64,000 nt of DNA from Demequina sp. (lineage in GTDB: Bacteria; Actinomycetota; Actinomycetes; Actinomycetales; Demequinaceae), in contig JANQAD010000001.1 of the NCBI GenBank assembly GCA_024707205.1, forward strand, positions 868,001 to 932,000. The letters are read 5' to 3'. The position numbers and the translations under genes were made by a program. Under the pieces are notes generated by a model. It saw only the letters and a program-made list of their open reading frames with translations, had not been told where the DNA came from and did not search any database. This document shows, piece by piece, positions 1 to 64,000 of the stretch (positions are counted from its first letter, which is position 1; each line of letters opens with the position of its first letter).

Positions 1-1250
1 GTCGGCCACGATCCCCGCGTACCACTCGGCGCTGGGCTTGGGGGTGCGGGCGAAGGTGACGGGGTCAACCGCGACGAGCCCGAACTTGGGCCGGTAGCCC
101 TCGGCCCACTCGAAGTTGTCGAGGAGGCTCCACGCGAAGAAGCCGCGGACGTCCACGCCGTCGTCCATCGCCGCGCGCAGGGCCGCGAGAGATCGCGAGT
201 AGTACTCGATGCGCTCCGCGTCGTCCTCGGTCGCCACTCCGTTCTCGGTGACGATCACCGGGACGCCCGCCACCCCGTATGCCTGGCGCACGGTCATGCC
301 AAGCGACTCGGGGTGAAGGTCCAGTTCATCTGGGTGACGCGCCAGTCGGCGGGCTTTGGGAGCTCCTGGAAGTCCGCTCCCAAGTGCATGGTGAAGTAGG
401 TCTGCACACCGATGTAGTCGTCGCTCTTCGCGGCATCGAGCCACACGCCGGCCATGAGCCACGGGAACGGGTTCGCGGGGTCGTCGACCGGTGCGTCCAT
501 GATGCGGACGCCCTCGGAGTTGGGATCGCCGTCCGCGTGCACCACCACGTCGCTTATCGCCAGGGTGTGGCCAACGGGGAAGTCGCCTGGGCCCGCCTTG
601 AGCACGGGAACGGCGCGCTTGTGGGCGGCGACCATGTTCTCCGTGGCCGCCCGGAACGGCTCGACGCCGCCGTTGAGCCCCGGCGGGAAGAAGCCCTGCA
701 TGTAGCCGGCCATCGCCACCACGTTGGGCTCGTTGAAGGTCGCGGCGATGTCGATCTGGTCGCCGAGGTGCTGCACGGCGATGTCGCAGAACCGAACGAA
801 CCAGTCGACAATCTCCGGGTTGGTCCAGCCGCCCTGCTCGGTGGCCCACAGCGGCGTGGTGAAGTGGTGGAAGGTGACGGACGTCTTGAGGCCCATCTCG
901 TGGGCGGCCAGCATGATCTGGCGGTAGTGCTCGAGCGCGGCGATCGAGAACTCGCCCTGCGCGGGCTCGATGCGGCTCCACTCGATCGAGAAGCGGTAGC
1001 AGTCGAGGCCCATCTTCTTGACGAGCTCGAGGTCCTCGAACCAGCGGTGCCACGAGTCGGTGGCATCACCGGAGCTCTCCGCGCAACCGCTGCCGGGGGT
1101 GTGCTCCCAGGCCCACCAGTCGTTGTTGGTGTTGCCGCCCTCGATCTGATGCGCGGCGGTCGCTGTGCCCCACAGCCAGCCATCCGGAACCGGGCCAAAA
1201 CTGGTCATGGGGGCGAAAGTCTTGTCAGCGTCGGGCATCTGAGAGGTCAT
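1..1250 (-). pseudogene. GH1 beta-glucosidase, frameshifted and cut by the window start
   Basis: Hydrolyses beta-glucosides, probably in the cytoplasm because no signal peptide is seen. The first frame holds the GH1 N-terminal signature GTATAAHQIEGG, a YRFSIEWSRIEP stretch and the acid/base motif TFNEPN (Glu near residue 174). It stops at 294, but the reading continues in another frame with the nucleophile motif VTENG and the C-terminal LLDNFEWAEGY. Adding one base to the G run at 310-313 (minus strand CCCC) restores a normal TPESLGM junction, so the gene is one base short here: a sequencing error or a recent mutation. ATG at 1250 is chosen because AAAGGAG lies 7 nt upstream. The 3' end lies beyond the window edge. 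Confidence 0.85.
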
Positions 1251-1319
1251 GGCGCGCTCCTTTGCGGCGGTTACCAACTGGTCAGACGAACAATTCTACG
1301 CCCCGACGGGAGTGGTTGC

Positions 1320-1363
1320 GGGGCGGGCGCGGAGCGGGTACGGGGCGGGCGCGGGGCGGGTGC
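1320..1363. repeat. Two tandem 22-bp G-rich units
   Basis: Units at 1320-1341 and 1342-1363 match at 20 of 22 positions. The second contains GGGG-C-GGG-CGC-GGGG-C-GGG, which fits the G-quadruplex pattern on the plus strand. They lie in the 262-bp spacer upstream of the GH1 gene; no gene is seen in that spacer. Confidence 0.6.
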
Positions 1364-1512
1364 TGCTGCCCCGGCACGTCCCGGCTACCAGCGACTCCCC
1401 AAATGGAGACTCAGGTTCACGAATCGCGCGTTTCGACGACCTGAGCGCCCATTTCAGCAGGAGGAGGCGGCGGGCAGCCGACGACGAAACCGCGGCCGCG
1501 CCACCGCCCCCG

Positions 1513-1863
1513 TCAGCCCCAGCCGAGCTCGTGGAGCCTGTCGTCATCGATGCCGAAGTGGTGCGCGATCTCATGCACCACGGTGATCGCGACCTCGTCC
1601 CGCACCTCCTCGACGGAGCGGCACATGCGCAGCGTGGGGCCGCGATAGATGAAGATGCGGTCCGGCATCTCGCCAAAGCCGTAGTTGCCGCGCTCGGTGA
1701 GCGCGATGCCGTCGTAGAGCCCCAGCAGGTCCTTCTCCGGCCCAGCAGGCTCGTCCTCCACGAGGATCACCACGTTGTCCACGAGGTCGAGCAGCTCATC
1801 GGGAATGGTCGCGAGCGCGTCGTCCACCGCGGCCTCGAAATCCTCCCGCGACATCTCCACCAT
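1513..1863 (-). CDS. Metallopeptidase family protein (zincin-like, HExxH)
   Basis: Small putative zinc metallopeptidase of about 116 residues, resembling the actinobacterial minimal zincin family. The zinc motif HEIAHH is near the C terminus, preceded by RDEVAITVV, and followed by the conserved ending GIDDDRLHELGWG. The ATG giving MVEMSREDFEAAVDDAL is preferred because that start resembles family members. No Shine-Dalgarno is seen, but GACAAT stands 6 nt before it, so it may be leaderless. A longer in-frame extension reaches back through the tRNA-Glu gene and is not credible. Substrate unknown. Confidence 0.8.
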   Translation of the reverse strand: MVEMSREDFEAAVDDALATIPDELLDLVDNVVILVEDEPAGPEKDLLGLYDGIALTERGNYGFGEMPDRIFIYRGPTLRMCRSVEEVRDEVAITVVHEIAHHFGIDDDRLHELGWG

Positions 1864-1892
1864 GACCCCATTGTCCCGGCCCGACGCCGCGG

Positions 1893-1923
1893 TTGGGTAA
1901 TCCCCCCTCGTCACCGGTACTAT
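1893..1923 (+). promoter_or_regulatory. Possible promoter of tRNA-Glu
   Basis: TACTAT at 1918-1923 has good -10 character and lies 31 bp before the tRNA. The only -35 candidate, TTGGGT at 1893-1898, is 19 bp upstream and weak. Confidence 0.35.
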
Positions 1924-1953
1924 TGGCGGGTCCTGGCGGGCAACCGCCGCGGA

Positions 1954-2026
1954 GCCCCCATCGTTTAGTGGCCTAGGACGCCGCCCTTTCACGGCGGTAG
2001 CACGGGTTCGAATCCCGTTGGGGGTA
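1954..2026 (+). tRNA. tRNA-Glu (TTC)
   Basis: A 73-nt cloverleaf. The acceptor stem GCCCCCA pairs with TGGGGGT and is followed by discriminator A. The anticodon stem CCGCC/GGCGG encloses CTTTCAC, giving TTC. The T-loop is the normal TTCGAAT. CCA is not encoded. Confidence 0.97.
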
Positions 2027-2059
2027 CGAAGGGTGAGTGTGGATGGTCTACACTTGCTC

Positions 2060-2076
2060 TTGCTCAATTAGAGCAA
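2060..2076 (+). other. Inverted repeat abutting tRNA-Asp
   Basis: TTGCTC and GAGCAA flank AATTA and end 1 nt before tRNA-Asp. There is no T run, so it may be a processing or leader hairpin rather than a terminator. TACACT at 2049-2054 could be a -10 for tRNA-Asp. Confidence 0.4.
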
Positions 2077-2077
2077 T

Positions 2078-2151
2078 GGCCCTGTAGCGCAGTCGGTTAG
2101 CGCGCCGCCCTGTCACGGCGGAGGTCGCGGGTTCAAGTCCCGTCAGGGTCG
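2078..2151 (+). tRNA. tRNA-Asp (GTC)
   Basis: A 74-nt cloverleaf. The acceptor GGCCCTG pairs with CAGGGTC (one G-T pair), discriminator G. The anticodon loop CTGTCAC gives GTC and the T-loop is TTCAAGT. CCA is not encoded. Confidence 0.97.
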
Positions 2152-2160
2152 CGGTGCGAG

Positions 2161-2180
2161 GCCCCTTATTCGTAAGGGGC
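2161..2180 (+). terminator. Rho-independent terminator between tRNA-Asp and tRNA-Phe
   Basis: A perfect 8-bp stem GCCCCTTA/TAAGGGGC with a stable TTCG tetraloop, followed by TTTCGT. It starts 10 nt after tRNA-Asp and should end the Glu-Asp transcript before tRNA-Phe. Confidence 0.75.
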
Positions 2181-2206
2181 TTTCGTGTCAGCGGGGCAAC
2201 CCGCAC

Positions 2207-2282
2207 GGCTCTGTAGCTCAGTTGGTAGAGCGCACGACTGAAAATCGTGAGGTCACGGGATCGACGCCCGTCGGAGCCACCA
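2207..2282 (+). tRNA. tRNA-Phe (GAA), CCA encoded
   Basis: The acceptor GGCTCTG pairs with CGGAGCC, then discriminator A and an encoded CCA. The anticodon stem CACGA/TCGTG encloses CTGAAAA, giving GAA. The T-arm is ACGGG-ATCGACG-CCCGT, so position 54 is A where T is near universal. The gene ends 1 bp before the stop codon of the convergent DUF4190 gene. Confidence 0.95.
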
Positions 2283-2283
2283 T

Positions 2284-3348
2284 CTAGTACGACGTCCAGT
2301 ACGCCTCGTACACCGTGCCCTCGGGCATGACCTCGTAGAACATCGCGTCGAACGGCACGGACTGCCCCGGATCGAGCGTGTCGCTCCATCCCGGCGCCGC
2401 ACCGATGATCTCGCCGCTCGCGTCGCGCGCGACCACCGTCACCGTGGGGCTCAGGACCTCCTCGGTGAAGCTCGACGTGACGGTGCCGGTGACGGTCGTG
2501 AAGAGGTCGTCGCTCGTTGCCGTCATGTTCGAGACGGTCAGGGTGCCGCTCGCCGGCTCGCTCGCGAGCCCGTTGGCGTCGGGCCCCACCACCTGCAGCG
2601 TGTCGACCTCGGCCCCCTCGAGCTCATAGAACGAGCCCGCGATCGCGGACTCTCCGCTCGGCAGCGCTTGGTACGTCCAATAGCTGTCAATGACGTTCCC
2701 GCTTGCGTCGAGCGCATTCACGGTCAGCTGCGCGGATGGGTACGGGTTCGACGATGGGTTGTCGAGGATCACCACGAACCAGGTGGTGCCCTCGTCCCAC
2801 GAGTTGGGCGCGAACGCGTAGTCCGCGACCGCGAGGCCGCCATCGACCGGCTCCGGCCCCAGCGTCATCTCGCCCCCGCTAGCGACCGGGCCGTACGTGA
2901 ACCAGTCGTCGGCGCCGTCCTCATACGCGCGCATGCCGATCACGATGAACACCAGCACGATCGCCGACATCACGATGCTGACCACGCCCATCACGATCCC
3001 CGAGATCGCCATGGGCTTGCTCTGCTTCTTCGCAACCGCGAACCCACCGAACACAACGGCGAGCACGCCAACCAGCACGCCCCACACTGGCAGCCAGCCG
3101 CTGACCAGTCCCACGATTCCCAGGACCAGCGCCGTGATTGCTAGACCCTGTTTCTGGCTGCCCGACGGCGAGGTTGAGTAGCCGTACGGCGCCGGCGGGG
3201 CGAGGGGCGGGTTCTGCGACGGCTCTACGCCTTGCTGCTGAAGCGTCCACTGGTTCGCGGCGTCGGAAATGGACGGCGGCGGTGGGGGCGTGGGCGTCGG
3301 CTCGCTTGGCGGGCTGTAGTACTCGGGGCCCTGGGGCGTCTCAGGCAT
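2284..3348 (-). CDS. DUF4190 membrane protein with FxLYD-like domain
   Basis: About 354 residues. The N terminus is rich in Pro, Ser and Gln (residues 1-60) and probably cytoplasmic. Two adjacent hydrophobic segments follow in the DUF4190 arrangement (GLAITALVLGIVGLVSGWLP and the segment after SKPMAISGIVMG). The rest should be outside the membrane: a region with ADYAFAPNS and WFVVILDNPSSNP, then a module with VTGTVTSSFTEE and VARDASGEIIG typical of FxLYD beta-sandwich domains. Function unknown, perhaps cell-envelope. The ATG giving MPETPQ is used; an ATG 21 nt upstream is an alternative, and neither has a clear ribosome site. Confidence 0.7.
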   Translation of the reverse strand: MPETPQGPEYYSPPSEPTPTPPPPPSISDAANQWTLQQQGVEPSQNPPLAPPAPYGYSTSPSGSQKQGLAITALVLGIVGLVSGWLPVWGVLVGVLAVVFGGFAVAKKQSKPMAISGIVMGVVSIVMSAIVLVFIVIGMRAYEDGADDWFTYGPVASGGEMTLGPEPVDGGLAVADYAFAPNSWDEGTTWFVVILDNPSSNPYPSAQLTVNALDASGNVIDSYWTYQALPSGESAIAGSFYELEGAEVDTLQVVGPDANGLASEPASGTLTVSNMTATSDDLFTTVTGTVTSSFTEEVLSPTVTVVARDASGEIIGAAPGWSDTLDPGQSVPFDAMFYEVMPEGTVYEAYWTSY

Positions 3349-3420
3349 GGCACATAGCGTGCCAGACATGACTGCAGTTGAGCCATGCCCTCCCGCGCCT
3401 GGCTCGAATGGCACGTGAGG

Positions 3421-3456
3421 CCGATTTGCGCGAATAGGACTATCTACGCAAATCGG
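3421..3456. promoter_or_regulatory. 10-bp-arm inverted repeat before sugar ABC operon
   Basis: CCGATTTGCG (3421-3430) and CGCAAATCGG (3447-3456) are exact inverted copies separated by 16 bp. The right arm ends 2 bp before TATGGT (3459-3464), a good -10 hexamer, so a repressor bound here would cover the promoter. It differs from the LacI palindrome near 34 kb. A small GGTC-GAAA-GACC hairpin follows at 3462-3473. Confidence 0.45.
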
Positions 3457-3574
3457 GGTATGGTCGAAAGACCGCACACGCAACCACAAGTTGCGCGCGC
3501 GCGGTTACCGACGAGGCGCGAAGGCGCTCCTCAGATGGGTGCACGTGCCTCCTTACACCCCCAAGGAGGGACCG

Positions 3575-4891
3575 ATGTTTGCTCGGTGGAACCGCGGGCT
3601 TGGCACGGCTGCCATGGTGGCTGCCGGAGCCCTGATAGTGGCCGGGTGCTCGTCGTCTGGAGACGAGACGAGCGCGACCCCCGGCAGCACGACGCAAGGC
3701 ACCGACCTCAGCGGAGTGACGCTCAACGTCTCCGCGTCATGGTCAGGTGACGAGCAGAAGAACTTTGAGCAGGTGCTCAAGCAGTTCTCCGACGAGACGG
3801 GCGCGACCGTCAACTACACGAGCTTTGGCGACCAGGCCGCCACGACGCTCGGGACCCAGATCGAGGGCGGCAACCCGCCAGACGTGGCGCTGCTTCCGCA
3901 GCCGGCCTTGCTCACGCAGTACGCGGGCGACGGTTCGATTCAGCCGCTCGGCGACGCGACCTCCGAGAAGGTGCACGAGAACTATTCGGACTCGTGGATC
4001 GACCTTGGCAGCGTGGACGGCACCATGTACGGCGTCTGGTTCAAGGCGTCGAACAAGTCGACGGTTTGGTACAACGCCGACATCTGGGATCAGGCTGGAG
4101 CCCAAGTCCCCGAGACCTGGGACGACTTCATGGCGCAGCTGCAGGTTGTCCAGGATTCCGGTTACTCCGGCATCTCGATCGGCGCGGACGTTGGCTGGCC
4201 GCTCACCGACTGGTTCGAGAACGTGTACCTGCGGACCGCTGGCGGCGAGAAGTACGACCAGCTCACGAAGCACGAGATCCCCTGGACCGACGACTCCGTG
4301 AAGGAAGCGCTGACCGTCTTGTCCGGGCTCTTCGGGTCCGACGTTGTGCAGCCCGGCGCCGCCCAGCGGACGTTCCCGGAATCGGTGACCGAGGTGTTCG
4401 GCGCGGATCCCAAGGCCGGGACCGTCTTTGAGGGCGACTTCGTCGCGGGCAACATCACCGCGGACGGCAACTCCGTGGTGGGGCAGAACGCCCTGTTCTT
4501 CGACTTCCCGTCCGTGAACGACTCCGCGCCGGCGGTGGTCGGTGGCGGTGACGTTGCCGTGCAGTTCAACTCGGACCCGGGCACGGAGGCGCTGATGTCC
4601 TACCTCGCGTCGCCCGAGGCAGCGGAGGTGTGGGTGCCGCTCGGCGGCATCACGAGCCCCAACAAGGGAGTCGACACCTCGCTGTACCCCGACGACACGT
4701 CACGGCAGATCGCCGAGGCGCTCACTGGAGCAGAGACCTTCCGCTTCGACATGTCCGACCTCACCCCCAGTGCCTTCGGCGGCACCACGGGTCAGGGCTT
4801 CTGGCAGATCATGATCGACTTCCTGCAGAACCCTGACGACATCGCCGGCACCCAGCAGGCGCTCGAGGACGCCGCGGCGGCCGCGTACTGA
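3575..4891 (+). CDS. Sugar ABC transporter substrate-binding lipoprotein
   Basis: 438 residues, extracellular solute-binding protein family 1. The signal peptide ends in lipobox IVAGC, so the mature protein should be tethered to the membrane through Cys. The fold starts at LSGVTLNVSASWSGDEQKNF and keeps family features such as GGNPPDVALLPQP and VWYNADIWDQAG. ATG at 3575 is favoured by AAGGAGGG 7 nt upstream. It is followed by two permease genes and no ATPase gene, so the importer probably uses a shared MsmK-type ATPase encoded elsewhere. The sugar is unknown; the nearby GH1 gene hints at a beta-glucoside or oligosaccharide. Confidence 0.9.
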   Translation: MFARWNRGLGTAAMVAAGALIVAGCSSSGDETSATPGSTTQGTDLSGVTLNVSASWSGDEQKNFEQVLKQFSDETGATVNYTSFGDQAATTLGTQIEGGNPPDVALLPQPALLTQYAGDGSIQPLGDATSEKVHENYSDSWIDLGSVDGTMYGVWFKASNKSTVWYNADIWDQAGAQVPETWDDFMAQLQVVQDSGYSGISIGADVGWPLTDWFENVYLRTAGGEKYDQLTKHEIPWTDDSVKEALTVLSGLFGSDVVQPGAAQRTFPESVTEVFGADPKAGTVFEGDFVAGNITADGNSVVGQNALFFDFPSVNDSAPAVVGGGDVAVQFNSDPGTEALMSYLASPEAAEVWVPLGGITSPNKGVDTSLYPDDTSRQIAEALTGAETFRFDMSDLTPSAFGGTTGQGFWQIMIDFLQNPDDIAGTQQALEDAAAAAY

Positions 4892-4908
4892 GTGGGCGGC
4901 TCACTCCG

Positions 4909-6262
4909 ATGACGGCCACCGCCGAACGGACGGCGGCGGCTCCCGGGAGGGCGGCGAATCGCCCTCCCGGTCGCGCCGCCGCCAGCCGCTCGTTGCGCTC
5001 GCATTCCTCGCGCCCGCGCTCGTGCTGCTTGGGGCGCTCGTCGTGTACCCCATGGTCTTTACGGGCATCAGGTCGTTCTACAACGCCAAGGGCGACAAGT
5101 TCATCGGCTGGGACAACTACGTCACGATGTTCACCCGCGACTCCACGTTCACCGCGATTCGCAACAACATCATCTGGGTGATCGTCGCCCCCATCTCATG
5201 CACGCTGATCGGCCTGGTCTTCGCGGTGCTGCTGGACAAGATCCGCTGGTCCACCGCCTTCAAGCTCATCATCTTCATGCCCATGGCGATCTCGATGCTC
5301 GCGGCGGGCGTGATCTTCCGCGGCATGTTCCAGGAGGACCCGTCAATCGGCGTGGTCAACGCGGCGATCGTCGGCGCCAAGAGCGTGTTCTCCAACCAGT
5401 CCGCGTACCCCGGCGCCAAGCCGCGCACCGACGCCGGGATCATCGCCGAGCAGGGCATCATCGCCACCGAGTCCACCGTCACCCCTGGCTCGACCGCCGA
5501 CTTCCCCCTCGTAGGAATCCGAACCGAATCGTTAGGCGAGGATCCCACTCAAGCCGCCCCAGCGTCGGGCCCGGCCGACGGCGAGGTCACCGGCACGGTA
5601 TGGCTTGACTTTGTGCGTGGCGGGGGTGGCGTCCCCGGCTCGATCGATGACGGGGAGATGGGGCTCCCGGGGGTGCGGGTGGACGCGGTCGCCGCGGACG
5701 GCAGCGTGGCCGCGAGCGCACAGACCGCGGACGACGGGACCTACGTGATCCAGGGTCTGGACGCCGGGGCGAGCTATCGCATCGCCCTGCCGCCGCGAAC
5801 TTCGCCGAGGGCGCCACGGGCGTGCCCTGGCTCAGCGCCACTTTCATCACGGCGGTGGTCATCCTCTCCTATATCTGGATCTGGGCGGGGTTCGCGATGG
5901 TGATGATCGCGTCCGGGCTGTCCGCCATGGACCGCTCGCTGCAAGAGGCCGCTCGCGTGGACGGCGCCACCGAGTGGAAGGTGTTCACGCGCATCACCGC
6001 GCCCCTGCTCGCGCCCGTGCTTGTGGTCGTGTTCGTCACGCTCATCATCAACGTGCTCAAGATCTTCGACCTCGTATACGTGATCCCGCCAGGCAACGCG
6101 AAACCCGCGGCGAATGTGATCGCGGTGGAGATGTGGACCGTGTCGTTCGGTGGCGGCAACGACCAGGGCCTGGGCTCTGCGCTCGCGATCCTGCTGCTGC
6201 TGCTCGTGCTGCCGTTCATGATCATCAATGTGCGGCGTTTCCGGGAGGAGCGGTCACGATGA
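4909..6262 (+). pseudogene. Sugar ABC permease 1 (MalF-type) with periplasmic insert, two frameshifts
   Basis: First membrane subunit of the importer. Pieces lie in three frames: an N-terminal start MTATAERTAAAPGRAANRPP at 4909, the core from about 4980 (FLAPALVLLGALVVYPMVFTG) and the C-terminal half from about 5800 with the permease loop EAARVDGATEW. Each join needs one extra base, near 4970-4985 (less certain) and near 5790-5798, so two single-base deletions are inferred. Between membrane segments sits an insert of about 150 residues with GTVWLDFVRGGGGVPGS, GLPGVRVDAV and DDGTYVIQGLDAG, resembling SdrD B-type or carboxypeptidase-regulatory beta-sandwich domains. Its end overlaps the next permease start (ATGA). 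Confidence 0.8.
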
Positions 6263-7137
6263 CGGACCTCACCATCGTCAAGGGCAAGCGGACCCCTGCC
6301 CAGCGGGTGCTCGGTTTCTTCGGCAAGGGCTTCGTCAACTTTGCGCTCATCGTGGTTGCGCTGCTGTGGGTGATCCCTTCGCTCGGCCTGCTGCTGACGT
6401 CCTTCCGCACGGTCGGAGACTCGACGACGTCGGGCTGGTGGACGGTGTTCACAAAGCCAGCCCAGCTCACGCTGCAGAACTACGTGGATCTGCTCTCGAA
6501 CTCGGCGATCACCTCGTCGCTGCTCAACTCGATCCTCATCGTGGTGCCCGCCACGCTGCTGGTGGTGCTCGTGGGCGCGCTGGCCGGCTACGCGTTCGCG
6601 TGGATGGAGTTCCCTGGGCGCGACGGGCTGCTCATTGCAGTGATCGTGCTGCTCGCGGTGCCACTGCAGGTGGCGCTCATCCCCGTGGCGCGGCTCTTTG
6701 GCTGGCTTGGCATCTTCGGCTCAATACCTGGGGTGATCCTGTTCCATGTCGCATTCGGTCTGCCGTTTGCGATCTTCCTGCTGCGCAACTTCTTCACCCA
6801 GATCCCGCGCGAGGTGCTCGAGGCGGCCCGGGTTGACGGCGCGAGTGAGTGGCGGATCTTTGTTCGGGTGATCCTTCCTCTTGGCGCGCCCGCGATCGCT
6901 TCCCTGGCGATCTTCCAGTTCCTGTGGACGTGGAACGACCTGCTCATCGGGCTCATCTTCACGAACGCAGAGTCGCAGCCCATTACGGTCGCGATTCAGT
7001 CTCAGCTACGCCAGTTCGGGTCCAACATCGACGTGCTGTCAACGGGGGCGTTCGTCTCGATGGTCATCCCGCTCATCGTGTTCTTCGCGTTCCAGCGCTA
7101 CTTTGTGCAGGCACTCCTGGCGGGCTCAAACAAGTGA
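6259..7137 (+). CDS. Sugar ABC permease 2 (MalG-type)
   Basis: 292 residues, about six membrane segments. The EAA loop EVLEAARVDGASEWRIF, which contacts the ATPase, is present around residue 192. The ATG overlaps the stop of permease 1, and GGAGCGG lies upstream, so the two are translationally coupled. It ends at QALLAGSNK, the usual end of this family. It completes the membrane channel of the importer. No sign of damage, unlike its partner. Confidence 0.92.
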   Translation: MTDLTIVKGKRTPAQRVLGFFGKGFVNFALIVVALLWVIPSLGLLLTSFRTVGDSTTSGWWTVFTKPAQLTLQNYVDLLSNSAITSSLLNSILIVVPATLLVVLVGALAGYAFAWMEFPGRDGLLIAVIVLLAVPLQVALIPVARLFGWLGIFGSIPGVILFHVAFGLPFAIFLLRNFFTQIPREVLEAARVDGASEWRIFVRVILPLGAPAIASLAIFQFLWTWNDLLIGLIFTNAESQPITVAIQSQLRQFGSNIDVLSTGAFVSMVIPLIVFFAFQRYFVQALLAGSNK

Positions 7138-7208
7138 GCCAGCCTCACGCGTTTGCGCTCCCGTGCCGATAGAGGATTCACTAGGTGTAGGCCACCAAGG
7201 AGCTACTC

Positions 7209-7586
7209 ATGTCAGTCACCGGCATTTTCAAGGCGATCTTCAACGCCCTCTTCGCGTCCGTCGCCGGACCGTTTGTGGCTCGCATTCGCACCGAGTGGGC
7301 CATCGCCAAGGTCGAGGTGCAGGTCAAGCTGCGCGAGCTGCGCACCGGCGCGATCATGCTGGGCGTCGCGCTGTTCTTCGCCTTCTTCACGATCGCGCTG
7401 TTCCTCACCGCGGCCACCCTTGGTCTCGCGGAGATCATGCCGGCCTGGGCGGCAGCGCTCGTGATCGGCGGGCTGCTCCTCATCTGGGTGCTCGTGTTCG
7501 GCATCTGGGGCGCCTCCAAGATCAAGAAGAACTCTGACCTGGTGCCCCACCGCGCCATCGAGGCCGTCAAGGACTCGCTGCCGTAG
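7209..7586 (+). CDS. Actinobacterial holin-X family (Phage_holin_3_6-like) protein
   Basis: 125 residues. A soluble or amphipathic N terminus with FVARIRTEWAIAKVEVQVKL is followed by two membrane segments (about 46-70 and 80-102) and a short charged tail. This matches the family named putative actinobacterial holin-X, common on chromosomes and not evidence of a prophage. AAGGAG lies 6 nt before the ATG. Role unknown. Confidence 0.75.
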   Translation: MSVTGIFKAIFNALFASVAGPFVARIRTEWAIAKVEVQVKLRELRTGAIMLGVALFFAFFTIALFLTAATLGLAEIMPAWAAALVIGGLLLIWVLVFGIWGASKIKKNSDLVPHRAIEAVKDSLP

Positions 7587-7600
7587 GCGGTCGCGCCTAC
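7583..7600. terminator. Short hairpin at convergent gene ends
   Basis: GTAGGCG and CGCCTAC pair around GTCG and overlap both stop codons of the convergent holin-X and EamA genes. No T run on either side, so at best a weak bidirectional terminator. Confidence 0.4.
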
Positions 7601-8511
7601 GCGTGCGCCGCCTCGGCCTCCACGTCCACCACCTTGGGCTTGCGTTGCGCGAGCCACACCCCGCCGAGGACGATGGCCGCGCCTAGCGGCTCGTACCAGG
7701 TGAGCTTCTCGCCGAGCACAACGATGCCGAGCACCGTGGCGACGATAGGAATCACATACGTGGTCGACGACGCGAGTGTGGCGCCCGCGATCCGCACCAC
7801 GTGATAGAAGAGCACGTACGCGAAGCTCGTGCCGAACACGCCGAGCGCGAGCAGAGCCCAAGCCGCATTGCCGTGCACGGTCGGGTGCGGGCTGGGAGCG
7901 GAGATCAGGGCGATGGGCGCGAGCATGACTGCCGACATCGACATCTGCGCCGCGCTGAGGCCGGTTGGCGTTGACTTCACCTTGGAAAGGAACATCCGCG
8001 ACACCACGCCGCCGATCCCGTAGCAGGCCGTCGCCGCGAGCATGAGCGCCGCGCCCGCCACGGGCAACTCGTCGACTCTCCACGCCCCCAGCAGCACCGC
8101 GATCCCCAGGGCGCCGATCAGCAGACCGATCACCTGCACCCGGCTCGCCTTCTCATGCGGGATCAGCAGTGCCACGAAGAACGCCGTCCACAGCGGCGTT
8201 GTCGCGTTGAGCAGGCTCGCGAGAATGGACGTGATGTGCAGCTCGGCGAGCGGGATCAGGATGAACGGGACCACCGAGAGAGTCACCGCCACGAGTGCGA
8301 TGAGCCCCAGATCCCGCACGGAGAAGCGCGGCCGCTGACGCATCACCACGAGCATGCCCACCAGCACGAGTGCGCCCACGACCACCCTGCCGAGTGCCAC
8401 CTCGGCCGGCGAGAAGGACTCGAGCGCAACGTGGATGAACATGAAGCTCGATCCCCACGAGACGGCGCAGACCAGGAACGCGGGCAGCCACGACTTCGCG
8501 GGGGCGTTCAT
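7597..8511 (-). CDS. EamA/DMT-family membrane transporter
   Basis: About 304 residues with ten hydrophobic segments in two EamA repeats. The first begins WLPAFLVCAVSWGSSFMFIHVAL and ends near LLIGALGIAVLLGAW. The second begins GAALMLAATACYGIGGVVSR and includes the PIVATVLGIVVLGE motif. It is likely a drug/metabolite exporter; substrate not predictable. The ATG overlaps the stop of the upstream methyltransferase gene (ATGA), suggesting co-transcription. Confidence 0.9.
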   Translation of the reverse strand: MNAPAKSWLPAFLVCAVSWGSSFMFIHVALESFSPAEVALGRVVVGALVLVGMLVVMRQRPRFSVRDLGLIALVAVTLSVVPFILIPLAELHITSILASLLNATTPLWTAFFVALLIPHEKASRVQVIGLLIGALGIAVLLGAWRVDELPVAGAALMLAATACYGIGGVVSRMFLSKVKSTPTGLSAAQMSMSAVMLAPIALISAPSPHPTVHGNAAWALLALGVFGTSFAYVLFYHVVRIAGATLASSTTYVIPIVATVLGIVVLGEKLTWYEPLGAAIVLGGVWLAQRKPKVVDVEAEAAHA

Positions 8512-8989
8512 CGCTGCTCCAACTCGATCATGCGCCGCTTCAACTCGGTCGCTCCCCCAAAGCCGCCGATGCCGTTCGCGCTCACCACGCGGTGACACGG
8601 TGTGAACGGGGTGGTGAGGTTGCGCGCGCAGGCCGTGCCAACAGCGCGGGCTGCGCGCGGCCGCCCACCTCGAGCGCGATCTCGCCGTACGTTGCGGTCT
8701 CGCCGCTCGGGATTGCGCGCACGGCCGCCCAGATCTCCTGCTGCAGGGCGGACCCATCCTGATAGACCGGGATGTCGGTGAGTGCGGAACCGTCCCCAGA
8801 CGCCCAGGACTCGAGAGCCGCCGCCACGCGAGCGTCGGGCATCTGAACCCAGCCCGCGCCAAGCTCGCGCGCAGCCTCGGCGACAGTGCCGAAATGGGAG
8901 CAGACAACATTGCCCGACGCTGGGTCAATGAGGACGGAAAGGTCGCCTATGGGCGTGCGATAGGTGCTCGCGAGCAGTGGGGACGGCAT
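8508..8989 (-). pseudogene. ogt: Methylated-DNA--protein-cysteine methyltransferase, frameshifted
   Basis: Suicidal repair protein that moves methyl groups from O6-methylguanine to its own Cys. The N-terminal part (STYRTPIGDLSVLIDP, then IPSGETATYGEIALEVGGRA) is in one frame. The active-site motif TPCHRVVSANGIGGFGG and the end ELKRRMIELEQR are in another. One extra base within GC-rich 8645-8662 rejoins them, so the deletion just before the catalytic Cys is probably a sequence error; if real, the protein is dead. ATG at 8989 is chosen; a TTG 9 nt upstream is possible. Overlaps the EamA gene by 4 bp. Confidence 0.85.
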
Positions 8990-9052
8990 GACAGCCAAGC
9001 GTACGCGGAGCGTCTGACATCACTGCAGGGCCAGCGAGGGCCCAACCGGCAC

Positions 9053-9256
9053 CTAGGCGCGAGGCTCCTGAGCGTCGGCGAGAAGGGCCTGCACTTCGGC
9101 CTCGCGGAAGCGACGGTGACCGCCAAGGGTGCGAATGGATGACAACTTGCCAACCTTGGCCCACCGCGTGACCGTCTTGGGATCGACGCGGAAGATCGCG
9201 GCGACCTCGCTTGGTGTGAGCAACTTCTCCGGTTCCTGAACCGTCTCAGCCATCAT
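9053..9256 (-). CDS. bldC: BldC-like helix-turn-helix transcriptional regulator
   Basis: 67 residues, a single MerR-like winged helix-turn-helix. The stretch LLTPSEVAAIFRVDPKTVTR followed by WAKVGKLSSIRTLGGHRRFRE is nearly identical to Streptomyces BldC, which binds head to tail on DNA and controls development. In a non-sporulating relative the targets are unknown. ATG at 9256 has GAGGGA about 7 nt upstream; a second in-frame ATG follows directly. It is divergent from DUF3073 across 187 bp in which no further gene is seen. Confidence 0.88.
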   Translation of the reverse strand: MMAETVQEPEKLLTPSEVAAIFRVDPKTVTRWAKVGKLSSIRTLGGHRRFREAEVQALLADAQEPRA

Positions 9257-9443
9257 TGGGTTCCCTCAGATCTTCTACTGCCCTCGGCGGGGCGCTGTCA
9301 CTTCAATGAGAGGAGCGCCCTCGCCGATTATGACGGGCTTTCAGCGAGATTTGGGGAAATGCCCGATTGGCGGGAGTATCTGGCCGGGGAGCCCGCGTTG
9401 TAAAGTACCGGGTGGGAGTTGCACAACGGGAAGGGACGGCGAC

Positions 9444-9635
9444 ATGGGGCGCGGTCGTCAGAAGGCAAAAGACGCGAAGATTGCTCGCGAACTCAAGTAC
9501 ACCAACCATGGTGGAAACCTGCGTGACCTTGAGCGCGAACTGATCTCTGGAGCCCCCGTCGCGCCCACTGTGACGCGCGAGGCAGAGCCCGAAGACCCGT
9601 ACTACGACCGCTGGGCGTCCGACGACGAGGACTGA
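9444..9635 (+). CDS. DUF3073 protein
   Basis: 63 residues, a highly charged conserved actinobacterial protein of unknown function. The start MGRGRQKAKDAKIARELKY and the ending DPYYDRWASDDED are the family hallmarks. GGGAAGGGA lies upstream of the ATG. No membrane segment or known catalytic motif. Confidence 0.88.
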   Translation: MGRGRQKAKDAKIARELKYTNHGGNLRDLERELISGAPVAPTVTREAEPEDPYYDRWASDDED

Positions 9636-9668
9636 GGCGGACCGCACGTCCTGACCTGGCCGCCCCGG

Positions 9669-10778
9669 CTACACCTGGTACGTGCCCGTGAGCACCACGG
9701 CGCCGCCATCGACGCCCTTGGCGCCCCTCACGACGTCCGGGGAGGTGGGGCGGCCAGCATCGGGCGCCACTTCACCGATGACCCACGCGGGCACGCCCGA
9801 CGCTCCGCTCGCCTCGATCACGGCCGCCGCCTCTCCCGGGCTCACCACCGCGACCATGCCTACGCCGAGGTTGAGTGTGGACTCGAGGTCGCTCCACGGG
9901 ACCTTGCCCGCGTCCTGAAGCAGGGCGAAGATGGGCGGCAGCGCCCAGGAGTCGCGAGCGACGGTGGCGGCGAGGCCTTTGGGGAGCACTCGCGCGAGGT
10001 TCGCCGCGAGCCCGCCGCCGGTGACGTGACTGAAGGCGTGCAGGCCGGGTGTGGAGTCCGCGAGCTCCACACACAGCTTGGCGTAGATGCGGGTGGGCTC
10101 GAGAAGTTCGGCGCCAAGCGAGCGGGTGAGCTCTGGGGCGTAGGTCTCGAGGGTCCAGCCCTGGCTGGCGACGATGCTTCGTACGAGCGAGTAGCCGTTG
10201 GAGTGCAGGCCGGATGAAGCCATCGCGACCACGAGGTCGCCCGACTTGACCTTCTCCGGTCCCAGGAGCTTCTCTGCCTCGACCACGCCGATCGCGGCGC
10301 CGGCGACGTCGTACTCGTCCTCGCCCATGACTCCCGGGTGCTCGGCGGTCTCGCCGCCAACGAGCGCGACGCCCGCCTCCACGCAGCCCTCGGCGATGCC
10401 GCGGACGATGTCCGCAATGCGCTCGGGGACCACGCGGCCGCACGCGATGTAGTCGGTCATGAGCAGGGGCTTGGCGCCGCAGACCACGATGTCGTCGACG
10501 ACCATCGCGACCAGGTCCTTGCCGATGGTGTCGTGGACCCCCATCGCCTGCGCGATGACGATCTTGGTGCCCACGCCGTCGGTGCTGCTCGCGAGGAGCG
10601 GGCGCTTGTAATCCAGCAGGGCGCTCGCATCGAACAATCCGGCGAACGCGCCGACGCCACCAAGGACTTCGGGGCCGTGGGTGCGCGCCACGGCGGACTT
10701 CATGAGCTCAACGGCCTTGTCGCCTGCGTGGATGTCCACCCCGGCGTCGGCGTAGGTGATGCCTTCGGCCCCGCTCAT
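9669..10778 (-). CDS. purM: Phosphoribosylformylglycinamidine cyclo-ligase
   Basis: 369 residues. AIR synthetase closes FGAM to aminoimidazole ribonucleotide using ATP in the cytoplasm. Family features are TYADAGVDIHAGDKAV near the start, LLASSTDGVGTKIVIA, the VVDDIVVCGAKPLLMTDYIA metal/ATP loop, VGGETAEHPGVM and HVTGGGLAANLARVLP. The ATG overlaps the purF stop (ATGA), so translation is coupled to purF. Confidence 0.97.
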   Translation of the reverse strand: MSGAEGITYADAGVDIHAGDKAVELMKSAVARTHGPEVLGGVGAFAGLFDASALLDYKRPLLASSTDGVGTKIVIAQAMGVHDTIGKDLVAMVVDDIVVCGAKPLLMTDYIACGRVVPERIADIVRGIAEGCVEAGVALVGGETAEHPGVMGEDEYDVAGAAIGVVEAEKLLGPEKVKSGDLVVAMASSGLHSNGYSLVRSIVASQGWTLETYAPELTRSLGAELLEPTRIYAKLCVELADSTPGLHAFSHVTGGGLAANLARVLPKGLAATVARDSWALPPIFALLQDAGKVPWSDLESTLNLGVGMVAVVSPGEAAAVIEASGASGVPAWVIGEVAPDAGRPTSPDVVRGAKGVDGGAVVLTGTYQV

Positions 10779-12250
10779 TGCGCCACCTCCACCTTCTGCT
10801 GCAGCAGCAGGTATCGCGCGCTGACCGGCGGCTCGATGGGGTAGGTGCCGGTGAAGCACGCGGTGCACAGGCGGCTCTCCGCCTGCTGGGTGGCCGCAAC
10901 CATGCCTTCCGTGGAGATGAAGCCCAGCGAGTCCGCGCCTATCTGCTCGCGGATCTCGTCAACGGAGTGGCCAACGGCGGCGAGCTCCTCGCGCGTGGGG
11001 AAGTCGATGCCGTAGAAGCACGGCCACTGCACGGGCGGGGAGGAGATGCGCACGTGCACCTCGAGCGCGCCCGCCTCCCTCAGCATGGCGACGATCGCGC
11101 GCTGGGTGTTGCCGCGCACGATCGAGTCGTCCACCACAATCAGCCGTTTACCAGCAATGACCTCGCGCAGAGGGTTGAGCTTGAGCCGGATGCCCAGCTG
11201 CCGAAGCGTCTGCGAGGGCTGGATGAACGTGCGGCCAACGTAGGCGTTCTTGGTGAGTCCCTGCGCGAACGGGATGCCGGAGGCCTGCGCGTAGCCGACC
11301 GCGGCCGGCGTCCCGGACTCGGGCACGGGGATCACCAGGTCCGCCTCCACGGGGTGCTCGCGCGCGAGCGCCCGCCCCATCTCGAGCCGGCTCGCCTGAA
11401 CGGAGCGGCCGTTGATGGACGTGTCAGGGCGGGCCAGGTACACGTACTCGAAGATGCAGCCCTTTGGGTCCGGCTCTGCGAAGTGCTGGGAGTGCACACC
11501 CGTCTCATCGATGCGCAGGAACTCGCCGGGCTCCACCTCGCGCACGAACCGCGCGCCCGTGATGTCGAGTGCAGGGATCTCAGATGCGACCACCCAGCCG
11601 CCGCTCGCGAGCTGACCAAGGACCAGCGGCCGAACCCCGTTCGCGTCCCTCGCCGCGTAGAGCGTGCTCTCGTCCATGAAGACGAAGCAGAACGCGCCGC
11701 GCACCTGCGGCAGCAGCTCCAGCGCGGTCTCCTCGAGGGTCTCGAAGCGGTCCCAACTGAGCAGCGCGGTGAGGATAGCGGTGTCCGTGCCCCCTGTGCG
11801 CATGGCCGCGAGCCGCTCGGCCCCAAGCCGCTCGCCCACCAACTCGAGCAACCGCTCGGTGTTCGTGAGGTTGCCGTTGTGACCCAAGGCGACCGTGCCG
11901 CTCTTGGTCGGCCCCAGAGTTGGCTGGGCATTCGCCCATGTGGATGCGCCGGTGGTCGAATACCGCGTGTGCCCCACCGCGATGTGACCCTGCAGCGCCT
12001 CAAGCGCACCCTCGTCGAAGACCTGCGAGACCAGGCCCATGTCCTTGAATACCAGGATGTTCTCGCCATTGGACGCGGCGATGCCCGCAGACTCCTGGCC
12101 GCGGTGCTGCAGCGCGTACAGGCCAAAGTAGGCGAGCTTGGCGACGTCCTCGCCGGGGCCGAAGACCCCGAAGACCCCGCACGCGTCCTGCGGGCCCTTT
12201 TCGCCGGGGAGAAGGTCGTGGCTCAGGCGGCCGTCGCCCCTGCGGCTCAC
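10775..12250 (-). CDS. purF: Amidophosphoribosyltransferase
   Basis: About 491 residues. It makes phosphoribosylamine from PRPP and glutamine, the committed purine step. A short propeptide ending in LLPGEKGPQDA precedes the catalytic Cys of CGVFGVFG, which must be exposed by processing. The PRPP motif is LIVVDDSIVRGNT. Cys residues in GCIFEYVYL, WPCFYGID and LCTACF fit the four-ligand iron-sulphur type of Bacillus. GTG at 12250 is chosen because it gives the conserved propeptide, has AGGAG upstream and overlaps the preceding stop. Confidence 0.97.
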   Translation of the reverse strand: MSRRGDGRLSHDLLPGEKGPQDACGVFGVFGPGEDVAKLAYFGLYALQHRGQESAGIAASNGENILVFKDMGLVSQVFDEGALEALQGHIAVGHTRYSTTGASTWANAQPTLGPTKSGTVALGHNGNLTNTERLLELVGERLGAERLAAMRTGGTDTAILTALLSWDRFETLEETALELLPQVRGAFCFVFMDESTLYAARDANGVRPLVLGQLASGGWVVASEIPALDITGARFVREVEPGEFLRIDETGVHSQHFAEPDPKGCIFEYVYLARPDTSINGRSVQASRLEMGRALAREHPVEADLVIPVPESGTPAAVGYAQASGIPFAQGLTKNAYVGRTFIQPSQTLRQLGIRLKLNPLREVIAGKRLIVVDDSIVRGNTQRAIVAMLREAGALEVHVRISSPPVQWPCFYGIDFPTREELAAVGHSVDEIREQIGADSLGFISTEGMVAATQQAESRLCTACFTGTYPIEPPVSARYLLLQQKVEVAQ

Positions 12251-12639
12251 TGGGGCTCCTGCCCGACGCTGGTGTCGGTTTCGCTCGGCGCCTCCCACGG
12301 GAAGCCGCTCTCGGCGGGTGCCTTCTTGGTGCCGTCGAGCGTCACGACGAGCGCGCCGGCGACCAGGCCCCCGATGATCGCGAAGCCGCTCGCCACCATG
12401 ATCGCGACAACGCTGCGACCCACGGACGTGGTGTTGGGGAGCACGAGGCCGATGATGAGGCCCACGACGAAGCCGATGCCGACCCCGGTGCCGATGAAGC
12501 GGCCAAACCTGGGGGCGCTGCGGACCACGGCGTCGAACGCGACGCGGTCCAACTCATCCATGGTGGGCACGTCCTCGTCGGCGGTCTCGAAGGCGTCGGG
12601 CTCGTATGAGTCAGGCTCGTACGCGGGGACGTCGCTCAC
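12247..12639 (-). CDS. Small membrane protein upstream of purF
   Basis: 130 residues. An acidic N terminus (residues 1-45) precedes two hydrophobic helices (about 48-70 and 78-105) rich in Gly and Val, then an acidic tail. No recognised function. GTG start at 12639 with TAGAAT (12646-12651) exactly 6 nt upstream, so the transcript into purF-purM is probably leaderless and starts here. Its stop overlaps the purF start. Confidence 0.7.
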   Translation of the reverse strand: MSDVPAYEPDSYEPDAFETADEDVPTMDELDRVAFDAVVRSAPRFGRFIGTGVGIGFVVGLIIGLVLPNTTSVGRSVVAIMVASGFAIIGGLVAGALVVTLDGTKKAPAESGFPWEAPSETDTSVGQEPQ

Positions 12640-12652
12640 GGGTTCATTCTAC

Positions 12653-13018
12653 TTATGTGACGAGCGGCAGCAGCCCCGAGAGGTCTGCCCGCTCCCCCGA
12701 GGCCGAAACGAGGCCCCTGGCCACAGCGTCGGTCCATTCGAGGGAGCCGGTGACGAGAGAGAGGAAGGCGTCATCGCCGAGTTCGACCACCGCCGGTGGG
12801 GTGCCGCGGCGGTGGGTGGTGCCCTCGAGAATCTGGGTGGCGCCGAAGGGTGGGACGCGGACCTCGACGGACTGGCCGGGGGCGAGCGCGGCGAGCTCCT
12901 CAAGCGCCCAGCGGACGGCCGTGGCCGTGGTGTCGCGGTCGATGCGGCCCTCCGCGGCGAGCCAGCTGGCGACGGCCGAGCGGCCCTCGGTGTCCGGAAT
13001 GCGGCGTCTCGCGGTCAT
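12653..13018 (-). CDS. Sterol carrier family protein
   Basis: 121 residues, matching the actinobacterial sterol-carrier-like (SCP2-fold) family usually found near purF. Visible features are the N-terminal IPDTEGRSAVASWL, RWALEELAALAPGQSVEVRVPP and a LTG-like SLEWTDAVARGLVSASGERADLS tail. Likely cytoplasmic; ligand unknown. It ends 14 bp before the start of the membrane protein gene on the same strand. Confidence 0.75.
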   Translation of the reverse strand: MTARRRIPDTEGRSAVASWLAAEGRIDRDTTATAVRWALEELAALAPGQSVEVRVPPFGATQILEGTTHRRGTPPAVVELGDDAFLSLVTGSLEWTDAVARGLVSASGERADLSGLLPLVT

Positions 13019-13082
13019 GGGTCAAGGGTGCCACGGGTCGTCGAGGCCTAGATTCTGGCGGTAAATCGCCGTACACTGCTCC

Positions 13083-13349
13083 ATGGCCAAGCCCGAACGT
13101 CTAGATCTGCGACTTACCGTCGAGCAGAAGCGCCTGATTGAAGATGCCGCGCACCTTGAGGGAACGACGGCCGCCGGATTTACGGTCGCGGCGGTGATGG
13201 AACGTGCCGCGGAGGCGGTGCAGCGGCAGCGGACTCTGGTCCTGTCGCCGGAAGCATGGGACGAGTTCGTTGCCGCACTCGACGCCGAGCCGACGATGCC
13301 GCCAGCGCTGCGCGAACTCCTCGACAAGCCGTCGGTCCTTGAGTCATGA
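13083..13349 (+). CDS. DUF1778 antitoxin (TacA-like)
   Basis: 88 residues. An N-terminal ribbon-helix-helix (RLDLRLTVEQKRLIEDAA, then LEGTTAAGFTVAAVMERA) is followed by a toxin-binding tail with VLSPEAWDEFVAAL. It should neutralise the GNAT toxin encoded next and repress the pair. TACACT lies 5 nt before the ATG, so the mRNA is probably leaderless. A GGCG-GTAAAT-CGCC dyad at 13057-13070 overlaps the promoter and may be its own operator. ATGA overlap with the toxin gene. Confidence 0.85.
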   Translation: MAKPERLDLRLTVEQKRLIEDAAHLEGTTAAGFTVAAVMERAAEAVQRQRTLVLSPEAWDEFVAALDAEPTMPPALRELLDKPSVLES

Positions 13350-13837
13350 GCCGGTTCGGGGGGCCGCGACCGCTGAAACCGCAGGACGACACCGGAGCTT
13401 TCTCGTCCGGGAACGACGACCTCGACCAGTGGCTGAAGGCAAGGGCGCTCAAGGCGGAGAGAGCGCAGACCGCAAAGACGTATGTCATCACGGATGGCTT
13501 TACTGAAGTAGTCGGGTACTACTGCCTCTCGTCGTTCTCGATCTCACACGGGCACGTCGGCGGCGGTTGGCTGACGCGCAACACGCCCGATCCCGTCTCC
13601 GTGGTGTTGCTAGGGCGCCTTGCCATCGACACGCGATTCCAGGGCGCGGGCCTGGGGAGCGCGCTGCTCAAGGACGCGACGCTCAAAGCGGCAAGCGCGG
13701 CAGAAGTCATCGGTGCGCGGGCTCTAGTCGTCCATGCGATTGATGAAAGGGCCGCCGACTTCTACCGCCAATACGGCTTTGCGCCTGTGCCCGCGAATCC
13801 GCTTCACATGTATGCGGCGCTCAGCCGAGCAGACTGA
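13346..13837 (+). CDS. GNAT acetyltransferase toxin (TacT-like)
   Basis: 163 residues. In this family the toxin acetylates the amino acid on charged tRNA and stops translation. The acetyl-CoA loop is DTRFQGAGLGSALL, and the C-terminal FYRQYGFAPV holds the conserved Tyr. The N terminus begins with the family pattern GPRPLKPQDDTGAFSSGNDD and LDQWLKARAL. Paired with DUF1778 by a 4-bp overlap. Intact by length. Confidence 0.87.
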   Translation: MSRFGGPRPLKPQDDTGAFSSGNDDLDQWLKARALKAERAQTAKTYVITDGFTEVVGYYCLSSFSISHGHVGGGWLTRNTPDPVSVVLLGRLAIDTRFQGAGLGSALLKDATLKAASAAEVIGARALVVHAIDERAADFYRQYGFAPVPANPLHMYAALSRAD

Positions 13838-13863
13838 ACCGTCTTCTCCCCCAACCGGAGGGT

Positions 13864-14181
13864 CTACTTGTTGTCGAACGTGTAGCACCACGCCAGCGCA
13901 CGGACAGCAGCCTCAGATAGTTCGGGGCGCAGGGCGCGGAAACGCTCCGCCGCGACCTCGCCCATCAACGCGAGTTCTGCGACCCTGAAATGCGCGTCTG
14001 AGTCCCAGAACTCGCGATCGGCCAGGAGCACCGCTGGTAGAAGCTCTTGAGCGAGTTCCGCGCCCCATGCGGCGACGAGACTCTCGGGGTCCCGTGACGG
14101 CCACGCGGCCTTCCCGTGGCCAGTCCAGACGACGATGGCCTCGGACAACAAGTTCGCATCGACGGTCACGATTGGCGCCAA
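13864..14181 (-). CDS. Hypothetical protein downstream of purL
   Basis: About 105 residues, no recognised family. It looks soluble and helical, with LVAAWGAELAQELLPAVLLAD and AELALMGEVAAERFRALRPE. It starts 6 bp after the purL stop on the same strand, so it is probably transcribed with purL. The start is uncertain: a TTG at 14181 gives the length stated, and a GTG 12 nt further in is equally possible. Confidence 0.5.
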   Translation of the reverse strand: MAPIVTVDANLLSEAIVVWTGHGKAAWPSRDPESLVAAWGAELAQELLPAVLLADREFWDSDAHFRVAELALMGEVAAERFRALRPELSEAAVRALAWCYTFDNK

Positions 14182-14187
14182 CCTTCG

Positions 14188-16509
14188 CTACGCGAAGTGC
14201 CTCGGCAGCGTGGCCTCGTGCGCCTCACGCAGCTCGTCCAGCCCGACGCTGAACGCGCCCTGGACTTCGAGCCCGCCTTCGGCATCGGTCACGCCGATGC
14301 GGACCGCCGGGACTCCGCGCGCCTCGAGCATTGCGAGGAACGTGGGCTCCTCCGTGCGCGGGAGCACCACGAGAGCGCGAGCCTGGCTCTCACTGAACAG
14401 CGCCTGGGCGATCGAGATGCCGTCGCGAGCGGCCAGCTCGTCCAGAACGACCCGCGCGCCAACCCCGTAGCGCAGCGCCCCGCGAGCCAAAGCAGCGGCG
14501 ATGCCGCCCTCACCCAAGGCGACCGCGGCGTCGGCCAGGCCGTCACGGGAGCTGGAGACGAGCACCTCGGCGAGCACGCGCTCGGCCGCGAGGTCGGCGA
14601 CCGGCGGCAGTCCGCCCAAGTGGCCGGAGATCGCGGCGTACTGCGAGCCGTCGAGCTCGGCGCGCGTGGTGCCGAGCACGTAGATGAGCTGGCCGTCTTC
14701 ACGCCAGCCGGAGGGGAGCGCGCGGGAGACGTCGTCGAAGACGCCGAGCACGCCGACGATCGCGGTGGGATTGATGGACGAGTCGATGCGGCCCGGCTCG
14801 CCCGTGCCGTTGTAGAGCGAGACGTTGCCGCCCGTGACGGGCACGCCAAGCTCCTGGCAGCCGTCGGCGAGGCCGCGAATGGCCTCGGCGAACTGCCACA
14901 TCGCGTCCGGATCCTCGGGAGAGCCGAAGTTCAGGCCGTCCGTGATGGCCAGGGGCGTGGCGCCCGTGGCCGCGACCGAGCGGTAGGCGTGGGCGAGCGA
15001 CTCGATCGCGCCCGCGTATGGGTCCAGCTTGGTGAAGCGGTCGTTTGAGCGGGTGGCGATGGCGACCCCGCGCCCGGTGGACTCGTCCACGCGGACCACG
15101 CCAACAGCGTCGGGCCGTGCCATGGCGGTATTGCCCTGCACGTAGCGGTCGTACTGCGAGGTGATCCAGTTGCGGGAAGACAAGTTAGGCGACGACATCA
15201 GCTCGAGGAACGCGAGGCGCAGGTCATCCTCGGTGACGGGCATGCCGAGCCCGCGAGCGGTGTCCGCCTGCAGGCCGTCCATCCATGCGGGGCGAGCGAA
15301 TGGGCGCTCGTACACGGGGCCGTCGTGCGCCACGGTGCGCGGGTCCACGTCCACGATCCGCTCGCCGTGGTGGTCGATGGTGAGGCGGCCGGAGTCGTTG
15401 ACCTCGCCCACGACGGCGGTCTCGACGTCCCACTTTCCCGTGATCTCGAGGAACGCGTCCAGCTTGGACGGCTCCACCACGGCCATCATCCGCTCCTGGG
15501 ACTCGGACATGAGGATCTCGCCGGCGTTGAGGGTGGGGTCGCGGAGCAGCACGTCGTCGAGCCACACGTGCATGCCGCCGGAGCCGTTGCTCGCGAGCTC
15601 GCTCGTTGCGCAGCTGATGCCCGCGGCGCCGAGGTCCTGGATGCCCAGGACCACGTCCGCGGCGAAGAGTTCGAGGCAGCACTCGATGAGCACCTTCTCC
15701 ATGAAGGGGTCGCCCACCTGGACGCTCGGCCGCTTGGACGGAACGCCGTCCTCGAACGTCTCGCTCGCCAGAATGGATGCGCCGCCGATGCCGTCGCCGC
15801 CGGTCCGCGCGCCGAACAGCACCACCTTGTTGCCCACACCGGCGGCAGAGGCCAGGTGAATGTCCTCATGCTTCATGACGCCCACACACAGGGCATTTAC
15901 CAGGGGGTTTCCCTGGAAACTCGCGTCAAACGACGCACCGCCCCCCACATTGGGCAGGCCCAGGGAGTTGCCGTAGCCGCCCACTCCGGAGACCACGCCG
16001 TGCACCACGCGCGCCGTGTCCGGGTGCGCGATGTCGCCGAAGCGCAGCTCGTCCATCACGGCGACGGGACGAGCGCCCATCGCGAGGATGTCCCGCACGA
16101 TGCCGCCGACACCTGTCGCGGCGCCCTGATAGGGCTCCACATAGGAGGGGTGGTTGTGGCTCTCGACCTTGAACGTCACGGCCCAGCCGTCGCCGATGTC
16201 CACGACACCCGCGTTCTCGCCGATCCCCACCATGAGGTGCGTCTTCATCTCATCGGTGGTCTTGTCCCCGAACTGCCGCAGGTGCACCTTGGAGGACTTG
16301 TACGAGCAGTGCTCGGACCACATCACCGAGTACATCGCGAGCTCCGCGTTGGTGGGGCGGCGGCCAAGCAGCTCCCGGATGCGCGCGTACTCGTCCGCCT
16401 TCAGGCCCAGTTCAGCCCACGGCTGCTCCTGGTCTGGAGTGGCGGCGGCGTGCTCAACGGTGTCGAGTTGGGAGGCGGGGGCTTGCGAAGGCGCGAGAGC
16501 GTCGGTCAT
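14188..16509 (-). CDS. purL: Phosphoribosylformylglycinamidine synthase subunit PurL
   Basis: 773 residues, the small-type synthetase that works with PurQ (glutaminase) and PurS, both encoded near 57 kb. It converts FGAR to FGAM with ATP. Features include [55 protein letters not shown], the [18 protein letters not shown] loop and [20 protein letters not shown] at 16509 has GAGG at a suitable distance. Intact. About 40 kb separates it from purQS. Confidence 0.97.
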
Positions 16510-16541
16510 CGGGTCCTCAAGGGTGGCGCTTACGGAACGGT

Positions 16542-16967
16542 TCAAGCGTACCCGGGCAGTTGGTCCGGGTAGACGATGTCGATCTCCGTGATCGCGTGCG
16601 AAAAGTCCTTGCGGTTGTTGGTGATGAACCACTCCGCCCCGCCTGCGACTGCGGTGGCGAGGTGGGCCGCGTCGGCGCCTTGCAGCCTGTACTTGGCGGC
16701 AAGGACCAGCGCCAGCCTCGCCGTCCGCTGGTCGAACGCACGCAGGTCGAGCCTGCCAATGAGGCGCCGCAGCGTCCGCGCCTCGTGAGACTCGGGGTCA
16801 TCGCGCATCGGCTTGCTCAGCACTTCAGGCAGCAAGAGGACCGAGCCCATGCCCACGAGTCCCTGGCCCTCCGCGGTTTCGAACAGCCGATTCACCGAGG
16901 CACCAAGGGGATGCTGAGAGCCCGCGTAGATCAACACGTCCGCGTCGAAGGCCGCGCGGAGGGTCAT
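16542..16967 (-). CDS. PIN-domain toxin (VapC-like)
   Basis: 141 residues. PIN-fold ribonucleases of toxin-antitoxin pairs cleave specific RNAs with four acidic residues. Here [11 protein letters not shown] holds the first Asp, [10 protein letters not shown] a Glu, and [13 protein letters not shown] the later Asp, followed by [12 protein letters not shown]. It overlaps the antitoxin stop by 4 bp. RNA target unknown. Confidence 0.85.
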
Positions 16968-17251
16968 CGGCGATCACGTCCGTCGCGGATGGCCGCGACC
17001 AGTTCCTCTGCACGTTCGGCGGTCATCGTAGGCGGTTCTAGTCTCTGCGCCATCGCCTCCTCGAGCAGTGAGCCGATGTGATCCGCCTCGCGCCACGCGT
17101 CGCTGGCACGGCGGACTCGCAGGACGTCTGGCCTCACAAGCACGGCCACGACCTTGCCATGCCGCGTGATCTCCACCTCTTCACCGCGCTCCACGCGGTC
17201 TAGCTGCGCGGGGAGCGTCTGGCGAGCATCGCTCGCGGTCACGGTTGCCAT
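16964..17251 (-). CDS. Phd/YefM-family antitoxin
   Basis: 95 residues. The N-terminal DNA-binding part reads VTASDARQTLPAQLDRVERG, EEVEITRHGKVVAVLVRP, typical of Phd/YefM antitoxins. The C-terminal half (READHIGSLLEEAM onward) should clasp the PIN toxin encoded next. It starts 6 nt after a strong -10, so the mRNA is leaderless. Confidence 0.87.
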   Translation of the reverse strand: MATVTASDARQTLPAQLDRVERGEEVEITRHGKVVAVLVRPDVLRVRRASDAWREADHIGSLLEEAMAQRLEPPTMTAERAEELVAAIRDGRDRR

Positions 17252-17257
17252 GCCTTA

Positions 17258-17286
17258 ATTGTACGGTGTTGTACAGATACGTACAA
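17258..17286 (-). promoter_or_regulatory. Promoter and operator of the Phd/PIN pair
   Basis: On the minus strand TTGTAC (plus 17281-17286) and TACAAT (17258-17263) are separated by exactly 17 bp, a near-consensus promoter. Three TTGTAC/GTACAA half-sites (17259-17264, 17269-17274, 17281-17286) overlap it, the last two forming an inverted repeat. This fits autorepression. The ATG follows TACAAT by 6 nt. Confidence 0.75.
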
Positions 17287-17306
17287 CGGCCCGACGCTGC
17301 GGCCGG

Positions 17307-17813
17307 CTACTCGTCCGGCGTCGCCAGGGTGCCGGGCTGGACCACGATCACGGTCTCGACCGTCGGGTCACAGTACTTGTCCCACTGAGCCCTGGCCTCG
17401 GCGAGCCACCCATCGCCCACGGCGGCCCGGCCCTTGAGCGTCACCGGCTCCCCGTACTGCGCGATCGGCACGCCCGCCCACAGCGCGGTGCCGGAGATGA
17501 AGGGGGCCGCCTCGGTGAGGCCCCGCTCCACGATCGACGGCTTGAAGCCGCGGTAGGTGTCAGGCAGCACCAGGCCAACGCGCGCCGTCGGGTCATAGCT
17601 GGGGCCGTTGCTGACGAAGAAGCACACGGTGGACTCGCGCGTATCGGCGTCTAGCCAGCCGGAGTGCACGCCCCCAACCCCGGACCACTCGGCCGCGGGA
17701 TAGCGAGGCGTGGTGATCGGGCGCTTGGCGACGGCGAAGACTGCGATCCCCGCCAGCACGATGAGGCCGACGAGGGACCACGCGACGATGTGCTTGGTCC
17801 GAGGTTTGGGCAT
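17307..17813 (-). CDS. Membrane-anchored hypothetical protein
   Basis: 168 residues. A basic N terminus (MPKPRTKH) precedes one hydrophobic helix (about 9-30), and the remainder should lie outside the membrane. No recognised domain; GGVHSGWLDADTRESTVCFF and RVGLVLPDTYRGF are notable stretches. Divergent from the sensor kinase gene across 42 bp. A copy of the dispersed motif lies at 17290-17299, just past its stop. Confidence 0.6.
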   Translation of the reverse strand: MPKPRTKHIVAWSLVGLIVLAGIAVFAVAKRPITTPRYPAAEWSGVGGVHSGWLDADTRESTVCFFVSNGPSYDPTARVGLVLPDTYRGFKPSIVERGLTEAAPFISGTALWAGVPIAQYGEPVTLKGRAAVGDGWLAEARAQWDKYCDPTVETVIVVQPGTLATPDE

Positions 17814-17855
17814 GAGACAAGACCATAACCCGGCGCCGACCATAGGCTGAACGCC

Positions 17856-18641
17856 ATGGAGCTGCTCGCCTGGGTGCTGGTCGGCTTCTTCGCGGCGGCC
17901 GCCGTGATCCTGTTCTCCCTGTGGCGGCGCAGCGAGGGCGACGCCCGCGCGCTCGAGGACGCACTCACCCGCGACACCCGCGCGGAGGCCGAACTCGCCG
18001 CCGCGGCGGAGCGCGCCCGCATTGCGCGCGAGATGCACGACGTCGTGGCCCACACGCTCTCCGTGGTCGTGGCTCAAGCCGACGGCGGCCGCTTCGCCGC
18101 CAAGTCCGATCCCGAGGCCGCGCAGCGCACCCTCGACACCATCGCCGAGGTGAGCCGCTCCGCGCTCACGGAGATGCGCGCGCTCCTTGGAGTGCTGCGG
18201 GACAGCGACGGCGAAGTGGCGATGGGCCCCCAGCCGTCGCTCGACGACATACCCGTGCTCGTCGCGGGGATGCGCGAGGGCGGCCTCAACGTCTCCTTCG
18301 TCACCACGGGTACCCCGCGCCCGTTGCCCATCGGCGCTGGTCTCACGCTGTATCGGGTGGCGCAGGAGGCGCTCACCAACGTCCTCAAGCATGCCGGTCC
18401 GGGCCCGACGGCATACGTCCAGCTGACCTGGGACGTCACCGAGGTGTCGCTCACCGTGAGCGACGACGGCCGCGGTGCCGCGGCCCGCGGAGACGGCTCC
18501 GGCACGGGAATCACGGGCATGCACGAGCGGGTCACGCTCTTTGGTGGCACGCTCTCGGCCGGCCCCCGAGCGGGCGGCGGATTCCTGGTGCGGGCCCGCC
18601 TGCCGCTCGGCACGCCCGACGCTGTGGTTAGGCCTGCATAG
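17856..18641 (+). CDS. Sensor histidine kinase without sensor domain (NarL-type partner)
   Basis: 261 residues. One N-terminal membrane helix (about 5-23) is followed directly by the HisKA_3 helix with phosphoacceptor His61 in AREMHDVVAHTL. The ATPase domain has RVAQEALTNVLKHAG (N-box), VSDDGRG (G1) and GTGITGMHERV (G2). Family members usually have four to six membrane helices, so this one has lost its sensing part or relies on a partner. The start is leaderless (TAGGCT, 7 nt). Its natural partner is the regulator at 19241, now separated by an opposite-strand toxin-antitoxin pair. Confidence 0.9.
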   Translation: MELLAWVLVGFFAAAAVILFSLWRRSEGDARALEDALTRDTRAEAELAAAAERARIAREMHDVVAHTLSVVVAQADGGRFAAKSDPEAAQRTLDTIAEVSRSALTEMRALLGVLRDSDGEVAMGPQPSLDDIPVLVAGMREGGLNVSFVTTGTPRPLPIGAGLTLYRVAQEALTNVLKHAGPGPTAYVQLTWDVTEVSLTVSDDGRGAAARGDGSGTGITGMHERVTLFGGTLSAGPRAGGGFLVRARLPLGTPDAVVRPA

Positions 18642-18645
18642 CGGT

Positions 18646-18921
18646 TCAGTCTTCGTAGTGGTAGCGGCAGGCGGCGATCCGAATTTCGTCATCGACGACC
18701 TTGTACACGAGCCGGTGCTCGTCGCTGATGCGCCGCGACCAGTAGCCGTGAAACCCGTGCTTCAGCGCCTCAGGCTTGCCGATGCCGACGTTGGGTTGGG
18801 CCTCGGCCGCCCCGCGCGCGATGTCCCGAATGAGGAGGTTGATGCGCTTGAGCATGCGCCGGTCGGCGGCCTGCCAGCGGACGTAGTCCTCCCAAGCGGA
18901 CTCGTCCCACACCAGCCTCAC
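18646..18921 (-). CDS. yoeB: Txe/YoeB-family toxin
   Basis: 91 residues. YoeB is a ribosome-dependent mRNA endonuclease. The start LVWDESAWEDYVRWQAADRR and the ending GYWSRRISDEHRLVYKVVDD, RIAACRYHYED contain the catalytic Glu, Arg, His and C-terminal Tyr features of the family. The GTG overlaps the antitoxin stop. It ends 4 bp after the stop of the convergent kinase gene. Confidence 0.92.
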   Translation of the reverse strand: MRLVWDESAWEDYVRWQAADRRMLKRINLLIRDIARGAAEAQPNVGIGKPEALKHGFHGYWSRRISDEHRLVYKVVDDEIRIAACRYHYED

Positions 18922-19169
18922 TCGACGAGCTCGCGCACCTGACCCGCGCCGGACTCAAGGCGCTCTATCGAGGCGAGCAGGCGTCGGGCATTCGCCGGGT
19001 TCTGAAGCAGGTACGCCGTCTCCTTGAGCGACTCGTAGTCCTCCAGCGACACGATCACCACGGGCTCATGCCCTGCACGGGTCACGATCACCTCTTCGCG
19101 ATCCGCGATCACGGACTCAAGCACGCTGGCGTAGTTCTGTCGCGAGTGCGAGTACGAGACGGTCTTCAC
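18918..19169 (-). CDS. yefM: YefM-family antitoxin
   Basis: 83 residues. The N terminus TVSYSHSRQNYASVLESV and the phrase VIVTRAGHEPVVIVSLEDYE are typical of YefM; the tail ETAYLLQNPANARRLLASI binds the toxin. GTG at 19169 is preferred because AAGGAG lies 8 nt before it; a GTG two codons upstream leaves only a 2-nt gap. Codes on the strand opposite to the flanking two-component genes. Confidence 0.9.
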   Translation of the reverse strand: MKTVSYSHSRQNYASVLESVIADREEVIVTRAGHEPVVIVSLEDYESLKETAYLLQNPANARRLLASIERLESGAGQVRELVE

Positions 19170-19184
19170 GGTCACTCCTTCCTT

Positions 19185-19200
19185 GTACAGAAAACTGTAC
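19185..19200. promoter_or_regulatory. Operator-like palindrome upstream of yefM
   Basis: GTACAG-AAAA-CTGTAC is a perfect inverted repeat just upstream of the yefM ribosome site. In E. coli, YefM-YoeB binds sites with a TGTACA core, and this sequence shares that TGTAC core, as does the Phd/PIN operator 2 kb away. Confidence 0.6.
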
Positions 19201-19240
19201 GCCCCGTGATCCACTGCCGTCTAGGGGCATACTTCAGGCC

Positions 19241-19891
19241 ATGACCATCCGAGTGGCGCTCGTCGACGACCAGCAGCTCATCCGCGCGGGCTTCCGCATG
19301 GTCGTCGGCTCGCAGGACGACATGGAAGTCGTGGCCGAGGCCGGCGACGGCGAGGAGGCGCTGCGCGTGGTGCCCGACGCCGCGGCCGACGTGGTCCTGA
19401 TGGACGTCCGGATGCCGGGAACAGATGGGATCGCGGCGTGCGCTTCCCTCACCGAGGCGACATCGGCGAAGGTCATCATCCTCACCACCTTCGACCTCGA
19501 CGAGTACGTGGTCGCGGCCATCAAGGCTGGTGCGAGCGGGTTCCTGCTCAAGGACGCGCCTCCCGAGGACCTGCTGCACGCCATCCGCTCGGTCCACGCT
19601 GGCGACGCCGTCATCGCGCCCTCCTCAACCCGCCGCCTGCTGGAGCGGCTCGCGAACCTGCCGGAGCCGTCGGGCACTCATCGCTTTGACGAGCTGACCG
19701 ATCGCGAGCGCGAGGTGCTGCTGCTCATGGCCAAGGGGAAGTCCAACCAGGAGATCTGCGCGGAGCTGTATCTCGCGGAGCCGACCGTGAAGACGCACGT
19801 GGGCCGGGTCCTTTCGAAGCTGGGTGCGCGAGACCGCGTGCAGGCCGTGGTCATGGCGCACGAGGCCGGTTTGGTGCGCCCACACGCCTGA
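19241..19891 (+). CDS. NarL/LuxR-family response regulator
   Basis: 216 residues. The receiver domain (1-120) has the acidic pair D9-D10, phosphoacceptor Asp55 in LMDVRMPG and the conserved Lys in GFLLKDAPPEDL. The LuxR helix-turn-helix (about 150-210) reads LTDREREVLLLMAKGKSNQE then AEPTVKTHVGRVLSKLGARD. It should be phosphorylated by the kinase at 17856. It has its own leaderless promoter (TACT-rich hexamer 5-7 nt upstream), so the inserted pair need not silence it. Confidence 0.93.
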   Translation: MTIRVALVDDQQLIRAGFRMVVGSQDDMEVVAEAGDGEEALRVVPDAAADVVLMDVRMPGTDGIAACASLTEATSAKVIILTTFDLDEYVVAAIKAGASGFLLKDAPPEDLLHAIRSVHAGDAVIAPSSTRRLLERLANLPEPSGTHRFDELTDREREVLLLMAKGKSNQEICAELYLAEPTVKTHVGRVLSKLGARDRVQAVVMAHEAGLVRPHA

Positions 19892-19902
19892 CCCCACCCC
19901 CT

Positions 19903-20071
19903 ATGTGTGCGTCAGGACCACTTTCGCGCGCGCCAACGCTCGCTTGTGTGTCTCAGCGTTGCTTCACGCGCTGTGCGGTCACGCTTCAGCCCAGCGATGC
20001 CCCGCGGCCACATGACTGTGACACACACACAGGGACGATGCCGCCTCCAAAAGTGGTGCTGACGCACACAT
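19903..20071. repeat. Inverted-repeat element with 22-bp arms
   Basis: Arms at 19903-19924 and 20050-20071 are inverted copies with one mismatch; both contain TGTGTGCGTCAG or its complement. The 125-bp interior carries no gene but has a second inner pairing of TGTGTGT-type sequence. It fills most of the 228-bp spacer before the serpin. It looks like a MITE-like or REP-like element, or a very large regulatory hairpin; no target-site duplication is obvious. Confidence 0.65.
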
Positions 20072-20119
20072 TTCGGGTGAGGGGGCCAACGGTCGAGCCG
20101 CCGGAAGCGTCCTATAGAT

Positions 20120-21370
20120 ATGGGCCGACGCGCGCTGGGAACTGTTGCGGCGACGCTCGCCGCCAGTGTGGTGTTGGCTGGGTGCGTGAGCGAAACCACC
20201 TACGAGCGCGCGCCCGTCGCGGGAGTCAAGACCGAATCCCTCGCGAGAGCGCTCAATGACGCCGGGTTTGAGGTTTTCAAGGCTGGCGGAGACGAGCCGA
20301 ATCTGGCCGTCTCACCCGTGTCGATAGGCGTGGCGTTCGGGATGGTCAAGGCGGGAGCATCGGCGCCCGTCGATGCCGCACTTGATCAGCTGTTTCACTA
20401 TCCGGCCACCGGCACTCAGCTGCTTGAGCAGTTCAACGCGCTCGACCTTGAAACGTCCTCCGAAGCCGGAGACGGGGCAAAGAACGCCGACGGTGACACG
20501 GTGGACCTGCCCATCGTGACGATTGGGAACCGCGCGTTCATCGACAAAGGCTTTGACGTGCGGGAGGACTACCTGGCAAACCTTCACACCTACTTTGGGG
20601 CCGACGCCGTTTCGGCACCGCTCAGCACGGACGCCGCTGGCTCGCGAAAGTTGGTGGACGGCTGGGTCAAGAAGCAGACGCACGGCTTGGTGCCGAAGAT
20701 CATGCCCGAGGACCAACCGACGCCAGAGTCCAGGCTGGTTCTTGTCAACGCGACGTACATGAAGGCGCAGTGGTTCACGCCGTTCGATGCGAACCTCACG
20801 AACGAGGGCGACTTCCACATGGCCGACGGGACCACGGCCAGCGCCACGTTCATGTGGGGCGCGCTTGACGTGCCGTTCGTGAACGGCGACGACTTCGTGG
20901 CCGCCTCTCTGCCATATGTTGGAGACCTCGAGATGGTCGTCGTGGTCCCCACAGATGGCGCGTTCGATGCGGTCGAGTCGCGGCTCTCGCAGGACTTCCT
21001 GGACCAGTTCGACGCGAGCAAGGCAGACGGGAACGTCGACGTGCAACTGCCTAAGTTCGATGTCGAGTCGAAGCTGGATCTACGGGATGCGATTGAGAAC
21101 GGCTTGGAGGTCAACGGACTTTTCGGTGTCGAGGGCCTCGACGGGATCGCGCCGCGCCTGGCAGTGGACTCCGCGGTGCACGCTACCCACGTCATCGTTG
21201 ACGAGGACGGCACGGAGGCTGGTGCCGCCACCGCTATCGGTCTCACCCTCACGAGCGCACCGATCGTCAACGCCGAACTCCACGCGGACAAGCCGTTCTT
21301 CTACGTGATTCGGAACCCAGAGACGGGCGCGGTGCTGTTCGTTGGCCGCTTCACCGACCCCAACGCCTAG
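20120..21370 (+). CDS. Serpin (serine protease inhibitor) lipoprotein
   Basis: 416 residues. A signal peptide with lipobox VLAGC (Cys22) predicts an outer-face lipoprotein. The serpin fold is clear: NLAVSPVSIGVAFGMVKAGA near the start, LVNATYMKAQWFTPFD in the middle, and VDEDGTEAGAATAIG, the small-residue hinge of inhibitory serpins, near the end. The closing segment ADKPFFYVIRNPETGAVLFV and GRFTDP is canonical. The exposed P1 residue cannot be fixed; a Thr or Leu is likely. It may protect surface proteins or secreted enzymes from proteases. Confidence 0.92.
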   Translation: MGRRALGTVAATLAASVVLAGCVSETTYERAPVAGVKTESLARALNDAGFEVFKAGGDEPNLAVSPVSIGVAFGMVKAGASAPVDAALDQLFHYPATGTQLLEQFNALDLETSSEAGDGAKNADGDTVDLPIVTIGNRAFIDKGFDVREDYLANLHTYFGADAVSAPLSTDAAGSRKLVDGWVKKQTHGLVPKIMPEDQPTPESRLVLVNATYMKAQWFTPFDANLTNEGDFHMADGTTASATFMWGALDVPFVNGDDFVAASLPYVGDLEMVVVVPTDGAFDAVESRLSQDFLDQFDASKADGNVDVQLPKFDVESKLDLRDAIENGLEVNGLFGVEGLDGIAPRLAVDSAVHATHVIVDEDGTEAGAATAIGLTLTSAPIVNAELHADKPFFYVIRNPETGAVLFVGRFTDPNA

Positions 21371-21374
21371 AGAG

Positions 21375-21731
21375 TCAGCGCCGCCGCCAGAGCCACACCG
21401 CCGCGGCGGCGAATGCGCCGCTCACGGCGAGGCGAATGATGAAGTCGGCGGCCATCGTAGGCACGGGGTCGTTGCGCAGTGCGAAGAGCGCGAACGCGAG
21501 CCAGTCAAGCGCGATGAGGATCCCAAGGACGGCCACGATCACGCCCACGACCACGTTGCGCACGTGGCGCGGGCGCTCCGCCCCTGGCGCAACCGGCAGG
21601 TCAGGCGTGAGGTCGAAGGCAGTCACCGATCTTGCGTATCCGCACCGGGTGACGGTGCCATCGGGCTCCATGATGAGCACGTCACACCGCCCGTCAGGGG
21701 TCCAGACGTCGTGGTCCTCTGTGTGCCGCAT
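21375..21731 (-). CDS. Hypothetical membrane protein
   Basis: 118 residues. An N-terminal soluble part with two Cys (RCDVLIMEPDGTVTRCGYARS) suggests a small beta domain or metal site. Two hydrophobic helices follow (about 58-82 and 92-114), ending in WLWRRR. TACGAT lies 6 nt before the ATG, so the transcript is probably leaderless. Convergent with the serpin gene, 4 bp apart. Function unknown. Confidence 0.6.
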   Translation of the reverse strand: MRHTEDHDVWTPDGRCDVLIMEPDGTVTRCGYARSVTAFDLTPDLPVAPGAERPRHVRNVVVGVIVAVLGILIALDWLAFALFALRNDPVPTMAADFIIRLAVSGAFAAAAVWLWRRR

Positions 21732-21840
21732 TGCTGCATCGTAGGGGCGCGACACACGCCAGACGAGATACCCAGGTATGACGCAACTCCATCCCGCGGT
21801 CCGACGCGCGCGCACCCAAGCCGGCCGTAGCGTCGGGCAC

Positions 21841-22580
<740 letters not shown>

Positions 22581-22584
<4 letters not shown>

Positions 22585-24443
22585 GGCGGCTCGCGCAAGG
22601 GATTACGGGGGCCATCGCGCTCGCGTTGATGATGATTTCGCAGCCGTGGGACCTGGCGTCCTGTGCCCCCGAGAGCTGCACGATGGACAACAGTTACGAC
22701 CTCCTCTGGGTCATTTTCGGCACGGCGCTCGAGGTGGGTACGGTCGCCATCATCCTCACCGTGGTGCTCGTTGGTGTGCTCGGCATTCGCGACTCCGGTC
22801 GCGCCTCGGAGGCCGCGGTCTATTCGGCGCTCGGCCGCAGCCAAGGGTCGGCGGCGAGACTTGCCGCTCGGCGCGGACTCATTGATGGGGCTGTAGCGAC
22901 CGGTATCGCGTACGCGGGAGCGGGCGTGGTGAACGTCTACCTCGTCGCCAGGTCGGGGTATCAACTGTTCGAGCAGGACTCCGCTCTGTGGGTGGCCCGC
23001 TTGGTGATGGCCGTGGTCTTCACCGGCGCGCTCACAGCGGCTCACGTCCTCGACGCAGTTCGTCCGCGGCGCACCCCGGTGGAGCGACTGCACGAGGATG
23101 CCGCGCCACCGACGGCGCGCCGGGTACCACTCCGCTGGAGGACGCTCGCACTGGTCTCGATCATGGCCCTCGGCGCAGGGGTGCTCGCCGGGCTTGGGCT
23201 CGCTCACGATCCGGCAAATGGGGTGGCCGGGGTTCTCGCGCAGACGCTCGCGTTCGGTGCCCTGATCGGCATCGGACTTGCCGGGCTCGCGCTGTTCTTC
23301 CTGGTGGGGGTGCCATTGGCGCGCGCCGCCATACCCGCCGGCGTCCGGGGGGCGGCGAGCCTTTCGGGCGCGCTCAAGGCAACCAGGGCTGCGGAGGTTG
23401 TGCGCGCAAGGGCGACCACAGCGTCGGGCGCCTTCTCGAGGACCGTGCTCGCGATCGCGGGCCTCGCCCTGCTCGCGGGCGCGCTGTGCACGTCGGATCC
23501 CGCTCCCGCGCTGGCGCCCGCGTACATCGGAACGATGACGGTTCAGCCGGCATCCGCCGGCGAGGACGCGGCCGACGAATTGCGGGGCCAGCCGGGGGTT
23601 GGGGCGGTTGTGGTTGGCAACTCCTACGGAGACTGGCCCGCGGCCGTAGCGCTGGAGCCACGCGACGTGCGCGAGGTCGATCCAGCACTGTATGAGCTGC
23701 TCACCGCGCACCCCGACGCTGTCGTCGCCGGAGGCGGTTTTGACCCCGGCACCTTCACCGAGTACTCGTCACAGGGGATCTCCATCAGCGGCGTGGTGCC
23801 CATCTCGACGTGCTGCATGAGTTTCACGTTGCCGGCGAACGTGAGCGGCGAGCCGCCCGCGGCCGGGCTGCTGATCTATGCGGCGCCAGGGACCGACCCG
23901 GCCGCTCTGGCGGCCACCGTCAACGGGTACACGTTCACGAGCACGCTCGTCACCGGCTATGGCGGCTCGTTCGCCTATAGCGCCGACGCTTTCACCGACG
24001 GGTGGGGAGCGCTGTTCATGATCGCGCTGGTGCTGTTGGTGTGCGCCGGGCCCGTAGTTGCTCTCGCCTGGGGCGTGGCTGTGCGCAGGCGCCGTGACGA
24101 CGCGACGCTCGCCGCGCTTGGGGCGTCTCACCGAACGCTGACGGCGGCCGGCGTTCTTGAGACCACGGTGATTGCGGCGGTGGCCGTGGCCGCCGGACTC
24201 CTTGGCGGAGCGGCGCTGCAGACGGTGATTGGCGTGGCATCGCGGGCGAGGGACTCGCTCAGCGGGCTCATCACCGACAGCTACCTGATTGTCCTGCTGA
24301 ACTCGGTGGCGTGGGCGCCGATGCTGTGGATCTTTGGTGGCTCAGTGATCGTGTTCGCCGTGGTCGCGTGGATCGCGCGGCTGTTTGGCGCCGGGCGTCT
24401 GCCGGCCGAACAACTGCGCGCTGTTGAGGCGGGGAGGCCCTGA
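22581..24443 (+). CDS. FtsX-like ABC permease 1
   Basis: 620 residues. Membrane segments near the start and around 95-175, 215-265 and 290-310, then a long extracellular part, then a C-terminal FtsX block starting at FMIALVLLVCAGPVVALAWG with ALGASHRTLTAAGVLETTVI. Long outside domains of this type occur in MacB-like exporters. Overlaps both neighbours and shares the ATPase. Substrate unknown; antimicrobial peptide or macrolide export is a family-level guess. Confidence 0.85.
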
Positions 24444-26458
24444 TGATCTGGTCGTTGGCGAGGGAGCAGCTGCGGTCCCAGTGGAGGTATGCGATGGCGG
24501 CCGGCGTGGTGATCGCCGTGACTGTTGGCGTCACTGCCTACGGACTCATCATGGGTGCCACACTGATGCACAGTCAGGCGGAAGCAGACCACCTCATGGG
24601 CTGGGACCGGGACTCGGCGGCGGACGCCTCAACAGCGGCCGGCTATGACTTCACTGGCCTTGCCTCGAACATCGATGAGGCGAACGCAACCGGCCACGAG
24701 GTGGTCGCGGTCGCCAATGCCTTCCCATTGCTGCCCGATAACAACGACTCGTACGTGTGGAACGACCTCGTGGCGCTCTATGGCGACGTGGATTGGTCGC
24801 CGATTCTCGTCGCCGGGTCCGCGCCCGGTCCCGGGGAGATCGCAGTAAACGCGCAATGGGCAAGCACAGCCCGAGCCGAGATCGGCGACACCGTGGTGCT
24901 GCAGACCTGGTCCACCGAGGCCGATGGCGTCGTGGCGCCCTTCACATTCGAACTGATGGTGAGCGGGATCACCCGCTCGCCGTTCGGCGCGGCTGGCGTG
25001 TCGGTGTACTTGCCAGGAGGATTCGTCTCGTGGGACGACATCCCCACTCTCAACCAGGCATCGACGGCGTCCGCCGACCCGACAATCGGCGTTCCGACGA
25101 TCAACGGGGTGCCCACGAACGTGAGCGTCTCCGTCTACGGCAACGGCAACTGGCCGTGGACCGAAGACCTCGCCGCGAGCGCGTATCCGAACGGCGGCGC
25201 GAGCTCAAACCCGGCGGCCGCGATTCTTGCGATCGCCGGCATCGGCGTTGGGGCACTGCTCATCGGCCTGTTCGCGATGGCGTTTGCTCTGGGTCGCGCA
25301 CAAGCCCAGGCGCGCACAAAGTGGGTGGGCACGGTGCGAGCGATGGGCGCCACCAAGCGGCAAGTGGCCTGGGCGACGATGCTCGAGTCCGCGAGCGTTG
25401 GGGTGGCGGCCGGGTTGGTCGGATTCGTTCTCGGCGCCCTCGGCGCTACCGCACACCTCGCGATCATCGCGTCGCGCATCGTGAAGCCGATGGTCCTGCC
25501 GATACCTGGTGGCTACGCGGCCATCGCCGTCGGCTCTGTCGCGCTCGCCGTTGTCCTCTCAACGGTGGTCGGCGCCGTGCCGGCATTCTGGTCTGCGCGA
25601 GTGAGCCCCACGGCCGCCCTCAAGCCCGTCAACGACGTCGCGGAGGCGACGGTCTCGAGAAGCGTGCGGGTGTGGCCCCTCGCGGTGACATGGCTCGTGG
25701 CGCTCGGAATCGTCGCGGCGGGACTTGCCGCTGACATGTACTCCCTCGTCGCCATCGCAGTGCTTTTCGCCGGCGTCGTGCTGCTCGTGACGACGATCAT
25801 GTTGGCCAATGAGGCGCTGCGTCACTCCCTGCCGTGGCGCGCCAAGCGCATGAGCCAATCACAGCGTCGGGCCGTGATGGTGGCTGGCGATGCGATCCTT
25901 GCGCGGCCGCGCCAGTCCACGGTGCCCGCATTCGTCGTTGCCCTCGCCACGGCGGTCTACTTCGCGCTCATCGGTCAGCTCGTGGCCTCGTGGTCGGCAT
26001 CCGAAGCCCAGTACGCAAGAGACGTGTACACCGAACCGATAGGCCCCAACCCCTACCTCACGACATGGCCCATTTGGGGCACCTTTGCCGTCGTCACCCT
26101 GATCTGCGTGGCGATCGCCGTCGCCACCGCGAGCGTGAGCGCTCGAGACGCGGCCACCCGGGAAGCTCTCGGCCTTACGAGGCAGGAGGGCAGACTTGCG
26201 GCGGCGCTCCAGTACCTCGTTGCGCAGGCTCACGGCCTGGCTCTGGGCTTGATGGGTGCGGTGATTGCGGGCACCATCTCGATCGCGATAGGCATGGACT
26301 ATTGGTTCGAGACCGTCGACGACTGGATCTGGCCCACGCTGCAATTGTTGGTAGTGATGGTCGCGATTGCCGCATTCTGCGCCTTCATCGGCGCGACGAT
26401 CGTCGGCGCCTTCGCGCCAAAGACCGCGCCGCTGTCCCGCGTGGAGGTCTCGGCCTAG
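24443..26458 (+). CDS. FtsX-like ABC permease 2
   Basis: 671 residues. One N-terminal helix, an extracellular domain (about 35-250), then FtsX blocks. The first includes RTKWVGTVRAMGATKRQVAW with LESASVGVAAGLVGFVLGAL; the second has ATREALGLTRQEGRLAAALQ near 590. It pairs with permease 1 to form a heterodimeric exporter. Its start overlaps the previous stop by 1 bp. Its TAG stop also forms part of the TAGACT -10 of the rhodanese gene. Confidence 0.87.
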   Translation: MIWSLAREQLRSQWRYAMAAGVVIAVTVGVTAYGLIMGATLMHSQAEADHLMGWDRDSAADASTAAGYDFTGLASNIDEANATGHEVVAVANAFPLLPDNNDSYVWNDLVALYGDVDWSPILVAGSAPGPGEIAVNAQWASTARAEIGDTVVLQTWSTEADGVVAPFTFELMVSGITRSPFGAAGVSVYLPGGFVSWDDIPTLNQASTASADPTIGVPTINGVPTNVSVSVYGNGNWPWTEDLAASAYPNGGASSNPAAAILAIAGIGVGALLIGLFAMAFALGRAQAQARTKWVGTVRAMGATKRQVAWATMLESASVGVAAGLVGFVLGALGATAHLAIIASRIVKPMVLPIPGGYAAIAVGSVALAVVLSTVVGAVPAFWSARVSPTAALKPVNDVAEATVSRSVRVWPLAVTWLVALGIVAAGLAADMYSLVAIAVLFAGVVLLVTTIMLANEALRHSLPWRAKRMSQSQRRAVMVAGDAILARPRQSTVPAFVVALATAVYFALIGQLVASWSASEAQYARDVYTEPIGPNPYLTTWPIWGTFAVVTLICVAIAVATASVSARDAATREALGLTRQEGRLAAALQYLVAQAHGLALGLMGAVIAGTISIAIGMDYWFETVDDWIWPTLQLLVVMVAIAAFCAFIGATIVGAFAPKTAPLSRVEVSA

Positions 26459-26461
26459 ACT
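26456..26461 (+). promoter_or_regulatory. -10 element of the rhodanese gene overlapping a stop codon
   Basis: TAGACT starts with the TAG stop of the upstream permease and lies exactly 6 nt before the rhodanese ATG, predicting a leaderless mRNA. Confidence 0.5.
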
Positions 26462-26467
26462 CGCTCC

Positions 26468-26854
26468 ATGAACGAGTACGCGGGTGACATCACCACAACC
26501 GACGCATGGCAGATGGTCAAGGACGGCGCAGTGCTGGTGGACGTGCGCACCGTCGGCGAGTGGGAGCAGATCGGCGTGCCAGACACCTCCCAACTTGGCG
26601 TGGAGACCCACTTCATCGAGTGGGTGCATGCCGGCGGCATCCCCAACCCCGCCTTCATCGAGCAGCTCAAGGCGACCGGCGTCGAGCCGGGCACCCCGAT
26701 CGTGTTCCTGTGCCGCTCCGGCCAGCGCAGCATCGGAGCTTCCATGGCCGCAACCGCCGCCGGCTACGGCCCCGCGTACAACATCCTCAGCGGCTTTGAG
26801 GGACCAGCCGACGGGTGGGTTGCGGCGGGTTTGCCTTCCACCTCGCTCCGGTAG
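26468..26854 (+). CDS. Rhodanese-like domain protein
   Basis: 128 residues, a single cytoplasmic rhodanese domain for sulphur transfer or persulphide handling. The active-site loop FLCRSGQRSIGAS contains the catalytic Cys near residue 80, and VLVDVRTVGEWEQIGVPD is the conserved strand before it. No signal peptide. It appears to have its own leaderless promoter. Confidence 0.9.
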   Translation: MNEYAGDITTTDAWQMVKDGAVLVDVRTVGEWEQIGVPDTSQLGVETHFIEWVHAGGIPNPAFIEQLKATGVEPGTPIVFLCRSGQRSIGASMAATAAGYGPAYNILSGFEGPADGWVAAGLPSTSLR

Positions 26855-26900
26855 GTCGTACGAAAGGTCTTGACGCGGAGCACAGCCATGCCGAGTAAAG

Positions 26901-26940
26901 GCTGAGGCTCTCCTGGCGGTGAGCGCAGGAGAGCCTCAGC
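26901..26940. terminator. Long perfect hairpin after the rhodanese gene
   Basis: A 15-bp perfect stem (26901-26915 with 26926-26940) and 10-nt loop, beginning with GCTGAGGCTCTCCTG. No T run follows. It lies between convergent genes and probably ends the rhodanese transcript. Confidence 0.5.
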
Positions 26941-26978
26941 GGTGAGCGGCACCTTGACGGAAATATGCCGCCCCGGAA

Positions 26979-27015
26979 CCCTGCCGGTGCGAAGGGGGGA
27001 ATCGCACCGGCAGGG
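26979..27015 (-). terminator. Hairpin after the GH3 gene
   Basis: A 13-bp perfect stem (CCCTGCCGGTGCG with its complement at 27003-27015) begins 5 nt past the GH3 stop on the minus strand. It is followed by TTCC rather than a T run. Probable terminator of the GH3 transcript. Confidence 0.6.
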
Positions 27016-27019
27016 AGCC

Positions 27020-30000
27020 TTAGGAAACGGTGATCGTGTACTTCACCGTCTTGCCCTTGGCCTTGACCGAGATCTGCGTGGTACCCGTGCCCTTGGCAAC
27101 GAGACGACCCGCAGCGTCAACGGTCACGACCTTTGGGTTGGCCGAGCTGTACGTGACACTGACGTTGGTGACCGTGCTTGGCTGATACGTGCCGGTGATG
27201 TACGAAACAGCTCCCAGCTTCATCGTGCGAGGTACGGATGCGGTCAGCTTGGTCATCTTGGTCTTGGAGGCCTTGGAGACCACCGAGATCTTGATGCTTA
27301 CCGTCAACTTCTTGCCATTGGAAGCGGCCGACTTGGAGGTCACCGTAATCGTTGCGGATCCCGCCTTCTTCGCAGTCACGAGGCCATCGCTCGAAACCAC
27401 TGCGACCTTTGTGTTCGAAGACTTCCACGTGACCTTGCCGGAATACGAAGCCGGAAGGACGTCGCGGAAGTACAGACCGTCATAGAGACGGATGTGTGAG
27501 CCCTTGACGATGCGCAGTTGGGTCTGGTTGAGCTTGAGCTTGATGGGGCTCTTGTCCAGCACTGCTAGGTTCACCACCGCCTCTGAGAGGCTCGCTGCGG
27601 CAGCGTCGACCGCGGCCTGACTTGCCGTGGAGGACTGCAAGACGGAGCTCGCATTCGTCAACTGTGTCTGCAACGCCTGCCACGAGGGAGTCGTGTAGGT
27701 GTGGTCGACGTTTTTGAGCGTCCTGATGGTGTCGTAAAGGGTCTGCAATGCGACCTTGTTGACCTCAGGGGCCTTGACAGTGAGCCCGTCAATGGCGGCC
27801 TGCAAGTCACTGACAGCCACATCGAGCTGCGCCTGAGTGCGGTCGGCAACCGCCGCCGACTCCAGCTTCGCCGAAGCGAGAGCCGCGTCAAACGCCGCTA
27901 CCGAGTCGGTGGTGAAGCCACCCAGCTTGCCCGAAAGCGCGTCGCCAGCGGCGATGAGCACGTCGAGCGACTGCGTGTTTCCGCGCAGTTGAAGCTGAGC
28001 GAGCACCTCGTTGAGTGCAACAACCGCAGCGTCGACTTCGGCCTGGGTTGCGGTTGCGGAATCGAGAACTGCTTCCGCAGCCGCGATTGCCTCGTCCACT
28101 CCAGCCGCTGCCCACGAGCTCGTCGTGTAGTCGTCGGCGTTCAGCGCGTTGGCGGCGTTGATCGCGTCGGCGAGCGCCGACGACTCAACAGACGAGACCG
28201 TGAACCAATTGAGTCCAAGGTCAAGCCAACCGGCCACCGCGCCGTAGGTGCTGGAGATGTCGGTGTCAGGAACCGCGGGAGAGACGTCGAACACGAAGTA
28301 CACGTCGTTGACGCCCTCTGGTGCCGTAATCGGGAAAGTGATGTCCTTCCACGAGTACACCGGGTTCTGGTAGTCGCTGGCCGACGTGATGTCCATGTCG
28401 CCCTGTAGTTCGACTTCACCGATCTTCGTTCCGGTGACGGGGTCGCCAGCCATGACAGTCACCGTCGCAGGCTCCGAGGAGGCCTTCTGGTAACGGAGCG
28501 TCATGGAGGACGGCTTGTCGCCGAAGTCGACGTTGCGGTAGACCGCCCAGTCGCCGTTGCGGATGCGGTCAAGCTGCATGCCGACGTCATCTCCGCTGAC
28601 ATTGTCAGCACGGAGGTTGGCCGTCACAGCCGGAGCCACGTTGCCGCTACCGTCAAAAAGCTCTGCCTGGTAGCGACCCGCAGACAGGTCACGAACGTCC
28701 TGCCCTTGGATGGCGATCTTGGACGTCCAGGTCAGACCGTTCTGCGTAGTCGCGGTGACGTACACGTCACCGTTGCCCTCGCCAGTTGCCGTCAACGTCG
28801 CGTTGTACGCAATGTTGTTAGCTCCCGAGGTCTGACCCTCGATGAACCCAGCCCCCTGCACCGCGATGGTGGCGAGGTTGGTGGGGTTGCCGTCCTTGTC
28901 TGCAACCGTGAAGGTCACAGGACGCGCCGACGTGGGTGCGGGGTAAGTGACCGCACTGAGCTTGACGCTTCCCTGGTACTGGTAGATCGAACCAAAGTTG
29001 CCGAACTGGTTCGGTCCCCACGAGATGTCCGCAGGACGCGAATCGTATCCGGAGCGGATCACGACGGCCTCTGGGTTCGTTCCGGCCGCAACGGTCTGGT
29101 TCTTCAGCACGACATCGGCGGAAGCAAACGCAGTGCCACCAGAGGTGGTGAACGTCGCCGTCACCCGCACCGTGCCATCCGCCGTGCCCGTGGCCGTCAA
29201 CAGGCCTTGGTTGGTGATGGTGGCGAGCGTGGTGGCGTCTCCATTCGTGTCCGTGACCGACCAAGCGACGGCTCCGGTGACGACCGCAGGAGCCTTGATG
29301 GAGGACTCCATGACCAAGCTCCCGGCCTTCTGCTGGATCACAGCAGGGACCTTCACGTGGTACCGCGACAGCGACGTTGCGATGTTCGAGTTGTACGTGT
29401 TCACCGTGATGCCGATGTCACTCGCCTGAGCCGCAACCTTCGCGGTGCCGAGCTGGAACCAGGAGAACGCGACACCAGCCGACGGCGACACGAGGTAGAT
29501 GTCCGCCGTCCCCGAAGGAACACCGGTCAGGTCACCCGCGACGTTGACGAAGGTTTGCTGGTGCAGGGTCGACGGGATCGTGATCTCGCCGATCTTGACG
29601 CCGCCGGCTGCGGCGCTCTCTCCGTTCGCCCATACCTCGACGGTCGCCGGGGTTGCATTCGAGTTCGATGCGCGCATCGAGATCTCGGTGGGGTGGCTGG
29701 ACAGGTTTGCCTGTGCGTACTTGATCCACGCGCCGGCCTTGCGGACACTCACACCGTACGTGTTGTCCTCCATGACGGAGATCGGAATGACATCCGCCTG
29801 CGTGCCGTTGGCCGTCACGTCAGTGAACGAGTAGTCGTCGTAGTTGAACGCACGAGTCACGACGCCTAGGTTGCGCGCGGCGAGACCGGTTCCGGTCACG
29901 GTCAGCTTCGCCGTGGCGAGCTGGTCACCATCCGCGGACGAGGTCCCGGCGGTGATCGTGTAGGTACCGGGCTCGACCACGAACTTGCTCGTGGCGACGT

Positions 30001-32674
30001 CCCAGATGGCGAGGTCGGACAGACGGACAGGAATCGTCACGTCTGCGGACTGCGTCATACCGCCCGAGCTTCCGCCAATGTTGACCTTCTTGAAGCCAAC
30101 AAGCGTCTTGATCGGGTGCTCAACGCGAGAACTCGCCTTGCCGTCGAAGCTGGCGTACACCTGAACGACCTCGTCGCTCGACACGGTGCCTGTGTTCTTC
30201 ACCGACAGCTTGACGTTGACGGTGGTTCCGTCGATCGACGAATTCGCCACGCTCGTGGGAGCGAGCGACATGTTGTCGTAGTCAAAGTCGGAGTAGGACA
30301 GACCGTAGCCGAAGGGGTAGAGAACGTCGCCCTGGTGGTACTGGTAGGTGCGCTGACCCTCGATGACGTCGTAGTCAGAGATGGTCGGAAGGCTCTCGAG
30401 GCCGTCGTACCAGGTCTGGGTGAGTCGTCCGGAAGGCGCGTAGTCGCCAAACAGGACGTCGGCAACGGCGTCGCCGAGCTCCTGGCCCGCGTGGCTCGTG
30501 TACACGATGCCCTTCACGTTGGGGTTGGCCTTCAGGTCGGAGATGTCGAAGGTGTAGCTTCCGACGATCACGACCACCGTGTTGGGGTTCACCGCGGAGA
30601 CCGCGTTGATGAGGGCCTGCTGCTGCGCCGGGAGCATGATGCCGTCTCCCGTGGTCTGACGGTCGTACGTCTCGCGCGAGGTCAGGTGAGGCTCGTCGCC
30701 GACGGCAACGACTGCCACGTCAGCTCCCGTCGCCTTGGAAACGGCGTCTGCGATTCCGTCCTTGACGGTTACGAGCTGGAACTGACGGTTCGCACTCGTG
30801 CCGGAGCCGTTGTGCTGAACGTTGTACGGCGCCGCCGAGTTCACGTAGACCGCGGCCGCGGCCGTCGTAGCCACAGGCGAGGTGTTCTTTGAGAACCGCA
30901 TCGAGAAGGTGGAGCCGGACTTCGCGACAATGCCGAAGTTCTGGTAGGTGTACCACTCCTGTGAGGCGCGGTTAGGCGACTGGAATCCCGGTGGGTTCGC
31001 GTTCGCGACCAGACTGTTGCTCGGGCCAGTAGCAGAGACATACTTGTCCGTCGCTACGGAGCGCATGAGCAGATTGTTGTAGCCGTAGTCGTAGATCTGG
31101 AACTGCGCCTTCGGATCGCTGGTGTCGGTACCGGTACCGGTTAGCGGATCAGCCGCCGTCGCTCCGACGGTGAGGAACTTGTCGGCTGGAGTGCCAGTGC
31201 CATTCACGACCTGCACAGCGACCGTGTCGATGCCGCGCGTGAACGAGAAGGAGCCGTTGCCCGCCTCGACCTTGCTCTTCATTTCGTCGTCGATGAGTGT
31301 CACATAAGGGAACGTGCCGGAGTAGAAGTCCGTGGAGGACTCATCGCCGAGCGGTCCAGAGAGAGCAACATCGGCCGACTTCGACAGCGGCAGAATCCCG
31401 CCCTGGTTCTTGAGGAGAACCACCTGCTCACGCGCCGTTTGCAATGCCACCGCGCGGTGCTCCGGGGTGTCGAGTGCGTTGAGCTTGTTGAGCGTCTTGT
31501 AGGGGTTACTCGCGTCAGGATCGAGATCGCCGGCTTCGAGGCGAACGAGCAAGACACCATAGATTGACTTGTCGATGTCGGTCTCGGTGATCATTCCTCG
31601 GCCGAGGGCCTCGTAGATCCAGCTTCGAGAGGTTGGCGTGTCGGTGTCGCTGACCGTAAGGCCCGTGACTCCGTTCTTGATCGAGTCGGCCATTGCGGCT
31701 GCCTGGCCGACGCGGCTGTTCGGGTAGTACGCGTTGGATCCGCTGAGGTTTGCTGGGGATCCCGCATCGGTGACGCCGAAGAACGCACCCTCGGTGCCAC
31801 CCTGGACCCAGTCTCCGTACATCTCGTCAGAGACCTCCGGCGAGACCATCGTCGGCTTGCCATTGAGCAAGTTGTAGCCGGTCATCATGCTGTTGACGGC
31901 GCCCGCCTGGATTGGGTCCTTGAATACCTTGAAGTAGTACTCCTCGAGCGCGCGCTTCCCCGTGTTGGCCGAGTATGCAGTCCGCGAGGCCTCTTGACCG
32001 TACGCGGCGAAATGCTTGAGCGTCGGGATCGACTGGAGATAGCCGTCCTCGTTGCCCTGCATTCCCTCGCCCATTGCGGTGGCCATCTTGCTGATGAGCA
32101 ACGGGTCTTCACCCATCGACTCGGACACGCGTCCTGTGCGCGGGTCACGCGCAATGTCGACAACAGGGCCCCAGATGTCCACGCCGTTAAAGCGTGCGTC
32201 GACACTGTTGTAGGCGCGTGCCTCTTCACCGATGACGTCGCCAATCTGCTCCGCAAGATCCGGGTTCCATGTCATGCCGATGCCGCTCGCCTGCGGGAAG
32301 ACAGTGGCGTACCCGAGCCACGACAGACCGTGCAGGCCCTCTGTTCCAGTTCGGAATTGAGGCACACCCAAGCGAGTGACTGCCGCGCTGAACTGGTGAA
32401 GCAGGCCAACCTTCTCGTCAAGCGTCATCCTCGAGATAAGGTCGCGCACGCGCGCATCGTCGGAGAGCGACGTGTCCTGGAAGGGATAGTTGGCCGTGGT
32501 CGTGTCGTTCGCCTCGGCAAACACCAAGCTTGGGTTTTGTCCAGCGGAACCGGGCGCAGCCGCGCTCGGTGCCGCTACCACGCCTATTCCCAGCAGCGCG
32601 ATCAGCGCTGCCGAAACGCCTCGTGGTGTTACGCGCCTCCATCGAGGATGCGCGTTCGAACTCGGAAAAGACAT
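27020..32674 (-). CDS. Giant secreted multidomain GH3 glycosidase
   Basis: 1,884 residues, with a signal peptide ending near APSAAAPGS. The GH3 N domain (about 75-390) has the putative nucleophile Asp343 in GLTVSDTDTP. The C domain (about 420-800) is interrupted by an insert of about 180 residues rich in aromatic and Gly, possibly beta-trefoil-like. Next come an Fn3-like domain (about 815-905), a CBM6-like module (940-1080), Ig-like repeats (1085-1325), a second CBM6-like module (1331-1493), three FIVAR helical repeats (1497-1715) and two BIG_2-type domains (1735-1884). No LPXTG motif or membrane anchor. AGGAGG lies 6 nt before the ATG at 32674. Probably cleaves beta-linked glucose or xylose from polymer fragments outside the cell. 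Confidence 0.9.
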   Translation of the reverse strand: MSFPSSNAHPRWRRVTPRGVSAALIALLGIGVVAAPSAAAPGSAGQNPSLVFAEANDTTTANYPFQDTSLSDDARVRDLISRMTLDEKVGLLHQFSAAVTRLGVPQFRTGTEGLHGLSWLGYATVFPQASGIGMTWNPDLAEQIGDVIGEEARAYNSVDARFNGVDIWGPVVDIARDPRTGRVSESMGEDPLLISKMATAMGEGMQGNEDGYLQSIPTLKHFAAYGQEASRTAYSANTGKRALEEYYFKVFKDPIQAGAVNSMMTGYNLLNGKPTMVSPEVSDEMYGDWVQGGTEGAFFGVTDAGSPANLSGSNAYYPNSRVGQAAAMADSIKNGVTGLTVSDTDTPTSRSWIYEALGRGMITETDIDKSIYGVLLVRLEAGDLDPDASNPYKTLNKLNALDTPEHRAVALQTAREQVVLLKNQGGILPLSKSADVALSGPLGDESSTDFYSGTFPYVTLIDDEMKSKVEAGNGSFSFTRGIDTVAVQVVNGTGTPADKFLTVGATAADPLTGTGTDTSDPKAQFQIYDYGYNNLLMRSVATDKYVSATGPSNSLVANANPPGFQSPNRASQEWYTYQNFGIVAKSGSTFSMRFSKNTSPVATTAAAAVYVNSAAPYNVQHNGSGTSANRQFQLVTVKDGIADAVSKATGADVAVVAVGDEPHLTSRETYDRQTTGDGIMLPAQQQALINAVSAVNPNTVVVIVGSYTFDISDLKANPNVKGIVYTSHAGQELGDAVADVLFGDYAPSGRLTQTWYDGLESLPTISDYDVIEGQRTYQYHQGDVLYPFGYGLSYSDFDYDNMSLAPTSVANSSIDGTTVNVKLSVKNTGTVSSDEVVQVYASFDGKASSRVEHPIKTLVGFKKVNIGGSSGGMTQSADVTIPVRLSDLAIWDVATSKFVVEPGTYTITAGTSSADGDQLATAKLTVTGTGLAARNLGVVTRAFNYDDYSFTDVTANGTQADVIPISVMEDNTYGVSVRKAGAWIKYAQANLSSHPTEISMRASNSNATPATVEVWANGESAAAGGVKIGEITIPSTLHQQTFVNVAGDLTGVPSGTADIYLVSPSAGVAFSWFQLGTAKVAAQASDIGITVNTYNSNIATSLSRYHVKVPAVIQQKAGSLVMESSIKAPAVVTGAVAWSVTDTNGDATTLATITNQGLLTATGTADGTVRVTATFTTSGGTAFASADVVLKNQTVAAGTNPEAVVIRSGYDSRPADISWGPNQFGNFGSIYQYQGSVKLSAVTYPAPTSARPVTFTVADKDGNPTNLATIAVQGAGFIEGQTSGANNIAYNATLTATGEGNGDVYVTATTQNGLTWTSKIAIQGQDVRDLSAGRYQAELFDGSGNVAPAVTANLRADNVSGDDVGMQLDRIRNGDWAVYRNVDFGDKPSSMTLRYQKASSEPATVTVMAGDPVTGTKIGEVELQGDMDITSASDYQNPVYSWKDITFPITAPEGVNDVYFVFDVSPAVPDTDISSTYGAVAGWLDLGLNWFTVSSVESSALADAINAANALNADDYTTSSWAAAGVDEAIAAAEAVLDSATATQAEVDAAVVALNEVLAQLQLRGNTQSLDVLIAAGDALSGKLGGFTTDSVAAFDAALASAKLESAAVADRTQAQLDVAVSDLQAAIDGLTVKAPEVNKVALQTLYDTIRTLKNVDHTYTTPSWQALQTQLTNASSVLQSSTASQAAVDAAAASLSEAVVNLAVLDKSPIKLKLNQTQLRIVKGSHIRLYDGLYFRDVLPASYSGKVTWKSSNTKVAVVSSDGLVTAKKAGSATITVTSKSAASNGKKLTVSIKISVVSKASKTKMTKLTASVPRTMKLGAVSYITGTYQPSTVTNVSVTYSSANPKVVTVDAAGRLVAKGTGTTQISVKAKGKTVKYTITVS

Positions 32675-32793
32675 CTTTGTCCTCCTGCATAGATATTCAG
32701 TAGTGACTTCTGCAACCCATGTGGCGGGTGCCTGACTCCAGCGTCGGCTGCATCGTGCTTTACACACTCTGTTGCACTTAGCGGACCCCTTCG

Positions 32794-32807
32794 TCGAAGC
32801 GCTTGCG
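32794..32807. promoter_or_regulatory. Partial LacI-type operator upstream of GH3
   Basis: TCGAAGCGCTT matches the first 11 bases of the palindrome TCGAAGCGCTTCGA found three more times nearby; the last three bases differ. It lies about 120 bp upstream of the GH3 start. Confidence 0.5.
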
Positions 32808-33037
32808 TGGTGATCGTATGGGCCCCTTTCCATCGCTGTCAACGGCAAAATGCTTGCGCGTCTCGCAAGCTCCGTTCGCACAGAGGAGCAACATGGCTGG
32901 AATTTGTGCTCATGTGACGTTCGGATCGCAACGTTTCGTGACGCCCGCGCGGCCAGTGTCCGAACCGAACACGAGGCCACTTCGGCCAAGAGGCACATCG
33001 CAGAAGAGCACACAATCAGCATCTCGGCCCATTCCAA

Positions 33038-33051
33038 TCGAAGCGCTTCGA
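33038..33051. promoter_or_regulatory. LacI-type operator, copy 2
   Basis: A perfect palindrome TCGAAGCGCTTCGA ending 1 bp before TATGGT (33053-33058), a good -10. It would sit in the -35/-10 spacer of the promoter for the first lacI gene, as expected for repression. Confidence 0.75.
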
Positions 33052-33228
33052 GTATGGTGGTGCGATGGCGAGGCGAGCGGAATACACTTTCGTCCGCAGC
33101 CCTGTGCGGGCGCGCTGCCGACGCGGGGGACCGATGCCCACCCGCGCCCGTTCGTCGGGCAACGGCAACGTGCCGTTGCCCTCGGCACCACATTGTGTTT
33201 TCGATTGCGACGCGAGGCAGGGAGGACT

Positions 33229-34239
33229 GTGGCGACAATAAACGACGTCGCCCGCGCGGCAGGCGTCTCCACCAGCACTGTGTCCTATGTCTTGAGCGGG
33301 CGACGACCGATTTCGCCTGAGACACGTGCCCGCGTCGAGGCGAGCATCCTTGAACTTGGATACCGCCCGAATGCGGGCGCCAGAGCTCTCGCCTCTCGCA
33401 GGTCTCAAGTCATTGCACTCGTCGCGCCACTGCGCGCGGACAACGGTGTTCCGGTGATCATGCGGTTCGTCGCCGGCATCGCCACCACTGCGCGCTCTTA
33501 TGACCACGACGTGCTCCTCGTCACACAGGACGAGGGCGCTGCTGGGCTTGCCCGTGTAAGTGAGGGTGCGATGGTCGACGCCCTAATCGTGATGGACGTC
33601 GAGGCTAACGACAAGCGAGTCCCCGTGCTGCGAAAACTCGACAGGCCGTCAGTGCTCATTGGGCTTCCTGAAACCCCATCCGGCCTCACGTGCGTCGATC
33701 TGGATTTCGCAGGCGCCGGGTACGAGGCGGTTGCACATCTCGCGCAGCACGGGCACAGGAAGATCGCCCTGATCGGCCCGCCCGCGGCGGTCTACGAACG
33801 CGGCACCAGCTTTGCCACGCGAGTCTTGAGCGGCTTCGAGAGCGCAGTCGAACAGTTCGATCTCACGGCGACGACGACCGCATGCGAACTTACATTCGAT
33901 GGCGCATCGGCCGCACTCAAGAGGGTGCTCGAGGAAGTTCCTGACCTCACTGCTTTGGTCGTGCACAACGAGGCGACCTTGGGTCCGCTCCTCGGGCTCC
34001 TCCGCGCGACTGGAAAGTCGGTGCCCGGCGACATTTCGATCATCGCGATATGTCCCGATGACGTCGCGCTCGACCTGCCAGAGCCGGTCACCTCGATCGA
34101 CATCCCCGGCGAGCAGATCGGCGCGCTCGCAGTCGACATGGTCATGGGCATACTCGGCGGTCGTCCACGCGCCGAAACCCGCCTCCTGGCGCCGCACATC
34201 ACCGAGCGCGGAAGCTGTGCTTCGCCCGCCTCCGCCTAG
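33229..34239 (+). CDS. LacI-family transcriptional regulator 1
   Basis: 336 residues. The N-terminal helix-turn-helix reads ATINDVARAAGVSTSTVSYV then LSGRRPISPETRARV, followed by the hinge LGYRPNAGARALASRR. The rest is a periplasmic-binding-protein-like sugar domain. GTG at 33229 is chosen for GGGAGG a few nt upstream and because MATINDVA is the usual LacI start. It should bind TCGAAGCGCTTCGA and release it on binding a sugar. It is a tandem paralogue of the gene at 34392. Confidence 0.92.
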   Translation: MATINDVARAAGVSTSTVSYVLSGRRPISPETRARVEASILELGYRPNAGARALASRRSQVIALVAPLRADNGVPVIMRFVAGIATTARSYDHDVLLVTQDEGAAGLARVSEGAMVDALIVMDVEANDKRVPVLRKLDRPSVLIGLPETPSGLTCVDLDFAGAGYEAVAHLAQHGHRKIALIGPPAAVYERGTSFATRVLSGFESAVEQFDLTATTTACELTFDGASAALKRVLEEVPDLTALVVHNEATLGPLLGLLRATGKSVPGDISIIAICPDDVALDLPEPVTSIDIPGEQIGALAVDMVMGILGGRPRAETRLLAPHITERGSCASPASA

Positions 34240-34300
34240 TCTCCGGCGCCGCCGCGCGTGTCACGCCGCGCACGCTCTGGTCACAATTCGGTAACTGCCA

Positions 34301-34329
34301 TTGCAGGACCTCGTCTTCGCTCCTATGGT
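34301..34329 (+). promoter_or_regulatory. Promoter of lacI 2
   Basis: TTGCAG (34301-34306) and TATGGT (34324-34329) are separated by exactly 17 bp. Transcription should start near 34336, a few bases before the operator. Confidence 0.65.
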
Positions 34330-34341
34330 GGCACCAGCGCA

Positions 34342-34355
34342 TCGAAGCGCTTCGA
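34342..34355. promoter_or_regulatory. LacI-type operator, copy 3
   Basis: A perfect TCGAAGCGCTTCGA lying about +6 to +19 of the predicted lacI 2 transcript, a typical roadblock position. Confidence 0.8.
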
Positions 34356-34391
34356 AGAAATTCGGAAAGCAGAGCGACGAAGAGGTCGACC

Positions 34392-35417
34392 ATGGCAACG
34401 ATTGACGATGTGGCGAAGGCCGCAGGCGTGTCGATCAGCACGGTCTCCTATGCCCTCAGCGGAAAGCGCTCCATCACGTCAGCCACTCGCCAGCGGGTTC
34501 TCGACGCCGTGGTCACCCTTGGCTATCAGCCCACCGCAAGCGCCCGGATGCTCGCGGCCAACCGCTCACACATCCTCGCGGTCACCGCGCCATTGCATCG
34601 GGACACCGAGCAAACGGCTCACATGACCTTCGCGCTCGAGGTCACCAAGTCCGCGCGGTCCCATGGCTTCGACACGCTGCTGCTGGTCGACGACGACGCC
34701 GTCGCAGGTATGCGCCGCACCGCAGCGACGTCCCTCGCTGACGGCATGATCATCCTCGACGTCGATGCCCAGGACGAGCGCGCAGAGCTTGCGCGCTCGC
34801 TCGGGCATCCAGCTGTGTTCATCGGCATCCCTGCTCGCACAGAGGGCCTCACATGCGTAGACATGGACTTTGAAGCCGCCGCTCGGCTCGCTCTTGGTCG
34901 CCTCGTGGAACTCGGCCACCGCTCGATTGCCCTGATTTCGCACGAGTTGGGGGTGCTCGAACGTGGCTCCAACTTCCCCTTGCGATTTCTCGACGGCTTC
35001 ACGGCCCACGCCGAGGAACTCGGCATTGACTACGTCGTGACGCATCCCACGAGCAACAGGGCGCTTGAGCCGGTGGCCGATGTGATTGAGCGACTTCCAG
35101 ACGTAACCGCCATCGTGCTGAATACGTCGGCCGACGTGACGTCGACCCTGGTGCATGCGCTCGCTCAACATGGGCGTCGGGTTCCGCACGACGTGTCGGT
35201 GATCGCTGCGGGCGGAACTCTGCCCACGGGTCGGCTCGCAGTGCCGCTCGACGAAATTCCGATTGATCCGCAGGCGTCGTGCTGGACTGCCGTCGGGCTC
35301 CTTGTCGGAGCGGTAGAAGCTGGCGCAACGACGCCGCGCACGGTCCTCATTGAACCCAAGTACCACGAACACGGCTCCGTGGCGCCCCCTTTGACTTCTT
35401 CCCATAGGGCTTCTTGA
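34392..35417 (+). CDS. LacI-family transcriptional regulator 2
   Basis: 341 residues. The helix-turn-helix ATIDDVAKAAGVSISTVSYA then LSGKRSITSATRQRV is nearly the same as in regulator 1, while the sugar domain has diverged. The recognition helices are almost identical, so both probably read the same palindrome but may answer to different sugars. It is followed directly by the ABC importer operon carrying operator copy 4. Confidence 0.92.
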   Translation: MATIDDVAKAAGVSISTVSYALSGKRSITSATRQRVLDAVVTLGYQPTASARMLAANRSHILAVTAPLHRDTEQTAHMTFALEVTKSARSHGFDTLLLVDDDAVAGMRRTAATSLADGMIILDVDAQDERAELARSLGHPAVFIGIPARTEGLTCVDMDFEAAARLALGRLVELGHRSIALISHELGVLERGSNFPLRFLDGFTAHAEELGIDYVVTHPTSNRALEPVADVIERLPDVTAIVLNTSADVTSTLVHALAQHGRRVPHDVSVIAAGGTLPTGRLAVPLDEIPIDPQASCWTAVGLLVGAVEAGATTPRTVLIEPKYHEHGSVAPPLTSSHRAS

Positions 35418-35456
35418 TGCGACAAAGCAGCTTGGAGTTCGATCGCACGCACAACA

Positions 35457-35470
35457 TCGAAGCGCTTCGA
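35457..35470. promoter_or_regulatory. LacI-type operator, copy 4, before the ABC importer
   Basis: A perfect TCGAAGCGCTTCGA directly followed by TATGAC (35471-35476), a possible -10. Binding here would block the importer and alpha-xylosidase operon. Confidence 0.78.
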
Positions 35471-35529
35471 TATGACGCTCTTCCGTGTTGCTGTACCCAC
35501 GGCCGCCAGGCCACTACAAGGAGGTAGCA

Positions 35530-36852
35530 ATGAAGTACCGCAAGACAGCGCTCGTGGCGGCAGTGGCCGTTGGCGCAATCGCGCTCTCGGCGTGCTCGTC
35601 GAGCGACGGAGCATCGCCAAGCAGCACAGGAGGAGGCGACACCACCGACTGGAGCGGCCACACCCTCAACGTCATGCACTACGAGGGTGCCGATTCGGCA
35701 ATGGGTATCGCATGGAACAAGGCCATCGAGATCTTCGAGCAGCAGACCGGCGCAAAGGTGAACCTCGAGTCCACGTCGTTCGAGGACCTTAACGCCACCG
35801 CAGGACAGCTCTTCGACTCGAGCGACGCACCCGATGTCTCCGAGTACAACAAGGGCAACGGCACCGCGGGGCAACTCGCGGCGACAGGCGTGATCCAGAA
35901 CCTCGACGACGCCTACGCGAAGTACGGCTGGGCCGACAAGCTCGGTGCAGGAATCGACACCATCGCCAAGTACGACGAGAACGGAGTCATGGGCTCCGGT
36001 TCCTTCTACGGCGTCCCAAACTACGGCGAGTTCGTGTTCCTGTACTTCAACCAGGACATGTTCGACCAGTACGGGATTTCCGTGCCCACGAACGAGGCCG
36101 AGCTCGAGTCGGCGATGCAGACCTTTGTCGACAACGGCGTCACGCCGCTCACGACGTCGGCGCAGGAGTACCCGATGGGCCAGTTGTGGTACCAGCTCGC
36201 GCTGTCCCAGGCAGACCGCCAGTGGGTGAACGACTACCAGCTCTACGAGAACCCGGTCGACTGGCAGGGTCCTGAGATCAGCTATGCGACGCAGACACTC
36301 AACGACTGGGTTGGGAAGGGCTACATCAGCAAGGACGTCTCTGGCATGACGGCCGAGGACGCAGGCCTTCAGTTCATCAACGGCGAGGTCCCGATGTTCT
36401 ACTCGGGCTCGTGGTGGTACGGCCGCATGCTGTCCGATGTGACGAGCTTCAAGCTCGGCATCGCCAACTGGCCGGGCACCACTCTCACGCCGGGTTCTGG
36501 CGGCAACATCTGGGTGGTTCCAGTGCAGTCGAAGGAGCCTGAACTCGCTCAGATCTTCATCGACATTACGATGAGCCCCGAGGTTCAGGCACTGCTCGGC
36601 GAGTCCGGTGGCCTTCCTGTCGCGGCCAACACGGCGGACATCAAGGATGAGAACGCTCAGAAGCTCATCACGCTGTTCAACGAGGTCAACGACCGCGACG
36701 GCCTGTCGTTCTACCCCGACTGGCCAACCCCCACGTTCTACGGCGACCTCAACGGCGTCATGCAGGGTCTCGTGAACGGCACGTTCACTCCTGACCAGGC
36801 GCAGAGCGAACTCCAGAACTACTACGAGAGCTACGTCTCGACGGTCTCGTAG
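35530..36852 (+). CDS. Oligosaccharide ABC transporter substrate-binding lipoprotein
   Basis: 440 residues, family 1 solute-binding protein with lipobox LSACS, so anchored outside through Cys. The mature part starts WSGHTLNVMHYEGADSAMGI and has APDVSEYNKGNG and the aromatic-rich FYGVPNYGEFVFLYFN, which suits a carbohydrate site. AAGGAGG sits at the right distance. The operon continues with two permeases and the GH31 enzyme. No ATPase gene, so a shared one is expected. Likely ligand: a xylosylated glucose oligosaccharide such as isoprimeverose (inferred from GH31). Confidence 0.92.
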   Translation: MKYRKTALVAAVAVGAIALSACSSSDGASPSSTGGGDTTDWSGHTLNVMHYEGADSAMGIAWNKAIEIFEQQTGAKVNLESTSFEDLNATAGQLFDSSDAPDVSEYNKGNGTAGQLAATGVIQNLDDAYAKYGWADKLGAGIDTIAKYDENGVMGSGSFYGVPNYGEFVFLYFNQDMFDQYGISVPTNEAELESAMQTFVDNGVTPLTTSAQEYPMGQLWYQLALSQADRQWVNDYQLYENPVDWQGPEISYATQTLNDWVGKGYISKDVSGMTAEDAGLQFINGEVPMFYSGSWWYGRMLSDVTSFKLGIANWPGTTLTPGSGGNIWVVPVQSKEPELAQIFIDITMSPEVQALLGESGGLPVAANTADIKDENAQKLITLFNEVNDRDGLSFYPDWPTPTFYGDLNGVMQGLVNGTFTPDQAQSELQNYYESYVSTVS

Positions 36853-36864
36853 GCGAGTCCAAGG

Positions 36865-36894
36865 GCGGGGGTCCCGGTGCTCCGGGACCCCCGC
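36865..36894 (+). terminator. Strong intercistronic hairpin after the binding-protein gene
   Basis: GCGGGGGTCCCGG pairs perfectly with CCGGGACCCCCGC around a 4-nt loop. With no T run it is more likely a partial terminator or 3'-end stabiliser that raises binding-protein levels over the permeases. Confidence 0.6.
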
Positions 36895-36910
36895 TAAGGG
36901 GCACCACACC

Positions 36911-37879
36911 ATGACTATTGCAACCGAGAAGACGCGCCGCACGCGTCACGACGAGCCCGCTCGCATCCCTCAGCGCGGCTCCAACAAGGCCGGATACTGG
37001 CTGTACCTCATCCCAGGCTTCATCCTGCTCGCCGTGGTGATCATCTACCCGGTGATCCGGAACATCCGACTGAGCTTCTACCACTGGCGCGGAGGCCGCG
37101 CAGAGGAACACTTCGCTGGGCTCGAGAATTGGCGCGCACTGCTGCACGATGAAGAGTTCATCAGGTCCTTCACCAACATCATCTTGGTGATCGTCGCGAT
37201 GGTGTTCGTCCCAACGCTCGCAGGCCTCATCATCGCTGCGGTCCTCTTTGACGTCGTCGGCAGGCGATTTGGGGCGCGTCTCGCCAGCTTCCTGCGAGCG
37301 ACCTTCTACTTGCCACAGATTCTCCCCATCGCGGTCGCTGGCGTGATGTTCGCGTGGATCCTCAAACCAAACTCGCAAGGCGTGCTGAACCAGTTCCTCA
37401 GCAACGTGACGGGCTCCACTGTGGAGGTCAACTGGCTTGGCGGGCAGTACAGCACCGCGATGGCGTCGGTGATGGTGCTCATGATCTGGATCCAGCTGGG
37501 CTACCCAGTGGTGATCTTCATGGCCGCACTGCAGCGAGTCGACCCGCAGCTCTACGAGGCTGCGGAACTCGATGGCGCCAACTGGTACGAGCGTTTCCGC
37601 GCTATCACCCTTCCGATGATTCAACCCGAGGTCTTCGTGGTCGCACTCACCACAACTATTGCGGCGCTGAAGGTGTTTGCGCCGGTGTTCATTTTGACCG
37701 CGGGCGGACCGTCCAAGTCAACCTACGTTCCCTCGTATTACGCATATATCCAGTTCATTAAGGGGATAGACAAGGGCTACGCGGCCACCATCGCCTCTGC
37801 GGTGACGATCGTCGTCGTCTTAGTGGCCTTCGTCTTCGTTCGCGTGCAGACGCGGCTCGAGCGGAAGGAGGAGTCATGA
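36911..37879 (+). CDS. Sugar ABC permease (MalF-type)
   Basis: 322 residues with six membrane segments, starting after a basic N terminus at GYWLYLIPGFILLAVVIIYP. The EAA loop is QLYEAAELDGANWYERFRAI. Unlike the permease near 5 kb it lacks a periplasmic insert. Its stop overlaps the next ATG, so the two permeases are coupled. Confidence 0.93.
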   Translation: MTIATEKTRRTRHDEPARIPQRGSNKAGYWLYLIPGFILLAVVIIYPVIRNIRLSFYHWRGGRAEEHFAGLENWRALLHDEEFIRSFTNIILVIVAMVFVPTLAGLIIAAVLFDVVGRRFGARLASFLRATFYLPQILPIAVAGVMFAWILKPNSQGVLNQFLSNVTGSTVEVNWLGGQYSTAMASVMVLMIWIQLGYPVVIFMAALQRVDPQLYEAAELDGANWYERFRAITLPMIQPEVFVVALTTTIAALKVFAPVFILTAGGPSKSTYVPSYYAYIQFIKGIDKGYAATIASAVTIVVVLVAFVFVRVQTRLERKEES

Positions 37880-38772
37880 CCACCGCGACCACGGCGTCGG
37901 ACATACCCCCGCGAAAGGCGGCCGATCCCCTCTCCCGAAACAAGCGACGACCGCGCACGCCGATCGAGTGGGTGCTGCTTGTGCTGGCTATCCTCGCGGC
38001 ACTCGCGGTCGTGTTTCCCATGCTCCTGCTGCTTATCAACGCGTTCAAGTCACCGCAGGACTACGCGAACTCGAGTCCCATCGACCTTCCCAAGTCACTA
38101 GACATAACGGGACTCAAGGACTTTTGGAGCCGCTACAACTTCCCGCACGCATTGTGGAACTCCGTCTTCATATCCGGAATGGTCGCCGTCATCGCCGTCG
38201 TCGTCTCGGTACTGAACTCGTTCGCGATCGGGATAGGGCGCGTGCGCGGTCGCACATGGATCGTGCTGCTCTTCCTCATGGCGAATCTCGTGCCACAGGA
38301 GATGCTCTTCGACCCGCTGTTCAAGCTGTACGACAAGATGGGGCTGCTCTCCACGCCGTGGTCGGTGATCCTCACTTTCGTGGTGATCCAGTCGGCATTC
38401 GGCACCTACCTGCTGTCCTCGCTGCTCGGCACGTTCCCCAAGGAGATCCTTGAGGCAGCGGCCGTGGATGGGGCGCATCGTCGCCGCATCCTGCGATCGG
38501 TCGTTGTCCCCATCATCAGGCCCACACTTTCCGTCCTCATGGTGTTCTTCTTCATTTGGACCTGGAACGAGTTCCTGTTGCCACTCGCCTTCCTCAACAC
38601 GAGTGACTCCTTGACGGTTCCGCTCGTACTCGAACAGTTGAATGGGGAGCGGCAGACTGACACCACAACGCTCGTCGCTGGCACGCTCATCAGCATCATT
38701 CCCACCATCATCTTCTTCCTCATCTTCCAGCGAACGCTGACGAGGGGTATCACGGCAGGAGCAGTGAAGTAA
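37876..38772 (+). CDS. Sugar ABC permease (MalG-type)
   Basis: 298 residues, six membrane segments. The EAA loop reads ILEAAAVDGAHRRRILRSVV, and the ending TLTRGITAGAVK is standard for the family. AAGGAGG precedes the ATG. The stop TAA overlaps the GH31 ATG by one base, tying import to intracellular hydrolysis. Confidence 0.93.
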   Translation: MTTATTASDIPPRKAADPLSRNKRRPRTPIEWVLLVLAILAALAVVFPMLLLLINAFKSPQDYANSSPIDLPKSLDITGLKDFWSRYNFPHALWNSVFISGMVAVIAVVVSVLNSFAIGIGRVRGRTWIVLLFLMANLVPQEMLFDPLFKLYDKMGLLSTPWSVILTFVVIQSAFGTYLLSSLLGTFPKEILEAAAVDGAHRRRILRSVVVPIIRPTLSVLMVFFFIWTWNEFLLPLAFLNTSDSLTVPLVLEQLNGERQTDTTTLVAGTLISIIPTIIFFLIFQRTLTRGITAGAVK

Positions 38773-41035
38773 TGAAGTTCACCGACGGGTTCTGGCACTT
38801 GCGTCCAGGCGTCAGCGCGATCTATGCGCAAGAGGCCTACACCGTGGAGGCCGACGGAGATGCCCTGGTGATAGCCGCTCCATCTCGCGTCATCGAGAAG
38901 CGCGGAAATGTCCTCAATCTTCCGGTGCTCACCGTCACATTGAGTTCACCGGCGCAGGGCGTGGTGAAGGTCCGTATGGAGCACCACACGGGCGGCCGAC
39001 GCTCACCCGGCTTCGCGCTAAGCGAGGAGACCGGACACGGTCGGGTGACCGTGACGGAGACCGACGCGACACTCACCACGGGTTCCCTGCGCGCCATCGT
39101 GCGGCGAGGCGCGCCTTGGGAGCTGGCGTTCTTCTCCGGTGAGCGTCGGCTCACGGCGCTCGGACCGAAGTCGCTCGCGCACATGACTCTCGCGCCAGGC
39201 GCCCCTGTCGCCGCCGAGCCGGCCGGAATTTCAGGCGTTACGAGCACCGGACTAGCGGCAGCGTCTGGTTACTCTCTCGCTCAACTGGACCTCGGTGTGG
39301 GCGAGCTCATCTATGGGCTCGGTGAGCGCTTCGGCGCTTTCGTGAAGAACGGGCAAACCGTGGACATCTGGAACGCTGACGGCGGCACCAGCTCAGAGAT
39401 GGCCTACAAGAACATCCCGTTCTTCGTGTCTTCGCACGGCTACGGCGTCCTCGTCAACCAGCCAGAGCACGTGTCCTTCGAGGTGGGCACGGAGGCAGTC
39501 GAACGGGTGCAGTTCTCGGTGCCAGGCGAGGCGCTTGAGTTCCTCGTCTTCGATGGACCGACGCCGGGCGATGTCATCGAGCGCTATACGGGGCTCACCG
39601 GCAGGCCGGCGCGTGTGCCGGCATGGTCGTACGGGCTGTGGCTATCCACGTCCTTCACCACCGAATACGACGAAGCGACTGTCAACGAGTTTGTCGATGG
39701 CATGCGCGACCATGACATCCCTCTCAGCGTGTTCCACTTCGACTGCTTTTGGATGGAGGAGTTCAAGTGGACTGACCTCACGTGGGACGCGCGCATCTTC
39801 CCCGACCCGAAGGGGATGCTGCACCGTTTTCACGAGGACAAGGGCTTGAAGGTCTGCGCGTGGATCAACCCCTACATCGCGCAGCGCTCAGCTCTGTTCC
39901 GCGAAGCGGCTGATGCCGGGTACCTTGTCAAGCGGCCTGATGGAAGCATCTGGCAGTGGGACTGGTGGGTGGCCGGCATGGCGCTCGTCGATTTCACCAA
40001 TCCCTCGGCCACCTCGTGGTTCCAGGAGCACCTTCGTCGCCTCATCCGCGAAGGCGTTGACGCGCTCAAGACCGACTTTGGCGAGCGCATCCCCACCGAC
40101 GTGGTGTGGCACGACGGCTCCGACCCTCAGGCCATGCACAACCTCTACACGCAGCTGTACAACCGCGCGGTATTCGAGGTGCTCAAGGAGGAGAAGGGTG
40201 AAGGCGAGGCCGTACTCTTCGCGCGCTCGGCCACGGCCGGCGGTCAGCAGTTCCCCGTGCACTGGGGAGGGGACAACACCTCTACTTTCGAGTCGATGGC
40301 GGAGACGCTCCGCGGGGGCTCTCGCTCGCGTCTTCCGGGTTTGGGTACTGGAGCCATGACATCGGCGGCTTCGAGGGAACTCCCGATCCGCTCGTGTTCA
40401 AGCGCTGGGCCGCCTTTGGGCTGCTCTCGTCGCATTCGCGCCTGCATGGCTCAACGTCGTACCGGGTGCCGTGGGCCTTCGACGACGAGGCCGTTGACAT
40501 CACGCGCGACTTCGCCAAGCTCAAGAACTCGCTCATGCCTTATTTGTTCGCAGCTGGCGAGCACGCCGCGGCGACGGGAGTGTCCGTTGCCAGGCCGATG
40601 TACTTCGAGTTCCCAGACGATCCAGGGGTTGGGTACCTGGACAGGCAATACATGCTGGGTTCATCACTCCTGGTAGCACCCGTATTTTCGCCCGACGGGG
40701 TGGTCGCCTTCTACTTGCCATCTGGGCTGTGGACGGGCTTGCTTACCGGCGAGCGCGTGGAAGGCGGGCGCTGGATCCGGGAGACGCATGCGGCAGGGTC
40801 ACTGCCGGTCTACGTGAGGCCAGGCACGGTGCTCCCACTCGGCACGCGAGAGGATCGGCCCGACTACGACTTCACGACCGAGCTGGAGCTCGTTGTCTAC
40901 CCGGGAGGAGAAGGCTCTCGTTCGGTGACGGTCTTCTCCGCCTCTGGGGAACCAACAACCTTCTCGGTAACGATTGACGGGGACTCGGTAGCAGCGTCGG
41001 GTCCCAACGGCGAGGTCAGAGCGAGGTTGGCGTAG
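38772..41035 (+). pseudogene. yicI: GH31 alpha-xylosidase (YicI-like), one frameshift in this sequence
   Basis: About 754 residues once repaired, near the 772 of E. coli YicI. Cytoplasmic. It removes alpha-xylose from the non-reducing end of xyloglucan oligosaccharides. The nucleophile Asp435 is in KTDFGERIP and the acid/base Asp501 in HWGGD; the 66-residue spacing equals that in YicI. VFHFDCFWM and WINPYIAQRS are shared with YicI. The frame breaks at the G run 40314-40318: one extra G yields LRGGLSLASSGFGYWSHDIG, the expected sequence. So the gene is probably intact in nature. Last gene of the importer operon. Confidence 0.9.
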
Positions 41036-41076
41036 CGCCCAACCTAGCCCCAGCGTCGGGCCGGTAGCCTTTTCCC

Positions 41077-42282
41077 ATGAACGAGCCGTTGCGCCCCGAC
41101 ACCATCGCCGTGCACGCCGGCCAGCACCGCACGCCGTTCGAGGAGATGGCCGAGCCGATCTTCCTCACGCAGGGATACGTGTACGGAACAGCGGCCGAGG
41201 CGGAGGCCGCGTTCAACGGCGAGTTGGACCGGTACCAGTACAGCCGCTACGGCAACCCCACCGTCTCGATGTTCGAGGCGCGGCTCGCGGCGATCGAGGG
41301 CGCGGAGGACTGTTTCGCCACCGCGACCGGCATGGCCGCGGTGTTCGTCTCGCTCGCGTGCGTGCTGAAGCAGGGTTCGCGGCTCGTGGCGTCGAAGGCG
41401 CTGTTCGGCTCGAGCCTCGTGGTGTTCAACGAGTACTTCGCCAACTGGGGCATCACGGTGGATTACGTCGACGGGCACGTGCCGGCCTCGTGGGAGGCCG
41501 CGCTCGCGACGCCGGCAGACGCGGTGTTCGTCGAGTCGCCGTCCAACCCGATGCAGGACCTTGTTGACATCGCGTTCGTTGCGGAGCTCTGTCGCAGCGC
41601 AGGGGCGCTGTTCATCGTGGACAACGTGTTCGCGACGCCGTTGGGCTCGCGGCCCTTGGAGCTTGGGGCCGACGCTGTTGTGTACTCCGCGACCAAGCAC
41701 ATCGACGGTCAGGGTCGGGTTCTTGGTGGCGCGGTGCTCGGGTCTGCGGAGTACGTAGAGAAGGTGCGAACCATGGTGCGGACCATGGGCGCGACGATGT
41801 CTCCCTTCACCGCGTGGGTGCTGGGGAAGTCGCTTGAGACGCTTGGCGTGCGCGTGCGCGCGCAGGCCGCGACGGCTCTTGCTCTGGCCGAGTGGCTCGA
41901 CGGCGACCCGCGCGTTGCGGTGACGCGGCATCCGTTCTTGGCGTCTCATCCTCAGCACGAGCTGGCGAGGCGGCAGATGACGCTCGGCGGCACCTTGGTG
42001 ACGATCGACATTGCGCTGCCTCACGGGGTGGATCCGCACGGCGACGAGGCCAAGGCCGCGACGTACCGGTTCCTGGATGCACTGCGCGTCTTTGCCATCG
42101 CGAACAACCTCGGCGACGCGAAGTCCATCGCGACGCACCCCGCGACCACGACCCACCGGCGCCTCGGGCCCGAGGGGCGCGCGGCGGTCGGGATGTGCTC
42201 CGCGACCGTGCGGCTGTCCATCGGGCTCGAGGATGTCGAGGACCTGCGGGCGGATATCGATCAGGCGCTCTCGGCGGTGTAA
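41077..42282 (+). CDS. metZ: O-succinylhomoserine sulfhydrylase
   Basis: 401 residues, a Cys/Met-metabolism PLP enzyme. It makes homocysteine from O-succinylhomoserine and sulphide. RYQYSRYGNPTVSMFEARLA and CFATATGMAAVF precede the PLP lysine in VYSATKHIDGQGRVLGGA, a loop characteristic of MetZ rather than MetB. A plain O-acetylhomoserine enzyme is the main alternative. TAGCCT lies 6 nt before the ATG, so leaderless. No SAM riboswitch fits in the 41-bp spacer, which holds a copy of the dispersed motif. Confidence 0.85.
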   Translation: MNEPLRPDTIAVHAGQHRTPFEEMAEPIFLTQGYVYGTAAEAEAAFNGELDRYQYSRYGNPTVSMFEARLAAIEGAEDCFATATGMAAVFVSLACVLKQGSRLVASKALFGSSLVVFNEYFANWGITVDYVDGHVPASWEAALATPADAVFVESPSNPMQDLVDIAFVAELCRSAGALFIVDNVFATPLGSRPLELGADAVVYSATKHIDGQGRVLGGAVLGSAEYVEKVRTMVRTMGATMSPFTAWVLGKSLETLGVRVRAQAATALALAEWLDGDPRVAVTRHPFLASHPQHELARRQMTLGGTLVTIDIALPHGVDPHGDEAKAATYRFLDALRVFAIANNLGDAKSIATHPATTTHRRLGPEGRAAVGMCSATVRLSIGLEDVEDLRADIDQALSAV

Positions 42283-42308
42283 CGCGACCAGTGCCCTCTT
42301 GCCGAGTT

Positions 42309-42356
42309 GCCCGACGCTGGGGTGACGTTGGCGCTTTCGTGGCCCCAGCGTCGGGC
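42309..42356. terminator. Hairpin built from two inverted copies of the dispersed motif
   Basis: GCCCGACGCTGGGG (42309-42322) pairs perfectly with CCCCAGCGTCGGGC (42343-42356) across 20 nt. It lies between the convergent metZ and F420-reductase-like genes, where a bidirectional terminator is expected. No T run. Confidence 0.55.
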
Positions 42357-42364
42357 CGGCTTGG

Positions 42365-42940
42365 CTAGAGAAGCGCGAAGCCGGTGGTCCAGGAGGTCTT
42401 CTCGCCGGCGGCGAGGGTGAGCTGAAGGAAACCGAGGGCCTCGAGATCGACGGCCCGCTTGAGCGAACCGGCGTCGACTGCCTTGACCCCTGCCTTCGTC
42501 AGCGCGGCCGCGAGGCCCGTCTTGGCGTCGGCGCCGTTGCCGGCGATGAGGACGGTGGTCTGCTCGTCGCCGACGTGCTTGCTCGCGAGGGTCGCGGCGA
42601 AGTTGGTGTTGAAGGCCTTGAGGACCGTGCTGTCTGGGAGCGCGGCCTGGATCTCCGCGGCCTTGGAGCTGCCAGGGGCGACGACGAGAGAGTCGAAGGT
42701 CTCGAAGTTGACCGGGTTGGTGATGTCAACGACGGTCTTGCCGGCGAGCTGGGTCTTGAGGGTGTCGAGGATGCCGGCGACGGCCGGGTGGGGAACGGCC
42801 AGGACGACCGTGTCGCCCTGGATCTGCGCCGTGGCGAGGTCCTCGTGGGTGACGTAGTCGACGGTGGCGCCGCCTGCGGCGAAGAGGCCGCCGATGGCTG
42901 TGCCCATGTTGCCGGTGCCGATGATGGTGACGTGAGTCAT
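42365..42940 (-). CDS. NADPH-dependent F420 reductase-like dinucleotide-binding protein
   Basis: 191 residues, a Rossmann protein. The N terminus VTIIGTGNMGTAIGGLFAAG is a dinucleotide-binding motif. VVLAVPHPAVAGIL and KTVVDITNPVNFETF, then LKAFNTNFAATL match the F420-oxidoreductase-like family. It probably moves hydride between NADPH and a flavin-type cofactor, but F420 use is not shown by sequence alone. Confidence 0.8.
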   Translation of the reverse strand: MTHVTIIGTGNMGTAIGGLFAAGGATVDYVTHEDLATAQIQGDTVVLAVPHPAVAGILDTLKTQLAGKTVVDITNPVNFETFDSLVVAPGSSKAAEIQAALPDSTVLKAFNTNFAATLASKHVGDEQTTVLIAGNGADAKTGLAAALTKAGVKAVDAGSLKRAVDLEALGFLQLTLAAGEKTSWTTGFALL

Positions 42941-42963
42941 GGTGGTGCTGCCTTTCTAGATTA

Positions 42964-42977
42964 GTTGATAGTTCAAC
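42964..42977. promoter_or_regulatory. Dyad upstream of the F420-reductase-like gene
   Basis: GTTGA-TAGT-TCAAC, with flanks extending an imperfect palindrome to about 20 bp. MarR and HxlR regulators bind similar dyads; no such regulator is adjacent. Confidence 0.4.
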
Positions 42978-43004
42978 CAATTTGCATAGTGGGGTATTCC
43001 CGGC

Positions 43005-43061
43005 GGCCGACGCTGCGGTCGCCTTGGTCGATTGCGGTGGCCGACGCTGTGGTCGCCTGGG
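43005..43061. repeat. Direct repeat of an extended dispersed motif
   Basis: Two 23-bp copies at 43005-43027 and 43039-43061, 21 of 23 identical, each starting GGCCGACGCTG and continuing into GGTCGCCT. They lie in a 296-bp spacer with no gene. Confidence 0.7.
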
Positions 43062-43155
43062 GCGGCCCGCATCCCACGGCGCCCCTGAAATCGGACCTCT
43101 ACCAGGCCGCTTAACTCGCGTCCCCAGGTGGGGGGTTAAGGGGCATTTATCCACA

Positions 43156-43177
43156 TTTGGTAACTGTTTGGTAACTG
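43156..43177. repeat. Tandem 11-bp repeat before the DUF222 gene
   Basis: TTTGGTAACTG occurs twice head to tail, then TTAACC. One helical turn per unit, so it could be a pair of protein sites in the promoter region of the DUF222/HNH gene. Confidence 0.55.
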
Positions 43178-43236
43178 TTAACCATCCTTGCCGAATCCGG
43201 GTCCTTTTTGTCACACCCCTTGGGTTGGCTGGGATC

Positions 43237-44517
43237 ATGACCTTCTCGCTGACAGATGTCGATGCCCGGACCGCGCCGTTGCGCGAGTTCGAGGGCGTCG
43301 ACCTCCCGTCGCTGCCGCGGGCGGAGTTGGTGGGATTGTTGCGGGTCGCGGGCGACGCGAAGGGTGCGATGGACCGCCTGATGGCGTCCGTCGCGGGCGA
43401 GGTGGCCCGGCGCTCAACTGCTGAGGATGGCGCGGGAGGACTCGCACGGCAGCACGGCTTCGCGAGCCCGCAGCGAATGGTCGCAGCGGCGGTGGGCGCG
43501 GCTCCAAGCGAAGGATTCAAGCTCGTCACTGCGGGCACACTCATGAGCCAGGACCGTCCCCTTGCTACGGCGCTTGGGGACGGACTGCCGGTGGGCAAGG
43601 CCGACCTGATCGCGTCCACGCTTGCCACGCTCGACGGTGACACTGACGCGTTGGAGGCCAAGCTGACGCGCGTCGCTCGCCACCAGGACTACCAAACACT
43701 GAAGCTCATCTGTTCACGGGAGGCAGCGAAGTTCGACGCCGCGCACCAAGAATCGGTGGAACGGCGCCACTATGAGCAGCGCTCCGTGGAGGTCACTCAG
43801 GAGACCTCGGGACGCGTCACCATTCGAGGGACTCTGCCCGCCACCCAAGGCGCGATCCTGATCACGTACCTCGAGGCGCAGGTCAAGGCCGCCTACCAAG
43901 CCAAGCGCGACAGCGATGAGACGGGCACCGTCGACGCGCGCACCGCCCCACAGATCCGCGCCGATGCCCTGACCGCCCTTGTCGCTCACGGCCTCGACTG
44001 CGACTCGCCAGCCACCGGGGTCAAGGCCACCATCATCCTGCGCGTCGATGCGGATCAACTGCGCGCCGACGCTGCCGGCGAGGACGCCGGCCTGGCCACC
44101 TGTGACGCCCTCACCACCCCCATCTCCCTGACTGCCCTCAAAGAGCTCGCCATCGACGCGACCATCGCCCGCATGGTCGTCGATGCCAAGTCCCATGTGC
44201 TCGACTTCGGCCACGACCAACGCCTGTTCACCTGGGCCCAACGCATGGCGTTGGCTGAACGAGACGGCGGTTGCGCCAAGTGCCACGCCCCCATCTCCCA
44301 CTGCATCGCGCACCACATCCGCTGGTGGCACCGAGACGCCGGTCCCACCGACATCTCCAACGGCGTCCTGCTGTGCGTGCGATGCCACACCCAAATCCAC
44401 CGGGATGGCTGGAGCATCGACGTCGATGAGAACAACCACGTGTGGTTCACTCCCCCACGCGAGCTGGATCCCGAGCAGCGCCGAATACTTGGCGGCCTCG
44501 CAGCCCTCACGGTGTGA
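43237..44517 (+). CDS. DUF222 / HNH endonuclease (13E12 repeat family)
   Basis: 426 residues. DUF222 occupies most of the protein (about 20-320). The HNH nuclease motif lies near the end: CAKCHAPISHCIAHHIRWWH followed by ISNGVLLCVRCHTQIHRDGW, with two CxxC zinc pairs. The family is common in actinobacteria and often multicopy, like the 13E12 proteins of M. tuberculosis, and it is sometimes treated as a mobile or selfish gene. Function unproven. Intact here. Confidence 0.9.
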   Translation: MTFSLTDVDARTAPLREFEGVDLPSLPRAELVGLLRVAGDAKGAMDRLMASVAGEVARRSTAEDGAGGLARQHGFASPQRMVAAAVGAAPSEGFKLVTAGTLMSQDRPLATALGDGLPVGKADLIASTLATLDGDTDALEAKLTRVARHQDYQTLKLICSREAAKFDAAHQESVERRHYEQRSVEVTQETSGRVTIRGTLPATQGAILITYLEAQVKAAYQAKRDSDETGTVDARTAPQIRADALTALVAHGLDCDSPATGVKATIILRVDADQLRADAAGEDAGLATCDALTTPISLTALKELAIDATIARMVVDAKSHVLDFGHDQRLFTWAQRMALAERDGGCAKCHAPISHCIAHHIRWWHRDAGPTDISNGVLLCVRCHTQIHRDGWSIDVDENNHVWFTPPRELDPEQRRILGGLAALTV

Positions 44518-44528
44518 GGGCCGCGAAG

Positions 44529-44563
44529 CATGCCTGCCGGGGCGTGCCCATGCCTGCCGGGGC
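44529..44563. repeat. Two 15-bp direct repeats between convergent genes
   Basis: CATGCCTGCCGGGGC at 44529-44543 and 44549-44563, period 20 bp, followed by a degenerate third unit. It lies in the 87-bp gap between the HNH gene and copA. Confidence 0.6.
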
Positions 44564-44604
44564 CTGCGGAAGCCTTCCGGGGTCCGCGGGGACCCGTCGG
44601 AGTC

Positions 44605-46923
44605 TCAAGCGTTGCGCAGGCGCAACGAGTTGGCCACCACGAACAGCGAGCTCGCGCCCATGGCCGCCGAGGCGATCATCGGGTTGAGTACCCCGAACGC
44701 CGCGAGCGGGATCGCCGCCACGTTGTACGCAAACGCCCAGAACAGGTTGCCGCGGAGCACATTGAACGTGCGGCGGGAGAGGCGGATGGCCGCCGGCACT
44801 GTCCGAGGGTCGCCCGCGACGATCGTCACGTCCGAGGCCTCCCGTGCCACGTCGGCGCCAGTCCCGAGCGCGATGCCGAGGTCCGCGGCCGCGAGCGCCG
44901 GGGCGTCGTTCACGCCGTCGCCCACCATGGCCACGCGCGCCCCCGGCTCGGCCTGGAGCTGCGCGATGACGTCCTGCTTGCCGCCCGGGAGCACCCCCGC
45001 GATCACCCGGTCGATGCCCACCGCCGAGGCGACCGCCGCAGCCGCGCGCTCGTTGTCTCCCGTGAGCAGCACCACCTCGGTGCCGGCAGAGCGAAGCTGG
45101 GCCACAGCGTCGGACGCTCCGGGCTTGAGCGAGTCCGCGAGCGCGATCGCCGCCTGCGCCGAGAGCGGCTGGCGGACCGCGAGCAGCGCTCCCGCGTCGA
45201 CAGCAGGGATGGCGCCGACGAAGACCACGGTCTCGCCGAGCTCCTCGCGGCTCGAGGCCCAGCCGGCGAGGTCGTCGGGCACCGAGTCGAAGAGGGAGCG
45301 AGCGCCCACCGTGACGTCGCTGATGGTGTCGCCGCCGGTCGCGTTATCGTCCTTGACCGTTGCCGTGACCCCTCGGCCCGGGGTAGAGCGGAAGCCCTTG
45401 AGTGGGACCCGCTCCGGGAAGTGCGCCGCGATCGCCACCCCCACCGGGTGCTCCGAGCGGGACTCAACCGAGGCGGCCGCCGCGAGAAGTGCGGCAGGAG
45501 CGTCGGGCGAGGTGGCCGTGACCGCGAGCCGCCCCTCCGTGAGGGTGCCCGTCTTGTCGAACACCACGGTGGTCACGAGTCGGGCGTCCTCGAGAACCTG
45601 CGGGCCGCGCACGAGGATTCCCGAGCGCGCGCCGCGACCCGTGCCCACGAGAATCGCGAGTGGCGTGGCGAGCCCCAGGGCGCAAGGGCAGCTGATGATG
45701 AGCACCGCCACCGCCGCGGTGAAGGCCGCGTTGACATCGCCCGTGGCGAGCAGCCAGCCGATGAGGGTGAGCGCCGAGAGCGCGATGACGGCGGGGACAA
45801 AGATGCCGGAGATGCGGTCCGCGAGCCGCTGCGTGCGGGCGCGGCCGCTCAGGGCGTCGTCCACCATGCGCGCCACCTGCGAGAGCATCGTCTCCGAGCC
45901 AACGCGCGTGGCCTCCACGGTGAGCGCCCCGTCCACGGCGATGGTGCCGCCGATGACCTCGGCGCCCTCGGCAACGGGCACCGGCACGGATTCTCCGGTG
46001 ACGAGGCTCGTGTCCACGGCGGCCTCGCCCTCGACGACCACGCCGTCCGTGGCGATCGCCTCGCCCGGCCGGACCAGGAAGCGCGTGCCCAGCTGCAGCT
46101 GCTCGCGAGGGACGACGCTGCCGTCCTCGAGCGTCGCCGTGGCACTTTGGCGCCGCGACAGCGCGCGAACGGCATCACCCGCGCGGGCCGTGGAGCGGAC
46201 CTCGATCCACTTACCGAGCAGGATCAGCGTGACGATGACCGCACCGGTCTCGAAGTACACGTGGGCGTCAAGGCCGGCAACGAGCACGACGGTGGACCAG
46301 GTCCACGCCGCGGCCGTGCCGAGCGAGACCAGGGTGTCCATGTTCACCGCGCGGTGGCGCAGACCCTTGACCGCGCTGCGGTGGAAGGGCCAGCCCCCGT
46401 AGAAGACCACGGGCGTCGCGAGCGCGAGCGCGAGCCATTCCCAGCCGGCAAACTGCAGCGCCGGGATCATCGAGATGGCGAGCAACGGGGCGGACAGGAC
46501 GAGCGAGACCCAGAAGCGGCGGCGGTAGTCGGCGATGCGGGAGGCGTCGGCGTGGATGTGGGCGGCGTGCTCGTCGAAGGGCGCGCTGCTGTCGCCGTGG
46601 GCGGAGTGGTCACCGTGGGCGGAGTGGTCACCGTGCGCAGCGTGATTAGCGGCCCCGCGATTCCCGTGAACCGCCGGCGTCAGCACCTCGTAACCCAGCC
46701 CTGTGATGGCGGCGCGCATTGCGGCGTCCAGCTCCTCCGGGTCAATGGTTCCGTCAGGCCTCACGGTGGCCCGGCGGGTCGCGAGGTTCACCACCGCGTC
46801 GTCGACGCCGGGGAGCTGGGACAGTCCGCGCTGAATGTTGGACGCGCAGCCCGCGCACGTCATTCCGCCAACCGCAAGGTTGATGGGCGCGGGCGCTGCG
46901 GGGTGCTCGTGAAGAGTGCTCAT
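44605..46923 (-). CDS. copA: Copper-translocating P1B-type ATPase
   Basis: 772 residues, exports Cu+ across the membrane. An N-terminal metal-binding domain (GGMTCAGCAS) is followed by a His-rich linker (three near-repeats of HSAHGD) and eight membrane helices. The CPC motif is in ISCPCALGLATP, the phosphorylation site in FDKTGTLTEG, SEHPVG and GDGVNDAPAL follow. The C-terminal AFAYNVAAIPLAA and MGASSLFVVANS match the Cu+ (P1B-1) class rather than Zn/Cd. Starts 9 bp after the MerR-type regulator gene, so one operon. Confidence 0.95.
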   Translation of the reverse strand: MSTLHEHPAAPAPINLAVGGMTCAGCASNIQRGLSQLPGVDDAVVNLATRRATVRPDGTIDPEELDAAMRAAITGLGYEVLTPAVHGNRGAANHAAHGDHSAHGDHSAHGDSSAPFDEHAAHIHADASRIADYRRRFWVSLVLSAPLLAISMIPALQFAGWEWLALALATPVVFYGGWPFHRSAVKGLRHRAVNMDTLVSLGTAAAWTWSTVVLVAGLDAHVYFETGAVIVTLILLGKWIEVRSTARAGDAVRALSRRQSATATLEDGSVVPREQLQLGTRFLVRPGEAIATDGVVVEGEAAVDTSLVTGESVPVPVAEGAEVIGGTIAVDGALTVEATRVGSETMLSQVARMVDDALSGRARTQRLADRISGIFVPAVIALSALTLIGWLLATGDVNAAFTAAVAVLIISCPCALGLATPLAILVGTGRGARSGILVRGPQVLEDARLVTTVVFDKTGTLTEGRLAVTATSPDAPAALLAAAASVESRSEHPVGVAIAAHFPERVPLKGFRSTPGRGVTATVKDDNATGGDTISDVTVGARSLFDSVPDDLAGWASSREELGETVVFVGAIPAVDAGALLAVRQPLSAQAAIALADSLKPGASDAVAQLRSAGTEVVLLTGDNERAAAAVASAVGIDRVIAGVLPGGKQDVIAQLQAEPGARVAMVGDGVNDAPALAAADLGIALGTGADVAREASDVTIVAGDPRTVPAAIRLSRRTFNVLRGNLFWAFAYNVAAIPLAAFGVLNPMIASAAMGASSLFVVANSLRLRNA

Positions 46924-46932
46924 GAGACCACG

Positions 46933-47352
46933 TTAAACGTTACTGCCCACGGGAATGTCAAGACCAAGGACCTGGCAGCGGTTGGCGTCCGTGCAGTCGG
47001 CCGGATCCAGAGACTCCGCCCGCCGCGACAGCGCCGTCAGCTCCGCCTTGGCCGCCAGCAGTGACGCGATCTGCTGATCGATCTCCGCCATGTGCCGATC
47101 AAGCATCGCGCGAGTGTGCATGCACGTGCCGCGCCCCGCATCCTTCAAGGACAAGATCTCCCCTGCTTCGGCAAGGGTCAGGCCCGCCGCCTTGGCGTCG
47201 CGCACAAAGCGAAGGCGATCCACAGCGTCGGGCGCGTACTCGCGGTACCCGTTGGAAAGGCGACGCGGAGGAGCGATCAGCCCGATGCTTTCGTAATAGC
47301 GAACCGTCTTGGCGGTGACGCCCCCGGCGGTCGCGAGTTCTCCTACTCTCAT
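46933..47352 (-). CDS. MerR-family metal-responsive regulator (CueR-like position)
   Basis: 139 residues. The helix-turn-helix is VGELATAGGVTAKTVRYYES then PPRRLSNGYREY. The metal end has DPADCTDANRC. Residue 77 is Cys (GTCMHTRA), where CueR has Ser; Cys there is usual in sensors of divalent ions such as ZntR and MerR. Yet it sits directly upstream of a Cu+-type ATPase. It may be a copper sensor of a different subgroup or respond to another metal. TAAGAT lies 6 nt before the ATG, so leaderless. Confidence 0.88.
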   Translation of the reverse strand: MRVGELATAGGVTAKTVRYYESIGLIAPPRRLSNGYREYAPDAVDRLRFVRDAKAAGLTLAEAGEILSLKDAGRGTCMHTRAMLDRHMAEIDQQIASLLAAKAELTALSRRAESLDPADCTDANRCQVLGLDIPVGSNV

Positions 47353-47372
47353 CCTTACATCTTACTGGAAGG
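47353..47372. promoter_or_regulatory. MerR-type operator between regulator and racemase genes
   Basis: CCTTACA-TCTTAC-TGGAAGG is an imperfect dyad of the MerR class. It overlaps the -10 of the regulator gene and lies between plausible -35 and -10 (TAGGCT, 47377-47382) elements of the divergent racemase gene. Confidence 0.55.
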
Positions 47373-47388
47373 TTGTTAGGCTGGCCAT

Positions 47389-48093
47389 ATGCGCACGAAA
47401 CCCCGCCGGCTGGGCCTGCTCGGCGGCATCACCTGGCACTCCTCGATCGACTACGAGCGCGCACTCAACGAGGGCGTCAACGACGCGCTCGGAGGAAGCA
47501 GCAGCGCCGACCTCATCATCCGCTCCTACGACTTCCAGCAGATCGCCGACGCTCAAAGCGCCGGGGACTGGGATGGCCTCGCCGCCACCTTCGCCAAAGA
47601 CGCCAGGGCCCTCGAGGCCGCCGGCGCGGAAGCCATCGTCATCTGCGCGAACACCATGCACCTGGTAGCCCCCCAGGTACAGCAAGCGATATCCATCCCC
47701 GTCATCCACATGCTCGATGTCACAGCCACGGCCATCAAGGACGCCGGCCTCGACACCGTCGCCCTCCTCGCCACCGGCTACACCATGCGCATGCCGTTCT
47801 ACCGCGACCACATGGCCGCCCGCGGCATCGAGGTCATCCCGCCAGACGAACCCGACCTCACCGCCGTCCACGACCTCATCTACGAGGAACTCGCGCGCGG
47901 GATCATCCGCGACGAGGGCCGCGACCTCGTGCTCGGCGTCACGGGCCGCCTCCTGGACAGGGGCGCCCAAGGCGTCATCGCCGGCTGCACCGAGATCCCC
48001 CTGGTACTGACCCAGAACGACCTCGACGTGCCGTACTTCGACACGGTCCAGCTGCACGTCGCCGCCGCCCTGAACTTCGCTCTCGAGGACTGA
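47389..48093 (+). CDS. Aspartate/glutamate racemase family protein
   Basis: 234 residues. The family uses two Cys: AIVICANTMHLVAP holds the first and GVIAGCTEIPLVL the second. LGLLGGITWHSSIDYER is the conserved start. It likely interconverts D- and L-acidic amino acids or a related substrate. TAGGCT is 6 nt before the ATG (leaderless). Its stop overlaps the next ATG (TGATG), so it is coupled to the TIM-barrel genes. Confidence 0.87.
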   Translation: MRTKPRRLGLLGGITWHSSIDYERALNEGVNDALGGSSSADLIIRSYDFQQIADAQSAGDWDGLAATFAKDARALEAAGAEAIVICANTMHLVAPQVQQAISIPVIHMLDVTATAIKDAGLDTVALLATGYTMRMPFYRDHMAARGIEVIPPDEPDLTAVHDLIYEELARGIIRDEGRDLVLGVTGRLLDRGAQGVIAGCTEIPLVLTQNDLDVPYFDTVQLHVAAALNFALED

Positions 48094-48926
48094 TGGAAAG
48101 ACCCCCTTTCGTCGAAACCCTCGCCGCGTGGTGCGTGGTCCCGTACGACGATCGGCCCCGCGCCCCCGCACAGAGGGCCGACGTTCTTGCCACCCTTGGC
48201 ATCGACGCCCTCGCCTGGGACTGGCGAGACGAGCACGTGGCCCAGTTCGGCGAGCAGCTCGACGCCCTTGCCGAGCGCAGCCTGCAGCTCGCCGCGATCT
48301 GGGCGCCGGTACCCGACGGCGTAGTGAGCGAGGCGCTCCAGGAGCAGGTGCGCATGGCGTCGGCCCGCGGCCTGACCCCGCAACTGTGGGCGTGCGCCCA
48401 ATTCGGCGTCCCTGGGCCCGTGACAGAGGAGGGCGATCCCGCGGAGTACGCGAACAGGATCGAGCCCCTCGCGCGGCTCGCGCGCGAGACCGGCATGACG
48501 CTCGCGCTCTACAACCACTTGGGCTGGGCGGGCGAGCCGCTCAACCAGCTGCGGGTGCTGGATGAGCTGGAACACCGCGGCTACACGGACACCGGCCTCG
48601 CGTACATGCAGCACCACGGCCATGCGCACATCGACGGCTTCGGCGAGCTGTGGCCGCAGGTCCAGCACCGGGTCGTTGCGCTGGGCCTCAACGGCATGCG
48701 CGACGGCGCGCACTGGGGCGACGGCAAGGTGCTCCCCTACGGCCACGGGCCGCGCGACATCGAGCTCGCGCGCGTCATCCAGGCGAGCGGCTGGCGCGGA
48801 CTCACCGCCATCATCGGCCACACCATGGACGACATCGCAGCCCGCCTCACCGACGACCTCAAGGGGCTCGAATGGATCGCGGAGGCGCTTACGGCGAGCG
48901 TCCCCGAACCACGCTGGCCCCACTGA
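48093..48926 (+). CDS. Sugar phosphate isomerase/epimerase-like TIM-barrel protein 1
   Basis: 277 residues, AP-endonuclease-2/xylose-isomerase-like barrel. Features are LYNHLGWAGEPLNQLRVLDE, then YMQHHGHAHIDGF, LGLNGM, VLPYGHGPRD and IIGHTMDDI. The His and Glu/Asp in these stretches are the likely metal ligands. No signal peptide. It is paralogous to the N-terminal half of the next gene (both share WDWRDEH and HGHAHI). Substrate unknown; the racemase neighbour suggests a small chiral metabolite. Confidence 0.75.
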   Translation: MERPPFVETLAAWCVVPYDDRPRAPAQRADVLATLGIDALAWDWRDEHVAQFGEQLDALAERSLQLAAIWAPVPDGVVSEALQEQVRMASARGLTPQLWACAQFGVPGPVTEEGDPAEYANRIEPLARLARETGMTLALYNHLGWAGEPLNQLRVLDELEHRGYTDTGLAYMQHHGHAHIDGFGELWPQVQHRVVALGLNGMRDGAHWGDGKVLPYGHGPRDIELARVIQASGWRGLTAIIGHTMDDIAARLTDDLKGLEWIAEALTASVPEPRWPH

Positions 48927-48938
48927 TACGTTGCGAGC

Positions 48939-50657
48939 GTGACTGAGGCACGGCCACCTCGGATTCTGCAGTTCGGGTGGGAAAGCAGCGCTGTGCGTTG
49001 GTGCGATCGCCCCAACGTCGCGGCCGCACGCATCGTCGCGTATGACGCCCAGGACCGCACCCCCCGCGAGCGCGCCAAGATGCTGCGCCGCATCGGGATC
49101 CGGCACCTCGTGTGGGACTGGCGAGACGAGCACGCCCTCCAATTCGACTCGGAGCTCGACGCCCTGCGCACCGAGGGCGTGAACGTCACCGGCCTCTGGG
49201 CCCCCCACCCCCTGCCCGACGCCGGCGAGCCAGATCACGACGCTCGCCTTGGATACATCAACCCGCACGTCCGCCAGTTTGTGATCGAGGCCGCCCGCCG
49301 CGGGCTCGCACCAGACCTGTGGACCGTGGTGGAGTTCGGCACCGCCGCGCCCAATGCGAAGCTTCACCCCGCCGCCGAGCTGGCTCGCGTGTGGCGTGCG
49401 GCCGACCACGTGGAGCCCCTCGCGCGGCTCGCGCAGCAGCACGGCATGTGTGTGCTGCTCACCAATCACCTTGGATTCTTCGGGGAGCCGCGCAACCTCG
49501 CCGCCCTAGTCGAGGCGCTAGCCGAGCGAGGCCTCGCCAACGTGGGCATCGCCTACCAGCAGCAGCACGGCCACGCGCACATCCCGGATTTCGAGTACCA
49601 CCTCGCGCTCATGCGCCCCTATCTGGTGGCGATCGCGCTCAACGGCATGGATCCCGACGCCGTGGAGACCGGGCGCACGATCCTCCCCTACGGCTCCGGC
49701 CGTGCAGACCGGAAGCTCGCGCACATCATCGCCGCTTCCGGCTGGCGCGGGCAGCTCGTCGTTCAGGGACATAGCAGGGACGATGCCGAGCTGCGGCTCC
49801 TCGACTCCCTCGACGGCCTCGCCTGGGTGGTCGCTCGCCAGGACGGCCGCAGGCACTCCCGCCCAAACCCACGCATCGCCGCACCCGCCTTCCCCACGTC
49901 GGTGACCATGGCGTCGGGCACCCCCAATCCAGAGCCAATCCATCGAGAGGCCATTTCCATGCAAGCACCGGACCCGTACAGCGCCGCCATTCACGCCCTG
50001 CTGAGGCACCTCGAGACCGTGGGGTTCCGGGGCGCGCCGCGCAGCTTTGGCTGGGACGCGCAGGGGCGGCACCTTGTTGAGTGGGTGGACGGCATCCGCG
50101 CGGATGATCCAGCGGCGCCAGACGCCGCGCTCGACCCCGCGCGAATCGGCGCCTTCATGCGCGAGATGCACGACGCTCTGGCGAGCTTTGAGCCGCCCGC
50201 CGGCGTCGAGTGGTTCCAGGGGTTGCCCGGGCCGGGCGCCGAGATGATCATCCACCAGGACATCTCGCCCTCGAACATCGTGGTGACTCCGGAGGGGCGG
50301 CTGGTCGCGATCGACTGGGACGCCGCCGCTCCCGGAACTCGGCTGTGGGATCTCGCGCACGCGGCGCACGCCTTCGCGCCGCTCGCGCGCGGCGGGCTAG
50401 ATCCCGAGTCCGCCGCCGAACGCCTCGCGCGCTTCGCCGACGGCTACGGGCTCACGGACGCCCAGCGCGCCGAGCTGCTGCCGCTGCTCGCCGCAAGGTC
50501 CGAGTCCATGTACGAGTACCTCGACGCCATGCGCATCACCGGCGAGTCTCCGTGGATCGATCTGTGGGAGCGCGGCGTGGGGACCGTCTGGAAGTCCGAC
50601 GCGCAGTGGATCCGCGAGAACGAGCCGCACTGGCGCGGCGCGCTGCTCGTCGCGTAG
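48939..50657 (+). CDS. Fusion of TIM-barrel isomerase-like domain and APH-type kinase domain
   Basis: 572 residues. Residues 1-290 repeat the barrel of the previous gene (HLVWDWRDEHALQF, LLTNHLGFFGEPRNLAALVE, QQQHGHAHIPDF, IALNGMDPD, LPYGSGRAD). A Pro/Ala-rich linker (about 290-340) leads to an aminoglycoside-phosphotransferase-like kinase: IIHQDISPSNIVV (catalytic Asp and Asn) and AIDWDAAAPG (metal Asp). ATG at 49959 (residue 341) with GAGAGG upstream could start the kinase separately, so two products or an artefactual fusion remain possible. TACGTT is 6 nt before the GTG start. Confidence 0.75.
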   Translation: MTEARPPRILQFGWESSAVRWCDRPNVAAARIVAYDAQDRTPRERAKMLRRIGIRHLVWDWRDEHALQFDSELDALRTEGVNVTGLWAPHPLPDAGEPDHDARLGYINPHVRQFVIEAARRGLAPDLWTVVEFGTAAPNAKLHPAAELARVWRAADHVEPLARLAQQHGMCVLLTNHLGFFGEPRNLAALVEALAERGLANVGIAYQQQHGHAHIPDFEYHLALMRPYLVAIALNGMDPDAVETGRTILPYGSGRADRKLAHIIAASGWRGQLVVQGHSRDDAELRLLDSLDGLAWVVARQDGRRHSRPNPRIAAPAFPTSVTMASGTPNPEPIHREAISMQAPDPYSAAIHALLRHLETVGFRGAPRSFGWDAQGRHLVEWVDGIRADDPAAPDAALDPARIGAFMREMHDALASFEPPAGVEWFQGLPGPGAEMIIHQDISPSNIVVTPEGRLVAIDWDAAAPGTRLWDLAHAAHAFAPLARGGLDPESAAERLARFADGYGLTDAQRAELLPLLAARSESMYEYLDAMRITGESPWIDLWERGVGTVWKSDAQWIRENEPHWRGALLVA

Positions 50658-51638
50658 TCACCAGCCGAGCAGGCTCAACAGCTCCTCGGCCGTCTCCTTG
50701 GGCGAGCGTCCCGCATTGGTGACCACGACGTCGTCCAGCTGCAACTCCTCGAGCACGGCGTGCAGCTCGACCGTGCGCGCGTGCCCCCACTCGTGCCACC
50801 ACGGGTCCAGGTCGCGGTGGACGATGCGCGCCTTGCGCTCCTCCTCCGGGGCGGTGACGCGGGCGATCGTGACGGAGTCGGTGCCGAACGCGCGCGCGTA
50901 GCGGCCCCGGTCCTCCGGATCCTCGACCACACGGGCGATGACCATGATCCCGTAGCCGGCCGCCCTGTACACGGGCGCAACGGCCGCGAGATTGTCGAAG
51001 AGCAGCTCCTGGTTGAAGCCGGCGCCCGGCGCCGCGGGCGAGGCCTGGCAGAGGAAGTCGCCATCGATCTCGGCAACGCGAGCGCCGCGTTCGGCGAGCA
51101 CGTCGAAGGCGCCCTCGGCTACCGAGGTCTTCCCGGCGCCGATGGACCCGTTCACCACAAGCACCCTGGTAGGAAGCGACTTCCCGAAGCACACCGAGCG
51201 CGGGTCGTCCATGTACTCGCCGTACGGCTCGATCCGGTCGTAGCCGAGCGACGTGTACAGCCCCAGCGCCTCCGGCTGCTCGACGCCCGTCTCGAGCACG
51301 ACGCTCACGGCGCCCGCGCGCAGGGCCGCGGCCTCGATCGACGCCATCAGCTCGCGCGCGATCCCCTCGCCGCGGAATTGCGGCCTCACATAGAGCCGCT
51401 TGACCTCTGCCGAACCCGCCCCGCTGTCGAAAGGCGACCAGCGCAGCAGCGCCGTGCCCACCGGTTCGCCCTCCTCGGTGAGGGCCACGAGAGAGGTGAC
51501 CAGAGCGTCGGGCGGCATGTCCAGGGCAAAATCCGCGTCCGCATCCGGCTCGCCATAGCGCGCGAACAGCTCCGCCTGCTGCTCCGCCCAGAGAGTGGCG
51601 GCGGTGGGGTCGTCGATGGGAACGGCGCGAATGGTCAC
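50658..51638 (-). CDS. GNAT acetyltransferase fused to P-loop ATPase/kinase domain
   Basis: 326 residues. The N-terminal half (about 1-150) is a GNAT fold with acetyl-CoA loop VRPQFRGEGIARELM and an ending LGLYTSLGYDRIEPYGEY. The C-terminal half starts at VLVVNGSIGAGKTSVAEGAF (Walker A) and resembles small-molecule kinases or AAA-type nucleotide binders. Function unknown; self-protection by modification is one guess. TAGGCT lies 6 nt before the GTG. Convergent with the fusion kinase gene, stops adjacent. Confidence 0.78.
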   Translation of the reverse strand: MTIRAVPIDDPTAATLWAEQQAELFARYGEPDADADFALDMPPDALVTSLVALTEEGEPVGTALLRWSPFDSGAGSAEVKRLYVRPQFRGEGIARELMASIEAAALRAGAVSVVLETGVEQPEALGLYTSLGYDRIEPYGEYMDDPRSVCFGKSLPTRVLVVNGSIGAGKTSVAEGAFDVLAERGARVAEIDGDFLCQASPAAPGAGFNQELLFDNLAAVAPVYRAAGYGIMVIARVVEDPEDRGRYARAFGTDSVTIARVTAPEEERKARIVHRDLDPWWHEWGHARTVELHAVLEELQLDDVVVTNAGRSPKETAEELLSLLGW

Positions 51639-51691
51639 GTGGCAAGCCTAGGGCGGGAAGCGCACGGCGCGGCCCGACGTTGTGGCTGAGC

Positions 51692-52729
51692 ATGAGCCAC
51701 CCTCGCCGCATCGGCTTCCTGAGTTTCGGTTGGTACAGCAACGCGCCGGGGTCCCAGGTGAGGAGTGCCGCCGAGACTCTCAATGACACGGTGCGGCTCG
51801 CCGAGGCCGCGGAGGACGCCGGTATGGACGGCGCGTGGATCCGCGTGCACCACTGGGAGCAGAACCTCAACTCGCCGTTCCCGATCCTGACCGCGATGGG
51901 GCGCGCGACCTCGCGAGTTGAGCTGGGCACGGGCGTCATCAACATGCGCTACGAGAATGCCCTGTACATGGCCGAGTTGGCCGCGACCACGGACCTCTTG
52001 GTTGGCCGTCGGTTGCAGCTGGGCGTGTCCCGCGGGTCGCCAGAGATGGCGCTGGACGGGCCCGGCGACTTTGGGTATCCGCTGCCGGAGGGGCTCTTGC
52101 CGGTGGAGGACGCGGCCGCGCGCATCGCGCTGTTCAGGCGCGCCATCAGCGGCGAGGGGATCGCGGAGCCGGGCGCGCACGCCCACGTGCTCCCCGGTCA
52201 TTTGCTGCCGATTCAGCCGCAGTCCCCCGGGCTGTCTGAACGCATCTGGTACGGCGCGGGCAACACCGAGTCCGCGGTGCGCGTGGGTCAGCTGGGCATG
52301 CACCTCATGTCGTCGACCCTGGTATTGGAGGCAACCGGGGAGCCGCTCGACGTGCTGCAGTCGCGGCAGATCGAGGCGTTCCGCGACTCATGGCGCGAGG
52401 CCGGGCACGAGGGAGAGCCGCGCGTCTCCGTCTCGCGGTCCGTCATGCCGATCGTCGACGACCTCTCGCGCCTCTACTTTGGGCCGTACCTCGAGAAGGA
52501 GCGCATGGGCGCCAATCGCGACCAGATCGGCGAGATCGACAACGCGGTCGGCACCTTCGGCAAGACCTATGTTGGCGAGCCGGACAAGCTCATCGAGGAG
52601 TTGCGCGCGGACTCGGCCGTCATGTCGTCCGACACCCTGCTCGTGACTGTGCCCTCACAGTTGGGCGCGGACTTCAACCACTCGAGCTTCGTGGCCCTGG
52701 CGGCGATCAGGGACGCGTTGGGCGGGTAG
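51692..52729 (+). CDS. LLM-class flavin-dependent oxidoreductase
   Basis: 345 residues, luciferase-like monooxygenase fold. IGFLSFGWYSN, LAEAAEDAGMDGAWIRVHHW, VELGTGVINMRYENALYMAE and LQLGVSRGSPEMAL are the barrel strands that bind FMN or F420. ATG at 51692 is preferred to a TTG-type start 12 nt upstream. Substrate unknown. A variant of the dispersed motif sits just upstream (51671). Confidence 0.87.
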   Translation: MSHPRRIGFLSFGWYSNAPGSQVRSAAETLNDTVRLAEAAEDAGMDGAWIRVHHWEQNLNSPFPILTAMGRATSRVELGTGVINMRYENALYMAELAATTDLLVGRRLQLGVSRGSPEMALDGPGDFGYPLPEGLLPVEDAAARIALFRRAISGEGIAEPGAHAHVLPGHLLPIQPQSPGLSERIWYGAGNTESAVRVGQLGMHLMSSTLVLEATGEPLDVLQSRQIEAFRDSWREAGHEGEPRVSVSRSVMPIVDDLSRLYFGPYLEKERMGANRDQIGEIDNAVGTFGKTYVGEPDKLIEELRADSAVMSSDTLLVTVPSQLGADFNHSSFVALAAIRDALGG

Positions 52730-52738
52730 GGGCCCGCG

Positions 52739-53044
52739 TCACGCGAAGCGATCAGACAGACGCTCAGCGTCTTGTGTGTCACCGACCAGTGCGATCACCC
52801 GGATGGCGCGGGCCTCCGCGTCAACGCGGTACCAAAGTTCGTACGGGAATGCACCGACGTGCCAGCGGCGCGCGTCCTCGCGAAGTGGACGTCCAATCTC
52901 TGGATGGTCAGCAAGGACGCGCGATGCCGCAAACACGCTCGCGATGAATCGGTCGGTCTGGTGTGGCGCCACCTGGTCGTAGTACGCCTGAGCGCGAAGG
53001 AAGTCACGTTCGGCGTTGGGGCCGAACTGGACTGCGAAGCTCAC
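52739..53044 (-). CDS. RelE/ParE-family toxin
   Basis: 101 residues. FGPNAERDFLRAQAYYDQVA near the start and WHVGAFPYELWYRVDAEARA, IRVIALVGDTQDAERL at the end follow the RelE/ParE plan. It could act on mRNA at the ribosome or on gyrase; sequence does not decide. GTG start overlaps the antitoxin stop by 4 bp. Fourth toxin-antitoxin pair of the window. Confidence 0.85.
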   Translation of the reverse strand: MSFAVQFGPNAERDFLRAQAYYDQVAPHQTDRFIASVFAASRVLADHPEIGRPLREDARRWHVGAFPYELWYRVDAEARAIRVIALVGDTQDAERLSDRFA

Positions 53045-53271
53045 GCCCCGCGCCGGGCCCTGCGCGCCAGAGTCTGTCGTTCGAGATCGTCGAGCGTCAC
53101 ATACTGATCATGGTCAGACTCGTCGTCTTCAGCGACCCGTGCGGCTAACAACGCCGCGAGGTCCGAGGGCAGGAGTTCGTGGGCCACGGAGGCTTCGATC
53201 GCGTCGCGCAACTCCAGGCGCGACTCAGCGTCAAGCCGCATCACCTGCGCGAGGAGCGCGTTGTCCACCAT
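53041..53271 (-). CDS. Addiction-module antitoxin (RelE/ParE partner)
   Basis: 76 residues, similar to the small antitoxins with a LDAESRLELRDAIEASVAHE helix followed by an acidic, Asp-rich tail (AEDDESDHDQYVTLDDLERQ). It should bind and silence the toxin next door. TAGCAT lies 6 nt before the ATG (leaderless). Confidence 0.78.
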   Translation of the reverse strand: MVDNALLAQVMRLDAESRLELRDAIEASVAHELLPSDLAALLAARVAEDDESDHDQYVTLDDLERQTLARRARRGA

Positions 53272-53446
53272 GACCCCATGCTAGCCGCGCATTCAGACAC
53301 CCAAGCGGTTATCCACAGGGGCCAGCGGGGTGCCGCGTTGCGCGCGGGCGACCTCGCGGCTCCGGCGGCAACGTCGAGTTGGCCTGCGACGATGCCTGGG
53401 CTCCGCTAGCGCCTAACCCAGCCACAGCGTCGGGCCGATTCCGACG
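53272..53446. other. Spacer with dispersed motif, no gene seen
   Basis: A 175-bp gap holding one full copy of the dispersed motif (53425-53434 core). No terminator is clear. Confidence 0.5.
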
Positions 53447-54415
53447 TTACTTGGTGACGATCTTCGCGCCCGTGTCCACCGCCTCGAAGGCCGAGCCGGG
53501 GATCTTCTTGAGGTCGTTCAGATGCGCGTCGTTCCAGCGCGTGTCGTGCGTGCCGCTCACGTACCAGTTGGAGCCGTTATCGGCGACGATCATGCCGTAC
53601 TTCTTGAGGGCGGCGCAGATGACCTGCACCTCCTTGGAGTACTTGGCGCAGCTGTACGAGGCCTTGAGGCGGAAGCGGGCTCCCATGGGCGGCAGGTTCG
53701 CGTTGGTCGAGGAGCTCGCGAAGTGCCGCGCCGGCGCGATGTAGCCCTTCTGCGTCTTGGAGACCGTGAAGCGAAGGGCGTGCTTGATGACCCCGGCCTT
53801 GACCTCGTCATAGCGAACGAGGCCCGGGAAGATCGGCAGTCCGGCGGCATCCGCGGAGGTCCAGCCCGCCGGCCGCAGCTTGTTGGACTTCAGGTTGAAG
53901 ACCGCCCCAGAGCCCGCCTTCCATGACGTGCCGCCATTGACCGGCTTGGCGTTCCACAGCTCGTACAGGGTGCACGTGGACGTGTTGATGACGATCACGT
54001 GCCGATCGCCCGTGCTCTTGGAGCCGCCCTCGATCGGGGCGTTCTTCGGGATGGGATACGGGCCCTTGTCGGACTCCGACTTGTACTGGAACGTGACCGG
54101 CACCTTGGCCGTGGCGTTCGTGACGGTGATGTACGGGATGCCGATGGGTGCGCCGTCCCACGAGGTCCCGAAGTCGGGATGCAGGTGGCCGCTCGTGCCG
54201 ATGCTCTTCACCCATGCGGCGGACTTCTTGTGCACCTTGGCCTTGGAGATGTCCTTGTTCCACGCGTTGTCCTTGGGGAACACAGGGCAGCTGCCGAGCG
54301 TGGTCCGGACCGCGGCGACCCCGGGACTCGCGGCCGCGGACGAGGCCGCGCCGGCGGCCACCGCAAGCCCCGCCGCGAGCGCCAGCGCCATCGCAGCCGC
54401 CACCGTACGTCGCAT
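53447..54415 (-). CDS. Secreted conserved protein of unknown function
   Basis: 322 residues with a signal peptide ending near SSAAASPG. The mature protein has well-ordered stretches: CPVFPKDNAWNKDIS, GIPYITVTN, KGPYPIPKNAPIEGG, DRHVIVINTSTCTLYELW, RPAGWTSADAAGLPIFPGLV and MGARFRLKASYSCAKYS. Four Cys may form disulphides. I recall similar sequences in other actinobacteria but know no function; an extracellular hydrolase or binding protein is a guess. TAGGCT is 6 nt before the ATG (leaderless). Confidence 0.65.
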   Translation of the reverse strand: MRRTVAAAMALALAAGLAVAAGAASSAAASPGVAAVRTTLGSCPVFPKDNAWNKDISKAKVHKKSAAWVKSIGTSGHLHPDFGTSWDGAPIGIPYITVTNATAKVPVTFQYKSESDKGPYPIPKNAPIEGGSKSTGDRHVIVINTSTCTLYELWNAKPVNGGTSWKAGSGAVFNLKSNKLRPAGWTSADAAGLPIFPGLVRYDEVKAGVIKHALRFTVSKTQKGYIAPARHFASSSTNANLPPMGARFRLKASYSCAKYSKEVQVICAALKKYGMIVADNGSNWYVSGTHDTRWNDAHLNDLKKIPGSAFEAVDTGAKIVTK

Positions 54416-54476
54416 GCGGGGAGCCTAGCCGCGCCGCCACCGGCAGGGGACGCAAAGGTGACAAACGCCTCACGGC

Positions 54477-54503
54477 GGCAGCGCGGGCGCCGGGCGCGCT
54501 GCC
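54477..54503. terminator. GC-rich hairpin between divergent genes
   Basis: GGCAGCGCG and CGCGCTGCC form a 9-bp stem with a 9-nt loop. It lies between divergent promoters, so it may be regulatory rather than a terminator. Confidence 0.3.
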
Positions 54504-54540
54504 GTGGTGGCGGCCGCTGATTGCCCATACCCTCTGAACT

Positions 54541-54873
54541 GTGGATGCCCGACGCCGTGCCTGGGGGCCCCTCGCCCTCGCCGTGGTCTCCGGTTGCCTC
54601 TTGGCGTGGGGCGCCTTCGCGCTCCTCCAGTACACCGACGACGAGGACCTGGGTATGTTCTGGGTCCGGCTCGCGGTGGGAGCAGTCGTGGCGAGCGCCA
54701 CCGTGTGGGCCGCGTGGCGAGAGCACTGGTTGGCCGCAACCTTCCTCGCCCTAGCGTGCTGCATCACCCCCGTTGGGCAGGGCTGGACCTGGGTGCAGCT
54801 GCTGTACATCGGTCTCGCCGTCTGGGCGCTCGTGAAGTTCCTCGCGGGCATCATGAGCGGACGCACCGCTTAG
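54541..54873 (+). CDS. Small multi-pass membrane protein
   Basis: 110 residues with four hydrophobic segments (about 9-28, 40-58, 64-80 and 86-104). GTG start with TACCCT 7 nt upstream (leaderless). No family recognised. Confidence 0.6.
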   Translation: MDARRRAWGPLALAVVSGCLLAWGAFALLQYTDDEDLGMFWVRLAVGAVVASATVWAAWREHWLAATFLALACCITPVGQGWTWVQLLYIGLAVWALVKFLAGIMSGRTA

Positions 54874-54973
54874 GTGTTGTTGGTGAGTCCCATGGACTCC
54901 TGAGTCCGCACGCATCTTTGCGCCACGAGCGAAGTTGGATCCCTGCGCGAGTCGCCATGGATTGACTTGACCC

Positions 54974-55936
54974 ATGAGACGCGTACTGGTTCTGGGTGGG
55001 ACGGGCTGGCTGGGTCAGAGGATCGCCGCGGCGGCCGTCGCCGAGGGCGCCGAGGTGGTGTGCCTCGCGCGCGGCGAGTCGGGAGCCGTGCCAGCCGGCG
55101 CGCGCCTGATTGCGGCGGATCGCCGCGAACCCGGCGCCTACGCGGAGGTCACGGGCGAATGGGACGAGGTCATTGAGATCGCCTACTCGCCCGAACTCGT
55201 GGAGCCTGCGCTTGCGGCGCTCGCGCCAAGCGCGGCCCACTGGACATTGATCTCCACCATCTCGGTCTACGCGACGGATGATGAACCGAACGCCGACGAG
55301 TCGGCCGCCCTGGTGGAGCCCGCGGATCCCTCTGCTTACGCAGATGCCAAGGTTATGGCGGAGCACGCTAGCACCCGCCATGTGGGAGATCGGCTGCTGC
55401 TCGCACGGGCCGGACTCATCGTCGGGCCTGGGGATGGGAGCGATAGGTTCGGCTACTGGCCCGCCCGGCTAGCCCGCGGCGGAGAAGTCATCGTGCCCAC
55501 CACGGGCGGCCGTCACGTGCAGGTCATCGATGTCGACGACCTCGCCGCGTGGATCGAACGGGCGGGCCGCGGGCATGCCGTCGGCGCAGTCAATGCCGTT
55601 GGCGACAGCCGCACCATGAGCGAGTTCTTTGCGGCGGCCGTCGACATCACCGGGTTCGACGGCGAACTGGTCGAGGTTGACGACGACACCCTGGTGGCAC
55701 ACGACGTCCACTACTGGGCGGGGCCGCGGTCCCTTCCGCTGTGGCTGCCTGCCGACGCCACTGGATTCGCTCGACGCTCCAACGCGGCCTTCTACGCAGC
55801 GGGCGGCATCTTGCGGCCGCTCTCCGAGACCCTCGCCCGCACCCTCACGGACGAACGCGCGAGGGGACTGGGACGCCCACGTCGGGCTGGCCTCGCCGCG
55901 GACGAGGAGGCAGAGATCCTGGCCGCGCGGGCATGA
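54974..55936 (+). CDS. NAD-dependent epimerase/dehydratase family protein
   Basis: 320 residues, extended SDR-like. N-terminal VLVLGGTGWLGQRIA is the NAD(P)-binding motif; WTLISTISVYATDDE and SAYADAKVMAEHA hold the Ser and the YxxxK-like site (YADAK). It probably alters a nucleotide sugar or a small alcohol/ketone. ATG at 54974; no clear ribosome site. Confidence 0.85.
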   Translation: MRRVLVLGGTGWLGQRIAAAAVAEGAEVVCLARGESGAVPAGARLIAADRREPGAYAEVTGEWDEVIEIAYSPELVEPALAALAPSAAHWTLISTISVYATDDEPNADESAALVEPADPSAYADAKVMAEHASTRHVGDRLLLARAGLIVGPGDGSDRFGYWPARLARGGEVIVPTTGGRHVQVIDVDDLAAWIERAGRGHAVGAVNAVGDSRTMSEFFAAAVDITGFDGELVEVDDDTLVAHDVHYWAGPRSLPLWLPADATGFARRSNAAFYAAGGILRPLSETLARTLTDERARGLGRPRRAGLAADEEAEILAARA

Positions 55937-55953
55937 TGAGCGGGCGCGCCGCC

Positions 55954-56580
55954 CTAACCGTCGTTCGTGACCACCACGTTCGCCCTGCTGGCAGGGGAGC
56001 GCTCGGCGACGTAGATGTCGTAGGCGTCGAAATACCTGGAGTGATAGGGGTCGTCTGGATCCGCGGGGGCGCCGTCTCGCGCCACCTGGCGCAACGCGGA
56101 CACCGCGCGCGAGGCCTCAACGAGGATCACCCAGTCCCACAGCCCGTCCAGTTCCGGCCGCTGCAGGAACGAGCCGTCCACTACCAGGGTGGTCTCGTCG
56201 CCAAGGCGAGCGACCGGCTCATCGGTGAGCACAGCGTCGGACTCAAGGTCATGGTGCCGCAATTGCACGAGCCGCGAGCCGCCTGGGCCGAGCGGCCGCA
56301 GCAGCTTGGCCGCGAGCGCCTCGTAGTCGTACGCGTCCTCAAAGTACCCGCGCGCGGAGCCGCGGCCCTGACGGTAACGGTGGTCGCGCTGGTGGTGGAA
56401 GTCGTCTCCCGAAGCCTCAACGACCTCTCGACCGGCCGCGCGCAACTCCTGCGAAACCAGACCCCGCAGCGTCGTCTTGCCGGCGCCCGTCATGCCATCG
56501 ATAGCCACCCGCATGGGATGGCCGTCGGCCACGGGGATGCCGGCGGCGAGTTCCGCGGCCAGATCGCGCAAGCCGCTCAT
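55954..56580 (-). CDS. Uridine kinase-like P-loop protein
   Basis: 208 residues. Walker A is [15 protein letters not shown], and [20 protein letters not shown] resembles the uridine kinase substrate region (DDFH). [20 protein letters not shown] is the Walker B area. It may phosphorylate a nucleoside or pantothenate-like compound. ATG overlaps the purQ stop, so it follows purS-purQ in one operon. Confidence 0.8.
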
Positions 56581-57281
56581 GCGTTCGCGAGCAGTCCCTT
56601 GATCGCGGACGTGAAGAACCCGAGCCCGTCCGTGCCCGTGCGGCCCGCGTCCACAGAGTCCGGCCCGAAGCCCGGCTCCGTCGCGTGCTCAGGGTGCGGC
56701 ATGAGGCCAACCACATTGCCGCGCTCGTTCGTGATGCCCGCGATATCGCGGCGCGAGCCGTTGGGGTTGAAGCCCACGTAGCGGAACGCAACGCGGCCCT
56801 CGGCCTCGAGCTCGTCCAGGGTCCGCGAATCCGCGACGTACTGGCCATCCTGGTTCTTGAGCGGGATCGTGATCTCCTCGCCCTGGCGGTACTCGCTGGT
56901 CCAGGCCGTGTCCGCGTTCTCGATCCGCAGGGTCTGATCGCGGCAGATGAAGTGCAGGTGCTCGTTCTTGATCATCGAGCCCGGAAGCAGGTGCACCTCG
57001 GTGAGCACCTGGAAGCCATTGCAGATGCCGAGCACCGGAAGTCCGCCATTCGCGGCGTCGACGATCGTGTCCATGATGGGCGCGAACCGCGCGATGGCCC
57101 CCGCGCGCAGGTAGTCGCCGTAAGAGAAGCCCCCGGGGAGAACCACCGCGTCCACATCGTGCAGCGACGGGTCCGCGTGGAACAGCGACACGGCCTCGCC
57201 GCCCGCGAGCCGCACGGCCCGCAGCGCGTCCCGGTCATCGAGAGACCCGGGGAACGTCACCACCCCGATGCGGGCCGTCAC
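56577..57281 (-). CDS. purQ: Phosphoribosylformylglycinamidine synthase subunit PurQ
   Basis: 234 residues, the glutaminase that feeds ammonia to PurL. Catalytic Cys is in [10 protein letters not shown], and the His/Glu partners in [28 protein letters not shown] is the conserved start. GTG start overlaps the purS stop. PurL is encoded at 14-16 kb, so the complex is assembled from distant genes. Confidence 0.97.
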
Positions 57282-57523
57282 AGGACGGTCACCTCAACGA
57301 CGTCCTCGATCACCGGATTGGAGAGGACCTGCGAAGCCGCCTCGCGCACCTTCTCAAGCACAGCGTCGGTCACCTCGCCGTCAACGGTGAGCTCAAAGCG
57401 CTTGCCCTGGCGGGCGGACTCGATGCCGCCGAAGCCGAGGCGAGCCAGCGCCGACCCAACGGCCTTGCCTTGGGGGTCCAGAATCTCGGGCTTGGGCATG
57501 ACGTGAACGAGGATCGTGGCCAT
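57278..57523 (-). CDS. purS: Phosphoribosylformylglycinamidine synthase subunit PurS
   Basis: 81 residues, the small linker subunit of the FGAM synthase complex. [20 protein letters not shown] and the ending [16 protein letters not shown] are typical. TAGACT lies 6 nt before the ATG, so purS-purQ-kinase is probably read from a leaderless mRNA. Confidence 0.95.
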
Positions 57524-57532
57524 GCGGGAAGT

Positions 57533-57865
57533 CTACCGGGAGCCCCCGCACGCCTTTTCGAAGTTCGCCGGGTCCGTCGTAAGCTGCCCACGGAATGCCC
57601 CGCCCATCGAGTCCCAGCGGGCAGTGCCGTTCGAGTACTCCGTGAACGTGCCCTGCCCATCGCCAGGGGTGATGCGGTCCTCCGAGCCCTTCGTCACCGC
57701 ATCCACGTCCGCGGGATACCAAGACGCCCCGTCAATCACGAGAGGCCCGTCGCCACAGCCCGGCACCCAGAAGATTCCGGTCTCTGTCTTCACTGGCGTC
57801 GGCGACGAACATCCTGCAAGCAGCAAAGCCGCGAGCAAGAGTGCCACCGAACCTGCCGCGCGCAT
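57533..57865 (-). CDS. Lipoprotein of unknown function 2
   Basis: 110 residues with lipobox LLAGC. The mature part has GIFWVPGCGDGPLVIDGASW and YSNGTARWDSMGG. It resembles the upstream lipoprotein in layout (a Cys-rich WY-containing module), so the pair may be diverged duplicates. ATG overlaps the upstream stop (TGATG). Confidence 0.65.
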   Translation of the reverse strand: MRAAGSVALLLAALLLAGCSSPTPVKTETGIFWVPGCGDGPLVIDGASWYPADVDAVTKGSEDRITPGDGQGTFTEYSNGTARWDSMGGAFRGQLTTDPANFEKACGGSR

Positions 57866-58296
57866 CAGCAGACCCAGTTGTAGGTGATGCGCTTGGTGGT
57901 GAGCCACGTGCCGAGGGTCAGCGAGTCGGACATCCAGTACGCGATCCCGTTGTCGTAGACGACGAGCGTCCCCACGTCGTCTCCGGGCCCGGGCGCCGCC
58001 ACCGCCGCGACGCCGCGGCCGCCGTGCGGCAGGCCAAGGGCCGACGCTGTGGGGCCATCGAAGATCGGCTCGGGCCAGTCTGTGGTCGGCTTGAAGGGGT
58101 ACCAGGTGGTGCCGTCGTGCTCGAGGAGTTCGTTGCCGCAGGCCGGGTAGTACTCGACCTGCGCGACGGTGTCAGTGGGCGTGCCCGGGCCGGATTGGCC
58201 CACCTCGACTCCGCCCGTCCCGTCCCACCCCCACAGCACCGAACAGCCCGAGAGCAGCACGGCACTTGCAGCAACACCCACCCATGCGAGCCTCAT
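57865..58296 (-). CDS. Lipoprotein of unknown function 1
   Basis: 143 residues with lipobox LLSGC. VEYYPACGNELLEHDGTTWY and GTLVVYDNGIAYWMS define the mature part; it ends in NWVC. Surface-exposed, role unknown. TACGTT lies 8 nt before the ATG, possibly leaderless. Overlaps lipoprotein 2. Confidence 0.65.
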   Translation of the reverse strand: MRLAWVGVAASAVLLSGCSVLWGWDGTGGVEVGQSGPGTPTDTVAQVEYYPACGNELLEHDGTTWYPFKPTTDWPEPIFDGPTASALGLPHGGRGVAAVAAPGPGDDVGTLVVYDNGIAYWMSDSLTLGTWLTTKRITYNWVC

Positions 58297-58349
58297 GCAA
58301 AGAGAACGTACCCGCGCGCGCGTCCGTTGGGGGCTAATACCCTTGACTG

Positions 58350-59027
58350 GTGACCTTGATCTCCTACGACCCCGACACGGTCGACGCCGCACTCGGCACG
58401 CTGCGCACCGTGCTCGAGTGGCTCGGGGTCATCGCGTTCGCGGTCTCCGGCGCCGTGGCGGCAGGCAAGAAGCGCATGGACCTCGTGGGCGCCATGGTGC
58501 TCGCGTCCGTGGTGGCCGTAGGCGGCGGGACGATGCGCGACCTGCTGCTCAACATTCCGGTGTTCTGGCTGGCAAAACCCTGGTTCATCGTCGTCTCCGC
58601 CTTCGTTGGTCTCGGCGTGGCGATCTACGCGCGCTGGCACCCGCTCGACAAGCTCACCCGCTACCGCACCGTGCAGATCTCGGACGCGGCCGGGCTCGCC
58701 GTGTTCGTGGTCGTGGGCGCGGGAATCGCGCTCGACGCCGGGGCGTCGCTGTTCGTCTCCGCGCTGCTCGGGGCGGTCACCGGCGTGGGCGGCGGCATCG
58801 TTCGCGACGTCCTGTCCGCGGAGGTGCCCGAGGTGTTCCGGAAGGGAACCCTCTACGCCACCGCGGCTCTCGCGGGGTCCGCGTCCTACGCCCTGCTGCT
58901 CTGGGCTGGGGCCACCAGGCCGGTCGTGTTCTGGGTGCCGATACTCGTGGTGCTCGTGGTGCGCCTGGGCGCGCTCAAGTTCGGCTGGGGCGTCCCGGTG
59001 ATCGGCGAGAAGTCGCGGAACGCCTAG
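58350..59027 (+). CDS. TRIC-family cation channel (UPF0126/YicG-like)
   Basis: 225 residues, seven hydrophobic segments. The two repeats carry AVSGAVAAGKKRMDLVGAMV, VGGGTMRDLLLN and GVGGGIVRDVLSAEVP, the glycine-rich GGG-RD pattern of TRIC channels. GTG start has TACCCT 6 nt upstream (leaderless). Convergent with purC, 12 bp apart. Confidence 0.87.
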   Translation: MTLISYDPDTVDAALGTLRTVLEWLGVIAFAVSGAVAAGKKRMDLVGAMVLASVVAVGGGTMRDLLLNIPVFWLAKPWFIVVSAFVGLGVAIYARWHPLDKLTRYRTVQISDAAGLAVFVVVGAGIALDAGASLFVSALLGAVTGVGGGIVRDVLSAEVPEVFRKGTLYATAALAGSASYALLLWAGATRPVVFWVPILVVLVVRLGALKFGWGVPVIGEKSRNA

Positions 59028-59039
59028 GGCCCTGTCGGT

Positions 59040-59912
59040 TCAGGACCGCGCAAGCCTGTCGTAGGCCTCAACGTAACGCTCGCGCGTGCGCTCAACCACA
59101 GCGTCGGGCAGCGGGGGCGGCGGCTCACCTGAGTTCCGGTCCCAGCCCGACGCTGGCGAGGTCAGCCAGTCCCTCACGAATTGCTTGTCATAGCTGGGCT
59201 GCGCGTGGCCGGGTTCCCACAGATCGGCGGGCCAGAAGCGGCTCGAGTCGGGCGTCAGCACCTCGTCGCCGAGGATGATCTCGCCGGTCCTGTCGCGGCC
59301 GAACTCGAACTTGGTGTCCGCGAGGATGATGCCCTTGCTGCGCGCGATCTCGTGCGCTCGCTCGTAGAGGCGCAGGGTGAGGTCGCGCAGGGTAGTCGCG
59401 TCCTCCTCGCCGATCTCGGCGACGACCTTCTCGAAGCTCACGTTCTCGTCGTGCAGGCCCAGTTCGGCCTTGGTCGCGGGCGTGAAGATGGGGCGCGGCA
59501 GTCGAGACCCGTCCACGAGTCCCGGCGGCAGCGGCACGCCGCACACGTCTCCGGTGGCGTTGTATTCCCTGAGGCCCGAGCCGGTGAGGTATCCGCGCGC
59601 CACGCACTCCACGGTGAACATGTCGAGGCGCTGGCACACCATCGCGCGCCCCTGCACCGCTTCCGGGATGGGTGCCTCGACCGTGTGGTTGGGGACGATG
59701 TCCGTGATCTGGTCGAACCACCACAGGCTGAGCGCCGTCAGAATGGCACCCTTACCAGGGATTTCGGTGGGCAGCACCCAGTCGTAGGCACTGATGCGGT
59801 CCGACGCCACCACCAGTACAACGTCGCCTCGCGGGTGGGGGGTGGTTGGCTCGTAGAGGTCGCGCACCTTGCCCGAGTAGAAGTGCTTCCAGCCCGGCAG
59901 CTCCTGTGCCAT
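59040..59912 (-). CDS. purC: Phosphoribosylaminoimidazole-succinocarboxamide synthase
   Basis: 290 residues. Joins CAIR and aspartate with ATP to make SAICAR. FYSGKVRDLYEP at the start, ASDRISAYDWVLPTEIPGKG, FTVECVARGYLTGSGLREY and LADTKFEFGRD are the family markers. The ATG overlaps the purD stop (TGATG). Confidence 0.97.
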   Translation of the reverse strand: MAQELPGWKHFYSGKVRDLYEPTTPHPRGDVVLVVASDRISAYDWVLPTEIPGKGAILTALSLWWFDQITDIVPNHTVEAPIPEAVQGRAMVCQRLDMFTVECVARGYLTGSGLREYNATGDVCGVPLPPGLVDGSRLPRPIFTPATKAELGLHDENVSFEKVVAEIGEEDATTLRDLTLRLYERAHEIARSKGIILADTKFEFGRDRTGEIILGDEVLTPDSSRFWPADLWEPGHAQPSYDKQFVRDWLTSPASGWDRNSGEPPPPLPDAVVERTRERYVEAYDRLARS

Positions 59913-61174
59913 CAGCCCACCGCCTCCGCCGCCTTCTGCGCAATGTCCGTCCGATAGTGCGAGCCTTCAAGCGAGATCGCCTCGACTCCCGCGTACGCGC
60001 GACCACGCGCAGCCGCGAGCCCGTCGCCCACACCGACAACGGAGAGCACTCGGCCGCCGGCCGACACGAGGCCGGATTCAGACTCCGCGGTCCCCGCGTG
60101 AAGCACGTGCACCCCGTCCAGGGCGTCCGCGGCCTTGATCCCCGCGATGGAGTCGCCCGTGATCGGCGCCTCCGGATAACCGTTGGAGGCGATGACAACC
60201 GTGACGGCGGCATCATCGCGCCACCTCAGAGCGGTGAGCTCGGCGAGGCGTCCCTCCGCGGCGGCGAGCAGCACCCCCGCGAGCGGCGTCTCGAGCCGTG
60301 CGAGCACCACCTGCGTCTCGGGGTCCCCAAACCGGGCGTTGAACTCGACCACGCGAACGCCCTTGGACGTCAGCGCAAGCCCGCAATAGAGCACCCCGAT
60401 GAACGGGGTGCCCCTGCTGGCCATCTCGTCCACGGTTGGCTGGGCGACGTGCTGGATGACGTCGGCGACCAGGCCAGGCGGCGCCCACGGGAGTGGGCTG
60501 TAGGCGCCCATGCCGCCGGTATTGGGGCCGTGATCCCCGTCGAAGACCCGCTTGAAGTCTTGGGCCGGCTGCAACGGCACAACGGTGGCGCCATCGCACA
60601 GGCAGAACAGGCTCACCTCTGGACCGTCGAGGTAGTCCTCGACCACGACCGTCCCGCCCGCGGCGAGGATGGCTTCCCCGTGACGCACCGCGTCGTTCAT
60701 GTCGTCGGTGACGACCACGCCCTTGCCCGCGGCGAGGCCATCGTCCTTCACCACGTGGGGCGCGCCGTACTCCTTGAGCGCGGCCGCGAGTTCGTTGATC
60801 GAGGTGCAGGTGCGGCTCGCGGCGGTGGGCACCTTCGCGGCGGCCATGACCTCCTTGGCGAAGGCCTTGGAACCCTCGAGCATCGCAGCCTTGCCCGACG
60901 GCCCAAAGACCGGGATTCCCGCGGCGCGGACAGCGTCGGCCACGCCTGCGACGAGGGGCGCCTCCGGCCCGACGATCACCAGGTCCGCGCCTAGCTGGGC
61001 AGCAAGCGCGGCCACGGCCGCGCCGTCGTTCGGGTCACCCTGGTGGAGGGTCGCCAGCTGTCCGATTCCGGGGTTGCCCGGCACCGCATGGAGCGCCGTC
61101 ACCGCCGGATCCTGACTGAGGGAGAGTGCAAGAGCATGCTCGCGCGCGCCGGATCCGACGAGGAGGATGATCAC
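59912..61174 (-). CDS. purD: Phosphoribosylamine--glycine ligase
   Basis: 420 residues, the GAR synthetase with an ATP-grasp fold. [17 protein letters not shown] starts it; [45 protein letters not shown] and [17 protein letters not shown] are conserved. GTG at 61174 is used: TAGACT lies 7 nt upstream (leaderless) and no ribosome site is seen. A longer in-frame extension is not conserved. Reads into purC. Confidence 0.96.
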
Positions 61175-61220
61175 GGGTGCGAGTCTAGTGGGGCGGCCCA
61201 TCCCGCCCTCCGCGCGCCAC

Positions 61221-61266
61221 CCGCACCGCGTGCCACACGCCAACCGCACCGCGTGCCACGCGCCAA
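61221..61266. repeat. Tandem 23-bp repeat upstream of purD
   Basis: Units 61221-61243 and 61244-61266 match at 22 of 23 positions; both start CCGCACCGCGTGCCAC. They lie in the 229-bp spacer between purD and the divergent regulator. No gene is seen there. Confidence 0.65.
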
Positions 61267-61403
61267 CCAACTCGCGCTCCGGCGCATTTTTGCTTTTCGC
61301 GGAAATGGGCGAAGTTCTCCACAGTTTCGCCAACGCCACCACGCACGCACGCACAATCTCGGTACTTTCGGAAGTCCGGAAATGTGTAGACAGAGGTGAC
61401 CTC

Positions 61404-61736
61404 ATGGACTGGGGCGACTACGAATATCGCGTGCGCTCCGAGATCGCCCTTCAGCACGCGGTCGACGCGCTGCGCCATCCCGTCCGCCGGTTCGTGGTGG
61501 GCATGTTGCAGGTAGGAGGCACCAATGCGGGCGACCTGCATGGCTCGATCCAGGCGAGCTTTGGGATCTCAATCCCCCGCGCCTCGCACCACCTCAACGT
61601 GCTCGCCAAAGCGAACATCGTGTCCGTGAGCCCCGACGGACCGTGGCGCTTCTATGACGTGCGGCCGGGTTCCGCCGCCGCGCTCGCCGAGTGGCTCGAC
61701 GACACCGGCCTCAGCGCGAATGCAACAGGTCGTTGA
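61404..61736 (+). CDS. ArsR-like winged-helix regulator
   Basis: 110 residues. [20 protein letters not shown] and [20 protein letters not shown] give the winged helix-turn-helix of ArsR-like proteins. GAGG precedes the ATG. Divergent from purD and overlapping the 3' end of purA by 26 bp. Ligand and targets unknown. Confidence 0.78.
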
Positions 61737-63003
61737 TCTGGATGATCTCGTCGCGGCCGGGACCCACTCCAATGGTGGAGATGCGGCAGTCGCTGAGCTC
61801 CTCGACGGCGGAGACATAGTCGCGCGCGTTCGCGGGCAGGTCTGAGAGCGAGCGGGCGCGAGAGATGTCCTCGTCCCAGCCGGGGAACGTCTCGAACACC
61901 GGCATAGCAGCCGCGAATGCGCCTTGGTCCAGGGGAAGGTCCTGGTAGCGCACCCCATCAACGTCGTACGCGACGCACACCGGGATCTCCTGGATCCCCG
62001 TCAGCACGTCCAGCTTGGTGAGGACGATGTCGGTGAGGCCGTTGACGCGCGACGCGTAACGGGTGATGACCGAGTCATACCAGCCACAGCGTCGGGGCCG
62101 CCCAGTGGTGGTGCCGAACTCGAAACCGACGTCGCGAAGCCGGTCGCCCCACTTGTCCAGCAGCTCCGTGGGGAACGGGCCCTCGCCAACGCGAGTGGTG
62201 TACGCCTTGGCGATGCCGATGACGGAGTCGATCTTGGTGGGCCCGACGCCGGAGCCGGTGCACGCCCCGCCTGCCGTGGCGTTCGACGAGGTCACGAACG
62301 GGTAGGTGCCGTGGTCAACGTCGAGCATCGTGGCCTGACCGCCCTCGAAGAGCACCGTCCCGCCAGCGTCGAGCGCTTCGTTGAGCACGAGCGAGGTGTC
62401 CGTCACCATCGGCTCGAGCCGGTCGCGATAGGCGAGCAGCTCGTCGGTCACCTCGTCGACGGTGATCGCGCGCCGGTTGTAGACCTTGACGAGCAGGTGG
62501 TTCTTGGCGACCAGGGCGCCCTCGATCTTGTCGCGAAGCACCTGCTCGTCGAACAGGTCGCCCACCCGGATGCCGAGCCGACTGATCTTGTCCGCGTACG
62601 CCGGGCCGATCCCGCGGCCGGTGGTGCCGATCTTGCGCTTGCCGAGGAAGCGCTCGGTGACGTTGTCGAGCGTGCGCGCGTACGGGGTGATGACGTGCGC
62701 GGCATTCGAGATGAGCAGCGCGGACGGGTCCACGCCCCGCTCGAACAGCCCGTCGATCTCCTGGAACAGCACCCGCAGGTCAACGACCACGCCGTTGCCG
62801 ATGACCGGCGTCACGCCGGGCGTGAGAATCCCCGAAGGGAGCAGGTGCAAGGCGAACTTCTGGTCGCCGATGACGACCGTGTGGCCGGCGTTGTTGCCGC
62901 CGTTGAACTTCACCACGTAGTCGACGCGCGACCCAAGCAGGTCCGTCGCCTTGCCCTTGCCTTCGTCACCCCACTGGGCGCCGACGATCACCGCGCCCGG
63001 CAT
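61711..63003 (-). CDS. purA: Adenylosuccinate synthetase
   Basis: 430 residues. Uses GTP to join IMP and aspartate, first step to AMP. Signature [17 protein letters not shown], then [28 protein letters not shown] and [20 protein letters not shown]. Starts 8 bp after the stop of the aldolase gene on the same strand, so the two are probably co-transcribed. Confidence 0.97.
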
Positions 63004-63010
63004 GGCGCTG

Positions 63011-64000
63011 TCAGATCTTCTTGCCGGCCGAGCCGAGCTGCTGGCAGGCCTCGATGACGCGGGCGGCCATGCCGGCCTCCGCGACCTTGCTCCACGCGCG
63101 CGGGTCGTACGTCTTCTTGTCACCGATCTCGCCGTCGACCTTGAGGACGCCGTCGTAGTTCTTGAGCATGTAGTCGGCGACGGGACGCGTGTAGGCGTAC
63201 TGGGTGTCGGTGTCGACGTTCATCTTGATGACGCCGTGGGAGACGGCCGTGGCGATCTCCTCGGCCGTGGAGCCGGAGCCGCCGTGGAAGACCAGGTCGA
63301 ACGGCTTGTCCTTGCCCACCTTGGCGCCGACCGCTGCCTGAATCTCGCCGAGCAGCTCGGGACGGAGCTTGACCGCGCCCGGCTTGTAGACGCCGTGCAC
63401 GTTGCCGAACGTCAGCGCGGTGAGGTAGCGGCCCTTCTCGCCGGTGCCCAGGCGCTCGACGGTCGCGATGCCGTCCTCGGGGGTGGTGTACAGCTTCTCG
63501 TTGATCTCGGCCGCGTGGCCGTCCTCCTCGCCGCCGACGACGCCGATCTCGATCTCGAGCACCGTGCGCGCGGCCTGGGAGAGCTCCAGCAGCTCCTCCG
63601 CGAGGTCGAGGTTCTCCGCAAGCGGCACCGATGAGCCGTCCCACATGTGGGACACGAACAGCGGCTGCTCGCCGCGGGCGACACGCTCGGTGGAGATGGC
63701 GAGCAGCGGGCGCAACCACGAGTCCACGTACTGGGCGTGGCAGTGGTCGGTGTGCAGGGCGATCGTCACGCCGTAGGCCGCGGCGACCTCGCGGGCGTAC
63801 GCCGCGAGCGCGACGGAACCGAGGACCTGGTCCTTGATCGTGGAGCCGGACGCGTACTGCGCGCCGCCGATCGAGACCTGGATGATGCCGTCGGACTCAG
63901 CCTCCGCGAAGCCCTGGATGGCGGCCGTGACCGTCGAGGACGACGTCACGTTGATGGCTGGGAACGCGTACGAGCCGGCCTTGGCGGCGTCGAGCATCGC
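63011..64000 (-). CDS. fbaA: Class II fructose-bisphosphate aldolase, 5' end beyond the window
   Basis: The visible 329 residues begin at [20 protein letters not shown]; only the first ten or so are missing. Zn ligands lie in [11 protein letters not shown] and VHGVYKPG, and [13 protein letters not shown] is the phosphate loop. Splits fructose 1,6-bisphosphate in glycolysis. It ends in SAGKKI. Confidence 0.95.

Follow-up and report, generated by a model that had tools for sequence, protein, structure and literature searches.

An operator predicted to be shared by two LacI-type regulators of different ancestry at a candidate xyloglucan locus of Demequina

Introduction

Pairs of LacI-family proteins that share operators are already known, among them GalR/GalS, which has a two-sensor role, AraQ/MalR1 and GvmR/GvmR2; CebR of Streptomyces belongs to the same family. 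In the parts of the published accounts drawn on here, GalR and GalS of Escherichia coli are isorepressors of one sugar regulon, with GalR sites before both galR and galS, and their 16-bp operators are scattered over the genome (PMC5110547), whereas the Demequina locus described below is compact and its regulators differ in ancestry. AraQ and MalR1 of Bifidobacterium breve bind operators that are nearly the same and regulate one another's genes, as seen in gel shifts; they too are two LacI-type proteins with DNA-binding parts about half-identical, but they serve central carbon metabolism through large overlapping regulons, unlike a tandem pair at one sugar locus (PMC6882875). In Streptomyces caniferus, the LacI proteins GvmR, GvmR2 and ScnR1 compete for shared 14-bp-palindrome sites and regulate one another (PMC12292694). 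The likeness lies in actinobacterial LacI proteins and a shared 14-bp palindrome, the sharing being predicted in Demequina; the difference is that the GvmR system belongs to a natural-product cluster and that GvmR is an activator. The CebR regulon of Streptomyces also combines a 14-bp palindrome, with the same AGCGCT core, and plant polysaccharide enzymes, but the CebR operator, TGGGAGCGCTCCCA, has other outer bases, and the system involves a single regulator and cellulose (PMC5332605). As a family rule, LacI/GalR operators are even palindromes with a central CG that stand near the regulator and its targets, according to the portion of the survey used (PMC4052901). The 14-mer TCGAAGCGCTTCGA was not found in the literature searched, and no LacI regulon like the one described here was found in the titles and abstract openings of the matches listed.

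Results

Here, we analyse a stretch of 64,000 nucleotides of a Demequina genome (the window), in which two LacI genes lie between a divergent GH3 gene and an importer-GH31 operon (Table 1). The 2.54 Mb genome contains three exact copies of TCGAAGCGCTTCGA, every one inside this locus; no copy with one mismatch was found in the whole genome, which has 32 sites with up to two mismatches, and a reversed control pattern has no occurrence in it. The genome search proposed in the preliminary description thus speaks against a palindrome that is frequent and unrelated to sugar genes. The 14-bp cores of operators 1, 2 and 3 are identical and have the features of a LacI/GalR operator: even length, a central CG, and a position adjoining regulator and target genes. 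The palindrome had been described as present three times exactly and once partially, before both regulators, the importer and GH3. The count is borne out, as are the placements of the three exact sites; the fourth copy, before GH3, is weak, and because it ranks tenth in the window by weight matrix it was dropped as a fourth full operator at the sequence level. When the surrounding 363-bp stretch is shuffled, its 11 contiguous operator bases turn up at a frequency of 0.0003, and any site with up to three mismatches at 0.026. It lies 5 nt downstream of the promoter-like site for GH3, the one such match found in 32600-35600 (mean of 0.4 in shuffles), and by this position is a possible weak GH3 operator. 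An RNA element was also sought at the locus, and Rfam gave no match at gathering thresholds in 26000-42000. A 23-bp inverted repeat in the LacI-1 leader was rejected as a repeated genome motif, having one exact copy and one with three mismatches.

Table 1. Positions of the genes and predicted sites of the locus within the window
Feature	Position	Strand	Remarks
GH3 glycosidase, 1884 aa	27020..32674	-	Pfam; start at 32674; part of presumed insertion
Imperfect operator copy	32794..32807	.	11/14, 11 contiguous bases; close to expected GH3 start point
Promoter-like site for GH3 (TTGACA, 18 nt, TACGAT)	32842-32813	-	10/12 positions; consensus match only
Operator 1, exact TCGAAGCGCTTCGA	33038..33051	.	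Divergent GH3/LacI-1 region; predicted site
LacI-1, 336 aa, GTG start	33229..34239	+	Pfam LacI + Peripla_BP_3; apparently acquired type, nearest relatives Micromonosporaceae
Operator 2, exact TCGAAGCGCTTCGA	34342..34355	.	36 nt 5' of LacI-2; predicted site
LacI-2, 341 aa	34392..35417	+	Pfam; clade with Demequina orthologues, synteny in the genus; resident operon regulator
Operator 3, exact TCGAAGCGCTTCGA	35457..35470	.	59 nt 5' of binding-protein gene; predicted site
ABC importer solute-binding protein	35530..36852	+	PF13416/PF01547
ABC importer permease A	36911..37879	+	PF00528
ABC importer permease B	37876..38772	+	PF00528
GH31 alpha-xylosidase	38772..41035	+	NF007940; two frames in this assembly

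Both regulators have the LacI/GalR architecture of an N-terminal helix-turn-helix and a periplasmic-binding-protein-like effector domain, with scores over the Pfam cut-offs (PF00356, 65 bits, and PF13377, 94 bits, for LacI-1; 58 and 65 bits, respectively, for LacI-2). Residues 16-20 of the recognition helix read STVSY in both, as in all rows of the LacI-1 and LacI-2 clades, and the hinge L54-A55 is common to the two; the regulators differ at residue 15 (T in LacI-1, I in LacI-2) and residue 21 (V and A, respectively). The STVSY helix is absent from the nine further LacIs of this genome that were looked at, out of ten (all but L016). LacI-1 and LacI-2 are identical at 36/58 aligned positions of the DNA-binding part and at 94/275 of the effector part. 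The locus thus encodes, as expected of an isorepressor pair, two homologous LacI proteins in one genome with matching DNA-reading residues 16-20, residue 15 being different. The near-identical recognition helices noted earlier are therefore found again, residues 15 and 21 apart, together with diverged effector parts. At 16/275 effector positions, conservation within each clade reaches 80% or more and the residue differs between the clades; several of these positions are homologous to the sugar pocket. From the divergence of the effector domains alone, we infer that the two proteins may sense different ligands. A decayed partner was considered and rejected, the conserved positions of the window regulators being changed at 2/78 and 3/67.

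The palindrome accompanies each regulator type in other genomes. We sampled 396 genomes and scored up to five candidates in each, so that the counts from this sampling are lower bounds; loci were assigned to the LacI-1 type at 250 bits or more to LacI-1 and to the LacI-2 type at 200 bits or more to LacI-2. L085 and L086 were chosen for the palindrome, L086 being one of the 65 LacI-1-type loci; all other counted loci were located by protein matches. Dropped before the clade and palindrome counts were the duplicates L121, L149 and L150; L061, whose LacI gene is split and which has two exact palindromes; L066, with a truncated LacI and a single exact palindrome; the LacI fragment in L128; and L067 and L154, under the bit-score cut. 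The exact palindrome is present in 47/65 LacI-1-type loci (94 sites) and 28/41 LacI-2-type loci (46 sites); allowing one mismatch raises these figures to 58/65 and 38/41, which leaves 7/65 and 3/41 with no site. By comparison, 629 permuted palindromes averaged 0.01 loci per set and never exceeded one. Of the 44 genomes of the genus, 37 have a GH31 match; 35 of these carry the exact palindrome and two, G010 and G019, a copy with one mismatch, and none of the seven without a GH31 match has an exact copy. Among 30 loci picked by the palindrome alone, one per genome, 26 have a queried gene within 1.5 kb (24/24 from Demequina, 2/6 from other families). In L020, also picked in this way, a GH5 gene lies just downstream; the sites in L017 (inside transketolase), L021 (near GH10, not upstream) and L022 (WYL/TatC) look like chance.

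Several observations count against the pair reading, among them the 7/65 and 3/41 loci lacking a site with up to one mismatch and, as given below, the frame break in GH31, the importer of L204/L205 and the modest support for the sister relation of LacI-1. The exact palindrome lies within 400 bp upstream of 11/66 LacI-1-type versus 21/41 LacI-2-type genes, and at LacI-1-type loci it often precedes the targets, not the regulator; in L181, the sole site with up to one mismatch falls inside GH31. Of the paralogues that fall outside both clades, most of those with Arg at residue 15 are preceded by TCGAACCGGTTCGA or by a site with other inner bases; TCGATGCGCATCGA precedes one that carries Gln there. 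The Arg-15 regulator of L081, with TCGAAGCGGTTCGA upstream, one base off the palindrome, counts against specificity. A generic operator for all STVSY-type LacIs is thus ruled out for most paralogues, L081 being within one base; and since most Arg/Gln-15 paralogues have other inner operator bases, the sharing by LacI-1 and LacI-2 looks specific. The earlier suggestion that one palindrome may serve two regulators gains support, because each type goes with the palindrome in other genomes; the comparative evidence for this predicted sharing is strong.

Judging from sequence comparison, LacI-2, like the importer operon, is native to Demequina; GH3 and LacI-1 look inserted, presumably as a single event. 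In the tree, LacI-2 falls within a Demequina clade and LacI-1 groups with Micromonosporaceae, which make up the other 18 of the 19 rows in its set (support 98/93; ten Actinoplanes-type loci were thinned out); its sister relation to a Rugosimonospora protein has support of 92/71, which is not strong. Tandem duplication in Demequina is thereby rejected as the origin of the pair. None of 23 other Demequina loci looked at has the GH3 or a second such LacI near LacI-2. In 7/23, FtsX-type genes resembling the window's own are found no more than 2 kb upstream of LacI-2, the place taken in the window by GH3 and LacI-1. Among 394 sampled genomes, those of the same order gave no GH3 match at E <= 1e-150. 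A foreign base composition of the insertion was considered and is unsupported, with no clear G+C step from 26000 to 42000.

The closest relatives found for GH3 (61-62% identity) are in L204 and L205, from two genomes that belong to a single genus of another order, with the gene order GH3 (63%), LacIa, LacIb, importer, GH31. There, the palindrome stands on both sides of LacIa, one site being exact and the others having one or two mismatches; unlike in the window, no site with up to two mismatches was found before the importer. LacIa and LacIb are each other's sisters (100/100), a separately duplicated pair, and were rejected as the source of the window pair on that ground. Two LacI-type helices at most 4 kb apart occur in 2/144 loci scanned, L204 and L205. 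The scan covered L047-L166, L172-L191 and L204-L207, some loci being short and a few mutual duplicates (L149 = L051, L150 = L049, L121 = L085/L086), and its helix pattern is not exhaustive, having missed an unrelated LacI in L118.

GH31 scores 794 bits against the alpha-xylosidase model NF007940 (cut-off 606) and forms an operon-like run with a binding protein and two permeases, a putative dedicated importer of oligosaccharides as expected of a xyloglucan utilisation regulon. Its frame is broken at a G run, 40314-40318, and the same place is intact in 20/20 relatives looked at; the first ~517 residues of 38772-40676 align with relatives and the rest lies in another frame to 41035 (second open frame, 40394-41035). 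This break was absent from the preliminary description. GH3 carries Fn3-like, CBM6, FIVAR and Big_2 domains (Pfam) and, by eye, a signal-peptide-like N-terminus. Neither a beta-galactosidase nor a beta-glucosidase or endo-xyloglucanase was found under the operator here, where only GH3 adjoins it; elsewhere the genome has a GH42 (with a weak second match) and five GH5-type matches, and no exact or one-mismatch operator outside the locus. Relatives have GH42, GH95, GH1, GH3 or GH5 close to the palindrome. Together with the same regulator type, it occurs there with GH31 plus GH42, GH95 and GH1 or GH3, the glycosidase families being confirmed for L085/L086; a GH5 with CBM_X2 is preceded by the palindrome, at a distance of ~70 nt, in a single genome. 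GH31 with GH42, GH95 and GH1 or GH3 is the set for galactosylated and fucosylated xyloglucan side chains. Gene content supports xyloglucan oligosaccharides as the substrate, with caveats, the local alpha-xylosidase being frame-shifted.

Discussion

On balance we favour, with some confidence, the reading that LacI-1 and LacI-2 form an isorepressor pair on TCGAAGCGCTTCGA, probably with both signals needed for full expression. In this reading the two proteins, equivalent in how they read DNA and diverged in the sugar-sensing domain, would both bind TCGAAGCGCTTCGA. Through the three operators, each would control the importer-GH31 operon, the divergent GH3 and the two repressor genes, and so would repress itself and the other. 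LacI-2 would be the resident regulator, in charge of an operon for the import and trimming of alpha-xylosylated oligosaccharides, most likely those of xyloglucan, and GH3 and LacI-1 would have been added later through horizontal transfer, using the same operator. Since an operator could be occupied by either repressor, both ligands should be required before expression is full (AND-like induction). We infer this binding, repression and logic from sequence relationships.

Both regulators could also sense the same ligand, counter to the pair reading, and in its full form this alternative makes the new LacI-1 an equivalent of LacI-2 for the same operator and the same oligosaccharide, a redundant or transitional pair with no second input and one copy that may be lost. 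It would suit the occurrence of both types with alpha-xylosidase clusters in other genomes; moreover, across the 47 genomes of the family search, LacI-1 has no match above 46% identity outside its own genome, and the pair may therefore be young. However, the clade-consistent differences at 16/275 effector positions, the lack of decay in either copy and the paired layout beside a related GH3 in two other genomes make it, to our minds, rather unlikely. A division of labour, in which LacI-1 would control GH3 and itself through operator 1 and LacI-2 itself and the importer through operators 2 and 3, by way of flanking bases or local concentration, would account for operator 1 being flanked by GH3 and LacI-1 and for the counterparts of operators 2 and 3 in most relatives looked at; three identical cores, read by proteins with the same residues 16-20 and hinge, render it quite improbable. 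Operator 1, 363 nt from the start codon of GH3, stands 177 nt before that of LacI-1, further than usual, which counts against an isorepressor pair and is what an activator or anti-repressor among the partners might show. There is a precedent in Streptomyces caniferus, where, in the portion of the account used, an activator (GvmR) and repressors (among them GvmR2) of the LacI family compete for a shared 14-bp palindrome (PMC12292694), but operators 2 and 3, at 36 and 59 nt before the start codons, fall in the zone of most LacI-family sites, again as given in part of the survey (PMC4052901), and we hold such a role to be very improbable.

As to the substrate, another alpha- or beta-xyloside in place of xyloglucan, with GH3 as a beta-xylosidase, seems unlikely. 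GH31 by itself fits any alpha-xyloside, and the best NCBIfam model for GH3 is the beta-xylosidase Xyl3A, although at 410 bits the score is far below the cut-off of 1250. Against this stand the relatives, where the palindrome and regulator type go with GH31 plus GH42, GH95 and GH1 or GH3, and the genome with the palindrome just before the GH5 with CBM_X2.

If LacI-1 and LacI-2 do form an isorepressor pair, the locus would be a compact, naturally occurring example of one operator with two likely sensors, the second reader seemingly captured by horizontal transfer, for which relatives holding only one regulator type would be controls. TCGAAGCGCTTCGA is a predicted operator for a widespread actinobacterial alpha-xyloside/xyloglucan regulon, and with the outside paralogues it would yield testable predictions linking operator bases to the residues that specify them. 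Tentatively, and as something possible more than probable, a two-reader operator, with two tandem LacI repressors on one palindrome, may have arisen twice independently, in two actinobacterial orders, beside a long GH3 family, once by duplication and once by capture, each as an AND-type gate. If so, the captured foreign regulator would already have read the resident operator, and the gate would be one on a plant cell-wall polysaccharide.

The palindrome and its setting

The preliminary description had reported one palindrome, TCGAAGCGCTTCGA, occurring three times exactly and once partially before two LacI-family regulators, an importer and GH3. It was right, and more specific than could then be known: the three exact copies (operators 1 to 3) and a copy matching 11 of 14 bases are all located, and the genome search it had proposed finds exact copies nowhere else in 2,538,242 bases. 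Genome-wide, 32 sites carry at most two mismatches, and the remaining 29 all have two. A reversed control palindrome is absent from this whole genome and occurs once, in G004, among the 44 genomes of the genus searched.

The distances from operators 2 and 3 to the start codons downstream are 36 and 59 nt, which places them where most LacI-family sites fall: more than 75% of these lie between 140 and 30 bp upstream according to an excerpt of PMC4052901. Operator 1 sits between the divergent GH3 and LacI-1 genes and could act on both of them; for GH3, the partial copy, which adjoins a promoter-like match, is a second, weak candidate site. The LacI-1 leader also contains a perfect inverted repeat of 10 bp around a 3-base loop (GGCAACGGCA/TGCCGTTGCC), present in one exact copy in the genome and followed by no T run.

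Features of the locus and its surroundings (positions in the window)
Feature	Position	Strand	Remark
Serpin gene (PF00079)	20120-21370		
GH3	27020-32674	minus	operator 1 next in gene order
Partial palindrome	32794		
Operator 1	33038		
Inverted repeat	33158-33180		
LacI-1	33229-34239		between operators 1 and 2
Operator 2	34342		
LacI-2	34392-35417		between operators 2 and 3
Operator 3	35457		
ABC binding protein, two permeases, GH31			downstream of operator 3, in that order
GH31 segment with conserved LRGG	40290-40370		G run at 40314-40318
Two adjoining TIM-barrel-like genes	47373-50657		

Association with both regulator types

LacI-1-type loci (at least 250 bits to LacI-1), from a scan of named and further genomes, carry the exact palindrome in 47 of 65 cases (94 sites) and a version with at most one mismatch in 58; for LacI-2-type loci (at least 200 bits to LacI-2) the figures are 28 of 41 (46 sites) and 38, the loci within a set being related, so that these are not independent events. 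The 629 other half-site-permuted palindromes reach a mean of 0.01 loci and a maximum of one locus per set.

Of the 44 genomes in the genus, 35 contain the exact palindrome (27 two copies, six one, two three). It is found in 35 of the 37 genomes with a GH31 match, the other two (G010, G019) having it with one mismatch, and in none of the seven without GH31. The GH31 match (57%) and LacI-2 of G037 are on different contigs, G041 is a half-complete genome with GH31 in pieces, and G046, from another genus, has one exact palindrome yet no GH31 match. The third exact palindrome of G007 (L084:12737) has a less closely related LacI (31%) and other permease genes nearby. At five Demequina loci (L059, L063, L064, L066, L191), LacI-2 and GH31 occur together without the intervening binding protein and permeases.

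The two regulators

LacI-1 and LacI-2 are 39% identical over 335 aligned positions; the DNA-binding part has 36 of 58 positions identical and the effector part 94 of 275. The differing sugar domains described earlier are confirmed. So are the nearly identical recognition helices: residues 16-20 are STVSY, invariant in both clades, and residue 15 differs, with I there in 97% of LacI-2-clade proteins and P, T, A or other residues in those of the LacI-1 clade. In the numbering of the E. coli lac repressor, we take residues 15, 16 and 20 to be the specificity positions 17, 18 and 22. The effector part has 16 positions where the two clades carry different residues, each conserved to at least 80% within its clade, and neither protein deviates unusually from its own clade.

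Among other LacIs of the family, Arg-15 STVSY- or STASY-type proteins have TCGAACCGGTTCGA, TCGAATCCATTCGA or TCGAACTAGTTCGA upstream, a single Gln-15 protein has TCGATGCGCATCGA, and the Arg-15 type at L081 has TCGAAGCGGTTCGA, one base off TCGAAGCGCTTCGA; L079 has no clear upstream site. Further Demequina Arg-15 LacIs (L069-L078, L080), with their own palindromes (TCGAACCGGTTCGA, TCGAATCCATTCGA, TCGAACTAGTTCGA), adjoin other ABC importers. The outer TCGA accompanies the shared helix, and variation lies in the inner bases; for LacI-1 and LacI-2 these agree as well. The Streptomyces CebR operator TGGGAGCGCTCCCA, as given in an extract of PMC5332605, has the core of TCGAAGCGCTTCGA but different outer bases. 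The 14-mer itself was not found in the literature searched for it, nor was its 12-mer core among the matches listed in a search for the 12-mer or a 10-mer. From sequence comparison, one operator shared by LacI-1 and LacI-2 is well supported, and it is plausible that the two sense two ligands.

Similar layouts and origin

Across 144 scanned loci (L047-L166, L172-L191 and L204-L207, including a few duplicates), two LacI-type helices within 4 kb occur only at L204 and L205, whose genomes are from one genus and therefore count as one case. Both read GH3, palindrome, LacIa, palindrome(s), LacIb, binding protein, permease A, permease B and GH31; one site is exact and the others have one or two mismatches, with no site of up to two mismatches before the binding protein. 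LacIa and LacIb, with 48% identity, form a sister pair (100/100) and are hence not orthologues of LacI-1 and LacI-2. Elsewhere, G040 (L064, L067) and G364 (L172, L173) have one gene of each type at separate places, G253, G171 and G076 each have two separate LacI-1-type genes, and a single gene of G303 matched both queries.

Neither this GH3 nor a second such LacI is found near LacI-2 at any of 23 other Demequina loci compared. Seven of them (L047, L048, L050, L051, L052, L055, L057) have a window-like FtsX-type gene no more than 2 kb upstream of LacI-2, five of these also having the ABC ATPase (70-84%); in the window, GH3 and LacI-1 stand between these genes and LacI-2. The serpin gene likewise recurs upstream of LacI-2 at three (L048, L052, L053). 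LacI-2 groups with its Demequina orthologues (100/100). LacI-1 shares a 19-row set (98/93) with 18 Micromonosporaceae proteins and is separate from the LacI-1 types of its own order; one further protein from Micromonosporaceae (L128) is placed outside the set, and sisterhood to a Rugosimonospora africana protein has weaker support (92/71). In the family's 46 other genomes no match to this GH3 exceeds 36%, and its closest relatives among 394 genomes of the class (61-62%) are the GH3 genes of L204 and L205, in G514 and G542, of one genus in another order.

Enzymes and proposed regulation

GH31 matches an alpha-xylosidase model above cut-off. Relatives with the same operator have additional GH42, GH95, and GH1 or GH3 enzymes (confirmed by Pfam at L085/L086), and in one the palindrome shortly precedes a GH5 with CBM_X2; with GH31, these make up an enzyme set for xyloglucan side chains. 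The window's genome has GH42 and GH5-type genes elsewhere, without exact or one-mismatch operators. The best model for GH3, the beta-xylosidase Xyl3A, scores far below cut-off and so does not fix its substrate. Two adjoining genes further along have weak xylose-isomerase-like TIM-barrel matches, both below the curated cut-off, the second also an APH kinase match above it. The GH31 reading frame shifts in a G run after the conserved LRGG, a point intact in all 20 Demequina relatives looked at, and this may be a sequencing error or a true loss.

LacI proteins with common operators, or binding one another's genes, are described in extracts of PMC6882875, PMC12292694 and PMC5110547, and E. coli GntR recognises IdnR sites (excerpt of PMC4052901). 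As excerpted, PMC8579813 assigns two AraC-family regulators to the Caldicellulosiruptor alpha-xyloside locus and cites a two-component regulator for xyloglucan use in Ruminiclostridium. For the present locus we propose a shared repression logic: if both proteins bind all three predicted operators, each would repress its own gene and that of the adjacent regulator, and the importer would stay silent until LacI-1 and LacI-2 are both released.
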